Origin: a virus
Reading direction: 5' to 3' (one strand)
IMG/VR virus record: IMGVR_UViG_3300027851_000044
Location: 1-47,401 of that record
DNA length: 47,401 bases
The notes below the pieces were generated by a model. The model saw nothing but the letters and a program-made list of their open reading frames with translations. It was not told where the DNA came from and searched no databases. The position numbers and the translations under genes were made by a program. Positions 1-47,401 of this stretch are shown piece after piece. Each line of letters begins with the position of its first letter. Positions within the stretch are counted from its first letter, which is position 1.

Positions 1-127
1 GCTGAGGCTGAGATCACTGGATTCGAGATTTACCAGCTTGTTGGTGCCGGGGCGGAAAAGGCGGTCATTTCGAACATCCCGAAAACGGCACGATTTGCGA
101 CTGGGACAATTACCTATGACACGGGGA
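1..127. repeat. 127-bp terminal overlap, left copy
   Basis: These bases are identical to 47275-47401. The repeat lies inside one reading frame, and joining the two ends gives an uninterrupted 122-codon open frame plus stop. 127 is a common largest k-mer in short-read assemblers, so I infer an assembly overlap of a circular (or circularly permuted or concatemeric) genome, not a biological terminal repeat. Confidence 0.93.
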
Positions 128-246
128 CGATAAACAGGTTCTATATCAAAGCGCTCAACGCATCCGACCCGCTAAACATAGAGTATTCAGGCCCGAGCAA
201 CACCGTCAGGCTACTCGCCAGCCCTGGCCAGTTTAAGCGCAATTGA
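1..246 (+). CDS. Fibronectin-III-like exported protein, C-terminal part (5' part at 47155-47401)
   Basis: This is the 3' part of a gene that begins at 47155. The frame enters at base 1 (GCT GAG GCT) and stops at TGA 244-246. The joined protein is 122 residues: an N-terminal signal peptide, then one small beta-sandwich domain with a fibronectin-III feel (ITGFEIYQ strand, a YIKAL strand, and a GPSNTV final strand). The next gene looks like a paralogue and starts inside this stop codon (TGATG). Role unknown; a virion-decorating or exported adhesin-like protein is a guess from the fold and late-operon position. Confidence 0.7.
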   Translation, partial: AEAEITGFEIYQLVGAGAEKAVISNIPKTARFATGTITYDTGTINRFYIKALNASDPLNIEYSGPSNTVRLLASPGQFKRN

Positions 247-581
247 TGCTCAAGGCGGCGGTTGTATTATTTTCGTTGATATTTCCAGTATCGGCATTGG
301 CTACTAGCATTCACGTAACATGGGGATATACCCCGCCAATGAGTCCGGCGGTAAGTTGATTCCGTCTGTACCAAGAGGGGAAACCGGTATGTGTAACTCT
401 CGTGCCGTCTGCGCAGGACATGGATTGCGATGTCAATTTGACCCAGAAGGTCACAGTCTTCACACTGACTGCATTGTTCGCTGACGGTACCGAGAGCCCC
501 CACTCCGCCCCGTATGCGTTTGATAAGGATGGCCGGTTGCTGGCCCCGTGGGCTTTCAACAAAACAAATGATGGGAGATAA
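246..581 (+). pseudogene. Fibronectin-III-like exported protein interrupted by an in-frame TGA at 357-359
   Basis: ATG 246-248 overlaps the previous stop and opens a signal peptide (hydrophobic VVLFSLIFPVSALA). Codon 38 is TGA. The same frame then stays open to TAA 579-581 and reads as the rest of the domain (FRLYQEGKPVC, then FTLTALFADGTESPHSAPY). In the paralogue just upstream the matching strand is ITGFEIYQ, so the TGA sits where Gly (GGA) is expected and one base change explains it. TGA ends many other genes here, so a changed genetic code is excluded. Readthrough cannot be ruled out; a broken gene is simpler. Confidence 0.6.
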
Positions 582-585
582 GAAA

Positions 586-927
586 ATGCACGGAGCACTA
601 TTGGTTATCCTTTTGGCGGCGATGGTAACTGGCGGTTGCGCTTACAATAAGCGGACGACGGAAATCACCATCTACTCAGGATCGGATACTACAATCGATG
701 CCAGCGGCGCGCAGAACACCACCGGGACGAGCCAGATGCCACAAGCGGATTTATCCCCCTTGGTTAAGGCCGCACAGGACGCTATTGGGGGCAAGGCGAG
801 CAGTATCGTTGACAGGATCACGGATATGATTGGCGGAGATGACGAGATAACCGAGACGGAAGCATTGGAAGACAACGACGCCAATGTTGTACCGACTGAC
901 ACGGGCGACGTTGAAGAGGTAGATTGA
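586..927 (+). CDS. Small exported, probably lipid-anchored protein
   Basis: A 113-residue protein. I chose ATG 586 because GGGAGA at 573-578 is a good ribosome site, and because it puts a short positive/hydrophobic leader (ALLVILLAAMVTGGC) at the N-terminus. VTGGC is a loose lipobox, so export with lipid anchoring at Cys is likely but not certain. The mature part is Ser/Thr-rich and ends in a very acidic tail with many Asp and Glu. Its stop overlaps the next start (TGATG-type overlap at 925-929). The lysis module follows, so a spanin-like role was considered, but no spanin hallmark is visible. Function unknown. Confidence 0.7.
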   Translation: MHGALLVILLAAMVTGGCAYNKRTTEITIYSGSDTTIDASGAQNTTGTSQMPQADLSPLVKAAQDAIGGKASSIVDRITDMIGGDDEITETEALEDNDANVVPTDTGDVEEVD

Positions 928-1679
928 TGAACCGATCCTTGCCGATCCTTGCCGCTTTACTCCTATCTATTCCGGTCTATTCCTGGCCAGCGACGGATAC
1001 CGAACTTTGTGTACAAAAATGTCTGGACGGTGGAGTCGTTACCCCTCCGACTGAATTAGTATTTCCACACAAGATCACATTTGAAAATTCTGCTGATCAG
1101 GCGAATGGCAATGCTGCAATTTTATTTAGAACGATTCCTGATGGTACGGTCAAAACTGTATCGGTTAATGGTGAATTAGCTAGGCTCGGACGTTCATATA
1201 AAGGAGCCTCGGTATTTCTGCTTAGCAAGTCTGGTGAGCAATATTCCAGACCGCTCAAGTTCGTGATTATTACTAGTGATGGAAAGACCTGGACTGCTAC
1301 AAGTGAAACTAAAACAACTCCTCCGCCTATAGTAACTGGTGATTACAAATTCAATTCGACCTATACCAGTTATGGTATCCGTAACGGTGGCCGGCAGGCA
1401 TGGAGGATTCCTAAGAAGGGGCCAGACTTCGGGCAGCCTATTAAGTTTGTATTCTCATCTGGAAAATCTTTTACAGTTAATAACACATCTAAGAACTGTA
1501 GAGACCAGGAATCTTGTAGTAGGAATAGTAAAGCACCTATGTATGGATTTGTATTCAAGCCTGGTATAGGTCCTAATGGCGATGGGGATTCTGATACAGG
1601 AACCAGTCATGGTGGTATCTATCTCCATGCTCCTTTCGGTGACTCAAGCAAGCAAGTAACTGTGTACTATAATAATTAA
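927..1679 (+). CDS. Secreted protein of unknown function
   Basis: A 250-residue protein starting at ATG 927, which overlaps the upstream TGA; GAAGAGG at 913-919 is the ribosome site. The first ~22 residues are a signal peptide (LPILAALLLSIPVYSWPA). A Cys-containing segment and a Pro linker (TPPTEL) follow, then a beta-rich region, a second Pro/Thr linker (KTTPPPIV, about residue 135), and a C-terminal domain rich in Gly, Asn and aromatic residues. The two linkers suggest a two-domain extracellular or virion protein. From here base composition is more AT-rich than in the previous gene. No family recognised. Confidence 0.72.
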   Translation: MNRSLPILAALLLSIPVYSWPATDTELCVQKCLDGGVVTPPTELVFPHKITFENSADQANGNAAILFRTIPDGTVKTVSVNGELARLGRSYKGASVFLLSKSGEQYSRPLKFVIITSDGKTWTATSETKTTPPPIVTGDYKFNSTYTSYGIRNGGRQAWRIPKKGPDFGQPIKFVFSSGKSFTVNNTSKNCRDQESCSRNSKAPMYGFVFKPGIGPNGDGDSDTGTSHGGIYLHAPFGDSSKQVTVYYNN

Positions 1680-1681
1680 CT

Positions 1682-2107
1682 ATGGACACCAAAGCAACCC
1701 ATCCTTGGTTAGAATATAGAGACGGATTTAAATATCAACTCGCTAAAGATTACTGTATCCTTACTGAAATTACGGGATACGTTGTTGATACGAGCTATAT
1801 TAAGCTGACAGAGGAGGGTCTGCTGACCCTAAAGTGTGGATATGCTTCGGACGGATCTAGTGGACCAACTGTTGATACCAGAAGTACGATACGTGGCCCT
1901 TTTGTCCACGACGCCATTTATTGGCTGATTAGAAATGGCCATATTGACTACGCGTACAAGGCATATGCGGACAAATTAATGAAGCGTATTCTTATAGAAG
2001 ACGGAATGTGGAAAGTGCGGGCGGGGTGGTGGTATCTTGGTGTAAAATGGAAAGGTGCAGATAGTCTATACCCATCAAAAGAAAGACCAGTGCTGAGGGC
2101 TCCGTGA
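1682..2107 (+). CDS. DUF1353-family phage protein
   Basis: A 141-residue protein. The core GYASDGSSGPTVDTRS, followed by FVHDAIYWLI, matches the DUF1353 pattern (a G-F/Y-xSDgaS-xP stretch and a V-HDa-Y helix), common in tailed-phage late operons next to lysis or tail genes. Biochemical role unknown; conserved His and Asp hint at an enzyme. It begins two bases after the previous stop with no clear Shine-Dalgarno site, so translation probably depends on coupling. Base composition is AT-rich, like its upstream neighbour. Confidence 0.75.
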   Translation: MDTKATHPWLEYRDGFKYQLAKDYCILTEITGYVVDTSYIKLTEEGLLTLKCGYASDGSSGPTVDTRSTIRGPFVHDAIYWLIRNGHIDYAYKAYADKLMKRILIEDGMWKVRAGWWYLGVKWKGADSLYPSKERPVLRAP

Positions 2108-2185
2108 TTAAATAACCCAAATTTTCTTGTACATAAACAAAATAACCGGATTTACTTGACAAAGTAGTTGGGATGAGGGCAGCTG

Positions 2186-2512
2186 ATGGATTTACATGGG
2201 CGTGGCAATAACAGTACCCACATCATAGAGCGCCGTACTCGGACGTTGACCGATGAGGACATTGAGGCTCTGGCCAACGCCCTGCATCAACGGGCCAACG
2301 ACCACATCACCGCTTGTCGATTTGGTCGTATTGATCCGGACAAGATGGAGCGAGCAATAGAATTTTGTGAGCGAATTATTAAAGTCATGGACAACTCGGC
2401 AAGTTTGGCCGGTAGAACAATACTGGTACTGTTTATTACAGCTGCTGTTGGGAGCATGTTTGCTGGGTTCATCGTTAAGATTAAAGACTCATTCAAGGTT
2501 CCGCTGCCATGA
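2186..2512 (+). CDS. Single-pass membrane protein, holin candidate
   Basis: A 108-residue protein. The N-terminal 70 residues are charged and helical (ERRTRTLTDEDIEALANAL). One transmembrane segment follows at about 76-98 (RTILVLFITAAVGSMFAGFIV), then a short basic tail. GAGGG at 2176-2180 gives the ribosome site. Its stop overlaps the start of the cell-wall hydrolase (ATGA, 2509-2512), which argues for a joint lysis role: a one-TM holin or a membrane anchor/regulator. Holin function is inferred from context only. Confidence 0.7.
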   Translation: MDLHGRGNNSTHIIERRTRTLTDEDIEALANALHQRANDHITACRFGRIDPDKMERAIEFCERIIKVMDNSASLAGRTILVLFITAAVGSMFAGFIVKIKDSFKVPLP

Positions 2513-2913
2513 CAAACATAATTGAAACTGTTTTTTGGCTATGTCTAACTGTTTACTACGAAGCTAGGGGAGAAAGTGTAACTGGCCAGAAGGCAGTAGT
2601 TAAGGTAATTTTAAATCGTGCGCACAGAAACAATTGGTCGGTTAAAGATGTTGTTCGTTCACGAAAGCAATTCTCTTGTTACAATGACGGTTTAACTTCC
2701 AAACTTTTGCACATCAAAAATATACCGAAATTTATTGAAATACATGAGGTAGTGCAGAAAGCAATTAGGGAGTGGAGTGCCGGGGATACGTTGCAAGGGG
2801 CAACTCACTATTACGCCATTGGCGGCATGGTTGGTCACAAGCCCCCATATTGGGCACCCAGTATGACGTTTATAACAGAAATTGAAGGGCACCGTTTTTT
2901 AAGGGAAGGATAA
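2509..2913 (+). CDS. Cell-wall hydrolase, SleB type (endolysin)
   Basis: A 134-residue protein of the Hydrolase_2/SleB family, which cleaves peptidoglycan glycan strands. The hallmark is YYEARGESVTGQKAVVKV near residues 17-34, with the putative catalytic Glu in EARGE. VILNRAHRNNW, a QFSCYND segment and a C-terminal aromatic region (YWAPSM) follow. It is short, essentially the catalytic domain alone, with no wall-binding domain and no cleavable signal peptide; the hydrophobic start (ETVFWLCLTVYY) belongs to the fold. It is coupled by ATGA to the membrane protein upstream, so release through a holin is the natural model. Confidence 0.88.
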   Translation: MTNIIETVFWLCLTVYYEARGESVTGQKAVVKVILNRAHRNNWSVKDVVRSRKQFSCYNDGLTSKLLHIKNIPKFIEIHEVVQKAIREWSAGDTLQGATHYYAIGGMVGHKPPYWAPSMTFITEIEGHRFLREG

Positions 2914-2914
2914 A

Positions 2915-3604
2915 ATGATAACTCGGCCCAAAATAAAAACTAAATGGTATTCGCCCAGGTCCCTGGCCATTGCCTTATACCGTTTACGGAAAAAGAAAAA
3001 ATCTGGCTTTCTTCCAGATTACTTAAACTTGTTGGCCTGGTACAAACGAGACATCCAAGACGGTCGCCTCCAAGCCTACCGCCCGCTCGGATCATCGACT
3101 CCCCAAGTAAAAGGCTCGCTGTTCACCACTGCCGGAACTGGCGCGGTGACAGGCCTGTTGACAACGGACACCATAACCTCAAGCGGCACGGCTCCGACCT
3201 GCTCAGTTGACGGCACGTTGACCATTAGTGCAGCATGTTGGGATATCTACGTGCATCGGGCAGGAGTGTTATGGGCATATTGGCCGGGGATCAATGTTGG
3301 AGGCACGTTTGAGCTGGATGCGAGCGGAGAAGGGAACACGCTGTACCTGACTGATACTGCGATCACTGAGCGGGTGGATGGCACTGGGACGAACTGGGCG
3401 AATGATGCTGGGTTCACGATTGCTGATGGAACAAGTCAATGGCTGGAGGAAACCCACGATACGATTATCGGTGCAGGGTGGAGAATCCCTGCCATACTTG
3501 GCTCTACCGGGGAATCTGCTTCATGGTCTGTCGGATATGATCCGCTAATGATAAGCGGGGAAGCCTTGTCAGTAGACTCTGAAATCTTAAATATAGGTAC
3601 ATGA
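2915..3604 (+). CDS. Putative tail-fibre or virion-associated protein
   Basis: A 229-residue protein. It opens with a basic segment (RPKIKTKWYSPRSLAIALYR, then RLRKKKK) and continues as a Gly/Thr/Ser/Asp-rich beta-type sequence common in phage fibres and concanavalin-like virion domains (repeated GT, TGTN, DGTSQW). It lies one base downstream of the hydrolase and one base upstream of the tailspike start, so it is probably a fibre partner or adaptor for the spike. No family recognised; the basic N-terminus is unusual for a fibre. Confidence 0.65.
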   Translation: MITRPKIKTKWYSPRSLAIALYRLRKKKKSGFLPDYLNLLAWYKRDIQDGRLQAYRPLGSSTPQVKGSLFTTAGTGAVTGLLTTDTITSSGTAPTCSVDGTLTISAACWDIYVHRAGVLWAYWPGINVGGTFELDASGEGNTLYLTDTAITERVDGTGTNWANDAGFTIADGTSQWLEETHDTIIGAGWRIPAILGSTGESASWSVGYDPLMISGEALSVDSEILNIGT

Positions 3605-3605
3605 T

Positions 3606-5201
3606 ATGCCAAATATAGATACCACCGGAAGTGCAATTTCCACATACGGCGCGAAATTGTTTGGACAAAGCAGCACTGGTGTTGCGGGCTGGGTAGATTC
3701 AGGAATATTGGCAAACACCGAATCAATCAGCGGTAATCATGGCACGAAGCATTTAGACTCTGATGGTCGAATTGCATTAATAGCTCTCTTGGCCGACCCA
3801 GCAATAACCACTCATACCGATGCAACCACTGTGGGGTCAGTTGCCTGGGCGCTAACTCAATTCCAGGCGTATAGTTCAGGAACAGTTGCATGGACACAAA
3901 ATCAACGAACTGTAACTTTAACTGGTGGGACGTGGAATAGCGATAATGTATGGTCTGGCGCACATATACAATTAGGCGTTAAGGACGATGGCGGGGGTTG
4001 GAATGATTACGTAGTTGAGTCCCTGACAGATGGTACACATCTAACCGTCACCTCGGCAATTAAATTAGCCACCCGCTCTGGAGCACCGTACAGCGTAGGC
4101 GTTGTTCCACATATAATTTGCGGCGCGGGGGTGTGGTATTTCGGTGATGCAACATTTGCCACTGACCCTCACATAGATATCACGATTAACGGAACAACAA
4201 TTGAAGGGGTAGGTTATGAAACAAATTTTGTTTACACCGGAACCCTATCGAATGTTGGGTATTTAGGCGATACGGGGGTAATTGATCTAAAGGCAAATAA
4301 AATCACTATCAAAAACCATCGGTGGACGATTGCCGATGCAGCAAATACCAGAGGCAAGGGATTTTTAATCCATGGAGCACCGAACACTTTTGGACACACA
4401 ATCACAGGCATCGTCGCGGAAAATATAACAGGATTAATTGCCGTTGGAACCAATGGTGGGGCGATTATTGATCTCTCGAATGCTTATAGATCAACAATAG
4501 CGGATTGTATTTTTCAAAACTGCATTACCCCAGTCGGACTGACTGGCAGCTCAACTCAGTACGGTAATCGCGTGGTAAATAATCTTTTCCTTGGCGGGGT
4601 AGCTAATTATTATTTTATCTATTGTGATTACCCTTGGGATACCGTCATACATGGAAATGTTTTTGAAGACACTGCCGGTGCTGCTGCGATCATAATCGGG
4701 GACAGTTACAACGCAAAAGGCGGGGTTGTAATAACATCAAACATATTTAATTCAGGGAATGCCGTTAGCATTCGTCTCCTGAATGCTGGATCGGGAAGCC
4801 AAAAGCACCAGATAGGGCCGGGGAATCAGTTTCGCAAAGGGTACATCGAAGTCAACGAAGGCGTGTCAGATTGTCTTTTCGAGGGCAATACTTTTCTGCA
4901 AACCGGAACGCAGGCACTCTCTATGCGCGGTGGCACCAGGAATGCGATAAGAAACAATTGTTTTGTAGGAAACAATGGTTCAGCCATTACACTGAGCACC
5001 ACCACTGTCAGCTATCTATATATTGATAACAATAAATTCAGGAATTATGCAAAACTCCTGGCGGTGACAAATCCTGCCACAGCGCATAATCATATCGCGG
5101 TTACAAATAATATTTTTGAGTCTGTTGCTGCTCAATACGACACGCTTCCAGATAATTATCTAACGTCTGGGAATGTTGGTGTAGAATTAACATTCCCATG
5201 A
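3606..5201 (+). CDS. Tailspike-like protein with right-handed beta-helix
   Basis: A 531-residue protein. The N-terminal ~100 residues (ISTYGAKLFGQSSTGVAGWV and on) look like a virion-attachment and linker region. From about residue 175 the sequence shows the short-turn rhythm of a parallel beta-helix, with many Asn-containing rungs (VNNLFLGG, IHGNVFED, ITSNIFNSG, FEGNTFLQT, IRNNCFVG, IDNNKFRNY, VTNNIFES). This is the architecture of polysaccharide-degrading or binding tailspikes (pectate-lyase superfamily). Active-site residues cannot be assigned by eye. Host receptor recognition is the likely job. Confidence 0.82.
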   Translation: MPNIDTTGSAISTYGAKLFGQSSTGVAGWVDSGILANTESISGNHGTKHLDSDGRIALIALLADPAITTHTDATTVGSVAWALTQFQAYSSGTVAWTQNQRTVTLTGGTWNSDNVWSGAHIQLGVKDDGGGWNDYVVESLTDGTHLTVTSAIKLATRSGAPYSVGVVPHIICGAGVWYFGDATFATDPHIDITINGTTIEGVGYETNFVYTGTLSNVGYLGDTGVIDLKANKITIKNHRWTIADAANTRGKGFLIHGAPNTFGHTITGIVAENITGLIAVGTNGGAIIDLSNAYRSTIADCIFQNCITPVGLTGSSTQYGNRVVNNLFLGGVANYYFIYCDYPWDTVIHGNVFEDTAGAAAIIIGDSYNAKGGVVITSNIFNSGNAVSIRLLNAGSGSQKHQIGPGNQFRKGYIEVNEGVSDCLFEGNTFLQTGTQALSMRGGTRNAIRNNCFVGNNGSAITLSTTTVSYLYIDNNKFRNYAKLLAVTNPATAHNHIAVTNNIFESVAAQYDTLPDNYLTSGNVGVELTFP

Positions 5202-5288
5202 TCAGCGCATGATAAGAAACTATTACCAACCGCAATAATTGAAGTTCTGAACATAACATGATGTTTCATTGAGGATCTAGTTAATAAT

Positions 5289-5555
5289 ATGATACGCACA
5301 CCAATACAATATCCTGGCCCTCTCGGCCTAGACGCACCAGTAACCGTAGGCACAGCCTACCCAAATATCACCATCACTGCACCGCTCGGCCCGGAGTTTC
5401 AGGCGATCCCTAGCTTGACGAACAACGCTGCCGTGGACCTCGCCACGTTCGTCAACACGGATCAGGTTATAGTCGGCCCAATAGGGACGTTAATTTATAA
5501 AACACCACTTTCCGTTGCCAATAAAATTCAGGCAGAAAGATTTGTTGGAGCATAA
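5289..5555 (+). CDS. Small virion-module protein of unknown function
   Basis: An 88-residue protein with a GAGG ribosome site at 5271-5274. It is rich in Pro, Thr, Val and Ala with no charged clusters (APVTVGTAYPNITITAPLGP), suggesting a beta-structured assembly or decoration protein. It opens the head-tail connector run and ends two bases before the next gene. The preceding 87-base gap (5202-5288) shows no clear terminator or promoter. Confidence 0.65.
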   Translation: MIRTPIQYPGPLGLDAPVTVGTAYPNITITAPLGPEFQAIPSLTNNAAVDLATFVNTDQVIVGPIGTLIYKTPLSVANKIQAERFVGA

Positions 5556-5557
5556 CA

Positions 5558-5989
5558 ATGAATAAATCCGTTATCACCCTTGCAGAGGCAGATGTTATAT
5601 TGGCCCAGTTTACCGATTGGGTAGCATTATCTAATGCCCTGAAGCTGAGTCACATAACCAAGGCATCAGTCTACGCCCAGACCCAGTGGACCTGTGTTGA
5701 TGTGGACTGGACTGATTCCCTGCTTGTCCCTGCCGATATTAAGGAGGCCGTTGCCTATTATGCTGCCGCCGATATGTCCGGCAACTTGTTTGGTGATGTT
5801 TCTTCTGCCGATACTGACAAGGGTAAAATTAAAAGGGAACGCAGCAAAGTCGGTAGCCTGGAGGAAGAATTTGAATATTCCGGGTCGGTTCCGTTATATG
5901 CCACCAGGAGATCTCTGGGGTATCCGGACGTGTTGATGGGAACTTTATGTACCAAAACCTCTGGCGAAGTCACCTTAACACGGGTATAA
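5558..5989 (+). CDS. Head-tail connector/adaptor, DnaT-like phage family
   Basis: A 143-residue protein. Its start (VITLAEADVILAQFTDWVALS), helical middle (LLVPADIKEAVAYYAAADM) and loop region before a final segment (YPDVLMGTL) match the phage family labelled DnaT-like in databases, found between capsid and tail-completion genes. By position it should bind the portal ring as the adaptor, despite the DNA-replication name. Genes for a stopper, a gp10-like protein and a tail terminator follow in the expected order. Confidence 0.68.
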   Translation: MNKSVITLAEADVILAQFTDWVALSNALKLSHITKASVYAQTQWTCVDVDWTDSLLVPADIKEAVAYYAAADMSGNLFGDVSSADTDKGKIKRERSKVGSLEEEFEYSGSVPLYATRRSLGYPDVLMGTLCTKTSGEVTLTRV

Positions 5990-5993
5990 GGCC

Positions 5994-6353
5994 ATGTACA
6001 GCGTTAAATTCCCTGCTCTGGCGCAACGGTTAATCAGAAAATTTACAGCCGGGACCCATATATTTAAAAAATTTATCAGTGAGTCATATAACACTTCCAC
6101 TGGCGCGGTAACCTCGGTGTATGACGACAATTTTTTGGTGGACATGACCCAGGAGGATGCCAAAAACACTTTTGAAAAAGAAATGTATAAAGGTAGCACT
6201 ATTTTTACTGTTTCTAGCCTGGATTTGGAAGATATAATACCAGAAAACAAAGATGTCATAGTTAATCCGGATGGGGAAAGTTTTAGAGTTGTCGGGGTTC
6301 GGTACGACCAGTACAAATCCCGGTATATGTTGGGAACGGAGAAGATTATCTAA
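5994..6353 (+). CDS. Probable head-closure (stopper) protein
   Basis: A 119-residue protein between the adaptor and the HK97 gp10-like gene, the usual place of the head-closure protein that plugs the portal channel after packaging. The middle and C-terminal part are beta-rich (VNPDGESFRVVGVRYDQYK), as in small-barrel stoppers of siphoviruses. Its TAA overlaps the next ATG by one base. Assignment rests on gene order and fold-like pattern. Confidence 0.6.
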   Translation: MYSVKFPALAQRLIRKFTAGTHIFKKFISESYNTSTGAVTSVYDDNFLVDMTQEDAKNTFEKEMYKGSTIFTVSSLDLEDIIPENKDVIVNPDGESFRVVGVRYDQYKSRYMLGTEKII

Positions 6354-6751
6354 TGGCCGGAACAAACTTTACACAGCAAGTCCGGGCCGAGTTAAAAGCG
6401 CTCGGGGCCAAGGCCAGCGATGCTGTTACCCGTGCGGCAAAAGCGGGTTGGAAAACAGCCGTGGCAAGCACTCCTGTTGATACCGGTCTTTTGCGCCATT
6501 CTTGGAGGCTGTCCAGAGATCGTCGATCGTCTTATGTACCAAGGCCGGGGAAAAGGTCAAAACCACAGGTACCGGATTTTAGTTTTAGAATAACCAAGGA
6601 CAAAAGGTTTTATCTGTTTAACAATGTACCTTATTCCTCATATGTTGAAAATGGAGAGGGGCCGGGAAACAGAACCCCCTCACACGCTCTGCTGAAAGCA
6701 AAAATAAAAATAGAGAATGAACTAAATAGGTTATTGGGGTCTATCAAATGA
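6353..6751 (+). CDS. HK97 gp10-like tail-completion/neck protein
   Basis: A 132-residue protein. The motif STPVDTGLLRHSWR near residues 41-54 is the signature of the HK97 gp10 family (PVDTG-xL-xxS), and VPYSSYVENGEG near 97-108 matches the conserved aromatic/Glu-Gly stretch. Members sit at the head-tail junction and are needed to join or finish the tail. The N-terminus is a basic helix (RAELKALGAKASDAVTRAAK). Start and stop overlap both neighbours by one to four bases, so the gene is in a tightly coupled connector run. Confidence 0.85.
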   Translation: MAGTNFTQQVRAELKALGAKASDAVTRAAKAGWKTAVASTPVDTGLLRHSWRLSRDRRSSYVPRPGKRSKPQVPDFSFRITKDKRFYLFNNVPYSSYVENGEGPGNRTPSHALLKAKIKIENELNRLLGSIK

Positions 6752-7155
6752 TTGATTATACCAGCTTTCGTGCGGCCATTGAGGCGTATATAAAAACCAA
6801 TTTCACCATTGTTGCGGTGGTTTATGAGAATACTAAACCCCCGGAAGGTGAAAGAATCATGATATCGGAGGCTGATGTATCATCTGAGCCATTTGAAATG
6901 GGCTCCAACACCAGATTGGTACATGGCAGTTTGATTATAGATATTGACACTAAGTATGGGGCGGGCACCAATAAAGCCAAACAAATAGCTTCTCGGCTGG
7001 CTGCCATTTTAATTCCCGAATGTATTGTCGGAGTTTCGTTTGAAGAACCGGAGTTTAGTTCGGTTGGTAAGTTGGAAGGGGCCGACCTTTATCGGCATAA
7101 CTTTGTAATCCCGTACTGGTATCTGTACGGGGTAAACATCATAAACGCCTGTTAG
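6748..7155 (+). CDS. Probable tail terminator protein
   Basis: A 135-residue alpha/beta protein following the gp10-like gene and preceding the tail tube, the standard place of the tail terminator (lambda gpU-like, DUF4128-type). It shows the typical N-terminal helix, then VVAVYEN-like and IDIDTKYGAGTNKAKQIA segments and a C-terminal strand before the stop. Terminators form the hexameric cap that ends tube growth and docks to the head. Overlaps the upstream gene by four bases (ATGA). Confidence 0.65.
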   Translation: MIDYTSFRAAIEAYIKTNFTIVAVVYENTKPPEGERIMISEADVSSEPFEMGSNTRLVHGSLIIDIDTKYGAGTNKAKQIASRLAAILIPECIVGVSFEEPEFSSVGKLEGADLYRHNFVIPYWYLYGVNIINAC

Positions 7156-7169
7156 GGAGGTAACCCACT

Positions 7170-7934
7170 ATGGCACTTAAAGTAAGTCCCGTTAATTTTG
7201 TCGCCGGTCAGAACGCTGCCGTAATTCTTCATCCGGCCACAGCCACTGAGAAGATGGTGCGCGGCCTGCAGGGCATGGGTCTTTGTCTCGGTTTTACCAT
7301 GGAGACACAGAAAATTTCTGAGATGGGTCGGCGCATCGCCCTGGTAATTCCGTCTGGTGGAACCTACGAGGAAACCCAGATCAACTATAATTTTATCCCC
7401 GGCGATGGGTCCCTGGAAGAGTTCCGCGACGCCGCTATCAACAGCACCAAAATTGCGGACATCCGGCTGTATGTAAAGCAGGGCTGCGATTTTTCTGCCC
7501 CCGACCTGATCAGCGACGCCGCCGCCGGTCTTTATGTCGGGTCGATGAGTGATCCCAAAGTGGATAGCCCCAACGGCATTTTTACCGGCTCTCTCAGTTA
7601 TATGCCGGGCGGGGCATTTGTTTTGTTTGTGGCCCATAAAGTGGGTACCGACCTCACCTACACCGCTTCAACGCGCACTTTGGCCTCTGCCTCTTCTGAT
7701 TTCGTTACAAAGGGATTCGAGGTAGGGGATACCTTGATCATTGACAATATCCCCGGAAAAACCGCCCCGATGTACTTTAAGGCGGAATCAGTTATTGCTG
7801 GAGCCATTGTCCTTACAGCAGATGTTGGCGATGAGGCTTCTCTTACCGCTGATTTCTCTGGCGGGGCCACCACCGCTGTGCATGGTGCAACCCCGTTGGT
7901 CGTTCTCGGTTATACTGACGCTACTGACTGTTAA
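7170..7934 (+). CDS. Major tail tube protein
   Basis: A 254-residue protein with the usual siphovirus tube layout: an N-terminal tube domain (about residues 1-155) with PSGGTYEETQINYNFIPGDG, then a C-terminal Gly/Thr/Ala-rich part with an Ig-like or beta-tail character (VGTDLTYTASTRTLASASSD and on). It directly precedes the frameshifted assembly chaperones and the tape measure. GGGAGG at 7154-7159 is the ribosome site, consistent with high expression. Confidence 0.78.
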   Translation: MALKVSPVNFVAGQNAAVILHPATATEKMVRGLQGMGLCLGFTMETQKISEMGRRIALVIPSGGTYEETQINYNFIPGDGSLEEFRDAAINSTKIADIRLYVKQGCDFSAPDLISDAAAGLYVGSMSDPKVDSPNGIFTGSLSYMPGGAFVLFVAHKVGTDLTYTASTRTLASASSDFVTKGFEVGDTLIIDNIPGKTAPMYFKAESVIAGAIVLTADVGDEASLTADFSGGATTAVHGATPLVVLGYTDATDC

Positions 7935-7967
7935 TTTAACTTTCCCCCCGGACCCGGATTGCCTCCT

Positions 7968-8010
7968 GTGGTGGTTGGCAAAGGGCGAGGGGGGATTTTA
8001 CAACCACCAC
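7968..8010 (+). promoter_or_regulatory. Perfect 10-bp inverted repeat before the chaperone gene
   Basis: GTGGTGGTTG (7968-7977) and CAACCACCAC (8001-8010) are exact reverse complements around a 23-base G-rich loop. The pair sits between the tail tube stop and the chaperone ribosome site (GGAG at 8012-8015). In RNA it could fold into a stem that ends just before that site, so a role in expression ratio or mRNA processing is plausible. The right arm is also one copy of a box found upstream of other genes here. Confidence 0.6.
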
Positions 8011-8021
8011 TTGGAGAAATA

Positions 8022-8414
8022 ATGAGACTTACATTGGATAAGATCAAACGGGTCGAAGTTCCCGGTGATGAAGATGGGGGATATATTAATATAAAAGCCC
8101 TGTCGCTTGAAGATCTCGCCGGGATCGAGGCCAAGTCATCTGACATGGCGTTTACTGGTGATGGGGGGGTGACGGTATCGGTGAACTCCTACAGCCGCGC
8201 CAATCTGGTAGCCAGGAAATGCTTAACCGGATGGGGCAATTTTTTTAACGAAAAGGGTGAAGAGTTGCGGTTCCCCAAAGATATTGACAGGGCGGCCAAA
8301 TATTCTATCCGTATCGGGGGCAAGGAAACACGGTTTTTGGAGTGGGTGGAGCAGGAACACACTAAACACAGGGAAGAAATAGCGGAAGAAATGGGGGCGG
8401 CCTCAAAAAACTGA
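8022..8414 (+). CDS. Tail assembly chaperone, short (gpG-like) form
   Basis: A 130-residue protein starting at ATG 8022 with GGAG at 8012-8015. Small, charged, and placed between tube and tape measure, it fits the gpG-type chaperone that holds the tape measure during tail assembly. The last sense codons are TCA AAA AAC before TGA, containing the slippery heptamer A AAA AAC at 8405-8411. The upstream in-frame extension was rejected because it would cover the hairpin and has no ribosome site. Confidence 0.82.
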   Translation: MRLTLDKIKRVEVPGDEDGGYINIKALSLEDLAGIEAKSSDMAFTGDGGVTVSVNSYSRANLVARKCLTGWGNFFNEKGEELRFPKDIDRAAKYSIRIGGKETRFLEWVEQEHTKHREEIAEEMGAASKN

Positions 8415-8740
8415 TAGAGCTGGCTCGCTGGTTCGCTTACGCAGATTGTGAATTGTGTATAGAACTATATGGGGGCAAGGAAAATGCCCCTTGTCAAGCG
8501 TGTCGGCCTTTAACTCACAAATTTAATATCCCGGTAATTGAGCTATATTTAACTTGTCAAGATCAGATGGTGATGGGATTTTCCGGGCCGGTAGCTTTAA
8601 ACGATGTAGCCGTTGGCCATGCCATGACTACCTATTTTGAAGTGGCCGATGAAGACAAATTGGGGCTGTCTTTGTCAGTTAGATCATTTTTTCGTAAAGT
8701 TTTGGGATTTATAAAGGAAAAAACGGATGGCAACTCTTGA
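8022..8740 (+). CDS. Tail assembly chaperone, long (gpGT-like) -1 frameshift product
   Basis: If ribosomes slip back one base on A AAA AAC (8405-8411), the frame bypasses the TGA at 8412-8414 and stays open from CTG 8411 to the TGA at 8738-8740. This adds about 110 residues, including a Cys-containing segment (ENAPCQACRP). This is the classic G/GT arrangement, in which a minor long form links the tape measure to tube subunits. The downstream frame has no plausible independent start, and its end overlaps the tape measure start (8727), as in many siphoviruses. Confidence 0.82.
8405..8411 (+). promoter_or_regulatory. Programmed -1 frameshift site, A AAA AAC
   Basis: A canonical X XXY YYZ heptamer, in the correct phase in the upstream frame and followed at once by the zero-frame stop. 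Its place between tube and tape measure genes is where such sites are expected. No strong downstream pseudoknot is obvious by eye. Confidence 0.85.
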
Positions 8741-11273
8741 GCTGAGTGTAAAATCAAATGCGGTGTCGGAGCTGGGGAGAATTAACCGGCAATTTGATAG
8801 TACGTCTCAAAAAGCTGAAAAGCTGAAAAAACAGTTCAGCACACTTGCTACTCCGGTTAGTAACAAATGGTTGACGTATTTGGGCATTTCTGAAATAGGT
8901 AGACAAGTATCGTCTCTCACCAGTTCCCTGGCCTCTGGCGCTGCTGCCATTGTGACCGCTTTTACCGGCATCAACTCCACGATTGAGCAAACTATCGTAA
9001 TGTTGGAGAATGCCACCGGCTCTGTCCAAAGCGGCAAAGATGCGTTCGCCTACATCGTTGATCTGGCCCAGAAAGCCCCTTACAGTATTGCCGTTCTTAC
9101 CGATTCCTTTGTAAAATTGCGGACAGCCGGAATCCAGGATACTGAACGTGTCCTGGAGTCCCTGGTTGATTCTGTAGCGGCATTTGGCGGTACCGATGAA
9201 CAATTAAAGCTGGTTACTATCGCCATGCAGCAGATGGCCGGTAAAGGCGTAATTTCCATGGAGGAATTACGCAGACAATTTGCGGAGCAGGTCCCCACCG
9301 CCATTCGGGCCATGGCCTCTGAATTGGATATGTCCATTTTGGAAATGACCAAGAAAATTGCCAAGGGCCAACTGTCCAGTGACCTTGGTATTCCTGCTTT
9401 GGTCGAGGGCCTTGAGAAACTCCATACCGGCTCAGCCGCAAAGCGGATGGAAACATTCCAGGGATCTATTGCTCATGCCAGGAACGAGTGGATTCTTTTG
9501 TTGAAAGACATTGGAGATGGCAACGGTTCGTTCAAAAGCATCTCCAACATGATCAACTCTGTTGCCAATTCCATGAAGGAGTTTCGGACTAGCGCAGAGG
9601 GCATGGCCGTTATCGATGAATTGTCAAAGAAAATAGCCGATTCCATGAAAAAGATCGCGGAAAACCCGGAAATGGTTTACCAATTTTTTATGGAAATGGG
9701 ACAATACGCCAGCATGGCCGGTTCTGCACTGAGTGGTTTAGTCGAGATAGTAAACAACGTAATATCTGCATACGATTTGATGAAGGGGGCAACATCAGCC
9801 ACTGATTGGGGCCAGGGCATAATTGACACTGAAAATTTTGACATGTCTAAATATGCTCTTGTTCGATCGGAGCTTCTTGAAATTACCAAGTTACAGCAAC
9901 AAATTGACCAAATGAAGCCGGATATTCTCCCGGATAACCCATTCGGCATGATAAGTCAGGCACAGAAGATTAAAGATATGTTTAGCGATCTGGGTAACCC
10001 TGACTTTATGAAAAAATATGAATTTGAATTCGATGAAGCCAAGGTCCAGGCCCGCATCGATGAATTGAAAAGAAGTATTGAAGACAAATTGAGCGGCAAT
10101 AAACCGAAAATTGATGTGGACACCAGTAAGGCGGAAATGAGTTTAAACCGTCTGCTTAAGATTGACCCGTCCAATGAATTTGCTAAGGTAAGTACCACCA
10201 TGGGCAATGTCGCTGATAGTTTTTCCATTGCGATTGACTCCATTATCAATGAGTACGCCAAGGTATCAGAGGAATTGGAAAAAGAGAACGCCCAGATTCT
10301 CGAAAAAGAACGCAATCTTGCCGATGAACTTAGAGGTATTTTCCGTGAGGGTATGACCGAGGGGGCCGCGTATGATGATTTAATTGCCCAGATTAATGAA
10401 TATAAAGTGGCGGCAGAAGAAGCGGCAAAAGCGGGGGATTGGGGCGGACAGTTGGCGGCATTACAGCGGGCTGCTGACCTCATTCGTTCTCTGCCGACTT
10501 CTGGGATTGCTGAGACAAAGATAGTTTCTCAAGAAGAGGTTGAACGTGCCCGTCAAATTTATGAATATTATGATAGGGTGTCCCGTGGCGGCAGGGCCAT
10601 GGATATTTCTAAATATGCCCAGGAGTATGAAAAGTTAAAAGCTATTTATGAGGGCGAAGGCGAACAAAAAGACGAAATAATCTCAAAACAGGACCAGATA
10701 AACCAAAAAGCCACCGAAACCAAGGAAGTTGGCGAAAAAATACTAGAGCTGGAACGTAAACACAAGGAAGAGCTTGAGGCAAAGAAAAAGGCCCTTGAAA
10801 CCCAGGTTGAAGAATATAAATCGAAGTTAGAGGCCCTGGCCACCCAATCGCAAGGATTGAACGATACCACTGGTCAATTGGGTGCGGTTTGGGTCCAGGT
10901 CGGTGACACTTTTGCCCATGTGGCCGGTGAAATATCAGGAAAACTTGAGGCCCTGCAACAGAAATTAAAAGATTTGATGGGCGACGCTAAAAGTTTGGAC
11001 AGTTCCATTGGCGGGATTGATATTCCTGGCCGAGCAGTGGGCGGGCCGGTTGCTGGCGGCAACCCGTACATAATTGGTGAAAAAGGCCCCGAGTTGTTTG
11101 TGCCAAGTACTAATGGTACGGTTATACCAAACAATCAATTAAAGAAAAGTGGATCATCTGTTGATTTAAATATTACAATCAATGGTGGCGATAGAATCAG
11201 GTTGCAAGGCACCAATGATGATGTTAATCGATTCATAAAAGCTATACGAGAAAAAGAAAGGTATGCGGCATGA
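8727..11273 (+). CDS. Tape measure protein
   Basis: An 848-residue protein whose length should set tail length; the siphovirus rule of ~0.15 nm per residue predicts a tail of roughly 125 nm. Residues ~100-200 carry the tape-measure domain (DLAQKAPYSIAVLTDSFVKL, then MAGKGVISMEELRRQFAEQV). Hydrophobic stretches follow (residues ~55-75, 325-350), then a long Glu/Lys-rich coiled coil at about 640-730. The end has the common PYIIGEKGPELFVPSTNG motif. It overlaps the GT frame at its start and the next gene at its end (ATGA, 11270-11273). Confidence 0.93.
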   Translation: MATLELSVKSNAVSELGRINRQFDSTSQKAEKLKKQFSTLATPVSNKWLTYLGISEIGRQVSSLTSSLASGAAAIVTAFTGINSTIEQTIVMLENATGSVQSGKDAFAYIVDLAQKAPYSIAVLTDSFVKLRTAGIQDTERVLESLVDSVAAFGGTDEQLKLVTIAMQQMAGKGVISMEELRRQFAEQVPTAIRAMASELDMSILEMTKKIAKGQLSSDLGIPALVEGLEKLHTGSAAKRMETFQGSIAHARNEWILLLKDIGDGNGSFKSISNMINSVANSMKEFRTSAEGMAVIDELSKKIADSMKKIAENPEMVYQFFMEMGQYASMAGSALSGLVEIVNNVISAYDLMKGATSATDWGQGIIDTENFDMSKYALVRSELLEITKLQQQIDQMKPDILPDNPFGMISQAQKIKDMFSDLGNPDFMKKYEFEFDEAKVQARIDELKRSIEDKLSGNKPKIDVDTSKAEMSLNRLLKIDPSNEFAKVSTTMGNVADSFSIAIDSIINEYAKVSEELEKENAQILEKERNLADELRGIFREGMTEGAAYDDLIAQINEYKVAAEEAAKAGDWGGQLAALQRAADLIRSLPTSGIAETKIVSQEEVERARQIYEYYDRVSRGGRAMDISKYAQEYEKLKAIYEGEGEQKDEIISKQDQINQKATETKEVGEKILELERKHKEELEAKKKALETQVEEYKSKLEALATQSQGLNDTTGQLGAVWVQVGDTFAHVAGEISGKLEALQQKLKDLMGDAKSLDSSIGGIDIPGRAVGGPVAGGNPYIIGEKGPELFVPSTNGTVIPNNQLKKSGSSVDLNITINGGDRIRLQGTNDDVNRFIKAIREKERYAA

Positions 11274-11650
11274 CCATAACACTTGGCGGGGTACTTATAA
11301 ATAGTAACATGTATTTATCCGGCATTGAGACAGCTGATACATTAATATACGACCAAAAGATATCTCTGGGGGGCGAGTCCAATGTTAGGGTTATGCCTCT
11401 GGTCGGGGGGCGCACCCTTGCCCTAGGGACACAAAATAGGGATGGGGCGACACAGGGATTGTGGTGTAAATCCACCATAGATCAGATCAAAGCTTTACAA
11501 AGTACTGGGATTCCTCTTGTGTTGGATTATAAGGGTACATTGTTTGATGTATATGTGATAAGTACAAATGATCTTGTGCCATTTCATCAATTTGAGGAAG
11601 AAAGTTCTACTAAAAAATTTGTTGGTAAAATAACGCTACTGGAGGCATAA
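11270..11650 (+). CDS. Tail protein downstream of tape measure
   Basis: A 126-residue protein coupled by ATGA to the tape measure. It has a beta-rich body (TLGGVLINSNMYLSGIE; LVGGRTLALGTQNRDGATQG; LVLDYKGTLFDVYVIS) and no charged coiled coil. Small proteins in this slot usually belong to the distal tail or baseplate. No specific family recognised, so the role is positional. Confidence 0.62.
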   Translation: MTITLGGVLINSNMYLSGIETADTLIYDQKISLGGESNVRVMPLVGGRTLALGTQNRDGATQGLWCKSTIDQIKALQSTGIPLVLDYKGTLFDVYVISTNDLVPFHQFEEESSTKKFVGKITLLEA

Positions 11651-11651
11651 A

Positions 11652-12641
11652 ATGGCTGTCACCGATTCTGATTTGCAGTTCTACTACCCCGCAACCATAA
11701 ATGATGGCGATACCAACGGGGGCAGGCTGTCACATCTTCCCATTACCAGCGGGGCGGTTGAAAACGTATTTCCAAATGCCCCCAAGGCGGAACGACTGGC
11801 CGGGTCGACCAAATACCGTAAGGTATTCGCAAAAATACATAGTGATAATTCCGATACGGTGTATTATCCAAAACTGTACTTATTCGCACCCACCCCCGCT
11901 GGAGATTGGGTTTATTTTGTGCCGTCTACTCAACGCGGAACCAAAGTTGACCTTACCGGCTCTGAGGATAAGTACGGGGCCGCAACCCTGGTATCTCAGT
12001 CAACAACTACTCTAGTTGTTGACGTCGAAGATTCTTCGTTAACTGGAATATTTAGAGCCAGCGATGAAATTATTGTAACTGATAAAGCTACCCCGACTAG
12101 CGTAACTGGCAATGAGGAAACCCGCACAATAGTTAGTATCGATTCGGTGGTGGGGGCCAGGATTACCATGACCATAAGTAGTGCCCTGGCCAATGTTTAT
12201 GCTGCCGGAAGTAAAGTGGCCAGTATTTATCCTGGCACCACCCCATTAGCATGTACAGTAAGTAATTGGGTTGAGACTTCCTCTGCTGGCACTTATGACG
12301 ATAGCAGTTATTCGGTCATAATGAATAACCGGGGCACGATTGAGCAAACTTGGACGGTTACATTTTTAACGGCCTCCACTTTCACTGTTACTGGTGATAC
12401 TGTTGGTTCTGTTGGTTCGGGCAGCATATCGGCAGACTTTGCCCCCAATAACGCCAATTTTTCTAAACCATATTTTACCCTGGAAGCGGCAGGGTTTGGG
12501 GGCACTTGGGCGCAAAACGACACTATTGTATTTCAAACACATCCGATCGCTGTGCCGGTTTTTGAGATACGAAATGTCCCGGCCAATACTATTTCATTTA
12601 GCAGTAACCTAGCCACATTGGTATTCACTTGTGAGGCGTAA
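11652..12641 (+). CDS. Minor tail protein
   Basis: A 329-residue Thr/Ser/Val-rich, beta-sandwich-like protein. The N-terminal ~95 residues (FYYPATINDGDTNGGRLS, then YPKLYLFAPTPAGDWVYFV) look like one domain, and the rest like two beta modules with valine-rich strands (TLVVDVEDSS; ARITMTISSAL; FTVTGDTVGSVGSGSI). Its stop overlaps the next start (TAATG at 12639-12643). Late-tail position suggests a tail-tip or outer tail component. No catalytic motif seen. Confidence 0.62.
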   Translation: MAVTDSDLQFYYPATINDGDTNGGRLSHLPITSGAVENVFPNAPKAERLAGSTKYRKVFAKIHSDNSDTVYYPKLYLFAPTPAGDWVYFVPSTQRGTKVDLTGSEDKYGAATLVSQSTTTLVVDVEDSSLTGIFRASDEIIVTDKATPTSVTGNEETRTIVSIDSVVGARITMTISSALANVYAAGSKVASIYPGTTPLACTVSNWVETSSAGTYDDSSYSVIMNNRGTIEQTWTVTFLTASTFTVTGDTVGSVGSGSISADFAPNNANFSKPYFTLEAAGFGGTWAQNDTIVFQTHPIAVPVFEIRNVPANTISFSSNLATLVFTCEA

Positions 12642-13396
12642 TGTTTAAATCGTTTAATATATCGGTTGTAAACCGCAGTCGTCGCGATAATGGCGATTTC
12701 GTGCTGCTGGAGCAGGACAGGTGGGAGGCGAACCTCGGCTATATCACCAAGTTCGCCATGCTGCGCTATATCAACCACCTGCTGTTCAACACCGATCCGC
12801 CTGCGGCCAACTGTCCGGTGCTCGGGCCGCGCACCATCTACGCCTATCCAAGCCGCCCCGATCTCAACTACCGCATCGGCTGCACCTGGGGGACGCTCGG
12901 GCCGCGCCGAGTCAACGAGAGCGATTTCCAGGAGGCCATCCAGTGCAACCTGCAGACCGAGCTGGAGACCAGATACCCGCCGCTGTCGGTCACCGGATAC
13001 ACCTGGCTCGGTGACGCCTACTCGCCCGAGGGCGATGTCCTGACCCGCCCGGCGGTGACGGTGGTTGACGGTAGGATACGCATCACTGCCAGAGTCTACG
13101 GCACGCTGCTGGTCTCATACAAGGTCCACCGCCATCTATACACGCTGGCCATCCCCACCCGGCCGGAGGCCGAGGAGAACACCGTCCAGAGCCACGTCTA
13201 TGCCTGCTGGGACGGCGGAAACACCGTCATTGAGATCGAACAGCCGGAAGGGGCTGAGGATGGCGAGTGCAACTACAACCACAGCACCGTCCTGAATGTG
13301 AATCCGTCGCCGGATAGCCCGCCTGACCACGTCGACCCTGAAAACGAGTACATCGATATCGACTACTGCTCCGGTCTGCCGCTGGAGGACCAATGA
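12641..13396 (+). CDS. Tail-tip protein, tandem paralogue A
   Basis: A 251-residue protein, the first of three neighbouring genes that share a pattern: an N-terminal strand ending in LLEQ (FNISVVNRS to FVLLEQ), a PSRPDLNYRIGCTWGTLG block near residues 69-86, an LP/YPPLSVTGYTWLG block, and a RITARVYGTLLVSY strand. The C-terminus is acidic and Cys-containing (ENEYIDIDYCSG). From about 12,690 the DNA is clearly richer in G+C than the genes before it. No known family recognised. Confidence 0.62.
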   Translation: MFKSFNISVVNRSRRDNGDFVLLEQDRWEANLGYITKFAMLRYINHLLFNTDPPAANCPVLGPRTIYAYPSRPDLNYRIGCTWGTLGPRRVNESDFQEAIQCNLQTELETRYPPLSVTGYTWLGDAYSPEGDVLTRPAVTVVDGRIRITARVYGTLLVSYKVHRHLYTLAIPTRPEAEENTVQSHVYACWDGGNTVIEIEQPEGAEDGECNYNHSTVLNVNPSPDSPPDHVDPENEYIDIDYCSGLPLEDQ

Positions 13397-14385
13397 GCAC
13401 CGAATCGCTGCGCATCGCCATCACCGGCCAGGACCTGAGCGCCGCCGCCGGGGATGACGTCTGGGTCCGCCTCGAGCAGGTGAGGCCGTCCCGGCTGGCC
13501 TACTACGCCACCGCCCGCGACATCTACAAGATGTGGACCAGGGCGGTATCCGGCCAATCGGCCCAGACCATGCGCCCGCCCGGCTGCCCGGTCGGTTTTG
13601 CCGGTGACGACATCTATGTATGGCTCGGTGTCTACGTCTGGCCATCGCACCCTGATCTGACCTATACCCTGTCGGCGGCAATCGGCACCGTCGGGACCGC
13701 TCAGATCATCCGCAAGGAAAAGGAGTTTTCGCTGTTCGTCGACAACGCGACGACCATTGATCTCCCCTACTATCTCGAGGATCTGTCCTGGGAGTGGGAG
13801 AGCCCGTGTTTCAACCGCTACGGTGCCGAGATCCCTGCCCCGGCCATCACCAATCACGGCTCCTGGCTGGAGTTCTCGACCGAGGTGTTCGGCGGCCTGC
13901 GCCTCAATGGCACGGCATGCGGCTATTACCACGTCTCCGAGATGATCCTCAACAAACCGCTGACAACCGAGGAGCTGACGGCGGAGGAGCAGGAGATCGT
14001 CCAGACCGAGGAGCAGGAGGAATATGAGTCAGAGGGCATACTGGTCTATGTCCCGAAACGCCCAACTCGGCTCAACGGCTATAAAATCGAGAACCTGCAT
14101 AACACCATAACCGCCTCATGGCTCGAGCTTGACGGCAGCACCGATACCGACCAGCTCCGCCTCGAGATCCCGCCCTGCGTCGAAGAGGCCCTGGCGTTCT
14201 GCCCAGATATGAACAAGATCATCGTCCTGCTGTGTAAGGAGGTATCGACCCGGCAGGTCTATTACTCGACCTGCACCGGGGAAATCGTGAGCATCTGGGA
14301 CGGGATCGATCCGATGAAATACTGTGTCGATATCAGCGGCAAGTCGGTCACCGCCGCGCCGATGGGAGGGTTTGGAATTATATGA
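13393..14385 (+). CDS. Tail-tip protein, tandem paralogue B
   Basis: A 330-residue protein overlapping A by four bases (ATGA). Same plan as A: N-terminal LRIAITGQDL to VWVRLEQV, then WPSHPDLTYTLSAAIGTVG, a DLPYYLEDLSWEWESP block, and STEVFGGLRLNGTACGYY. A Glu-rich linker (TTEELTAEEQEIVQTEEQEE, about residues 193-212) separates this from a second domain with several cysteines (PPCVEEALAFCPDMNK; STCTGEI). GC-rich DNA like its neighbours. Function unknown; a multi-copy tail-tip or receptor-related scaffold is inferred. Confidence 0.62.
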   Translation: MSTESLRIAITGQDLSAAAGDDVWVRLEQVRPSRLAYYATARDIYKMWTRAVSGQSAQTMRPPGCPVGFAGDDIYVWLGVYVWPSHPDLTYTLSAAIGTVGTAQIIRKEKEFSLFVDNATTIDLPYYLEDLSWEWESPCFNRYGAEIPAPAITNHGSWLEFSTEVFGGLRLNGTACGYYHVSEMILNKPLTTEELTAEEQEIVQTEEQEEYESEGILVYVPKRPTRLNGYKIENLHNTITASWLELDGSTDTDQLRLEIPPCVEEALAFCPDMNKIIVLLCKEVSTRQVYYSTCTGEIVSIWDGIDPMKYCVDISGKSVTAAPMGGFGII

Positions 14386-16175
14386 ACACCCACAACCTCA
14401 CCATCCGTATCGTTGCCGACCCAAACGCCGGGGCCATTACCCCCGAGGACGGTTACTGGCTGACCATCGAGCAGGTTCTGCCGGACGAGAAAATAACCAC
14501 CGGCGAAGCGGCGGTGATGATCGACGCCCTGTTCGATTTGACACCGTGCAAAGATCCGATTGAGAGCGGGACCGAACCGGTTGAAGAGCCGCCCGCCGAC
14601 ATGACCGAGGCGCTCGACAAGATCGCTGAAAAGGTCGAGGTTGACCTGAGCGCCTGCGAGCGGCGCCTGACCGGGACGTACCAGACCGACCTGAAAATAG
14701 TCCGCAGTCATCCCGACATCCCCTACACGCTGCGCCTGTCAGTCGGGGAGATCCTGGAGACGGTGTTGATCGAAAGCACGGTGGCCGAAAACCTCGACGT
14801 CAAGGCCGCAAGCTCGGTGACGCTGACCATGCCGGTGCAGTCAGGGCTGGCATGTACCTGGCTGGGAACCGTGATCGGTCCGAAAGGCCCGATCGATCCG
14901 CCGACCATCAAAGCGGCAGGGAACACGCTATTCTGGGCCGGAGTTGCCACCGGGACGATCCGTGCCGAGTATGCCAGCATTCACGATGTTGTGACGGTCG
15001 AGATCCCTGGCCTGCCCGATTCTCCCGGCTCTGATCGGGGTGAGCCGCAGGACAGCACGGCCCTGGCGTTTTACCATTATCAGGTGTTTCCCTGCGACAT
15101 CACCCCGCCGCCTGACGACAACGAGGCCACCCTGGCCGAGGTCTGCGGCTGGGGAGGCGGCACCGCCTTCGAGAGCGAGGAAGACGAACCGCTGCCGGAA
15201 CCAACGCCACCCCCCGAGCCGGTCTACGGCTGCATCGACTATTACCCGCTCGCCCCATTCGGATCGCCGGTGACCGAGCCGTGGTACTACGAGCAGACCT
15301 GCTGTGTCCCCGGCTCATTCGACGGCTGCCGCGTCCGCACCTCCCGCCTCGAGGGCGGAAAAGACCTGAGCGAGCAGACCCGTATCGAAATGACCGCCGA
15401 CTGGCCAGGCCCGATCGAGTTCATTGGCCTTGGACCTATCACCCCGGAAGGCTGCGGCACCCGCTACGAGGAGACCAAAATCATCCAGCACAACTGCTGC
15501 GACGAGGTCGAGCCGATGGCCTGGGATGCCGAGGTCTCGGTAGAGGTCTTAGCCCCAGGAACTTCCGGCATCGTCGGCGTTACCGGTGGCGCTCCGCCCT
15601 ATCACTGGTCGGTGCGGGGGATAGGATTTTCCCTCTATAATGGTTTGCGGGACGGGATCACTGATACCCCATATGTCCGGATTTATGCCGGGTTGCTGGC
15701 ATGTGGTTATGCCACGATAGAGGTGAGCGATGGGTGCTCGGTTGTTAATGACGGGGTAAAAGCAACAGCCGGAAGATGGGTTGTGGTCGGAGATTATTTT
15801 TACCCGTCAGCATCGTATGACCACGAGGCTAACGGTTTTATCGCAGCAGGGGTGAATGGTTACTCTTATTGGAATTCGGGGCATGGGTATTCTAAAGGTA
15901 AATATTGGGTGGGACTATACAATGGGGTGCCCGGAAATGATGGTGGTGAGACATGGGGATGGGGAACATGGGCACCGGGCGGGCAATGGATCAGTTGTTT
16001 CAATCCAGCAGGAACAACAATGATGGACCCTTATGCTGGGTTGTTTGAATTACCGTTGATACAGGGTGCTGGTGGTCCACTTGAGTCTCCACCAGGAGAT
16101 ATCTGTTACCCAGGACCATGGTATCGCCCGCAATGGTTATCTTCTCTATTGGCTGTAAAGGAATGGATATGCTGA
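14382..16175 (+). CDS. Tail-tip protein, tandem paralogue C with distinct C-terminal module
   Basis: A 597-residue protein overlapping B by ATGA. It repeats the plan: LTIRIVADPN to WLTIEQV, then RSHPDIPYTLRLSVGEILE, a LACTWLGTVIGPKGPIDPP block, and GVATGTIRAEY. A Pro/Glu linker (EPLPEPTPPPEPV, about residue 270) leads to a Cys-rich domain (YEQTCCVPGSFDGCRV; QHNCCDEV). From about base 15,610 composition drops to AT-rich, and the last ~190 residues form a Gly/Tyr/Trp-rich module (YSYWNSGHGYSKGKYWVGL). The composition step inside one gene suggests this module, perhaps a receptor-binding domain, was exchanged by recombination. Confidence 0.65.
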   Translation: MNTHNLTIRIVADPNAGAITPEDGYWLTIEQVLPDEKITTGEAAVMIDALFDLTPCKDPIESGTEPVEEPPADMTEALDKIAEKVEVDLSACERRLTGTYQTDLKIVRSHPDIPYTLRLSVGEILETVLIESTVAENLDVKAASSVTLTMPVQSGLACTWLGTVIGPKGPIDPPTIKAAGNTLFWAGVATGTIRAEYASIHDVVTVEIPGLPDSPGSDRGEPQDSTALAFYHYQVFPCDITPPPDDNEATLAEVCGWGGGTAFESEEDEPLPEPTPPPEPVYGCIDYYPLAPFGSPVTEPWYYEQTCCVPGSFDGCRVRTSRLEGGKDLSEQTRIEMTADWPGPIEFIGLGPITPEGCGTRYEETKIIQHNCCDEVEPMAWDAEVSVEVLAPGTSGIVGVTGGAPPYHWSVRGIGFSLYNGLRDGITDTPYVRIYAGLLACGYATIEVSDGCSVVNDGVKATAGRWVVVGDYFYPSASYDHEANGFIAAGVNGYSYWNSGHGYSKGKYWVGLYNGVPGNDGGETWGWGTWAPGGQWISCFNPAGTTMMDPYAGLFELPLIQGAGGPLESPPGDICYPGPWYRPQWLSSLLAVKEWIC

Positions 16176-16510
16176 ACTCTTTTAACTTGAACCAGTTACA
16201 GACGGTAAAAGCGGTGCTGAATGTCTGCCTATCATCCGGGGTAGATAATATTTTATCTGTAATAAATAGTATAGATGATAAACTATCTAAATATTCTAGC
16301 AATATTTCTCCAGCTAATCGCCGCCGTCCGGATAACATCATCAAATGTAAATTATGTGGCTCTCCGGCAGTAATTGTACCGTTGCCTCCTGGAGACCGCA
16401 CTCCAACCGCTACTCATGCCATTCAGTGCCAGAACCGCCCTGTCACCGACCAGCCGTGGTGCGATGGGATGTGCGGACACACCGAATATATCGTGCGAGG
16501 TGAGCGCTGA
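16169..16510 (+). CDS. Small late-tail protein with paired cysteines
   Basis: A 113-residue protein. ATG 16169 was chosen because AAAGGA lies six bases upstream. It overlaps gene C by seven bases. The N-terminal half is helical (NQLQTVKAVLNVCLSSGV), and the C-terminal half holds KCKLCGSP and a second cysteine set (QCQNRP; WCDGMCGH), so a zinc-binding knob is possible. Composition changes from AT-rich to GC-rich near 16,370. The stop overlaps the next ATG by one base. Confidence 0.6.
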   Translation: MLNSFNLNQLQTVKAVLNVCLSSGVDNILSVINSIDDKLSKYSSNISPANRRRPDNIIKCKLCGSPAVIVPLPPGDRTPTATHAIQCQNRPVTDQPWCDGMCGHTEYIVRGER

Positions 16511-18504
16511 TGACCACGTTTAGTGCAAAAAGTGTCGTTATTGACTGTGCAGATAATTATGGACACACCCAGATGAGTATTCGTTCTATAGAATTTCATT
16601 TGAATGGTAGTCTTATTTCAGTAACATCCGGTTTTACCGCGTATGGAACGAGCAGATATTCTGCGGATTATTCATACGAAATGATTTTTAATACATCTCT
16701 GTCCAAAACTGGAGCTTGGCTGTACACATCGTGGGTAACAAATAGTAACTCTAATCAACGGGTAATTATTGTTTTCAACACTCCTATTACATTTGATGAG
16801 ATTATCGTAAACAATGGCCATTCTGATGGTATTGTAACAAATACAGGGGCGAAAAATGTAACTATTAAAATTTCTGACGATGCCATAACCAACACCACCT
16901 ATAATGCAGAGGTTAGTAATTCATATCTTTTATTCAATGGGGCATTTGATCAGCATGTAGCTCAGAATATCATTGATGATAAAACATTATCATTGATCCT
17001 CCCGGTCAATCTCTCCACAATCATCCGCTTATTAATCCAGCCCTACGCCCTCGAAGGATCTCCCCGCGCCTTGCTGGCCCAGGACTGGAACCTGATGCTG
17101 TCGCTGCGGAACGTGGTCAATCAGGACTGGTCGCTGCGGATGCTCCAGATCCTGACCCAGTATTACGGTGATGTGCCGGTGCGGCTGGCGAAGCTCGATC
17201 AATACTGGGGACCGGCGGCGGAATTAAAGAAAATTCTGCACGAGGTATACGGCGGTAACCCCGTGGTACAGAACACTTTAGCTGAGTCCTATGATCTATT
17301 AACTTCGCTTTTGTCCCGGTCAGATGCCGGGTATTCATTGATTGGTGACCAATTGGTCAACTATGTCGGCGCCATATACGCTTTAAACAATTCCGATAAG
17401 TTGCTGTCCGCCCTAAGAGAAAGATATGCTATAGCGTTGGGGGGCACCAGTGGTCAAATATCGGCATCCGTCAATATCGCCGGGGGCGTTGTCGCTTCTG
17501 GAGGTTTTAATTTAACTTATTCGATGGACGAGTATTGCGGGTCATGTGACGTAACAATCAACAATGAACAATCATGGGAAAATATAAATTATCTGGACCC
17601 AATTGTTTTAACTATCGAATCCAATACGTATAATTTTGTGGTGGTTGAAAAATATCTGGCGGAGTCGCCGGGTAAACCAGTGTTTAGAATACGCGGAAGA
17701 TCACACTCTATAGCACTTGACTTCCCCCACGCCACCGAAATAAAGGACGATTTACTGATTAATGGTCTCTGCAGTGACGTAGTTGATGCTATTGCGGGGA
17801 TCGGCGGAAAAGCCATTGATTGGTATATCCCTGCCGATGAGTCTATTACGGCCAAAGATGTGCAGATTGCTGGGTCATCCCCGATGGGGGCCATAAAGAA
17901 GATTGTAAACGAATTTCGAGCCGTGGTACAAACTTCTCCGGACGGAACAATCAGGGCTATGCCGTCCCACAATGTAAATACCGATAAATATAATGTATCC
18001 ACAATAACGGCAACAATTGACGCCATAAAAGAAGTATCGTCGTGTGAATGGGGTTCCGAAAAACGGCAGGGGTATAACAAATACTTTGTGTCAAATCAAG
18101 CCGCAACAGGTGGATATGTTCTTGAATCGAAGGCCATAAGTGAAATCCTGGATCACATCATGGCCAGTATTGTGCCGTGGACCAATAAGCCAGTATACCT
18201 AGCAACATCTGAATTAACCAATGTCTGGATAGAGGCCAAAGGCATAACCGAGGAAATTATTGAGGAAGAAGTTGAAATAAAAAACGGATCCGGAAAATTG
18301 CAAAAACCGTGGTACGGCACAATTTCTGTTGACTACGGCACCCGAATTGATCTAGGAACCCCGGTATTTGTTGAGGATGGTTCCTTGTTGGTTGCCGGTT
18401 TGGCCAGTAGCATGGCCATGGTTAAATATAAAACGCGGTATTGGTTATGGGCTGTTACCGGTACTGATAAAGAAAATGTACAATATATACTGATGAGTTA
18501 TTAA
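16510..18504 (+). CDS. Large tail protein: fibre-like N-terminus, helical repeats, hub-like C-terminus
   Basis: A 664-residue mosaic. Residues 1-160 are an AT-rich-coded beta domain (SIEFHLNGSLISVTSGFTAY; VIIVFNTPITFDEIIVNNG) with a discoidin/carbohydrate-binding look. Residues ~175-310 are helical repeats built on L-x-Q/E-x-W/Y (LLAQDWNLMLSL, VVNQDWSLRML, LTQYYGD, LDQYWGP, LHEVYGG, LAESYDL). Residues ~320-664 resemble a baseplate-hub or tail-tip protein (TYSMDEYCGSCDVTINNEQ; FVVVEKYLAESPGKP; a final YKTRYWLWAVTGTDKENVQY). Probably the central tail-tip protein. Specific family not recognised. Confidence 0.68.
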   Translation: MTTFSAKSVVIDCADNYGHTQMSIRSIEFHLNGSLISVTSGFTAYGTSRYSADYSYEMIFNTSLSKTGAWLYTSWVTNSNSNQRVIIVFNTPITFDEIIVNNGHSDGIVTNTGAKNVTIKISDDAITNTTYNAEVSNSYLLFNGAFDQHVAQNIIDDKTLSLILPVNLSTIIRLLIQPYALEGSPRALLAQDWNLMLSLRNVVNQDWSLRMLQILTQYYGDVPVRLAKLDQYWGPAAELKKILHEVYGGNPVVQNTLAESYDLLTSLLSRSDAGYSLIGDQLVNYVGAIYALNNSDKLLSALRERYAIALGGTSGQISASVNIAGGVVASGGFNLTYSMDEYCGSCDVTINNEQSWENINYLDPIVLTIESNTYNFVVVEKYLAESPGKPVFRIRGRSHSIALDFPHATEIKDDLLINGLCSDVVDAIAGIGGKAIDWYIPADESITAKDVQIAGSSPMGAIKKIVNEFRAVVQTSPDGTIRAMPSHNVNTDKYNVSTITATIDAIKEVSSCEWGSEKRQGYNKYFVSNQAATGGYVLESKAISEILDHIMASIVPWTNKPVYLATSELTNVWIEAKGITEEIIEEEVEIKNGSGKLQKPWYGTISVDYGTRIDLGTPVFVEDGSLLVAGLASSMAMVKYKTRYWLWAVTGTDKENVQYILMSY

Positions 18505-18506
18505 TT

Positions 18507-19049
18507 ATGCCAAATTTTGAGGGTTCCATTATAGTTAGGTCTAGCGACGGCTCCACATTTGACGATTATCTTTTTGAAGCCGAATTGGATGAAATACTTA
18601 ATGTAGACTACTTGGGCGAACCCACCACAACAATAACCCCTGGATCTGTTGCTTATATTGCGGTAAATCATTCAAGCAACATCATTATTGATTCGGTGGT
18701 TCCCACCGATGGATCAATCCAGTTTTACGATGTCAAAAGTAGGGAAAAAATTGACCCCGGTGTATTATTCGCTGGACGAACAGCCGAAGATGCCGACGTT
18801 CATGATTTGCCAGTAATTCCAGATTCTTACTCCTTGAAATATTTGGGCAGGTCCGGAAAAGTGTCGGCTGCCGCCAGTGCATTTGGACAGGTATCTTTAA
18901 CCGGGGATGTTACCAAAACCCCATTTATGGCGAAGATAACGACCACGTATCAAGCAAAAATATACAAGTTATTTGTTCCGGACATGGTGTTGGCCGAGGA
19001 TGAAAGTTACCCGATAGCTATTGTATTTTATATATCAAAGGTGGCGTGA
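18507..19049 (+). CDS. Late tail protein of unknown function
   Basis: A 180-residue acidic, beta-rich protein (GSIIVRSSDGSTFDDYLFEA; PGSVAYIAVNHSSNIII), two bases after the hub-like protein and one base before the next gene. No signal peptide or coiled coil. It ends the main tail run together with two small genes, so it is probably a tail-tip accessory. No strong ribosome site; translation may rely on coupling. Confidence 0.6.
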   Translation: MPNFEGSIIVRSSDGSTFDDYLFEAELDEILNVDYLGEPTTTITPGSVAYIAVNHSSNIIIDSVVPTDGSIQFYDVKSREKIDPGVLFAGRTAEDADVHDLPVIPDSYSLKYLGRSGKVSAAASAFGQVSLTGDVTKTPFMAKITTTYQAKIYKLFVPDMVLAEDESYPIAIVFYISKVA

Positions 19050-19050
19050 C

Positions 19051-19353
19051 ATGGCCGTAATTGTACAACGACTCCCGGCAGACAAACCAGGGCCGGATAT
19101 TTACACATTTTTAAAATTGCCCGAGTCTCTGCTAGAGATTGGTAGGCAGGAAATAAACGCCAATGGGCAGGATGTAATCAATTTGTCTATGCAATTGATT
19201 GGCAATGATTACATTGAGCCCGGATCAATAATAAAGGTACTATATATGGGTACCGAGCTGTTTGGGATGGTCACTTCTTTTAGTTCAGTTGTAACAGTGA
19301 CCAATAAGACCGCCAGCATTAACACCACCATATCCGTGGAGATACCGCAGTGA
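19051..19353 (+). CDS. Small late tail protein
   Basis: A 100-residue protein. ATG 19051, just after the previous stop, was chosen because the longer frame overlaps the neighbour with no ribosome site. Pattern: an N-terminal RLPADKPGPDIYTFLKLP, a QEINANGQDVINLSMQLIG strand pair, and a small-barrel-like C-terminus (GSIIKVLYMGTELFGMVTSF). Such small barrels are common in tail-tip hubs. The stop overlaps the next GTG start. Confidence 0.6.
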   Translation: MAVIVQRLPADKPGPDIYTFLKLPESLLEIGRQEINANGQDVINLSMQLIGNDYIEPGSIIKVLYMGTELFGMVTSFSSVVTVTNKTASINTTISVEIPQ

Positions 19354-19532
19354 AAATAGTAGAGGTTACTGAAATACTTGGGGGCGGGAAGATAAAAGTA
19401 AAGGATGCAGTTGGTAGAGAGTTCACATCCTTTACTGATAAAAATGTCACTACCGGGGATTACTTGATCATGGTTTCCGGGGTTGTGGTCCAAAAAACCG
19501 GTAAACCCACAATCACGACATACACCGTATGA
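19350..19532 (+). CDS. Short beta-barrel-like protein at the end of the late arm
   Basis: A 60-residue protein from GTG 19350, overlapping the previous stop (GTGA). The sequence (EVTEILGGGKIKVKDAVG, then VTTGDYLIMVSGVVVQK) looks like a small SH3/OB-type barrel. Its last 20 bases overlap the end of the convergent nuclease gene on the other strand, where the arms meet. No intrinsic terminator is visible there. Confidence 0.55.
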   Translation: MKIVEVTEILGGGKIKVKDAVGREFTSFTDKNVTTGDYLIMVSGVVVQKTGKPTITTYTV

Positions 19533-19917
19533 TATGGGCCATGAACCAGGGCGAATTAAACTCCAGCACCGGGATAGTGTGGCCAGTCCGCATGGCCCAG
19601 TCAATATCGCACAATAGCAGGGGGTGTAGACCGTGTTCGTAGCAAAGGATGATGTGATTCTCGGCCTTGATCAGGACCATGCCCCCAAAGTCAGACAAAA
19701 AGTTTCTCTGCTCGATCAGCAGGGGGTGCTTTTTTGGCTCTGACCAATCTTTCAGTTCAATGAAAGCTGTTACCCGTGCCCCCCCGCGCCCAGGAATAAA
19801 TGAAACTACAGAATCCGGGATCCCCTTCTCACTGCAATTTTCCAGACGGCAGGACCTCCAACTTGGCACTTCTTTCATTTTGCCATTGATCCACTTCCAC
19901 AGGTTCTTCTCGCTCAT
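19513..19917 (-). CDS. VRR-NUC/Holliday-resolvase-like nuclease
   Basis: A 134-residue protein, last gene of the leftward arm. The PD-(D/E)XK pattern is visible as KGIPDSVVSF with Asp at about residue 35, then FIELK with Glu at about 54 and Lys at about 56, followed by EQRNFLSDFGGMVLIK, as in VRR-NUC-type resolvases. Such enzymes act on branched DNA or as structure-specific nucleases. ATG 19917 overlaps the exonuclease stop (ATGA). Resolution of replication or packaging intermediates is the likely role. Confidence 0.72.
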   Translation of the reverse strand: MSEKNLWKWINGKMKEVPSWRSCRLENCSEKGIPDSVVSFIPGRGGARVTAFIELKDWSEPKKHPLLIEQRNFLSDFGGMVLIKAENHIILCYEHGLHPLLLCDIDWAMRTGHTIPVLEFNSPWFMAHIIRCMS

Positions 19918-20495
19918 AGTCCCAGCCTTTTCCACAGAGTTTTTATAACGTCACGGGTGGCCTGGATGTCGGCAAGGGCGTCATGGGCGTTATCTAGGGG
20001 AATCCCCAACGCTTGGGCCACAGTTTTTAGTTTCCGATCCGGAATAAATATCCTTTTGCCCGTTTTAATCTCCAATAAAAGGGCCATATTTAATCCGTCC
20101 AGGTATGCCCCCCCATGGCACAAGCCAAAGAAATACTTGTTCCGGTGCTTCTGGAACCATTCGTTGATAAAACCGGCATCAAAGTTACAGTTGTAACCAG
20201 CGATCACCATCTTGTCATGCTTATCATACCGGTTGACGTGGGTGGCTAGTAGGGCATCAACTTTTTTATAAACTGTGAAACTGTCCAGAGGCCTCGCCAT
20301 GACCTCTTCTATAGTTAAACCGGAAACGGCCAGGGCTTCCGGTTCAATCTTCTCGGTCGGCAGGGGCTTAAACTTGTAGTCAATCTCCGCTACCATTTTT
20401 CCATCAATGATGATCTGACCGGCGATCTGGTGTATGCCATTGATCTTGGGGTCGAGTCCGGTTGTTTCCGTATCTACGAAAAAAATCTTGTTCAT
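19914..20495 (-). CDS. DnaQ-like DEDDh 3'-5' exonuclease
   Basis: A 193-residue protein. Exo I is FFVDTETTGLDP (Asp8, Glu10). Exo II lies around AGYNCNFDAGFINEWF. Exo III is NAHDALADIQATRDV with the DEDDh His and last Asp. It may edit DNA ends or degrade DNA in recombination or host takeover. ATG 20495 overlaps the datZ stop (ATGA), so it is co-translated with the Z pathway. The polymerase has its own exonuclease domain, so this second one is not required for proofreading by the same chain. Confidence 0.85.
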   Translation of the reverse strand: MNKIFFVDTETTGLDPKINGIHQIAGQIIIDGKMVAEIDYKFKPLPTEKIEPEALAVSGLTIEEVMARPLDSFTVYKKVDALLATHVNRYDKHDKMVIAGYNCNFDAGFINEWFQKHRNKYFFGLCHGGAYLDGLNMALLLEIKTGKRIFIPDRKLKTVAQALGIPLDNAHDALADIQATRDVIKTLWKRLGL

Positions 20496-20968
20496 TTCGC
20501 CCCCAAATTGTAAATAAAACTCCACAAATCGGGTCCACCGATTCCCAGTTCTACACTCAAATCGCCTATACTCTTTTTCAGCCCCCCCAACAACCATATA
20601 GTAACTGCGGCTGAATCCACGCAGTGCGCTTCGGCAAATATGTACGCCTCAATCATGTCCGCTAGTTTTATTACTTTATTGCCGGTGCCAACTGGTTGTT
20701 CGTGATCAACCTTAGCCGGGGAGGGTATATCGCCGGTGTAAATCTCCTCCTTCCAATCGTGATCCAGGGCTGCCACAATTATCTCGTTATCGTCCATTGT
20801 CTCCATGATAAAGTTTGATAATATGGCCCTGGTGATCATGGCCACATTGAAGGAATGCTCCGCCACTGATTGAGTGCGGGACATTTTGATGATTGCCCAG
20901 CGCGGAATAATTGATGCCCGCATAAACGGATGTGGCCCAAACGGGGCTTTAAAATTACTTGATACCAT
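20492..20968 (-). CDS. datZ: DatZ-like HD-domain dATP triphosphohydrolase
   Basis: A 158-residue protein. HD-phosphohydrolase ligands are visible: RTQSVAEHSFNVAMI (His38), ALDHDWKEEIYTGDIPSP (His70, Asp71, Glu74) and KLADMIEAY (Asp104). The RASIIPRWAII start and short all-helical length match DatZ of Z-genome phages, which removes dATP so that dZTP is the only A-type precursor; the linked purZ makes this reading strong. ATG 20968 was chosen because AAAGGA lies eight bases upstream; longer frames overlap the upstream gene. A generic 5'-nucleotidase of the YfbR type is the main alternative. Confidence 0.87.
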   Translation of the reverse strand: MVSSNFKAPFGPHPFMRASIIPRWAIIKMSRTQSVAEHSFNVAMITRAILSNFIMETMDDNEIIVAALDHDWKEEIYTGDIPSPAKVDHEQPVGTGNKVIKLADMIEAYIFAEAHCVDSAAVTIWLLGGLKKSIGDLSVELGIGGPDLWSFIYNLGAK

Positions 20969-21158
20969 AGCTGTGTCCTTTACAAAAAAGGTTATCGGGT
21001 CCGTGCCCGTTTTCATTTGAACATTGGATGTATTTTCTGGTTGCGCAGTCATACACTGGCCATGCACATCTTCCCTCTTTGTACGGGAGTTTCCATCTGC
21101 CGCCATATAGGGTGCGCCGGGCCTCTTTCACAGTTGCCGGGATTTCGGGCCTACCCAT
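20955..21158 (-). CDS. Small Cys-containing protein in the Z operon
   Basis: A 67-residue basic protein overlapping datZ by 14 bases and the upstream gene by eight. Its C-terminal half carries EGRCAWPVYDC, KYIQCSN and FCKGHS, a set of Cys and His that could bind one zinc ion. The N-terminal half is Arg-rich (EARRTLYGGRWKLPYKEG). No family recognised. Its place between the MazG-like enzyme and datZ makes it a candidate accessory factor, but nothing in the sequence proves it. Confidence 0.6.
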   Translation of the reverse strand: MGRPEIPATVKEARRTLYGGRWKLPYKEGRCAWPVYDCATRKYIQCSNENGHGPDNLFCKGHSYGIK

Positions 21159-21351
21159 TGTCTTTTTCCTTACACGGGCACCATTCCGGTATTTTGTATT
21201 GATCGTGGATTATCCGATGATCTGCCTTTCTACAATACCACGTGGTGGGATATGGTGCACTTGTAAAAGCACAATCGTGTAATTGCGAGGAGTTTGTAGA
21301 ATACGGGCAATTTCTGCACTTGTCCACTTCGTGCACTGTTACGATTTTCAC
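21151..21351 (-). CDS. Small Cys-rich protein in the Z operon
   Basis: A 66-residue protein overlapping the MazG-like stop by ATGA (21348-21351). Cysteines are arranged as DKCRNCPYS, HDCAFTS, TTWYCRK and PEWCPCKE; the ending IPEWCPC resembles small phage zinc-knuckle proteins of unknown role. Two CxxC-like pairs suggest metal binding. No enzymatic motif. Confidence 0.65.
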   Translation of the reverse strand: MKIVTVHEVDKCRNCPYSTNSSQLHDCAFTSAPYPTTWYCRKADHRIIHDQYKIPEWCPCKEKDNG

Positions 21352-21800
21352 GCTTTCTCCTTCTGCCGGTTAAACCACCACAGAAACATGGCATTAACTG
21401 CAATATTACCCATGTGATCGGTCGGCATGGTGGGGTCTGTGTCAATTATCTCCCCTTTGCGGTAAGCCTGGAAATGGCGGAATAGGGCATCTTCATAAGC
21501 TTCCGGTTCTACTAGCTGCCAAGAGGGGGTACCGTCCGGTTCGCAGGGATGGTTAATTTCCCCCCGCGTAAGAATTTCTGCCATTAACTCCAGGAATCCC
21601 GGCAAAATTAAGCTGTATTTTAGTTTGCCATCGTCCCATTTCCGATTTTTCCGCGCCAGGGTATCCTTTAGTTTTCTCATGTCATCCACAAAGGAAGGAT
21701 AAGGGGATTTTCTGGGGTCCATGCAGCAACCGACATCTTCTTGTGCCGCCTCCAACTGCTCCACCAGGGTATGCTCATTGATTGATAATGGTTCGTTCAT
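21348..21800 (-). CDS. MazG-like nucleotide pyrophosphohydrolase (DUF5664-type), MazZ-role candidate
   Basis: A 150-residue helical protein. The stretch NRKWDDGKLKYSLILPGFLE (about residues 52-71), GEINHP, an AYEDALFRHFQAYRKGE helix and TDHMGNIAVNAMFLWWF match the phage DUF5664 family (annotated dATP/dGTP diphosphohydrolase), an all-alpha NTP-pyrophosphohydrolase of the MazG type. In Z-phages MazZ turns (d)GTP into (d)GMP, the PurZ substrate; this gene, next to purZ and datZ, is the obvious counterpart. Whether it is a true MazZ orthologue or a parallel solution cannot be decided by eye. A GTG at 21809 is an alternative start. Confidence 0.72.
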   Translation of the reverse strand: MNEPLSINEHTLVEQLEAAQEDVGCCMDPRKSPYPSFVDDMRKLKDTLARKNRKWDDGKLKYSLILPGFLELMAEILTRGEINHPCEPDGTPSWQLVEPEAYEDALFRHFQAYRKGEIIDTDPTMPTDHMGNIAVNAMFLWWFNRQKEKA

Positions 21801-21811
21801 TTCCGCCACCC

Positions 21812-21836
21812 AAAATAAAGGGGGCCGAAGCCCCCC
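21812..21836 (-). terminator. Intrinsic terminator after purZ
   Basis: On the minus strand a GGGGGC-TTCG-GCCCCC hairpin (21835-21820) is followed by TTTATTTT. It lies between the purZ stop (21846) and the MazG-like start (21800). Partial termination here would set purZ apart from the downstream genes. Confidence 0.75.
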
Positions 21837-21845
21837 GATAGAAAG

Positions 21846-22859
21846 TTATTTAATCCAGGACACGTTACACTTGTAATCGCTGGGGTGAACTATATCATTA
21901 ATGGTTTTACCATAACCCACCCATGACAAACTGGCCTCGCATGACCACGCCGCTGTTTTCACCAAGTCAATAAAGTCCTCCTGTTCCAGGCCAGCAGGGA
22001 GATAATTAATGAAACCAAGAAAAACGTCCGTGGTCCCGTTCATCCGGATCGATTCCATCAACTGGTTAACGGAAAAAGAGAACACCCTGCGAACCTTTTT
22101 ACTTACACTGGTAAGCTCCGCCGGGACCCCGATCTGGCCCCAGGTAAGTTCCTCCTGGTCAGAATAGCAAGGGCCTGAGAACCCGACCATATTCCCGGCC
22201 TCGTCGAACCGGTTAGATACCCGAATAGGGAAGGTCCGGAAGCAGCCAATAATTCGCTCAACTCTCAGCGGGGAAATGGCCGCGTCGGCAATAACCTGAG
22301 CAGGACTAGTGTTCCTACTAGTACAGTATGGCCAGAATCCAAAATTGAGCGACAGACTGTGGCCCTGTGCACATATCGCCAGGACTTTTTCATGTGAGTG
22401 CATTTCCCGCACCCATTGGGCATTATCCACTGTGCCCTCGATGACATGCTTGGCCAAGATGTTGGTATTTCCGGGGTTCCTGCCCATTTTCTCGATCGTC
22501 GCTGCCGCGCCCCCGGTCATGGTCGACCCAACCCGGACAAAATCTTTCTCAGTGTTGAAGTGCTGCTCCTGGATCACCGCCGCATGCTGGTGAATAATAA
22601 CCCTGGCCCCTTCCGGCAGCTGTGCAATCTCCTTTTTAAGGTGGTCTAAGTCGATAACAGAGCCCGGAGAAATCATCAATGTCGCCGGATACCCGATCGG
22701 AAGTGTGGACCACTTGGTGCCCGCACTATCAAACCCCCCGCTATTGGGCATAGCATTGGTGATGATGGCCCCCGGTTTCCACTGGTGGCAATAAAACTCT
22801 GTAAAAAGCCGTTTTGATTCGCTGCCAAACTGCCCGCCGTAAATTACGTGTACTTTCAT
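21846..22859 (-). CDS. purZ: PurZ, N6-succino-2-amino-2'-deoxyadenylate synthase
   Basis: A 337-residue adenylosuccinate-synthetase homologue of the Z-phage branch, joining dGMP and aspartate as the committed step to diaminopurine. The nucleotide loop is GGQFGSESK (residues 8-16), where PurA has GDEGK: Ser13 replaces the catalytic Asp, the known PurZ mark. Other PurZ-like blocks are VGSTMTGGAAATIEKM, AQGHSLSLNFGFWPYCTSR, SDQEELTWGQIG and TSVSKKVRRVFSFS. Odd: the usual NAGHT box reads PNSGGFD (38-44), so the catalytic His appears to be missing. ATG 22859 has AGGAGAG upstream and a CAACCACCAC box at 22881-22890; a terminator follows the gene. Confidence 0.92.
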   Translation of the reverse strand: MKVHVIYGGQFGSESKRLFTEFYCHQWKPGAIITNAMPNSGGFDSAGTKWSTLPIGYPATLMISPGSVIDLDHLKKEIAQLPEGARVIIHQHAAVIQEQHFNTEKDFVRVGSTMTGGAAATIEKMGRNPGNTNILAKHVIEGTVDNAQWVREMHSHEKVLAICAQGHSLSLNFGFWPYCTSRNTSPAQVIADAAISPLRVERIIGCFRTFPIRVSNRFDEAGNMVGFSGPCYSDQEELTWGQIGVPAELTSVSKKVRRVFSFSVNQLMESIRMNGTTDVFLGFINYLPAGLEQEDFIDLVKTAAWSCEASLSWVGYGKTINDIVHPSDYKCNVSWIK

Positions 22860-22891
22860 TGTAGCTCTCCTTGGTGATTTGTGGTGGTTGG

Positions 22892-23203
22892 TCAATCGTG
22901 ATGCCCTTCGGCGTATGTAACTTTTTTCCTTTCCCAGGAATTGGTGTATTCCGGCAGGGGTTTCTTGCAGGATGGACAGTCCCCGGTAATATTGATCAGG
23001 TATTTGTTATACCTAATCCCGCAATGGGGGCAGGTCCGGTCTGCCGGGTAGTCCCACGGAAATTTTACCCCTTCTAGAGTTTCCATGGTATCCGGGCCAA
23101 AGTGCTTCGCTATTTTAATGGCGCACTCCACACAAAAACTCCTATTGGTGTCTTTGGTTTTGGCTACGGCTTCTGAACAACACTCTAGGCTATCACACTT
23201 CAT
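22892..23203 (-). CDS. Zinc-ribbon protein between ssb and purZ
   Basis: A 103-residue protein with two cysteine clusters. The N-terminal one is CDSLECC followed by FCVECAIKI; the C-terminal one is a textbook ribbon with TCPHCGIRYNK and GDCPSCKKPL (about residues 57-81). AAGGAG five bases before ATG 23203 gives a strong start. A nucleic-acid-binding or adaptor role is plausible. Its place between SSB and PurZ links it to the Z-replication operon. Confidence 0.75.
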   Translation of the reverse strand: MKCDSLECCSEAVAKTKDTNRSFCVECAIKIAKHFGPDTMETLEGVKFPWDYPADRTCPHCGIRYNKYLINITGDCPSCKKPLPEYTNSWERKKVTYAEGHHD

Positions 23204-23212
23204 GCTGTCTCC

Positions 23213-23608
23213 TTAAAATGGGACATCTTCCCCGGTACTGGGGTATCTTTCTTCACTCTCTGCGGCATATTCCCCCCGTCCTTGGGGCTTTGACAGCAGC
23301 TTTACCCGTTGTACTTTCACTTCTGCCGTGGGGATCTTGATGCCGTCCCGGTTTTCATACTCTCCATACTGCATCGAACCGGCCACAAACACCATGAACC
23401 CTTTCTCCAGGTTCTTTTCCGCGTATTCCGCCGGGAAACCAAAAGCCACGCACTTGTGCCATTCGGTTTTTTCCTGCCAATCGCCGGTCCGCTTGTCCTT
23501 CCACTTTTCGGTGGTGGCAACTGAAAACATGGCCATCGTTCCCTTTGAATTGGTATTTATCCTTGGGTCTTGCCCCAAATTACCTATTAACCTTACCTCA
23601 TTCAGCAT
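23213..23608 (-). CDS. ssb: Single-stranded DNA-binding protein
   Basis: A 131-residue OB-fold SSB. It starts MLNEVRLIGNLGQDPRI, with MAMFSVATTEKWKDK and FGFPAEYAEKNLEKGFMVFV marking the bacterial SSB fold. It ends in an acidic tail (EERYPSTGEDVPF) close to the DDIPF-type tip that recruits partner proteins. ATG 23608 overlaps the end of the small Cys protein by 11 bases. It should coat single strands during Z-DNA replication and is near the usual length for phage SSBs. Confidence 0.93.
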   Translation of the reverse strand: MLNEVRLIGNLGQDPRINTNSKGTMAMFSVATTEKWKDKRTGDWQEKTEWHKCVAFGFPAEYAEKNLEKGFMVFVAGSMQYGEYENRDGIKIPTAEVKVQRVKLLSKPQGRGEYAAESEERYPSTGEDVPF

Positions 23609-23735
23609 TTTCGCCCTCACAGTCAATTGGATTGCAGTCGGGATCGTGATCTTCCCACCCTTCCGCGTTTTCGCACCTGACAGGTTCTGTTACCCCGTCA
23701 CCTACCATCATTCCGCCGCACTCATTACATGTCAT
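23598..23735 (-). CDS. 45-residue acidic Cys-containing protein coupled to the polymerase
   Basis: ATG 23735 overlaps the polymerase stop as ATGA (23735-23732), and the TGA at 23598-23600 lies inside the ssb start region, so the frame fills the whole gap between the two genes. The product is very acidic, with TCNECGGMM at the start and RCENAEG, PDCNP and DCEGE further on. Tight packing on both sides and the CxxC pair favour a real zinc-knuckle gene. Confidence 0.6.
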   Translation of the reverse strand: MTCNECGGMMVGDGVTEPVRCENAEGWEDHDPDCNPIDCEGENAE

Positions 23736-25567
23736 AGTTCCCCCAAAAGTTGTACTTCTCCCCATGAACGGCCAACCTCAGGTTTTGTCCTGATGGGTAT
23801 GTCGGTCAGCCCCTTGAACGTGTCCTGCATCACTCGTTGAATCTCAAAAGCGATCTCTGCGTTGTCAATACTAAAAATAAGTTCATCGTGGACAGATAAA
23901 TGTGGTATTTGTCCCAACTCCAGGTAAACATCTACCATGGCCTTTTTAATCAGATCGGCAGTAAAGCTCTGGTAAAGGTAGCCGCTGGCCTTGTAAGTGA
24001 ATCTCTTATCCGGAAATCGCAAATGTCTGCCACATATCGAGGTAACGTAACCCCGGCTGGCGGCAACGGACGAGGCCATCTTGGACATATCTTCCGCTCC
24101 AGGGATCATGCTATGGTAATGGTTGAAAACTTCAATAGCCTCCGATCCGGGCTTAAGGTAAACTTTACCGTTTCGGCCCAATTCTTCCACGTACGGCAAC
24201 TGCATTTGCTTGGCCAGTTTCCCCATGCCCATATTAAAGATCATGGCAAGGTTGATCTGCTTGGCATTGGCCCCGCCACCCGGACCAGGATTCCGGCGCA
24301 ATTTCAGCATTTCTGCTACGAAGGTATGAAAATCAGTGTCCGGATCATTCTCGTACGCTTTTAGTACGGGATGATTCTTATCATTGGTAACGGAGGCTAT
24401 ATAATGGGCAAACCCCCGCACGTCTGATTGGTCATAATCGCATTTTAAAAGCTGCATGCCATCGTCCGGCAAAAAAAGCGGACGAAGAATGGCCTTCATC
24501 TCAGGATCTCTTTTTGGAACAGCTTGAAGGTTCGGATTACTGCAGGACAGCCTGCCGGTCACGACCCGTGTTTGATTGAACCAAGGGTAGACCCTGCCAC
24601 CCAACTGGTGGCCCATCAGCTGTGATACGATAAACGTGTCATGGATCTTCCGGTACTTCCGTACTTTTAGGATCATTTCAGCCAGGGGATGAGTCATTTC
24701 CTCCAGGATTTCCGCGCCCAGGGAAACGGCACCAGTTTTGTCGGAGCAATCGGCCAGGGTGCCATCGATCAACACATACTTACTACCGATGTCAATCTCT
24801 TCGCCCTTTTTATTCAGCTTAATCTTTTGTGCCCCGGTCCGTTTAGGAACAGTTCTGCCGTCCTTAAGTTCTGTGGCTATCAGCAGGGAGGCCATCTGAG
24901 GGGAAGAATTAACATTGACCTCCATTCCGGCCAGCTTGTCAAGATCCCGTTGTGTTCGATCGATCAAAAGCTGTACATCCCTCTTGGCCTTGGATAGACG
25001 ATCAGTGTCGACCCGAATACCTTTCTGCTCCATCTTAATCAGAACATTAAGGACCTTCTTTTCGAGCTCGTGCACTGGCGGCAGATTCCCTTCCTGACGA
25101 CGATACAACGTACGCATCGCCTCGATGTCACCAATAGCGTACTTCTCGACAAATTCCCTGGGTGCCTTATGCAAGTTGGGCATCTGAACGTTCTTGGTGG
25201 CCTGTCCACCGAACATCTTGGCCAGTTCCCCGATAATGTCCACCTTCATGCCGGTCAAGGAATCGAGGTCATAGTTCAGTTTGTGCTCATCAATTAATTG
25301 CTCCCTGACGATGGTGCAGTCCAGGTTCTTATCGGATATATCTATTCCTACGGTACGTAGTGCGTGAGCGTCAAATTTGGTGCCGTGAGCCACCAGGACT
25401 TCGGCCTTATTTACCAGATCTTTAAATTCGTCAATCGAATCAGTCTTTATGTCTTTATACTTGATCGGGCCGTCACCAAAGGCATAGCTGATGCCGGTGA
25501 CACGATCGCTGCCAATCATGTTGAGGCCAGTACCTTCTGTATCTAAAAATAGTTCACACCCACTCAT
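23732..25567 (-). CDS. dpoZ: Family A DNA polymerase with 3'-5' exonuclease (DpoZ-type)
   Basis: A 611-residue PolA-family polymerase. Exonuclease: LDTEGTGL (Asp9, Glu11), HGTKFDAHAL (Asp66) and YAIGDIEAM (Asp147). Polymerase: TGRLSCSNPNLQAVP (337-351); motif A KCDYDQSDVRGFAHY with Asp377; motif B around NAKQINLAMIFNMG with Lys436; motif C LSVHDELIF with His560, Asp561, Glu562. Motif A differs from the usual DYSQIELR, and motif B has Leu and Phe where E. coli Pol I has Phe762 and Tyr766. The linked purZ and datZ suggest it is the Z-preferring DpoZ. ATG 25567 has GGAGG upstream and overlaps the helicase by 14 bases. Confidence 0.9.
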   Translation of the reverse strand: MSGCELFLDTEGTGLNMIGSDRVTGISYAFGDGPIKYKDIKTDSIDEFKDLVNKAEVLVAHGTKFDAHALRTVGIDISDKNLDCTIVREQLIDEHKLNYDLDSLTGMKVDIIGELAKMFGGQATKNVQMPNLHKAPREFVEKYAIGDIEAMRTLYRRQEGNLPPVHELEKKVLNVLIKMEQKGIRVDTDRLSKAKRDVQLLIDRTQRDLDKLAGMEVNVNSSPQMASLLIATELKDGRTVPKRTGAQKIKLNKKGEEIDIGSKYVLIDGTLADCSDKTGAVSLGAEILEEMTHPLAEMILKVRKYRKIHDTFIVSQLMGHQLGGRVYPWFNQTRVVTGRLSCSNPNLQAVPKRDPEMKAILRPLFLPDDGMQLLKCDYDQSDVRGFAHYIASVTNDKNHPVLKAYENDPDTDFHTFVAEMLKLRRNPGPGGGANAKQINLAMIFNMGMGKLAKQMQLPYVEELGRNGKVYLKPGSEAIEVFNHYHSMIPGAEDMSKMASSVAASRGYVTSICGRHLRFPDKRFTYKASGYLYQSFTADLIKKAMVDVYLELGQIPHLSVHDELIFSIDNAEIAFEIQRVMQDTFKGLTDIPIRTKPEVGRSWGEVQLLGEL

Positions 25568-26624
25568 TCGGATTACCTCCGTCCACGATAGTTAACTTCT
25601 TTCTCGTCCTGGTTATTGCTGTATACATTAACCGCTTCTCGGCCACTGGGTCAATTTCTGTGGATGTGCGCACCCTTCTGGTGGTTGCGTTGTAAATAAC
25701 CACGTGATCGCCCTGGAGCCCCTTTGCCTTGTGGATAGTTAAAACTTTCTTTTTGTCGATCCCGGTCCGTTTGATCAGCTTATAACCAATGTAATTGGTC
25801 CGGACCAGAACCATGTCTGCCGTCAGAGGTATATCAATTTCCCGGTAGATCTCCCCAATTTCTGTTAATGGGTTAAAATGTGCGTCGGGAAAGATATCCT
25901 TGGCCTTGTTCACTATAACCTTAGGGCAGCGGTAAGACTGCTCCAAGAATTTTTCCTTGCCATCAAAGTGGTACATGAATTTTGGGTCTGCCCCGGAGTA
26001 AGTGTAAATGGCCTGATTTGGGTCCCCCACTATCCACATGTTCTTTACCCCCGCCATGGCCAACTTTTCCAGGGCCATGGTAAGAGAATAACTATTATCT
26101 TGGGCCTCGTCCACCAGCAAATTTTCCGGTGCCTCGATCGGGTCAAAATTGTCCAGGAGGTCGTGAAATTCGTACACCCCGAAAGTGGACTTGTACTGCA
26201 GCAGGGACTTTACGAAAAAAACGTACTCGTTAAAAGTGAATTCCACCATGCCGGAGAACCGGAAGAACGCCTCCAGGGGGTCTGTGCCGGTGGTCCTGGC
26301 CCAACTATAAACCTCAAACTGGTGCATTGATGGTTCATATTTTTCAAATCCGGAATTGGGCGGCTCGACCCCGATCATCTTACAAAAGTCAGCTATTTGC
26401 CGCCCTTGCAATATCTGCTGTGGGATGATCCCCATGTCATGGAAACAGAGAGAATGTATAGTTGAGGCTTTATACCCTCTTCCTGCCTTCATGGCTATAT
26501 TCATCGATGCCGATCGAGAATAAGATAGGATTAAAGTGTTGTCCGGGGGGAGAGTGTTCGCAACTTTCGCAAGGTACGTACTTTTCCCGGCCCCCGGACA
26601 ACCTATGATAATTTTAACGTTCAC
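25554..26624 (-). CDS. Superfamily 1 DNA helicase, UvrD/Dda-like
   Basis: A 356-residue protein beginning at GTG 26624; the P-loop GCPGAGKST at residues 8-16 fixes the N-terminus. Motif II is LLVDEAQDNS, motif III GDPNQAIYTYSG, motif IV-like SYRCPKVI, motif V TIHKAKGLQGDHV, and motif VI YTAITRTRKKL. It is short for UvrD and closer in size to T4 Dda-type helicases. It should unwind DNA ahead of or behind the fork; directly upstream of the polymerase, it is probably co-expressed. No clear Shine-Dalgarno site for the GTG. Confidence 0.9.
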   Translation of the reverse strand: MNVKIIIGCPGAGKSTYLAKVANTLPPDNTLILSYSRSASMNIAMKAGRGYKASTIHSLCFHDMGIIPQQILQGRQIADFCKMIGVEPPNSGFEKYEPSMHQFEVYSWARTTGTDPLEAFFRFSGMVEFTFNEYVFFVKSLLQYKSTFGVYEFHDLLDNFDPIEAPENLLVDEAQDNSYSLTMALEKLAMAGVKNMWIVGDPNQAIYTYSGADPKFMYHFDGKEKFLEQSYRCPKVIVNKAKDIFPDAHFNPLTEIGEIYREIDIPLTADMVLVRTNYIGYKLIKRTGIDKKKVLTIHKAKGLQGDHVVIYNATTRRVRTSTEIDPVAEKRLMYTAITRTRKKLTIVDGGNPNEWV

Positions 26625-26637
26625 TTAAACAGGAATC

Positions 26638-27249
26638 TTAGTATGCGTTGCCCAAAGAAATCCTGCGCCAATTGGTGTCACTGACAGTATTGTCAGCGAT
26701 CGCCACGTACAAATAGCTGTTGTCTATCTTTTGATCCTTGGCAGACCCAACCGTACCATTTACCCCGGCTGTGGTGGTGCCCAACGTGTCCGCGTCAAAA
26801 ATGTTACTTTCGTGGGTCAAGGTCTGGGTAGTAACAATAGCATTACCAGCCGCGCCCTTGGTTTTGGCCGTAAGGACCAGATTATCGCCCACAAAAGCGG
26901 CAGCGCAATCAACCGTTGGGTGGGCATCGTTGAGGGTATCTGTACCCTTGATGGCCTTGACGATATTGAGTTTGGTATCGGCCTCAGCCGCGCCCATGTC
27001 AATTTCACCGGCAGCGGCGGCCGTGCCGTTGGCCTTGAACGTATATACCACAGCCCCGATGGTCATGGTATTCTCTGCTGTTACCGGCTCCGCAATGGTA
27101 AGGGTACCCTGAGCAGCAACCGCGTTTACCGGGGTTCCTGTTGCCGGGGTTAAATCAGCAATGGCGCTGGCCACTGCCGCTGCCCCCGCTCCGGCCACCA
27201 ATTCATTGATAGCACGGGAACCCGTTTTCCCCATTCGTAATTCGGTCAT
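26638..27249 (-). CDS. Virion-type beta-rich protein placed inside the replication operon
   Basis: A 203-residue Ala/Thr/Gly-rich protein. After a short basic start (ELRMGKTGSRAINELVAG) it carries a domain seen in phage fibres and decoration proteins: ENTMTIGAVVYTFKANGTAA, then LNIVKAIKGTDTLND, FVGDNLVLTAKTKGAAGNAI and DADTLGTTTAGVNG. It ends SYLYVAIADNTVSDTNWRR, like capsid- or tail-fibre attachment ends. GAAGGAGA before ATG 27249 is a strong ribosome site. Structural proteins normally lie on the late arm, so a leftward copy here is unexpected. Confidence 0.68.
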   Translation of the reverse strand: MTELRMGKTGSRAINELVAGAGAAAVASAIADLTPATGTPVNAVAAQGTLTIAEPVTAENTMTIGAVVYTFKANGTAAAAGEIDMGAAEADTKLNIVKAIKGTDTLNDAHPTVDCAAAFVGDNLVLTAKTKGAAGNAIVTTQTLTHESNIFDADTLGTTTAGVNGTVGSAKDQKIDNSYLYVAIADNTVSDTNWRRISLGNAY

Positions 27250-27303
27250 TTTACATCTCCTTCTGTTGAAATTAATGAAAAGGGTTTATGCCCCGTGTGG
27301 TGG

Positions 27304-28062
27304 TCAGAATTTATCAGTTTGTGCCGGACGATCGGACTCGGCTTCGTAATCGTCATCAACTTTGTAGCTGACAGCACCAGTGGAGAGATCCTCGTAAAGT
27401 TTCTCGGCCAGTTTGAACAATTCCTGGTTGGGGAAACCGGCGGAATCGACCCGGAAATTCTTAAATTTCTCCCCGGCATTGTTCTTGTCGTCGACCACGG
27501 AAATTTTATACACCCTGCTGAACCTGGGTCCACCGAGCAGGCGAATGGTGGAGTTAAATTGGCGGCTGACCTTGGCCTTGGACTTGGGCATCGGGATGGC
27601 AATTTCAAACGGCTTGCCATCAGACACGACCAAACAAAGATGAGTCGGGGTATCGGTGGCTTCCCATTCGTCCGGCTCTTCCGTATCCATGATGGCGGCG
27701 TTGGCTTCCTTCTCGGTATCATACTGACCACCGAACCCGCCACCCTTCTTGCGATCACGCCACAACAGGTACTTTTTCTCGTAAACAATCGGAATTATCA
27801 GGACCTCGGCATAGAGCTTCTTGGTCAGGGTATTAAACATCATGCCGTTTTTGGCCCCCTCAATGTAGGCGGGGTCCTTTTCGTCGAGCTCCGGACTGAT
27901 GGCCTGGATGATAGACAAGCGGGGGATTACAAGATCTTCCTTGGTAATACCCTCATTGCCCCGGCTATCTTCGCCCATATCTTTCATCCAATCGGGCATT
28001 TCCTCGACAACGCCTACGCCGACCGTTGATACCAGTTCCTTTGATTCGTCTTTCTTTGCCAT
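27304..28062 (-). CDS. Conserved phage protein of the replication module
   Basis: A 252-residue protein. It has an acidic N-terminus (EEMPDWMKDMGEDSRGNEGI), a conserved-looking core (IPRLSIIQAISPELDEKDPA; IEGAKNGMMFNTLTKKLYAE; VIIPIVYEKKYLLWRDRK), a LVVSDGKPFEIAIPMPKSK region and an acidic C-terminal tail. I have an impression of this type in replication or recombination modules of other phages, but cannot name a family. The acidic tail is reminiscent of SSB-type proteins; that is only a resemblance. Strong SD (CGAGGA) precedes ATG 28062. Confidence 0.65.
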   Translation of the reverse strand: MAKKDESKELVSTVGVGVVEEMPDWMKDMGEDSRGNEGITKEDLVIPRLSIIQAISPELDEKDPAYIEGAKNGMMFNTLTKKLYAEVLIIPIVYEKKYLLWRDRKKGGGFGGQYDTEKEANAAIMDTEEPDEWEATDTPTHLCLVVSDGKPFEIAIPMPKSKAKVSRQFNSTIRLLGGPRFSRVYKISVVDDKNNAGEKFKNFRVDSAGFPNQELFKLAEKLYEDLSTGAVSYKVDDDYEAESDRPAQTDKF

Positions 28063-28201
28063 TTTGTTTTCCTCGTTTCGTTGGTTGTTTGTTCTGCGTC
28101 CTGTGGTGGTTAACTCCAGTAAAACTTGTTTCCCCTACGCCGTCCAACGACTAAGCTCTATGGGGTCTAATCGACACATGATTAGTGTGTGGTTTTGGTG
28201 G

Positions 28202-28231
28202 CTATCGCCTATGTCGGTGTTTTCTGATCAT
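28202..28231 (-). CDS. Possible 9-residue basic leader peptide
   Basis: AAAGGAGGG (28241-28233), one of the strongest Shine-Dalgarno sites in the window, precedes ATG 28231. The frame encodes MIRKHRHRR and stops at TAG 28204-28202. The 178 bases between the 72-residue gene and the next gene hold no longer frame. It may be a leader peptide controlling the downstream gene, or the remains of a longer gene. Confidence 0.3.
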   Translation of the reverse strand: MIRKHRHRR

Positions 28232-28240
28232 TGCCCTCCT

Positions 28241-28459
28241 TTATTTGTCAACAATTTCAGTTTCGCCAATAGAAGCCAAAAATTCCGTCATTTTCGTAGC
28301 GGCAGCAAACCAAGCATTGCATACTTGTCCAGGTAAATTATTCCATGTCGGGAGATCATCGCCTGTGACAGCGGACTTATTCCCCGTGTATGCGGCATAG
28401 CCTTCATACCCTGCCCTCGCCATTTTCATTGTTAATTCTTGTGTTTCTGTTAATTGCAT
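28241..28459 (-). CDS. Small protein of unknown function
   Basis: A 72-residue, mainly helical protein (TETQELTMKMARAGYEGYAA; VCNAWFAAATKMTEFLASIG). AAAGGA lies before ATG 28459. No membrane segment, no cysteine cluster. It belongs to the leftward operon between two conserved replication-module genes. Function not recognised. Confidence 0.62.
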   Translation of the reverse strand: MQLTETQELTMKMARAGYEGYAAYTGNKSAVTGDDLPTWNNLPGQVCNAWFAAATKMTEFLASIGETEIVDK

Positions 28460-28484
28460 TGTTATCCTTTTTACTTGTTTTATT

Positions 28485-28931
28485 TTAACCCTTGATCCGG
28501 GTCAATTGAACCCTGCTGAATGGAGTAACTTTGAAAAGGTCTTCCGGCAGAGCCTCGCCCTTTTTGATGGCCTCTTTTGCCCATGCCTTGCCGGTTGACG
28601 AGTTGACGGTTTCCTGGATGATGTCGCCGTGGCCGTGATCGCGAAGCCAATCAAATGCTTCCTCACGGAGGGCGGCAGGAATGCTGAAATAGATATCGGA
28701 CTGAATAGACACTCTGCCAACACCGGCAACGGTCATGGTGGATACGTCTTCTTCGTCCATCTTTTCGGGAAGAACCATCAGGCGGAGAATGTCAAAAATT
28801 GCCTGGTGTTCAGATTCGATTTCCTTGGCCGCTTCCAGGGCTTCCTTGGTTTCGGCCATCCTCTTTACGAGGTCAGGAATAGAGAGAAGTTTGAATTCAT
28901 CGATAAGCTGACTCTTTTTTTCGGGGTCCAT
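28485..28931 (-). CDS. Conserved phage protein, function unknown
   Basis: A 148-residue protein. The N-terminal ~55 residues form a charged helix or coiled coil (DLVKRMAETKEALEAAKEIE). The rest reads GVGRVSIQSDIYFSIPAALR, then EAFDWLRDHGHGDIIQETVN and PEDLFKVTPFSRVQLTRIKG, and looks globular and conserved. I cannot name a family. Near SSB- and nuclease-type genes a DNA-metabolism role is possible, but not shown. Confidence 0.68.
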   Translation of the reverse strand: MDPEKKSQLIDEFKLLSIPDLVKRMAETKEALEAAKEIESEHQAIFDILRLMVLPEKMDEEDVSTMTVAGVGRVSIQSDIYFSIPAALREEAFDWLRDHGHGDIIQETVNSSTGKAWAKEAIKKGEALPEDLFKVTPFSRVQLTRIKG

Positions 28932-29014
28932 GGTATTCTCCTTGTTATCTTTTATTCTTAGGTTCTAGTCGCCAGCTATTATTTCTCCGGCTGGCGCGGA
29001 TTGATCTGGGGGGA

Positions 29015-29485
29015 TCACTCAGTAATTGCAGGCTCTGCCGCCACTGTCACCGGACGACTGGCCTTTTTCCGCAGGCGGCGATCCTTGGCCTTGGCAGCAA
29101 ACTTGGCCTTGTACTCGACGTCATCCTTGATGCGACGCTTGTGGCGCTCACGAAGTTTTTCGTGTGAACAGGTCAAGCAGGCGGAAGTTTTGGTCTTCCG
29201 AGGAGCGTCGTGGCCCTTGATGCAGGGTTCGCCGGTGTAATACCGGGAGAAACCGAGCAGAACTGCGGCTGCACGAGACAGTTCGGGGTAAGGTCCGGGA
29301 CCATAAAAAACGTCCTGGGTAAAATCAACCGCGTCGGCCTCTTTCTGGGACAACTCGGCCTTGGTCGGTGCCTTTTCCTTCTTGACCGGGGGAGCTGTTT
29401 CTGCTGCTACTTCTACCGGTGCCCCTTCTTCCGGGACTGCGGCCACTTCGGGTTCAACAACTACATCTTCTTTGCGCTTTGCCAT
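29015..29485 (-). CDS. Basic protein with Zn-finger-like PC-GH-C-C motif
   Basis: A 156-residue protein. The N-terminal third is a Glu/Val/Ala/Pro-rich disordered segment. A metal-binding-like block follows (YYTGEPCIKGHDAPRK, then SACLTCSHEKLRERH), of the type found at the start of phage HNH and other DNA-binding proteins. The C-terminus is strongly basic (KFAAKAKDRRLRKKASR). DNA binding is likely; no HNH catalytic part is visible. ATG 29485 has GGAGGT upstream and a CAACCACCA box before it. Confidence 0.68.
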   Translation of the reverse strand: MAKRKEDVVVEPEVAAVPEEGAPVEVAAETAPPVKKEKAPTKAELSQKEADAVDFTQDVFYGPGPYPELSRAAAVLLGFSRYYTGEPCIKGHDAPRKTKTSACLTCSHEKLRERHKRRIKDDVEYKAKFAAKAKDRRLRKKASRPVTVAAEPAITE

Positions 29486-29565
29486 TGTACTACCTCCATA
29501 TGGTGGTTGTTTGGTTGGTCATACTGGGATGAGAGCACCCGCTGTCCTCTCTCCCCTTTCTTTCA

Positions 29566-29594
29566 TTATACCATGACGGGGGGTATCCTGTCAA
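29566..29594 (-). promoter_or_regulatory. Sigma-70-type promoter, perfect consensus
   Basis: On the minus strand TTGACA (29594-29589), a 17-base spacer and TATAAT (29571-29566) match the bacterial consensus exactly. TATAAT is followed by GAAAG, as in two other promoters in this window. It should drive the leftward genes from 29485 downward. Confidence 0.8.
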
Positions 29595-29627
29595 GGGTCA
29601 TGTGTACAATACAGATTCCAATGTCTT

Positions 29628-29825
29628 TTAGTTCCCATAAGTTGGTCTAACCCCCTGGGTTATTTCAAAACTTCTATGGCAACTCGGACAGACTACAGTA
29701 AAACAGACTTTCTTCCCACTGCCTTCAGGTTTTTCATGACGGGACCAGACACCACAGAACGGACACTTCCTGCCCAACCCTTTTAGGAACAATAATTCCC
29801 CTTCACCAACTTCTTGATTTTCCAT
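29628..29825 (-). CDS. Zinc-ribbon protein
   Basis: A 65-residue protein with KCPFCGVWSRH and VVCPSCHRSFE (CxxC ... CxxC, about 25 residues apart), a simple ribbon likely to bind zinc and nucleic acid or a protein. It lies between the SNF2-like helicase and the strong promoter at 29566-29594. Exact role unknown. Confidence 0.7.
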   Translation of the reverse strand: MENQEVGEGELLFLKGLGRKCPFCGVWSRHEKPEGSGKKVCFTVVCPSCHRSFEITQGVRPTYGN

Positions 29826-29837
29826 TTTAACCCCCTT

Positions 29838-31394
29838 TTATGTGTACAATATGGACCCCAACGAGCCGGTGGCCAGGGCCTGTTTTATCATCTGCTCAAT
29901 CTCTTCCTTTCCCTGCAGGGCTCGGTAAATGAAGCTATCTAATGTTCCGGTCAAGATCAACGGAAAATAAGTCATGGGTCTGGTTTGTGTCAATCTGGCG
30001 ATCCGACCTACGGACTGTATCCACATTTCCAGAGAAAAATCAAAAGAATAAAAAGCAGAAAGTCGAGCCGAATCCATATTCAAGCCCATGGCCCCCACTT
30101 GGTATTGACAGATCAGATTCCTGAACTCTCCCCGTTGAAAACTGTTTACGATCTGCTGCCGTTCTACCAGGGGTACTGCGCCATAGATTGCTCTGGCATC
30201 ATCCAGTTCCGTTTGCAACATCTTCAATTCTGGAATAAATCGCACAAAAGTAACCAGTTGCTCATCTGGGCTATCCTCCAGGATATCCTTAATCATGGTC
30301 AATTTGGGGCTGCCACCTTTTATGGGCTCCCCGTCCTCGTCAAAACCCCCGGATATCTGACAGATTCGCAACATCTTAGTCAGGACATTTTTGATGGTAA
30401 CTTCGCCCCGGACCTTGGACTCGGATATCATCTCGTTTTTTATCCGATCAATCAACCTCTTTTGCTCTGATGTTACCCCGGTTTTTCTGACTGTAAAGGT
30501 CTGTGGTGGCAGGTGGGGCATAGCCTCCTTTTTGTCAATTACAAAAGAATAGGGGGTAAGATTGGCAATGAGCTCGTCCTGTTTTCTGTAGCCAATGATC
30601 TTATGATCCTTGTACCCACCCATCACACAGTATCGCTTTTTAAAACCGACATAGGTTGAAATACCAATAATCTCCGGATTGAGAAAATTGTACTGGGCAT
30701 AAAGGTCAATTTCACTATTCAGCAGGGGGGAACCGGTCATGATATATTTCCGGTCTACGGCCTGTCCGAGATTAGTTATCTTTTCCGTGCGGGTGGCCTT
30801 AGTATTTTTGATTTTGCTCGATTCGTCTACTATCATTAACGTACGTTTTGTTACCCAGGCCAGGATCTTTGAATATAGACTACCTTGGCTATAAGACTCG
30901 ACCCCGGTAATGGCAATCTTATTCCAAGGAACGTCACCATACCAGTGTTTCTCAATCTCCAGTTTCCAGTTTTCGATAATAGACACAATGCCCACAATTA
31001 GGATCTGGTCGATCTGGCCAGCATGCCACAAAGAATGGGCTACGTCAATGGCAATCTTGGTTTTGCCGCTGCCAACCGGAGAAAATAACGCGCAATGCGG
31101 CAGGGAAAGCATCTTGGCAGAGGCCGTGGCCTGAAATGGCTTTGGCTCCGTTTTGAAAAGAAGAGGGACTGACTCGCAGGTGGTGGCCTCTTCCACGAGA
31201 TTAGCGGAAGCCAACGGAGAAATTGTGGCCCTGGACAGCAAAGACCGCCTTATAATCTCTCGATTGATCTTGGAATCGTAGACCAGCCAACATTTGCGTT
31301 TTTTATTCCAACGGCAGTCCAGTTCTTCCAGTAGGTGGTTATGGGCAAACATACACCGGATGAAAAACTTTCCGCCCTCGTAATCAATGTCCAT
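29838..31394 (-). CDS. SNF2-like superfamily 2 helicase
   Basis: A 518-residue protein. ATG 31394 was preferred because GGGGGCG lies just upstream and the longer frame overlaps the neighbour. Motif I is SPVGSGKTKIAIDV, motif II VDESSKIKN (DESS in place of DEAH), motif III MTGSPLLNS, motif V around QYQVGAMGLNMDSA, and motif VI SVGRIARLTQ. This fits phage SNF2-family ATPases used in replication or remodelling. Residues 1-90 form a substrate-side domain. With the primase and the SF1 helicase it completes a phage-coded replisome. Confidence 0.9.
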   Translation of the reverse strand: MDIDYEGGKFFIRCMFAHNHLLEELDCRWNKKRKCWLVYDSKINREIIRRSLLSRATISPLASANLVEEATTCESVPLLFKTEPKPFQATASAKMLSLPHCALFSPVGSGKTKIAIDVAHSLWHAGQIDQILIVGIVSIIENWKLEIEKHWYGDVPWNKIAITGVESYSQGSLYSKILAWVTKRTLMIVDESSKIKNTKATRTEKITNLGQAVDRKYIMTGSPLLNSEIDLYAQYNFLNPEIIGISTYVGFKKRYCVMGGYKDHKIIGYRKQDELIANLTPYSFVIDKKEAMPHLPPQTFTVRKTGVTSEQKRLIDRIKNEMISESKVRGEVTIKNVLTKMLRICQISGGFDEDGEPIKGGSPKLTMIKDILEDSPDEQLVTFVRFIPELKMLQTELDDARAIYGAVPLVERQQIVNSFQRGEFRNLICQYQVGAMGLNMDSARLSAFYSFDFSLEMWIQSVGRIARLTQTRPMTYFPLILTGTLDSFIYRALQGKEEIEQMIKQALATGSLGSILYT

Positions 31395-31404
31395 CAACGC
31401 CCCC

Positions 31405-31650
31405 CTACCGCGGCAAAGAGTTTGCGTAGTCAATTGCCGCTTTCACGGAATCGTCGCCACGATCTTTTAGCGCTCGAATATTGCGTGCATGGCGCTGATG
31501 CGCCACCACCGCTAAGGCTGGACCATTGGTTGGCCCATTCTCATCAAAAACAGCCCCTGCTTTATTTTTTTCAACAATAGCATCATGATAAAGTGCCGCT
31601 ATTTCAAGGCCCTCAACAATACCTATTTTGTTCATTTCTTCAATAGTCAT
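31405..31650 (-). CDS. Small protein upstream of the SNF2-like helicase
   Basis: An 81-residue helical protein (IEEMNKIGIVEGLEIAALYH; VAHQRHARNIRALKDRGDD). Its TAG is followed within ten bases by the helicase ribosome site and start, so the two are coupled. No recognised family. Confidence 0.62.
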   Translation of the reverse strand: MTIEEMNKIGIVEGLEIAALYHDAIVEKNKAGAVFDENGPTNGPALAVVAHQRHARNIRALKDRGDDSVKAAIDYANSLPR

Positions 31651-31653
31651 GGT

Positions 31654-31902
31654 TTACTCCAATATTAAGTTTAAATTTGGACAGAAAAATTCAGTTAAAC
31701 TACTCGGTACCTTCGTTGGCGGCAGGGGAATGCCGTGCTGGCGTATGAACTCCAGACGATATCTGCCATCCTCGATATAGTCCACGGGCATCAACACCGA
31801 TCTCCCGGCATAGGTGACCATGGCGCATTTCTCGGTCCCGGTGGGGATATCCCGTACCCGGATCAGGTCCCCCCGGTTTATTTTTGTGGGTCTTATCTTC
31901 AT
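31654..31902 (-). CDS. Small beta-barrel-like protein; 5' end duplicated upstream
   Basis: An 82-residue protein starting at ATG 31902, overlapping the upstream gene by a few bases. The start (MKIRPTKINRGDLIRVRDI) and TGTEKCAMVTYAGRSVLMP suggest a small SH3-like barrel. Its first 36 bases (31868-31903) occur again exactly at 32277-32312, ahead of the next gene upstream. Function unknown. Confidence 0.62.
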   Translation of the reverse strand: MKIRPTKINRGDLIRVRDIPTGTEKCAMVTYAGRSVLMPVDYIEDGRYRLEFIRQHGIPLPPTKVPSSLTEFFCPNLNLILE

Positions 31903-31903
31903 A
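31868..31903. repeat. 36-bp direct repeat, copy 1 (gene start)
   Basis: Exact repeat of 32277-32312, about 410 bp apart. This copy is the functional 5' end of the 31654-31902 gene, including its ATG. Confidence 0.9.
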
Positions 31904-31907
31904 CCAA

Positions 31908-32273
31908 CTAACCTTTTACCCCCCATTCTTCCTGGCGCTCTTTGAGCAAATCCCATCGAAGAGTATAGTTGATTCCGTCCTCAGTATCTGCCATTCTCGC
32001 CTCATACAACACTTTCAGGGCGGTTTCCCCGGCAGACATAAAAGAATGGGTACAAATATCGCTGTCTTCATCCACGGACAAATACTGATAAGCCATGTCC
32101 ATTAACGCCCCAAGAAGGATTGTGTTTCCTACTTTAAGTTTTGTTATATCATCTTCAAGTAATCTTTCATCCTCTTTAGTATCTAACCCCAGGTGGTCAG
32201 CCAAACTATTTTCAATTTCCGCACACCCGCAGCCATAATCGAATCTACCACAAATTTTACAGATCTGCTCCAT
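31908..32273 (-). CDS. Protein of unknown function with N-terminal Cys cluster
   Basis: A 121-residue protein starting at ATG 32273 (ICKICGRFDYGCGCAEIENS), possibly metal-binding at the N-terminus, followed by acidic helices (DTKEDERLLEDDITKLKV; LKVLYEARMADTEDGI). Its ribosome site (GGGGGA) lies in the 36-bp repeat copied from the neighbouring gene's start. No family recognised. Confidence 0.62.
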   Translation of the reverse strand: MEQICKICGRFDYGCGCAEIENSLADHLGLDTKEDERLLEDDITKLKVGNTILLGALMDMAYQYLSVDEDSDICTHSFMSAGETALKVLYEARMADTEDGINYTLRWDLLKERQEEWGVKG

Positions 32274-32276
32274 AGA

Positions 32277-32312
32277 TCCCCCCGGTTTATTTTTGTGGGT
32301 CTTATCTTCATA
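32277..32312. repeat. 36-bp direct repeat, copy 2 (upstream leader)
   Basis: Exact copy of 31868-31903. In this copy the original frame is lost after about 13 codons, but the GGGGGA near its end serves as the ribosome site of the 31908-32273 gene. Confidence 0.9.
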
Positions 32313-32320
32313 TTAAAATA

Positions 32321-32695
32321 TCAACTTTCCTGAAACTCTTGTAGCATGTTGCAGACATAATTCCTGGCCCCCGGAGGGAGCTTTGATAAACAACTACTCG
32401 GAAGATCATTCACCCATTGTTCTTCTAAATAGTTATAGAGATCGTCTACAATGTTTCCAAATATCCAGCCGTCCGGGAAAAATTCATCCGCTATGGCGGC
32501 ACAATTCATACACATTTTATTGTTACTTATTTTAGCATCCCAAAAAATGGAAGCGAAAATAAAATAATCTCCTCTCTTAATTGTCCCGTGACATTCGGGG
32601 CAAATATGGTCTTTTGCGGCTTTGAGTTTTCTTTCTTTATACCCAATTTGTTCTTCGTCTTCATGCCAGTTATTTACACCACAAGAACATTCCAT
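32321..32695 (-). CDS. Cys-rich protein next to the primase
   Basis: A 124-residue protein with MECSCGVNNW, DHICPECHGTIKRGDYF and KMCMNCAAIADEFF, spaced as in a treble-clef or ribbon. The C-terminal part is acidic and helical (DDLYNYLEEQWVNDLP). ATG 32695 lies ten bases after the primase stop. It may bind zinc. Partnership with the primase is a positional inference. Confidence 0.68.
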   Translation of the reverse strand: MECSCGVNNWHEDEEQIGYKERKLKAAKDHICPECHGTIKRGDYFIFASIFWDAKISNNKMCMNCAAIADEFFPDGWIFGNIVDDLYNYLEEQWVNDLPSSCLSKLPPGARNYVCNMLQEFQES

Positions 32696-32704
32696 AATTT
32701 TCTC

Positions 32705-34246
32705 CTAGAATGTAACGTTAATTCCGGTCCTGGTCTTCTCCAGTATCTTTTTCTGGATCTCCGGGTGTTCTTTTATAAAGGTATTGGTTAACTCGATCCT
32801 GGCCCCGTTCTGATCCTTGAACACGACCTTACCTTCGCTGTCATTGCACACTACCACATCCTCGGGCCTCATGTCGTTAATAATCGGTACCTCCAGCCCC
32901 GGTGTCGTCACCCCAAGCATTTTTACCGGGATCTTGATAGCAGGGGAACCGTCGATGATTGATAACTTGCCGATCGATTCCAAGGTAATGTTGATGTCGT
33001 CCCTGGTGATGCCTTGCACCCCGGTCGTAATCAGCCGATTATATACGTCATGGGAGAACATCATTACTTCATCGTCAGAGAGAAATACCGGAGTGCCTGA
33101 ATAAAGGTAGGATACCCCCGGCTTGAAATCCTTGGCCCACTTCTTAAGCTGTTGTATAATGAAATGGCCCTTGTCACGGTGGGTCACGATGTCAACATGC
33201 TCTGCTGTCTCCAGCATCTGGTGCACCATCTGCGTCCATTCACTCTTTTTCATCAATGGCACATCTGTGATTCGGTGCTTCATAATGAAATCTAGCCGGA
33301 TCTTGTGGTTATTGAATACGTCCTCCACGTCAAATACTAGAGATTTATTGTCCACCGTCATTCGGATTTTCGGATCCTCTGCAATATAGTGTACAATCTC
33401 GATCTTTACAACGTCATATGTTTCTGCCACCCGCAATTGGGCTGAAAACCGGCATTTCTCTTTTCGGTTCTCTGGGCAATGGGAACATCCCAGACCAAAC
33501 CCCGCCCCTTTTCTGCCTCTTTGCCGTTGGGCAGATGCCACAGTCCTGTCTACCTCGATTTCTGTTAAGGGCGAATCAAGATTGACATTTAAGACATGCA
33601 TCAACTTCTTGACATTGGCGATCTCACATAAAACCAAAAAATTGGTCATGTGATACATAAAATTGTTTCGGTCCCCCTCTTCCGGCAGGGCGGACAAGCA
33701 ACCCGGCAGGGAAACTAACTGGCGAACTGTCGGCTCATTCTCGAACAGGGGCTGACACTGTTTACCAAAATATGGCGGCCTGATACAATTGCCGTCTTCT
33801 CCGGGGTTCAATACATCTTGCTTGGGGAAAATCTCAATTTCATTGGCCGGGTCGATCAAATGAGAAATGAGAACGGAAAAAAGGCGGAGCGTGGCCCGCA
33901 TGTCAGCCGCTGCCACGGGAAAAAGCGAAAAAACGTAAGCATGGGCTCCTTTGCCGGATTTTGAATAGTATAGGTTAAGGGGCAGGTCGTGCTCTTCAAT
34001 GAAATACTGTAATCGTTCGTGGTTGACTGGCGGAGCGTCGCCTTTAGCATCAATGTCCAGGGCACCGAAATAGCAAGTATTGTTGTAACCCAGGGGCGTG
34101 ATGCACAGGGCCATGTCGCCGGATAAGTGATCTTCCCAGTTTGGTTCTCGTTCCATCCATTTGGGAAAAGCACCATCCAGCAGAGCATGACGACCAGGAT
34201 TGTCAACTCTGAACAGTTTTTTCACCCGATCGACAGTGATGTCCAT
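32705..34246 (-). CDS. Archaeo-eukaryotic-type primase, TOTE-like
   Basis: A 513-residue protein. FGALDIDAKGDAPP gives the catalytic Asp-x-Asp of the AEP fold (about residues 61-73). LYYSKSGKGAHAYVFS (Ser-His motif region) and IEIFPKQDVLNP follow, with IRPPYFG as in TOTE-type primases. A Cys cluster (LGCSHCPENRKEKCRF, about residue 250) is typical of the link to a C-terminal accessory domain. It should lay primers for the phage polymerase. It overlaps the BRO-N-type gene by 25 bases. Confidence 0.88.
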   Translation of the reverse strand: MDITVDRVKKLFRVDNPGRHALLDGAFPKWMEREPNWEDHLSGDMALCITPLGYNNTCYFGALDIDAKGDAPPVNHERLQYFIEEHDLPLNLYYSKSGKGAHAYVFSLFPVAAADMRATLRLFSVLISHLIDPANEIEIFPKQDVLNPGEDGNCIRPPYFGKQCQPLFENEPTVRQLVSLPGCLSALPEEGDRNNFMYHMTNFLVLCEIANVKKLMHVLNVNLDSPLTEIEVDRTVASAQRQRGRKGAGFGLGCSHCPENRKEKCRFSAQLRVAETYDVVKIEIVHYIAEDPKIRMTVDNKSLVFDVEDVFNNHKIRLDFIMKHRITDVPLMKKSEWTQMVHQMLETAEHVDIVTHRDKGHFIIQQLKKWAKDFKPGVSYLYSGTPVFLSDDEVMMFSHDVYNRLITTGVQGITRDDINITLESIGKLSIIDGSPAIKIPVKMLGVTTPGLEVPIINDMRPEDVVVCNDSEGKVVFKDQNGARIELTNTFIKEHPEIQKKILEKTRTGINVTF

Positions 34247-34656
34247 GCTTCCTCCGGAATGTTTATGGTTTCTGCAATATAAAACTTATTAAAGAGCCAT
34301 TCCATGAGTGACGCGGACTCCGGTTTCTTGCTCCTGGCCAAAATACACACTATCCCCCGGAGGTTTACCATTCGCACCGGCTGCATGCCACCTGGAGTCG
34401 CGATATTGAACATTGGAGACTGTTCCTCCGGCAGGTACAACCGGGTGATTCTCCCGTTGTACATCCCCATGGCCTTGGCAATATCCGTGGCCGAAATAAA
34501 CACATCTCCATCAATTTCAACCATCCGTATCGGTAAGGCATTGTATGCTAATACCTTTACTTCTCCGCAGGGCAATCCAATATTCGGCGTTGATTTTCGC
34601 TGCGGCCTTGTCTCTATTTTCTTTTTCAAGTCGTTTGTCCTCCTGATATTGCTCAT
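34222..34656 (-). CDS. BRO-N-type (KilA/antirepressor-like) protein
   Basis: A Bro-N-like domain: RMVEIDGDVFISATDIAKAM, then LYLPEEQSPMFNIATPGG, VRMVNLRGIVCILARSKKPE and a helix SASLMEWLF. These are usually DNA-binding phage regulators. Start uncertain: ATG 34656 includes the first strand (VLAYNALPIR), which the family needs, but makes a 140-base overlap with the upstream gene in another frame. ATG 34524 gives only an eight-base overlap but truncates the domain. I report the long form because of the fold. Confidence 0.7.
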   Translation of the reverse strand: MSNIRRTNDLKKKIETRPQRKSTPNIGLPCGEVKVLAYNALPIRMVEIDGDVFISATDIAKAMGMYNGRITRLYLPEEQSPMFNIATPGGMQPVRMVNLRGIVCILARSKKPESASLMEWLFNKFYIAETINIPEEAWTSLSIG

Positions 34657-34879
34657 AACTAGCTGGTACAACCACCGGTACAACCACCGGTACAGTGGGC
34701 AAATCTATGTTTATTTTGCCGATCAACGGCCCATCAATCTGGGATCCGCCTCTTTTCCATGCTTTCTTGCAGTTATCTTTGCACTGGTCCGAACAATATT
34801 TGAACCTTTTCCGCCACCGTCGATTCTTGGCATAATATTCAAACTTCTTGCCGCACCACTTACATTCGGGGGTCACCAC
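34517..34879 (-). CDS. Zn-finger protein with start region disrupted by a 31-bp tandem duplication
   Basis: A 120-codon frame opening at GTG 34879. It starts VTPECKWCGKKFEYYAKNRR, then FKYCSDQCKDNCKKAW, a small Cys-type finger, followed by a PVVVPVVVP linker and a charged helix. The natural start seems to be ATG 34934, coupled as ATGA to the gene before it and preceded by GGGAGA. From there the frame would enter the finger directly if only one copy of the 31-bp unit (34850-34880 / 34881-34911) were present. With two copies it shifts and stops early. The gene is either broken or rescued by re-initiation at the GTG. Confidence 0.6.
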   Translation of the reverse strand: MVTPECKWCGKKFEYYAKNRRWRKRFKYCSDQCKDNCKKAWKRGGSQIDGPLIGKINIDLPTVPVVVPVVVPASYEQYQEDKRLEKENRDKAAAKINAEYWIALRRSKGISIQCLTDTDG

Positions 34880-34911
34880 TGCCGCACCACTTACATTCGG
34901 GGGTCACCACT
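34850..34911. repeat. Perfect 31-bp tandem duplication
   Basis: Bases 34850-34880 and 34881-34911 are identical and adjacent. The unit is not a multiple of three and covers the start of the finger gene, so one copy more or less switches the reading frame. Perfect identity suggests a recent slip, or an assembly error. Confidence 0.9.
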
Positions 34912-34930
34912 GCCGGATATTTAATGGGCA

Positions 34931-35110
34931 TCATTTCTCCCTTATTCTATTTTTTTCGACAGCGACAGCCAAAGAGATGGCCCCCAATATTTCAGAATAG
35001 GTATAGCCCAAGTAATACTCTTCCCTTTCTTCTTCTGGAAGAAATTCTTTTAAGAATTCAACGGCTTTAGCCATACGAATTTTCCGTATTTCCCTTTCTT
35101 CTGGGTTCAT
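34931..35110 (-). CDS. 59-residue helical protein
   Basis: ATG 35110 overlaps the upstream stop (TGA 35109-35107), and the TGA at 34933-34931 overlaps an ATG at 34934, so it is coupled on both sides. The product is strongly charged and helical (NPEEREIRKIRMAKAVEFLK; LPEEEREEYYLGYTYSEILG). The double ATGA coupling supports a real gene. Function unknown. Confidence 0.65.
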   Translation of the reverse strand: MNPEEREIRKIRMAKAVEFLKEFLPEEEREEYYLGYTYSEILGAISLAVAVEKNRIREK

Positions 35111-35319
35111 TTAACCTCCCATAGTGGCCATCTCTTCAACTGCGGCAGGAACTGTTCCTCAGTATACTGGAAACCCCACTCGGTCCCGTACTGTCGGACC
35201 ATTTCCGTCCTGGCGTTCTGGTAAGCATAGGGGCCAGCCGGGACAGCGATCTTTTTGTACCCGTTATCATACCCCTGATTAAAACCGAAGGTGAAATAGT
35301 AATTGACCGTATCGCTCAT
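35107..35319 (-). CDS. Small protein of unknown function
   Basis: A 70-residue protein beginning at ATG 35319 (SDTVNYYFTFGFNQGYDNGY; ARTEMVRQYGTEWGFQYTEE), rich in Tyr, Phe and Trp. It overlaps both neighbours by four bases. No family recognised. Confidence 0.65.
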   Translation of the reverse strand: MSDTVNYYFTFGFNQGYDNGYKKIAVPAGPYAYQNARTEMVRQYGTEWGFQYTEEQFLPQLKRWPLWEVK

Positions 35320-35522
35320 AGCGTTTCTCCCCCCATGGCAGCGGTGATCTCTTTGCACAGCGTCGTAACAACAGTTCTTAGCTTCTTTGAGCTGTACTTA
35401 TTCTCATCTGGAACGGTGGCGGTGACAAAATTCTTGCCCACCACAATGTAGAAATGCTCGCCCTCTATAAGGACCCGCCTCCGCTGGCACGGGTCCGGCT
35501 TTCCTTCTTCCATTCGTAACAT
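35316..35522 (-). CDS. Small basic protein of unknown function
   Basis: A 68-residue protein with AGGTGAG before ATG 35522. Pattern: EEGKPDPCQRRRVLIEGEHF, then VTATVPDENKYSSKKLRTVV and a C-terminal helix. Overlaps the next gene by ATGA. Its size and beta-beta-helix pattern resemble its upstream neighbour (35526-35714), so the two may be distant paralogues. Confidence 0.62.
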   Translation of the reverse strand: MLRMEEGKPDPCQRRRVLIEGEHFYIVVGKNFVTATVPDENKYSSKKLRTVVTTLCKEITAAMGGETL

Positions 35523-35525
35523 CAC

Positions 35526-35714
35526 TCACCTTTTCATTTTGCGCGTGTTTCGGTGTAAACTTCTCAGTCTTCCAGCCAATTTTTTAATTTTACCGGTTTC
35601 ACACCCACCGGACAAAAAAACTGTGAACTTTGTCCCGGACAAACTGATCCGCACCCCCGGCTCCAATGCAAGGGCAAATTGTTTTAGATTCTCAACAGTT
35701 GACTCTGGTACCAT
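35526..35714 (-). CDS. Small basic protein of unknown function
   Basis: A 62-residue protein with GGGGGCG before ATG 35714. Reads PESTVENLKQFALALEPG, SLSGTKFTVFLSGGCETGKI and a basic end (LRSLHRNTRKMKR). Longer upstream frames lack a ribosome site. Three bases separate it from the next gene. Confidence 0.6.
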   Translation of the reverse strand: MVPESTVENLKQFALALEPGVRISLSGTKFTVFLSGGCETGKIKKLAGRLRSLHRNTRKMKR

Positions 35715-35736
35715 CGTCGCCCCCTTTTCATATGGC

Positions 35737-35856
35737 CTACCTCTTGACAAGCAAAAATAACATTGAGATGACAATCTTTGCCGCGTGATACATGGCCTTG
35801 AAGATCATCACGAAAAAGATTGCTGTAGCTATATCTAATTTGGTGTTACTGTCCAT
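35737..35856 (-). CDS. 39-residue single-pass membrane peptide
   Basis: Below common ORF length cut-offs, but ATG 35856 has GGAGG upstream and lies just downstream of a good promoter (35878-35906). The product has two hydrophobic stretches (IATAIFFVMIFKAMYH; IVISMLFLLVKR) and a short polar head. First gene of its transcript, so a real early membrane peptide is plausible. Confidence 0.5.
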   Translation of the reverse strand: MDSNTKLDIATAIFFVMIFKAMYHAAKIVISMLFLLVKR

Positions 35857-35877
35857 CGGGCCTCCATCGGTCCTTTC

Positions 35878-35906
35878 ATTTAACCACGGGGGCGTGCTCG
35901 TGTCAA
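35878..35906 (-). promoter_or_regulatory. Sigma-70-type promoter, early leftward
   Basis: On the minus strand TTGACA (35906-35901), a 17-base spacer and TTAAAT (35883-35878), followed by GAAAG as in the other promoters of this phage. It fires toward the membrane peptide at 35856 and the small genes beyond. Confidence 0.65.
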
Positions 35907-35925
35907 GGTCCGTGTGTAAAACGCC

Positions 35926-36135
35926 TCAAGAAATAAACTTAATCATTTCTACGTAAACATTTTCAATACTTCCATCTTCTTTCTCGATTATGGCAGTAGA
36001 AAAATTACCGGGGCCATTTTCAAATTCCTCATATCCGACACCAAACTGATGAAAAACCGCTTTTCCGGCCTCGACCTTTTCGTATCTTTTCCGTTCGTTT
36101 ATCCATTTGTTTTCAAAATATATTACTTGTCTCAT
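35926..36135 (-). CDS. Small protein of unknown function
   Basis: A 69-residue protein (RQVIYFENKWINERKRYEKV; GYEEFENGPGNFSTAIIEKE). It overlaps the upstream stop by ATGA. Acidic and beta-rich. The last gene before the promoter at 35878-35906. No family recognised. Confidence 0.62.
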   Translation of the reverse strand: MRQVIYFENKWINERKRYEKVEAGKAVFHQFGVGYEEFENGPGNFSTAIIEKEDGSIENVYVEMIKFIS

Positions 36136-36470
36136 GGTTTCTTCTCCTTTTTGAAGTAATCTTTGATGTGTTGCAGGGTTTCTTGTAACTCCGGGGTGGG
36201 GGTCGGCAGGGGGGTGGTCGGCCCTTCCATTGTGATGTCTTCCACCACATTCTGGTCCCCCCAGCCCACCAGCTTAGATACCATAGCAGGGTCCGAACAC
36301 TTGTCCCGCTTATCAAACATAACCTTTGAATAATAACGGCCAAGTTCGCCCTGGAAAATCTTGTCTCCCAATGGGGCAAAACGCCATTTTTTCAGAAGCT
36401 CATAATAACTGGCCTTGTCGATCCATTCTTTTTGCTCGGCCAGCCATTTGTCGTATTCTTGCCATTTCAT
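36132..36470 (-). CDS. Protein of unknown function, early module
   Basis: A 112-residue protein from ATG 36470, coupled to the upstream stop by ATGA. N-terminal part rich in Trp and Lys (KWQEYDKWLAEQKEWIDKAS; YELLKKWRFAPLGD); a Pro/Thr linker (TPLPTPTPEL) precedes a basic helix at the C-terminus. The Trp-rich helices could mediate protein contacts. No family recognised. Confidence 0.62.
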   Translation of the reverse strand: MKWQEYDKWLAEQKEWIDKASYYELLKKWRFAPLGDKIFQGELGRYYSKVMFDKRDKCSDPAMVSKLVGWGDQNVVEDITMEGPTTPLPTPTPELQETLQHIKDYFKKEKKP

Positions 36471-36763
36471 AATGTACACCCCTCTAGATCGACCGCGCCA
36501 CGAGAGCAGAGAAATACTGTGCCGACCACAAAGTCCGTTTTGTCAACGTAAGTTTTCAAGATTTCCGTGGCCACCTTGTTAACTGATAAGCCCCGCATTT
36601 TCCCATCCTCATCCACCCACATTTCGCAGTCTTCATTAATGATCACGCGCTCCACATACTTTGATTCCGTGATCTCCCGCACTTCCCCCAGGGTGAACTT
36701 ATGCCCTCTGGTAGATATTGCCCGGGTGGTGCCGCATTCGTTTATAACTACCCCTGCTCCCAT
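36467..36763 (-). CDS. DUF3846-like small protein
   Basis: A 98-residue protein from ATG 36763 with AAAGGAG at a good distance. Pattern: HKFTLGEVREITESKYVERV, then EMWVDEDGKMRGLSVNKVAT and DFVVGTVFLCSRGAVDLEG, close to the DUF3846 layout (D-E-x-G, G-L-x-x-N-x-x-A-T, I-x-G-x-V). Function of that family is unknown. The assignment is tentative. Confidence 0.55.
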   Translation of the reverse strand: MGAGVVINECGTTRAISTRGHKFTLGEVREITESKYVERVIINEDCEMWVDEDGKMRGLSVNKVATEILKTYVDKTDFVVGTVFLCSRGAVDLEGCTL

Positions 36764-36773
36764 AACAGCTCCT

Positions 36774-37070
36774 TTAGCCTCTCGGCTTGTCGCTAAGTTG
36801 TTGCCATTCGGCATTCCCGCGCTCTTTTTGCCATGATTCCCTGTCATACGCTTTTATCCTGTTGGGCTTTAAAACACACTCGTCCTCCCAGCCCTTTGAT
36901 AATCTGGTGCGCAGGGTATCGTGGGATATCCCGATTATGCCGGCCAATTCTTTAATCATAAACGAACCAGCATCTGTGTCAATCACTAATTTCTTTCTGC
37001 TTCTCCCCAGGGAATCTAAAACTTTTTTGTAATACGGAGCCCGCAGGATCTTTGTCGGTTTTTCGGTCAT
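36774..37070 (-). CDS. Small helix-turn-helix DNA-binding protein
   Basis: A 98-residue basic protein. Residues ~35-60 (FMIKELAGIIGISHDTLRTR) form a helix-turn-helix in which KELA and ISHDTLRTRL fit the two helices. Flanks are rich in Lys and Arg. It is coupled by ATGA to the gene before and lies ten bases from the next start. A candidate early-gene regulator. Confidence 0.7.
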   Translation of the reverse strand: MTEKPTKILRAPYYKKVLDSLGRSRKKLVIDTDAGSFMIKELAGIIGISHDTLRTRLSKGWEDECVLKPNRIKAYDRESWQKERGNAEWQQLSDKPRG

Positions 37071-37495
37071 TCGCTCACCATACAGGATAAGGATTGATGG
37101 GTTGTGATCTGGGTGGTTTCTTTCAACTTACAATTGCCGTTGGAGAAAAATTCCAGGGCCTTTTCGACTTCCCGGCAGAATGCCACAATTCGGATAGTCT
37201 CTCCGCTTTCCTGTACTGTCAGCCGGGTATTAAATCTCACGCTCAGATCGCCGCTCGTGGCTAAATAGTAACAATCCAGGACCGGGTCCACGGCTTCCAA
37301 TTCGTCGATGGTGGCCAGCAGAGAAGCCAGATCCTTACTGGTATTGAGGAATATGATTGAAAGCAGACCCGACACGTGGCCCAGCTTATCAAAGTCCGGC
37401 GGCAGGAAAGGCGAGATGTACGAAAAAACCGTGGCCGACTTTTCCGCGTCCTTCCTTTGATCTTCAAATTGTGCTCTAATTTCTTGTGCGTTCAT
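37067..37495 (-). CDS. Early-module protein of unknown function
   Basis: A 142-residue protein from ATG 37495 with GGGGAGA upstream. An N-terminal charged helix (NAQEIRAQFEDQRKDAEKSA) leads to PFLPPDFDKLGHVSGLLSII, then a beta-rich part (LDCYYLATSGDLSVRFNTRL; RIVAFCREVEKALEFFSNG). Longer frames run through the upstream gene. No family recognised. Confidence 0.65.
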   Translation of the reverse strand: MNAQEIRAQFEDQRKDAEKSATVFSYISPFLPPDFDKLGHVSGLLSIIFLNTSKDLASLLATIDELEAVDPVLDCYYLATSGDLSVRFNTRLTVQESGETIRIVAFCREVEKALEFFSNGNCKLKETTQITTHQSLSCMVSE

Positions 37496-37508
37496 GGTGG
37501 ATCTCCCC

Positions 37509-37781
37509 TTATCTGATAAAATAATGGCGGCGGGTGTTATCGGTGCCCTTAAAACATTCCGGATAGTCGGTGCCGTTGATGCCGATCGATTTGCCGGTCC
37601 GGGATTTCTCCATATCGACTGCGGAGAGATACCCAAATCCCTTGTAATTGCCGGTTTTGTGCAGAACGTTTTCGATGTAGCCGCAGATAGCTCCACGTTC
37701 TCTAGTGGCTTCGTCGCCGGAATTGAGCAGAACCTCATTTGCGAGGTCTACCAGGGTCGAAATGTGGATAGTCTTTTTCAT
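37509..37781 (-). CDS. Small early protein of unknown function
   Basis: A 90-residue protein from ATG 37781, with AGGTGA four bases upstream. Reads KKTIHISTLVDLANEVLLNS, then ATRERGAICGYIENVLHKTG and a basic end. Soluble alpha/beta character. No family recognised. Confidence 0.62.
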   Translation of the reverse strand: MKKTIHISTLVDLANEVLLNSGDEATRERGAICGYIENVLHKTGNYKGFGYLSAVDMEKSRTGKSIGINGTDYPECFKGTDNTRRHYFIR

Positions 37782-37785
37782 GATA

Positions 37786-38034
37786 TCACCTGTAAAATTG
37801 AATGTAGACGACATGGGGCTTATACGGGCTCATGACTTCTGATATTTCAAAATCAGCCCCGGTTCTGGCACAGACTTTTTCTCCGATCTCGACGGCAGCA
37901 GGGGTGTCGGTATGGACCCGGTATTTGATCTGCTGGGGCTCGGATTTTCGTTTGTCAGACCATTGCCCGGTTACTTTAATTCCGGCCAATTCGACTTCTG
38001 CCCTGAAAACTCTCATAATACTTTTACGGTTCAT
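37786..38034 (-). CDS. Small early protein of unknown function
   Basis: An 82-residue basic protein from ATG 38034, coupled by ATGA to its upstream neighbour. Pattern: RVFRAEVELAGIKVTGQWSD, KYRVHTDTPAAVEIGEKVCA and SPYKPHVVYIQFYR. Beta-rich. No family recognised. Confidence 0.62.
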   Translation of the reverse strand: MNRKSIMRVFRAEVELAGIKVTGQWSDKRKSEPQQIKYRVHTDTPAAVEIGEKVCARTGADFEISEVMSPYKPHVVYIQFYR

Positions 38035-38216
38035 TTGGTCCTCTTTATTTGACTGATGACATCGGCTCGGCAGGATTCCAAAGAGTGCCTGAGAGCCACA
38101 AAAGATTTGCCAGACGGCGGGGTAAAAGTGTAGTGAAGTAAAGACATGTTCTGACGAACGGTGCGGACCATAGTTTCGGTGCCCTCGATCTTCGGGTGCT
38201 GACTGATCTGTATCAT
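38031..38216 (-). CDS. Small early protein, first gene of an early transcript
   Basis: A 61-residue protein from ATG 38216, preceded by AGGAGA and the ACCACCAC box, and lying about 50 bases downstream of a near-consensus promoter (38268-38297). Reads IQISQHPKIEGTETMVRTVR, then LHYTFTPPSGKSFVALRHSL. No family recognised. The longer frame into the promoter was rejected. Confidence 0.62.
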   Translation of the reverse strand: MIQISQHPKIEGTETMVRTVRQNMSLLHYTFTPPSGKSFVALRHSLESCRADVISQIKRTK

Positions 38217-38267
38217 GGTGTTTCTCCTGTGGTGGTGGGCAGCAGGGCCTCTCCCTGCCTTTCTTTC

Positions 38268-38297
38268 ATTATACCATGCCGGATGGCATACTGTCAA
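38268..38297 (-). promoter_or_regulatory. Sigma-70-type promoter, early leftward
   Basis: On the minus strand TTGACA (38297-38292), an 18-base spacer and TATAAT (38273-38268), then GAAAG. Both hexamers are perfect. It lies ~50 bases before the 38216 start and should drive the small-gene run toward 35.9 kb. Confidence 0.78.
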
Positions 38298-38533
38298 TAA
38301 TCTGTTTTACACGGGGCCAGGGTCCGTGATCGAACCCCAGCTGGGACGCGGGCTCTGGGACCTCCATAGAAAGTGTTTGATAAAGGCGCTGGGACCAGGG
38401 CCAGCAGACAAGTCAGAACTGTTGTCATTTGCTAAGGTCATGTCGTCGCTCCACGAACAAAGTAGGCAGGAGGCCTCGTCGGGCCTTCCGTAGCCTTAAT
38501 GCCCTGCTCCTTTTTTAAAGAGTCGTCCGATGC

Positions 38534-38594
38534 TGTCTGTCTGTCATTTTGTCATTTTTATTTCATCTATCAATCCATAAATGACAGACAGACA
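38534..38594. repeat. Perfect 16-bp inverted repeat with 29-base AT-rich spacer
   Basis: TGTCTGTCTGTCATTT (38534-38549) is the exact reverse complement of AAATGACAGACAGACA (38579-38594). The spacer is AT-rich. Size and symmetry suit a protein-binding site or origin element more than a terminator. Confidence 0.85.
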
Positions 38595-38707
38595 ACGCCG
38601 GGACTTTAAAAAAAGCGAAGCCTCGAGCGGCCACTGCCCCGGAGGCCCCGTCCGTGACGGGCCTTCGCGAATATGCCTAACACGCCCCTTCGCTCCATTG
38701 TCAGGTG

Positions 38708-38754
38708 TTGTCACTTATGCAGTTGTTTTCGTATTTTACCTGTATAAGTGACAA
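38708..38754. repeat. 15-bp inverted repeat (one mismatch)
   Basis: TTGTCACTTATGCAG (38708-38722) pairs with CTGTATAAGTGACAA (38740-38754) at 14 of 15 positions. The 17-base spacer contains TTTCGTATTTTAC, which recurs just ahead of the late promoter at 41.66 kb. Confidence 0.82.
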
Positions 38755-38847
38755 GTCGCATAATGTGTCGGCTCGATCCTAACAACGGCCCGGAGCCCCG
38801 AATGTGTTTCGAGGCTCCCGATGCCTAACAACGCCCCTCGGCCTATT

Positions 38848-39372
38848 TTACTTAAACACACTGACCAGCCGATTTCCAAGGACCATCCGAAATCTGCCGT
38901 TGTCCAGGTGCGCGTATTTCTCGATGAGGGCCTCGGCAGGGGTTCCGAGCGGTTCTGCCGCTAGTTTTGCGATTTCTTCTCGGCTCGTGGCTCCGGCCAG
39001 CAGCTCCCGGACCTTGACCCTGGCCTCGCCTGCCGTTCCCGTGGCCGTTCCTTCGCTTCTCCGGGGTGCCCCCGGCCTTTTGGTCGTGGTCCTCGGCTCG
39101 TACAAGGGCGGGGCCTCGGAGGCCTTCTCCAGGGCTATTGCAATTTTGTTTTCGATGGCCTCGGTCGTGGGAAGGATTCTACCGTCCTCGGAGGCCATGA
39201 CCAAATCCTCTCCAGCCAGAGACACAGGGCAAAATTCGTTGTGAAATACCAGAATGGTTTCGCCATCGTCGTTCCGCAATTGGTACTGGCGTGTTTTGTT
39301 GTCCCAGCCGACCAAATCCCAGATCCCTGGTCGGTTAAACACATGACATTCGCGCTTGGTTAACTTGTCCAT
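38848..39372 (-). CDS. Early-module protein of unknown function
   Basis: A 174-residue protein from ATG 39372 with AGGAGA upstream. N-terminal half: KLTKRECHVFNRPGIWDLVG, YQLRNDDGETILVFHNEFCP. A Thr/Gly/Ala/Pro-rich linker at about residues 100-120 leads to a helical C-terminus (ATSREEIAKLAAEPLGTPAE, then FRMVLGNRLVSVFK). The second half could be a small DNA- or protein-binding helical domain. No family recognised. Confidence 0.65.
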   Translation of the reverse strand: MDKLTKRECHVFNRPGIWDLVGWDNKTRQYQLRNDDGETILVFHNEFCPVSLAGEDLVMASEDGRILPTTEAIENKIAIALEKASEAPPLYEPRTTTKRPGAPRRSEGTATGTAGEARVKVRELLAGATSREEIAKLAAEPLGTPAEALIEKYAHLDNGRFRMVLGNRLVSVFK

Positions 39373-39391
39373 GGTCCTGTCTCCTAAATAG

Positions 39392-39407
39392 GGGGCCTTT
39401 CGGCCCC
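39392..39407 (-). promoter_or_regulatory. GGGGCC-GAAA-GGCCCC hairpin, copy 1
   Basis: A perfect 6-bp stem with a GNRA-type GAAA loop on the minus strand, between the 39416-39640 gene and the ribosome site of the 38848-39372 gene. No U-run follows, so a terminator is uncertain; mRNA protection or processing is an alternative. Confidence 0.6.
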
Positions 39408-39415
39408 GGTTGAAT

Positions 39416-39640
39416 TTAAAAGCCCCGCTGGGCCAGGAATTTGTTTGCGTCGAGCGAAACCGAAAAGCTGCTGCTGATTGTCCGGCCTTTCCGCAATGCG
39501 CCCATTTTGCCGACCCAGTAAACGCTGCCGCTGGGCACGGTGAATTTGCGGTACTTCCGGGAGCCGCTGTCCTGCTCAACCCCGCCTTTTGCCAGTAAAA
39601 ATGCTACCATTCTCTCGTGTACTGTTGGTTGCTTTGCCAT
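39416..39640 (-). CDS. Small basic protein of unknown function
   Basis: A 74-residue protein (HERMVAFLLAKGGVEQDSGS; KYRKFTVPSGSVYWVGKMGA; FSVSLDANKFLAQRGF). GAGAGGAA lies before ATG 39640. Basic with a beta-rich centre, so nucleic-acid binding is possible. No family recognised. Confidence 0.65.
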   Translation of the reverse strand: MAKQPTVHERMVAFLLAKGGVEQDSGSRKYRKFTVPSGSVYWVGKMGALRKGRTISSSFSVSLDANKFLAQRGF

Positions 39641-39652
39641 GGTCCGTTCCTC

Positions 39653-39739
39653 TCAGTGGATGGCTTGTGCCAGTTTGATGATTTCAATCAAAAAAACGAT
39701 CGTCGGGATTCCTGCTGCCGTTAGAATGAAGTATTTCAT
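39653..39739 (-). CDS. 28-residue membrane peptide
   Basis: ATG 39739 has AGGAGA at ideal spacing. The product is almost entirely one hydrophobic segment (YFILTAAGIPTIVFLIEIIK). It fits between two genes and follows the second GGGGCC hairpin. Too short for a proven call, but the start signal is strong. Confidence 0.45.
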   Translation of the reverse strand: MKYFILTAAGIPTIVFLIEIIKLAQAIH

Positions 39740-39754
39740 GATGTTTCTCCTGGC

Positions 39755-39770
39755 GGGGCCTTTCGGCCCC
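39755..39770 (-). promoter_or_regulatory. GGGGCC-GAAA-GGCCCC hairpin, copy 2
   Basis: Same hairpin as at 39392-39407, with similar flanking bases, immediately upstream of the AGGAGA site of the 28-residue peptide. The repeated setting (hairpin then Shine-Dalgarno site) points to a common post-transcriptional role. Confidence 0.6.
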
Positions 39771-39780
39771 GGTTAAAATT

Positions 39781-40086
39781 TTAGCACATCAAATCATATG
39801 AACGATTGCCTGGCTTCGGTCCCTGAAACGTCTGATTCCAAGTCGGTTTATGGTCGATGATACATACGGCAATAATTCCAAAAGGTTTTTTACCAACATT
39901 CTGCGGATCAAAAGCCCCGGAGCCAGATTCGAGAAAAGCCATTCCGGAGTAGTAGCCGTTATAAGTGACGAGGCCGTTATTTCTAAAGTTAATATCACTT
40001 ACCTGGGCGATCCGGGTATCATAGCCAGATTTCGATTTATGGGTGATGAGGAGGATGTCTCCGATGTTAAAGTCTTGAAATTTCAT
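39781..40086 (-). CDS. Early-module protein of unknown function
   Basis: A 101-residue protein from ATG 40086 with AAAGGAGA and an ACCACCACC box upstream. Pattern: KFQDFNIGDILLITHKSKSG, then NNGLVTYNGYYSGMAFLESG and a beta-rich GIIAVCIIDHKPTW. Possibly a small barrel. No family recognised. Confidence 0.65.
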   Translation of the reverse strand: MKFQDFNIGDILLITHKSKSGYDTRIAQVSDINFRNNGLVTYNGYYSGMAFLESGSGAFDPQNVGKKPFGIIAVCIIDHKPTWNQTFQGPKPGNRSYDLMC

Positions 40087-40174
40087 GGTGTTTCTCCTTT
40101 GGTGGTGGTTGGTGGTCCTGGTCCAAATACCAGATCAAGGAATCCGTCCGAATTGGCCCGGATCCCTGAATCCG

Positions 40175-40882
40175 CTATTTCTGGCCTTCTGCCCGGATTT
40201 GTGCTGCCCGGAGGATGTTTCCGCAGTTCATCCGGACCATGCCGTTGTTGCGGTCTGCGTATCGCTGGGTCAGGAAAAACCGGAGGTTGTTCTCGCACCA
40301 TGACCCGCCGACGATCGCTTTTCTGAAAGCTTTCACGAACGATTTCGACATGGTCTCGATGCCCAGCCTGACCAGCTCAACCGCTGTTACGTCGATGGCT
40401 TCGGCTGCCGTTAAACCCCGGAGAAGGTCCGCTGTCCCATCTCCGATGTCCAGCGTGTCGTGGCCGGAGGGCGTGACTCCCAAACCCCGAAAATAGTGGC
40501 TGAGATCGGCTTTGATCCGAACTTTGACCCAAGCCCCGCATTTCGGGCACTGGATCGAGAGATTGAGACGTTTCGGAGTCCAAACGTGCTCGCATTCCGG
40601 GCAGAAAACCTCGATCTGGTCGTCGTTGGCCCAGGAACGCTCGATGGCCTGAGAGGGTTCGACTTCCGGCGAGGGAGCGAGGGCCTGTTTCTCGGCCTCC
40701 AGCGTTTCAGCAATGGCCTCGTGCATCGGCAGCAGGACGCATTTGCCGGAGCGGGCTTTCGTGGTGGATTTGTCCGGAAATTCAAGCGTGAGCCATCCGG
40801 CCTTGGCGGAGAGAACGAGGGCGATCTGGCCATCAACGGAAACGTGGCTGCCTGCAACGATGGTGGTGGTCTGGTTCTTCAT
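40175..40882 (-). CDS. Protein with central zinc ribbon, early module
   Basis: A 235-residue protein with AGGAGA before ATG 40882. The N-terminal ~55 residues are a small beta domain (GSHVSVDGQIALVLSAKAGW). A charged helix follows, then a CxxC ribbon (VFCPECEHVWTPKR; SIQCPKCGAWVKV) near residues 93-120, and a C-terminal helical domain (LTAAEAIDVTAVELVRLGIE; AFRKAIVGGSWCENN). Nucleic-acid binding is likely. No family recognised. Confidence 0.68.
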   Translation of the reverse strand: MKNQTTTIVAGSHVSVDGQIALVLSAKAGWLTLEFPDKSTTKARSGKCVLLPMHEAIAETLEAEKQALAPSPEVEPSQAIERSWANDDQIEVFCPECEHVWTPKRLNLSIQCPKCGAWVKVRIKADLSHYFRGLGVTPSGHDTLDIGDGTADLLRGLTAAEAIDVTAVELVRLGIETMSKSFVKAFRKAIVGGSWCENNLRFFLTQRYADRNNGMVRMNCGNILRAAQIRAEGQK

Positions 40883-40936
40883 GGTGGTTCTCCTGTGGTT
40901 TGGTTGAGGGAGGCTCGGAGGCCTCCCGTTTGGGCT

Positions 40937-41200
40937 TCAGATGCTTTTCATGGTTTTTTTCTTCTGGACCCAGCAAAAATGGGCAAGCTCAAAATTCGCG
41001 TTGAAGTCAAGAGACTTGAGCGCCCACAAAAGCTGTTTTGATTTGCGTGTTCTTTGTTTGTTGTCTCCAAAGGCAACTTGTGAGGCTTGTTCAATTGTCC
41101 GCGTTTCCCATTCTCGGTGGTCTTCGTTCATTGTTGGTTGAGGGAGACTTTTCCAGGCTTTTGCGAAAGCTCGTTCTTCTGCTGGAGTGCGGTTCTTCAT
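40937..41200 (-). CDS. First gene of the leftward arm, basic helical protein
   Basis: An 87-residue protein with AGGAGA before ATG 41200, whose first residues (KNR) and leader resemble those of the 40882 gene. Pattern: PAEERAFAKAWKSLPQPTMN, then a basic central stretch (NKQRTRKSKQLLWALKSLDF). As the first gene out of the control region it may be a very early regulator. No family recognised. Confidence 0.62.
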   Translation of the reverse strand: MKNRTPAEERAFAKAWKSLPQPTMNEDHREWETRTIEQASQVAFGDNKQRTRKSKQLLWALKSLDFNANFELAHFCWVQKKKTMKSI

Positions 41201-41420
41201 GGTGGTTCTCCTGTTGGTTTTCGGGCCTGTGTGCGGCCTTGCCCCCGGTGCCGCCCTGGCCCCGGTCCTGTGCTGCCCTTCCCTTTTTTTGTTGCAAGCC
41301 CCGTGCCACGACGGCGTCTCTTCGTGGTGCTCCCTGTTGTGTGCCCTTTTGTCCGCACCACCACCGGTTGTGGTGTCTTTTGTCCCTCCCTGTGTACCAC
41401 AGCGTGGTGTTTTTCTGCCG

Positions 41421-41460
41421 TTTCACCTTGTTTCACCTTGTTCCACCTTGTTTCACCTTG
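41421..41460. repeat. Four tandem 10-bp repeats (iteron-like)
   Basis: TTTCACCTTG occurs at 41421, 41431 and 41451, with the variant TTCCACCTTG at 41441; TTCCGTTCCG follows. The 10-bp period equals about one helix turn, as expected for initiator-binding iterons. Confidence 0.75.
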
Positions 41461-41683
41461 TTCCGTTCCGTTCCATACCACGCCGTGGGATACCCAGGGG
41501 GGGCACCCCCCACCCCCCGTTTCGAGGCCGGGGGGCCTTTACCCTAGAAGCGTTTTCCTCCAATAAATAATTTAGTCCTTTCGCCTATTCCATTGGTCCT
41601 TGGGCCTAACACACCCCCACCGTCCCCAGTGTTGGTGTTTGGCACAGTCTGCCGTTCCCCTTTTCGTATTTTACACGAGGAAC

Positions 41684-41713
41684 TTGACAAACCCCCTGCT
41701 GCTATGTTATAAT
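41684..41713 (+). promoter_or_regulatory. Sigma-70-type promoter of the late arm
   Basis: TTGACA (41684-41689), an 18-base spacer and TATAAT (41708-41713), followed by GAAAG. It fires into the terminase gene at 41739. The perfect hexamers and shared GAAAG suffix match two of the leftward promoters. Confidence 0.78.
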
Positions 41714-41738
41714 GAAAGAAAAAGGACGAATTGCCAAT

Positions 41739-42215
41739 ATGAGCACGATCAACATCAGGGAATTAGAACTCGTTTACCGCAATGCTGAAACCCAGGAGGA
41801 GCTCGATCTCGCCCTGCAGTTTCACGGCATTGCATATGGCGAGTTGTCTGCCCTGGCCACTGATCGCGGTTGGCAGTCCAGCCCCATTGCCGTAAAAAAT
41901 CTCGCCGCCCAAATCGATTCTTTCGACCCCACCGTTGAGGCCGACGACAAATTCATTGAGAGCTCAAACAAAGCTTCCATTCGCCGCCTCCACTCCCTGC
42001 TGGAATTCACCGTTACCAAATTTCACCTTGAAGCCAGGGATATGTCTATCGCCGCCATGGCCGATACCCTGGATGTCCTCGTTAAGATCCGAGAAAAACT
42101 CACAAAACTTGAACTGCCGCTTTACGGGTTAAGTACCATGGAACCCGTGGTCGTTGCAAATCCGATCCACGTATTCTTGGATACCGAGGCAGACGATGAA
42201 TGTAAATCTGTCTAA
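41739..42215 (+). CDS. Probable terminase small subunit
   Basis: A 158-residue helical protein directly before the large terminase, the usual place of the DNA-recognition subunit. ATG 41739 was chosen because the longer frame would start inside the promoter; AAGGACG is the ribosome site. N-terminal helices (NIRELELVYRNAETQEELDL) and ALATDRGWQSSPIAVKNLA could form the DNA-binding part; later helices would oligomerise. Sequence similarity to known small subunits is not obvious. Confidence 0.65.
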   Translation: MSTINIRELELVYRNAETQEELDLALQFHGIAYGELSALATDRGWQSSPIAVKNLAAQIDSFDPTVEADDKFIESSNKASIRRLHSLLEFTVTKFHLEARDMSIAAMADTLDVLVKIREKLTKLELPLYGLSTMEPVVVANPIHVFLDTEADDECKSV

Positions 42216-43452
42216 GCCACAATCCAAAGTATACACGTCACAGTCCAAGTTTGTGGGTTGTGCTGCCGGTCTCGGGTCTGGAAAGACTTTTACAATAGCT
42301 TTGAAGATGCTGGATACCTTCTTCAGGTATAAAGGCTGCAACCTCGCCTATTCAGCACCAACGTACGGATTGATCAGGGACATTATCTACCCCCTGCTGG
42401 AAGAGTTCTTAATTTCTGCCAACATGCGGTATACCCTTAATAAGGCCGATGCTCAATTATCGGTGCCGGGGTATGGGAAAATCTTCTTTCGGTCCATGAC
42501 CAAACCCGAAACGATCATTGGTTTCTCGATCCTGGACGCATTCCTGGACGAGCTGGATGTAATCCCGGAGGCCCAGGCAGAGGTGGTTATAGATAAATTC
42601 TTGGCCCGGATAAGGCAGAAGATACCGAATAAGCGAAACCAAATATACGCAATATCGTCCCCGGAAGGTTTCAAGTATATGTACAATAATTTCGAAAAGA
42701 ACCCAATTGCCGGTTCAGAACTCATTCGGATGAGTACATATTCCAATCAAGCCAATTTGCCGGACGATTACATCTCCTCGATGGTTGCCAAATACCCACA
42801 ATCCATGATTGACGCCTATTTGCTGGGGAAATTTGTCAACATCGCTGCCAATGAGGTATGGAAAGACTTTGACAGAAAATTGAATAATTCCACGGAAGAG
42901 GTAAGGAGTGGCGAAACTTTGCACGTGGGATTCGATTTTAATGTCGGACGGGGTTGTGCCGTACCATATGTTGAACGAGAACTTGGCGGAGAACCCACCC
43001 TCCATGCCGTCAACGAATTCCACGCATCAGCAGATACCCCAGAATCCATCGCCAGGGTCAGAACCACTTACCCCAATCACCCAATCATTGCTTATCCTGA
43101 CGCCACTGGAAAAGCCAAGAAATCTGTGGACGCTACCAAGTCTGATATTTCATTGTTAAAAGCAGCCGGTTTCCTGGTAAAGAAAAATAGCAAGAATCCA
43201 TCGATCAAGGATAGAGTAACCGCCTCCAACGCCGCTTTTTGCAATGGCAATGGTTTTAGGCGGGTTTTCGTGAATGTCAACAAATGCCCCCTGTTAACTG
43301 AGGCCCTGGAACACCAAACTTACGACGACACGGGCCTGCCGGTAAAAGATGGCAAAATTGACGATATTGTTGACGCCGGAACTTACCCGATAGTATATCG
43401 TTTCCCGATCAGGGGTGGACGTCCCGGAATAGTTGAATTGGAAGGCGTATGA
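42196..43452 (+). CDS. terL: Terminase large subunit
   Basis: A 418-residue packaging motor. The ATPase has Walker A AAGLGSGKTFTIALK and Walker B SILDAFLDELD; the nuclease part has VGFDFNVGRGCAV, AYPDATGKAK and KIDDIVDAGTYPIVYR, carrying the acidic metal ligands. ATG 42196 follows the family start (SKPQSKVYTSQSKFVGCAAG). It overlaps the small subunit by 20 bases and the next gene by ATGA. Packaging type (headful or site-specific) cannot be read from this alone. Confidence 0.93.
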   Translation: MNVNLSKPQSKVYTSQSKFVGCAAGLGSGKTFTIALKMLDTFFRYKGCNLAYSAPTYGLIRDIIYPLLEEFLISANMRYTLNKADAQLSVPGYGKIFFRSMTKPETIIGFSILDAFLDELDVIPEAQAEVVIDKFLARIRQKIPNKRNQIYAISSPEGFKYMYNNFEKNPIAGSELIRMSTYSNQANLPDDYISSMVAKYPQSMIDAYLLGKFVNIAANEVWKDFDRKLNNSTEEVRSGETLHVGFDFNVGRGCAVPYVERELGGEPTLHAVNEFHASADTPESIARVRTTYPNHPIIAYPDATGKAKKSVDATKSDISLLKAAGFLVKKNSKNPSIKDRVTASNAAFCNGNGFRRVFVNVNKCPLLTEALEHQTYDDTGLPVKDGKIDDIVDAGTYPIVYRFPIRGGRPGIVELEGV

Positions 43453-43631
43453 CGAAGTGTTTTTCTGTGCCTATTGATGGCAAACCAGTAAAAATGACCA
43501 TGGAACAGGGGAAGCAGCTATACACATGCTTGGACCGATTATTTAAACACGAGCCAATGGCAAAATGTACTGAGTGCAAGTCTGTGCCCCTGTGCAATAT
43601 ATGTTCCTTGGAGGCCACAAAATGCCAGTAG
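43449..43631 (+). CDS. Small Cys-containing protein between terminase and portal
   Basis: A 60-residue protein coupled by ATGA to terminase. Ends with AKCTECKSVPLCNICSLEAT plus a final Cys, which could hold one zinc ion. It overlaps the portal start by ten bases. Role unknown. Confidence 0.6.
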   Translation: MTKCFSVPIDGKPVKMTMEQGKQLYTCLDRLFKHEPMAKCTECKSVPLCNICSLEATKCQ

Positions 43632-45085
43632 ATACCAAACATAAAGACTATCTTGCGATGGTATCGGAGTGGGAGAAGATGACCCACTGCTGCGCATGTG
43701 AAAAAGTTGTTCATGCCCAGGGCGAGACGTATTTGTCACGGCTTTCCGGCATGTCTGACGATGCCTATGACGCATATAAAGCCCGCGCCGCCTTTGTAAT
43801 GTTCACCAAACGGACAATCGAGGCTTTTGTCGGCATGGTCATGCGGAAACAGGTGGAGATCAACGGTTTTGAGTCCACCAATGTAGACGGAAAGGGCAAC
43901 GACCTCAATCACTATGTTGGTAGCCTGCTCAAGCATTTCCTAATGTATGGCCGTTGCGGCACCCTGGTAGACCTTCCGGAAGTAACGGAAGTTATCACTG
44001 TGGCCGATGAAATTAGCAAAAATGTTTTTCCCCGCCTGCTGTTCTACGGTGTAAACGACGTCATCAATTGGCGGACCTCAGTAATTAACAATATAGAAGT
44101 TTTATCGATGGTAGTTCTGCGGGAAAAGATCGCCAAACCCAATACGGATGAATTTGATACTGAGGAAGAATACCAGTATCGGGTTCTGGATCTGGTGGAC
44201 GGTTTATACCGGCAGCGTCTGTTTGATAAAGACAGCAACGTAATCACGGAGGTCTACCCGAAACACAGCAGTGAGCCGCTACAGTTTATCCCGTTTAAAA
44301 TCCATGGCGGCATAACTGTCGAATACCCCCCGCTGCTGTCGGTGGCCGATCAAAACATTCATCATTACCAGCAGGATGCCGACTATAAACATGGCTTGCA
44401 TTACGTGGCGCTGCCGACCCCTTGGATTACGGGTATGAGCAAGGATGACCCAAACTCCCCGCGATCGATCGGACCCACAACATTGTGGTTTCTGGACGAT
44501 GGATGCACCTGTGGTATGCTGGAATTTACCGGAGCTGGTCTGATGCAGATTGCAAAGGCCATGGAGACTACGGTGGAAACCATAGTAATCCTGGCTAGCC
44601 GCATTTTGGCCCCGGAAAAATCGTCCAATGACGAATCCGCCCTTGCTGCCGCCATTCGTTCCAACGCCGAAACCTCGTCACTGGCCGGGATAGTTTCTGC
44701 TCTATCGAAAGAGATTACGGAAATGATCCGGATAGTGTCCTGGTGGAGCAATAAAGACCCGGAAAAGGTTAAAATTAACATCAATTCTGACTTCATGCCA
44801 GCAGTCCTTACTGGTTCAGACATGCTGTCATACGTCACTGCTTGGATTAAGGGGGCAATATCTTATGAGACATTGTTTGATACTCTTAAGAGCGGGGATG
44901 TTGTGGCTGGTGATCGAATTATTGATGACGAAATTAAGGCAATTTCCGAAGAGCAGAAAAAACGCCTTGCGGACGAAGTAGCGAAGACGGAGAAAATAAA
45001 AAAGGCGGAAGGGGAAACCGAAGAAGACCCGGATCTTCCAAAAGCCGAGGATGCAGAACCAAAGTTAGATCGTCGTATCTCGTAG
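43622..45085 (+). CDS. Portal protein, DUF4055-type
   Basis: A 487-residue protein starting at ATG 43622 with GGAGG upstream. The N-terminal pattern (DDAYDAYKARAAFVMFTKRT, then EAFVGMVMRKQVEING) fits the DUF4055 phage portal family. LEFTGAGLMQIAKAMETT-like residues and a long helix (SSNDESALAAAIRSNAETSS) mark the later domains, and a charged C-terminal tail (KKAEGETEEDPDLPKAEDAE) ends the chain. It should form the dodecameric DNA gate of the head. Confidence 0.87.
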   Translation: MPVDTKHKDYLAMVSEWEKMTHCCACEKVVHAQGETYLSRLSGMSDDAYDAYKARAAFVMFTKRTIEAFVGMVMRKQVEINGFESTNVDGKGNDLNHYVGSLLKHFLMYGRCGTLVDLPEVTEVITVADEISKNVFPRLLFYGVNDVINWRTSVINNIEVLSMVVLREKIAKPNTDEFDTEEEYQYRVLDLVDGLYRQRLFDKDSNVITEVYPKHSSEPLQFIPFKIHGGITVEYPPLLSVADQNIHHYQQDADYKHGLHYVALPTPWITGMSKDDPNSPRSIGPTTLWFLDDGCTCGMLEFTGAGLMQIAKAMETTVETIVILASRILAPEKSSNDESALAAAIRSNAETSSLAGIVSALSKEITEMIRIVSWWSNKDPEKVKININSDFMPAVLTGSDMLSYVTAWIKGAISYETLFDTLKSGDVVAGDRIIDDEIKAISEEQKKRLADEVAKTEKIKKAEGETEEDPDLPKAEDAEPKLDRRIS

Positions 45086-45089
45086 TACA

Positions 45090-45099
45090 CAACCACCAC
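45090..45099 (+). promoter_or_regulatory. CAACCACCAC box upstream of the scaffold gene
   Basis: An exact copy of the 10-base box also found at 8001-8010 and, on the minus strand, 22881-22890. It lies a few bases before the ribosome site (CGGAG, 45101-45105) of the scaffold gene. Function unknown. Confidence 0.55.
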
Positions 45100-45113
45100 A
45101 ACGGAGAAAAATC

Positions 45114-45773
45114 ATGGATGAAGCAGAAATTCAAAAAAAGATCGATGAGGCCACCAAAGGGCTCAAGGATAAAAATACTGAGCTCATAGGGAAATTGAAG
45201 AAGGCCGGAGAGATAGTTGATAAGGTCAAAGACCTAGATATCGACTCTCTGCTGGCTGCCAAAACTGAGCTAGAAACTTTGAAAAGTAAAAGTGACGAGG
45301 AAAAGGGCGAGTATAAGAAGTTGTACGAAACCCTGAAAGCTGAAAAAGACACTGTGGTTGCTGACCTGACCGGCAAAATCAAGGATAAGGAAAGCAAAAT
45401 CACCACAATGGTCAAGAAAAATTCAGTCGTGGCTGCTATCATTGAGAACAAGTTATCGATCCCTGGTCCCTTGATGAATATCGCCGTAGACAACATCATG
45501 GCGGATGTGGCAGTAGACGATACCGGCAATGCCAAAGTTGGCGACAAAACAGTAAACGATTTTGTAAAGGAATGGGCAACGTCGGATATTGGTAAGCATT
45601 TCGTGGCTTCCGGAAATTCTGGTGGTGGCGCAAATGGTGGCGCGGGCGAAAGTGAATCGTCTTGGGCGAAATTCTTCGATAAGAAATCCCCGCATTACAA
45701 TCTTACTGAGCAGGCAAAGCTTGCCAAAACGAACATTGATCTTTACAACAGGCTAAAGCAGAAACAAATTTGA
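45114..45773 (+). CDS. Capsid scaffolding protein
   Basis: A 219-residue, very charged helical protein, between portal and capsid. It begins EAEIQKKIDEATKGLKDKNT, and residues ~50-110 form a Lys/Glu coiled coil (TELETLKSKSDEEKGEYKKL). A Gly/Ser linker (GGGANGGAGESE) and a basic C-terminal helix (QAKLAKTNIDLYNRLKQKQ) follow, the usual capsid-contacting end of scaffolds. Not expected in the mature head. Confidence 0.85.
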   Translation: MDEAEIQKKIDEATKGLKDKNTELIGKLKKAGEIVDKVKDLDIDSLLAAKTELETLKSKSDEEKGEYKKLYETLKAEKDTVVADLTGKIKDKESKITTMVKKNSVVAAIIENKLSIPGPLMNIAVDNIMADVAVDDTGNAKVGDKTVNDFVKEWATSDIGKHFVASGNSGGGANGGAGESESSWAKFFDKKSPHYNLTEQAKLAKTNIDLYNRLKQKQI

Positions 45774-45839
45774 GAGAAAGCCGTTTAAGACGGTTGCCAA
45801 AGGCTATCTCGCCAAACACAAATTCAAGGAGTAAATAAA

Positions 45840-46850
45840 ATGGCAACTACCCAAATTACCGACGTATACGTTCCGTTGGTTTTTGACGCGGCAGTCGATG
45901 AGGCCGCAACCGAGAAAAACTTGTTCGTACAGTCCGGGGTAATGGTTGAAAACCCCGTGATCAGCAACATGGCTGCGATCGGCGGCAATATTGGCGAGAT
46001 GCCTTTCTTTGCCCCCCTGGCCACCACTGGTGAGCCGGATTACATTGACGACGACCCCACCCATACGGCAACCCCGGCCAATATCAGTGGCGCCAAGATG
46101 ATTTATCGTCGGGCCGATATGCACAAATCCTGGTCGACCATGGATCTGGCTCGCGAGCTGGCCCTAACTGATCCTCTGGCCGCTATCACCGCCAAAATCG
46201 GTGGTTGGTGGGCAACCCAGCGGCAGAAACGCGTAATTCAATCCGTAATGGGTCTGCTGGCCGACAACGTTGCCAATGACGCCGGTGATATGGTGAAAGA
46301 TGTGGCCACCGATGCGGTTCCGCCGATTCTGGCCGCTGATATGATTTCCGCTGATGTAGTTCTTGACGCTGCCCAGACCATGGGTGACGCTAAAAACGCT
46401 CTTGTGGCTATTGCGATGCATTCGGTGGTATATACCACTCTGCAGAAACTGAATCTCATCGATTATATTCCCAACGCCCGTGGCGAAGTGAATATCCCCA
46501 CTTATTTGGGTTATGTTGTTATTGTCGATGATGGCATGTCCGCTGTTGCCGGGGCCAATCGGGTTACATACACCTCGGTTCTGTTCGCTCGGGGCGCGAT
46601 TGAGTACGGTACTGGCAATGTTCTTCTGCCATCCGAGCTTGAGCGGGTTCCCAATGCCGGTTACGGCGGAGGCCAGGACATTCTCCACACTCGTAAGGCT
46701 GATATTATCCATCCTCACGGGTTCTCGTTCTTGTCGGCCAATGTCGCCGGTCAGTCCGCCACTCTGGCAGAACTTGCCCTTGCTGCCAACTGGAATCGTG
46801 TCATGGCTCGTAAGAATATCGGCATGGCCATTATTCAGACCAACGGCTAA
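45840..46850 (+). CDS. Major capsid protein
   Basis: A 336-residue HK97-fold-type coat protein. It starts TTQITDVYVPLVFDAAVDEA, then has the E-loop/spine region (MPFFAPLATTGEPDYIDDDP; YRRADMHKSWSTMDLAREL) and a conserved A-domain run (IAMHSVVYTTLQKLNLIDYI; TYLGYVVIVDDGMSA). AAGGAG lies eight bases before ATG 45840, and a strong terminator follows the gene, both fitting high expression. No cleavage site or N-terminal protease is apparent. Confidence 0.9.
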   Translation: MATTQITDVYVPLVFDAAVDEAATEKNLFVQSGVMVENPVISNMAAIGGNIGEMPFFAPLATTGEPDYIDDDPTHTATPANISGAKMIYRRADMHKSWSTMDLARELALTDPLAAITAKIGGWWATQRQKRVIQSVMGLLADNVANDAGDMVKDVATDAVPPILAADMISADVVLDAAQTMGDAKNALVAIAMHSVVYTTLQKLNLIDYIPNARGEVNIPTYLGYVVIVDDGMSAVAGANRVTYTSVLFARGAIEYGTGNVLLPSELERVPNAGYGGGQDILHTRKADIIHPHGFSFLSANVAGQSATLAELALAANWNRVMARKNIGMAIIQTNG

Positions 46851-46874
46851 TACCGATAAACCTTAAAACAGGAT

Positions 46875-46907
46875 AAACCCCCGGAGGTTTAACTCTCCGG
46901 GGGTTTT
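46875..46907 (+). terminator. Intrinsic terminator after the capsid gene
   Basis: AAACCCCCGGAG (46875-46886) and CTCCGGGGGTTT (46895-46906) form a perfect 12-bp stem with an 8-base loop followed by T. It should lower expression of genes beyond the capsid. Confidence 0.9.
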
Positions 46908-46916
46908 GGTGAAACT

Positions 46917-47153
46917 ATGGTAAAGGGAAAAGTGGTAAAGGAAAAAGTGGTGAAAGAGGATGAAAACATTCAAGATCCCGAAATGGATGCAAATGTTGTG
47001 GATCCTGATCCCGAAATGGGTACAGACCTACCTGACCCTGAAACAGTTGTGGAGGAAATGGTTAAACAGCCCGCATCTTTGCAAGTATGCAATCTTGTAG
47101 CATCCGGAATGAATTTGAAAGAGGCATTGGCGAAAGCTGGGGAGAATAGTTAA
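46917..47153 (+). CDS. Small acidic repeat protein after the capsid gene
   Basis: A 78-residue protein starting at ATG 46917, just past the terminator. Its start repeats KVVKEK-like units (VKGKVVKEKVVKEDE), followed by DPEMDANVVDPDPEMGTDLP and a C-terminal helix (CNLVASGMNLKEALAKAG). The tail helix resembles small capsid- or tail-associated proteins. No family recognised. Confidence 0.6.
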   Translation: MVKGKVVKEKVVKEDENIQDPEMDANVVDPDPEMGTDLPDPETVVEEMVKQPASLQVCNLVASGMNLKEALAKAGENS

Positions 47154-47154
47154 T

Positions 47155-47401
47155 ATGATCAACAGAACAATTGTGGTTCTGCTGGCGGTTTTGGTGGTTT
47201 GTTTGATCCCAGTCTTTGTGTTGGCGGGCACAATCACCAAATCCGAGACATTTGGGTGGACATACACTGCAGAAGCTGAGGCTGAGATCACTGGATTCGA
47301 GATTTACCAGCTTGTTGGTGCCGGGGCGGAAAAGGCGGTCATTTCGAACATCCCGAAAACGGCACGATTTGCGACTGGGACAATTACCTATGACACGGGG
47401 A
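47155..47401 (+). CDS. Fibronectin-III-like exported protein, N-terminal part (continues at 1-246)
   Basis: ATG 47155 follows the previous stop by one base. The first ~25 residues are a signal peptide (TIVVLLAVLVVCLIPVFVLA). The frame reaches the window end and, because of the 127-base overlap, continues at base 1 in the same phase to TGA 244-246, giving 122 residues. Probably exported; function unknown. Confidence 0.75.
   Translation, partial: MINRTIVVLLAVLVVCLIPVFVLAGTITKSETFGWTYTAEAEAEITGFEIYQLVGAGAEKAVISNIPKTARFATGTITYDTG
47275..47401. repeat. 127-bp terminal overlap, right copy
   Basis: Exact copy of bases 1-127, reaching the last base of the window. Removing one copy leaves a 47,274-bp circle. 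The gene cut by the window edge is restored when the ends are joined. Confidence 0.93.

Follow-up and report, generated by a model that had tools for sequence, protein, structure and literature searches.

Phages that replace adenine with 2-aminoadenine (Z) represent a rare natural alteration of the genetic alphabet. In the group formed by SH-Ab 15497, PMBT28 and PSA28 (PurZ, DpoZ-2, DUF5664-DUF550 and DatZ) the gene order helicase, DpoZ, SSB, PurZ, DUF5664, DatZ is the same as in the DNA studied here, hereafter the window, which is the whole stretch of 47,401 nucleotides of IMG/VR record IMGVR_UViG_3300027851_000044. The DpoZ proteins of this group are about 38% identical to that of the window. 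However, the window DUF5664 is without the DUF550 partner, the PurZ proteins are only 31-37% identical and lie in another branch, and the window adds small proteins and a DnaQ-like exonuclease. Phages phiVC8 and ZP6 (PurZ, MazZ-2, DatZ and DpoZ) carry the same PurZ and DpoZ families, with a PurZ identity of about 37%, but they have MazZ-2 where the window has DUF5664, a primase gene separates their PurZ and DpoZ, and their PurZ retains a His and a Glu that have been lost in the branch of the window. Cyanophage S-2L (PurZ, MazZ-1 and DatZ) has a PurZ and a DatZ homologous to those of the window, with specificity residues in common, whereas it uses PrimPol instead of DpoZ, and MazZ-1. The PurZ0 phages Wayne and Ghobes encode PurZ0, DpoZ-1, DutZ and DmtZ; Wayne has a stand-alone DUF5664 as in the window, but a grouping of the window PurZ branch with PurZ0 was rejected (see below). 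PurZ alone is considered to share one origin across all Z-DNA phages (PMC12884076). At most of the IMG/VR PurZ loci that we examined DpoZ and DatZ adjoin PurZ, mostly together with MazZ or DUF5664.

Judged by its genes, the window appears to hold the whole of this known pathway, whose central enzyme is divergent here. It is very likely that the phage remodels the nucleotide pool of its host and replicates with 2-aminoadenine in place of adenine, using a PurZ of a distinct lineage. Gene identity, phylogenetic placement, kept residues, gene order and purifying selection make a Z genome the best reading of the locus. The original prediction had named PurZ, DatZ, a DUF5664/MazG-like enzyme and a family A polymerase on the minus strand, and all four genes are found there (ORFs 21846-22895, 20492-21106, 21348-21809 and 23732-25567), together with the motifs GGQFGSESK, AEH, LDHDWKEE and KLADM that it quoted. 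The family matches of the four products are much stronger than chance would give. The cassette spans 19.5-26.6 kb of the window on the minus strand and comprises a UvrD-like helicase, DpoZ, SSB, a small Cys-rich protein, PurZ, the stand-alone DUF5664 protein, DatZ and a DnaQ-like exonuclease (Table 1). It thus extends beyond the four genes first proposed, some of the additional helicase, SSB and DnaQ-like genes lying outside the range that had been drawn.

Table 1. Features of the Z cassette and its upstream region (positions in the window; L002, L003, L100 and L101 are related records)
Feature	Position	Strand	Evidence or remark
Candidate promoter ahead of the leftward genes	29565..29594	-	TTGACA, 18 nt, TATAAT
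UvrD-like SF1 helicase, first gene of the cassette	25554..26624	-	PHROG 1967 E 4e-48; same position in L100, L101 and L003
DpoZ (family A polymerase with 3'-5' exonuclease, DpoZ-2 type)	23732..25567	-	NF038380, 517 bits
Single-strand DNA-binding protein (SSB)	23213..23626	-	PF00436 E 2e-24
Small Cys-rich (zinc-ribbon-like) protein	22892..23203	-	Homologues at the same position in L003, L100 and L101
PurZ, divergent branch	21846..22859	-	NF038379 E 5e-65; structures, trees, active-site comparison
Terminator-like hairpin in the purZ/DUF5664 gap	21817..21836	-	GGGGGGCTTCGGCCCCCTTTATTTT; fold of -15.1 kcal/mol
Stand-alone DUF5664 protein; may serve as the dGTP/dATP diphosphohydrolase (MazZ role)	21348..21809	-	PF18909 E 2e-20
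Small Cys-rich ORF	21151..21351	-	Overlaps the DUF5664 stop by 4 b; PHROG 29585 weak
Small Cys-rich ORF	20955..21158	-	Homologue at L002 3317-3517
DatZ, compact HD-domain dATP triphosphohydrolase	20492..20968	-	PHROG 7076 E 5e-20
DnaQ-like DEDDh 3'-5' exonuclease	19914..20495	-	PF00929 E 4e-14; PHROG 192 E 1e-34
Small protein resembling a phage family annotated as helicase, final gene of the unit	19513..19935	-	PHROG 2165 E 1e-5

All genes run leftward and lie close together, as had been predicted for one operon, but the conserved terminator-like hairpin divides purZ from DUF5664-datZ; a stem of differing sequence is also present at the equivalent site in L100 and L003. The start of the DnaQ-like exonuclease gene overlaps the datZ stop (ATGA), and the gene occupies the same position in L003, L022, L100 and L101. 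For the small Cys-rich protein encoded next to SSB, profile searches of Pfam, PHROG and NCBIfam gave no family match. The candidate promoter, proposed from its consensus match alone, agrees with the consensus at 12 of 12 positions, with a TG preceding the second hexamer. Over the cassette dN/dS was 0.02-0.19 in all cases that allowed an estimate of dS, and the cassette evolves under purifying selection.

The likely start of purZ is the ATG at 22859, preceded by a GGAG Shine-Dalgarno sequence. Its product scored 219.7 bits against NCBIfam NF038379, under the 300-bit cut-off, and matched PHROG 1211 at E 3e-49; its best solved relatives are the PurZ structures of S-2L and phiVC8 (E 1e-49). The prediction had named a phylogeny with PurA and PurZ0 as the test that could refute it. 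In our tree the protein falls not within cellular PurA clades but inside the PurZ clade (support 99/100), apart from PurA and PurZ0, and it belongs to a separate branch of six phages (100/100). This bears out the PurZ assignment; grouping the branch with PurZ0 was rejected by the AU test (p 0.001). Together with the DpoZ-2 placement of the polymerase, this rules out a PurZ0-type system, and no dUTPase or NDT (DutZ/DmtZ) was seen among the proteins scanned.

The partner enzymes also agree with the original prediction. The polymerase exceeds the curated cut-off of NF038380 (500 bits), its best PDB match is phiVC8 DpoZ (7pbk, E 6e-78), it keeps the equivalents of Leu455, Phe459 and Gly548 and the helix-O insertion, and in the tree it falls in the DpoZ-2 clade. 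By these signatures it is true to type, and it is predicted to select Z over A. The likely true start of datZ is the ATG at 20968. Its product, also true to type, keeps the dATP-specificity and metal residues described for S-2L DatZ (PMC8065100), with R19, W20, I22, P79, K81, K116 and D119 present as R23, W24, I26, P84, K86, K101 and D104 (K116 and D119 from alignment), and its HD pair is H70 D71. The AF2 model (pLDDT 85) best matches S-2L DatZ in the PDB (6zpa, E 6e-5, TM 0.6); the protein has one residue inserted after the HD and lacks a stretch of roughly 30-45 residues.

What had not been recognised before, and is the most unusual feature, is that the PurZ belongs to a deep branch with a changed active site. 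The dGMP pocket known from S-2L PurZ (PMC8342488) is kept: G22, S23, N49, T132, Q190, R240 and V241 correspond to G12, S13, N39, T113, Q165, R213 and V214 of the window protein, and R127 likewise corresponds to a kept pocket residue in this comparison. Residues of the aspartate loop are either retained or replaced conservatively. We compared the six branch members with 188 other distinct PurA/PurZ-like sequences. A His at position 42 and a Glu at position 162, both present in 188/188 of the others, are lost in all six members; Arg17 in the P-loop occurs in all six and in none of the others, and His167, beside the base-binding Gln, in all six and in four others. This four-residue pattern is common to branch members down to about 51% identity. 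Among the triphosphate contacts of S-2L PurZ, H52 is replaced by Gly in 6/6 members, G25 by Ser in four (Gly or Ala in the other two) and T53 by Phe or Tyr; the Gly after the P-loop Lys is Arg in the branch, and N305 and P336 are Gly and Lys in the subgroup of the window. Judged by these residues, it is less probable that the enzyme works exactly like S-2L PurZ, while its membership by descent would be unaffected, since the departure is common to the whole branch.

In this branch, we infer, the binding of the phosphate donor or the catalysis was reorganised while the dGMP and aspartate sites were kept. His41 of PurA has a catalytic role, although our literature search found no mutational study of this residue, and the Glu would presumably be the partner of the PurA-type His. 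A conceivable, somewhat less than even, scenario is that the branch moved catalysis: the His and the co-varying Glu were lost, the P-loop Arg and the His by the base-binding Gln took over, and possibly another phosphate donor is used. If true, Z-DNA synthesis would have a second catalytic solution. A natural PurZ without two residues that every other sequence compared conserves is a test of what the active site cannot do without, and the branch might offer an alternative starting enzyme for dZTP production.

The pathway that we infer, from the enzyme activities through the host steps to Z in the virion, would begin with the DUF5664 protein, which may convert dGTP (and dATP) to the monophosphate. 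PurZ would then join dGMP and aspartate, consuming a nucleoside triphosphate, to succino-aminodeoxyadenylate, and host lyase and kinases would carry this product on to dZTP. DatZ would remove dATP and DpoZ would favour Z opposite T, with SSB, the helicase and the DnaQ-like exonuclease probably acting alongside DpoZ.

The loss of an otherwise invariant triphosphate-contacting His could mean lost or changed activity. A PurZ whose reaction has shifted to a different phosphate donor, nucleotide or amino donor, giving different or only partly Z-substituted DNA, would explain why S-2L triphosphate and adenine contacts are altered next to a kept dGMP pocket; we regard it as improbable, as the dGMP and aspartate-loop residues show at most conservative changes, the Z-selective partners DpoZ and DatZ are kept and PurZ is under purifying selection. 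Much less probable still is that PurZ is an inactive relict in a genome with ordinary A. The missing His and Glu, found in every other sequence compared, would fit such a relict, but dN/dS is 0.11-0.12 between relatives 72-88% identical, the four-residue pattern persists in distant members, and the neighbouring DatZ and DpoZ are maintained. That the protein is an ordinary, IMP-using PurA homologue raising the adenine supply can hardly be true. It has a distant similarity to the PurA family, but this match is partial (PF00709, E 2.5e-15), the catalytic Asp13 of PurA is Ser (S13) in the window protein and every branch member, and an adjoining DatZ and DpoZ would oppose dATP supply; the tree and Ser13 rule out PurA identity.

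The DUF5664 part of the predicted DUF5664/MazG-like assignment holds, with 73 bits against PF18909 (dGTP_diPhyd_N; gathering score 27), but the MazG part does not: neither MazZ nor DUF550 was matched at E 1e-3 by HMMs anywhere in the window, no Pfam MazG-type match was obtained, and a MazG identity was rejected. The protein lacks the family-consensus Lys-Tyr (KY is NH) and one acidic position, and it has an inserted loop. Its mostly helical AF2 model (pLDDT 82), compared for the all-alpha NTP pyrophosphatase fold, found 2p06 and MazZ (7ody) by Foldseek at E 4-9, none of them significant, and L003 has a MazG-like ORF adjoining DpoZ (6801-7130). It is a minority possibility, although a serious one, that DUF5664 is not a dGTP hydrolase and that host metabolism or an unlinked enzyme supplies the dGMP, with the rest of the Z pathway standing. 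Against this, the same genomic slot holds a MazG-like gene in the sister phages L022 and L101, dN/dS of the gene is 0.07-0.14, and the Wayne protein, likewise a stand-alone DUF5664, hydrolyses both dGTP and dATP in vitro (PMC12884076).

The virus is a phage of bacteria, and the record represents a complete siphophage genome of 47.3 kb with a terminal repeat of 127 b. A prophage is not supported: the record has redundant ends, and the scan of its ORFs showed no integrase. The backbone had been predicted to be unlike that of described Z-phages. In line with this, no annotated phages sharing DNA with it were found at megablast sensitivity, and the closest relatives of the capsid, Shewanella phage 3/49 and Serratia phage Eta, are absent from the 60 PurZ-carrying records listed. 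Relative L100 is a contig in the Desulfobulbus sp. Tol-SR assembly, a host link at bin level and not proof that Desulfobulbus is the host. The Z pathway is now placed on a siphophage that has one relative in a Desulfobulbus bin and a capsid closest to that of Shewanella phage 3/49.

The four genes originally predicted to form a complete Z pathway (PurZ, DatZ, a MazG-like enzyme and a PolA-type polymerase) were all found, at the positions and on the strand proposed. They belong to a leftward cassette spanning 26.6 to 19.5 kb, which starts with a UvrD-like helicase, the polymerase DpoZ, SSB, a small Cys-rich protein and PurZ. After PurZ come a DUF5664 protein and a pair of small ORFs rich in Cys, then DatZ; an exonuclease of the DnaQ type and a small PHROG 2165 protein end the cassette. 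The genes overlap or are separated by a few tens of bases; the gap from DpoZ to SSB measures ∼105 b. Three related contigs keep this order, L003 (45.4 kb), L100 (Desulfobulbus sp. Tol-SR, JROS01000092.1, 26,847 b; the same contig as L002) and L101 (45.4 kb, gammaproteobacterial bin), and the related locus L022 keeps most of it. SH-Ab 15497 and PMBT28 share the core order helicase-DpoZ-SSB-PurZ-DUF5664-DatZ. The predicted single operon carries a reservation: purZ and the DUF5664 gene are separated by a GC-rich hairpin with T-rich sequence after it, which may keep DUF5664 and DatZ expression below that of PurZ. L100 and L003 carry a stem of partly different sequence at the equivalent place.

The window, an IMG/VR virus record, has an exact direct terminal repeat of 127 bases and hence appears to be a complete genome, with 47,274 unique bases. 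The virus is a siphophage. Its nearest major head proteins are those of Shewanella phage 3/49 and Serratia phage Eta (57-58%), and its portal has distant relatives among those of Salmonella siphophages (29%). At megablast sensitivity the 18-30 kb region gave no DNA match to any phage of the annotated collection.

Positions of features in the window
Feature	Position	Remark
Tape measure	8727-11273	
DUF5664 protein	21348-21809	
Small Cys-rich protein	22892-23203	SSB-PurZ gap
203-aa Ala/Thr-rich ORF	26638-27249	between helicase and Pam3 gp34-like gene
Candidate sigma-70-like promoter	29594-29565	upstream of cassette; perfect match, consensus only
Terminase	42154-43452	
Portal	43574-45085	
Scaffold	45114-45773	
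Major head protein	45840-46850	

The small Cys-rich protein preceding PurZ, without a match in the family libraries, is shared with the close relatives L003, L100 and L101, and the Ala/Thr-rich ORF has a homologue at the equivalent place in L100 (126-827). Homing-endonuclease-like ORFs (HNH type, by eye) flank DpoZ in L100 (4315-4968 and 1877-2386) and are absent from the window. The helicase-DpoZ gap of L003 holds a 109-aa MazG-like ORF of PHROG 2831 (EEFGEVYKAINE ... ELVQVAAVAIA; 6801-7130), which the window lacks at this place.

PurZ most likely starts at ATG 22859, preceded by a GGAG site. Its solved relatives are the PurZ of S-2L and phiVC8 (E 1e-49), with PurA far behind, and two trees place it within the PurZ clade (99/100), as predicted. 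There it shares a branch of six phages (100/100), which the careful tree puts as sister to all other sampled PurZ (92/86, under the star threshold). Grouping this branch with PurZ0, the Wayne/Ghobes type, was rejected (cost 125 log units, AU p 0.001).

The comparison set for the six members was 188 further distinct PurA/PurZ-like sequences, drawn from phages, IMG/VR and genomes. The PNAGHT His, which in S-2L (H52) touches the triphosphate (PMC8342488), is Gly in all six and His in all 188 others; the EGAQG Glu, equally invariant in the others, is Ile, Val or Phe in all six. The Gly following the P-loop Lys is replaced by Arg in all six and in none of the others, and His follows QG in all six and in four others. 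The branch has other changes of its own, among them Gly for Asp at position 8, Asn for Asp/Glu following TSR, and Ser for Thr at two places of the aspartate loop. The dGMP-pocket residues are retained. The cassette genes are not decaying, since Nei-Gojobori dN/dS is low: in comparisons among L100, L003 and the window PurZ gives 0.11-0.12, and the remaining genes give 0.02-0.19 wherever dS was estimable (several L003 comparisons were saturated). The simplest reading of these sequences is that the triphosphate and catalytic side of PurZ was rebuilt around Arg17 and His167, and that substrate recognition would be unchanged. It may also be that the branch uses a different phosphate donor, or catalyses a different reaction. 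As the six sequences are one branch, the changes may represent a single ancestral event; their evidential value is their persistence down to ∼51% identity within it.

The polymerase scores 517 bits against the curated DpoZ model (cut-off 500), and its best solved relative is phiVC8 DpoZ. Equivalents of Leu455, Phe459 and Gly548, characteristic of phiVC8-like DpoZ (PMC8599892), lie within NAKQINLAMIFN and YKASG, and the helix-O insertion is present too. In the tree it falls in the DpoZ-2 group, apart from Wayne and Ghobes. The DpoZ of L022 and of a further related locus, L185, are placed elsewhere in this group, although the PurZ of both loci is of the same branch as that of the window; this points to reassortment of PurZ and DpoZ.

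DatZ is identical to S-2L DatZ at all seven aligned positions for dATP specificity, metal and phosphate binding (R19, W20, I22, P79, K81, K116, D119; PMC8065100), and its AlphaFold model (pLDDT 85) has S-2L DatZ 6zpa as top PDB match (E 6e-5). Lineage-specific features are one residue added between the HD pair and the next Glu, and ∼30-45 residues deleted ahead of the KLAD motif. L101 has the same short form and L022 the full-length form. In the compact DatZ of L101 (11198-11638) HE replaces the HD pair (FHELDEAYTGD), the specificity residues being otherwise present.

The third gene, predicted to be MazG-like, does match DUF5664 (PF18909), but neither a DUF550 nor a MazZ domain was found in it, whereas SH-Ab 15497 has a DUF5664-DUF550 fusion (PMC12884076). 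The stand-alone DUF5664 of phage Wayne converts dATP, dGTP and dUTP to monophosphates (PMC12884076). A MazG-like gene (QEECAEL and EEAADV motifs, by eye) replaces DUF5664 in L022 and L101, both of the window's PurZ branch, which supports a common role of the slot occupants. The putative activity of DUF5664 is the least certain step of the pathway, because the protein deviates from the consensus of its family (NH for KY, a loop inserted, Asp for Glu) and a structural search with its model gave no significant match.

Protein families, tree placement, residues, gene order and selection are what was observed here. In the Z pathway inferred for this phage DUF5664 would provide dGMP and deplete dATP, PurZ would produce succino-aminodeoxyadenylate, host lyase and kinases would finish the route to dZTP, DatZ would eliminate dATP and DpoZ would incorporate Z.

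Earlier papers already describe the Z pathway with its enzymes and the PurZ/PurZ0 split (PMC8342488, PMC8065100, PMC8599892, PMC12884076), and with at least 541 related loci in our IMG/VR scan another Z-phage alone is unremarkable. In the papers covered, which did not include the original 2021 Science papers on PurZ, we found no description of a PurZ without the His and Glu; its novelty is not certain. Chromosomal PurA-like paralogues in which Ser replaces the catalytic Asp (GSEGKG; genome contigs L107-L179) are widespread in bacteria, for example in Sorangium, Terriglobus, Bradyrhizobium, Xanthomonas and Mycobacterium gordonae; most of them have neither DatZ nor DpoZ close by. PurZ-like genes also occur on very large viral contigs (L214, 370.8 kb; L222, 341.4 kb), and neither DatZ nor DpoZ was matched within ∼6 kb of them. 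Four viral loci (L218, L220, L223 and L224) encode PurZ-like proteins with GSEAKG or GSEGKG near polymerases that group with DpoZ-1; the L218 PurZ clusters with Wayne and Ghobes, and the four are possibly additional PurZ0-type lineages.
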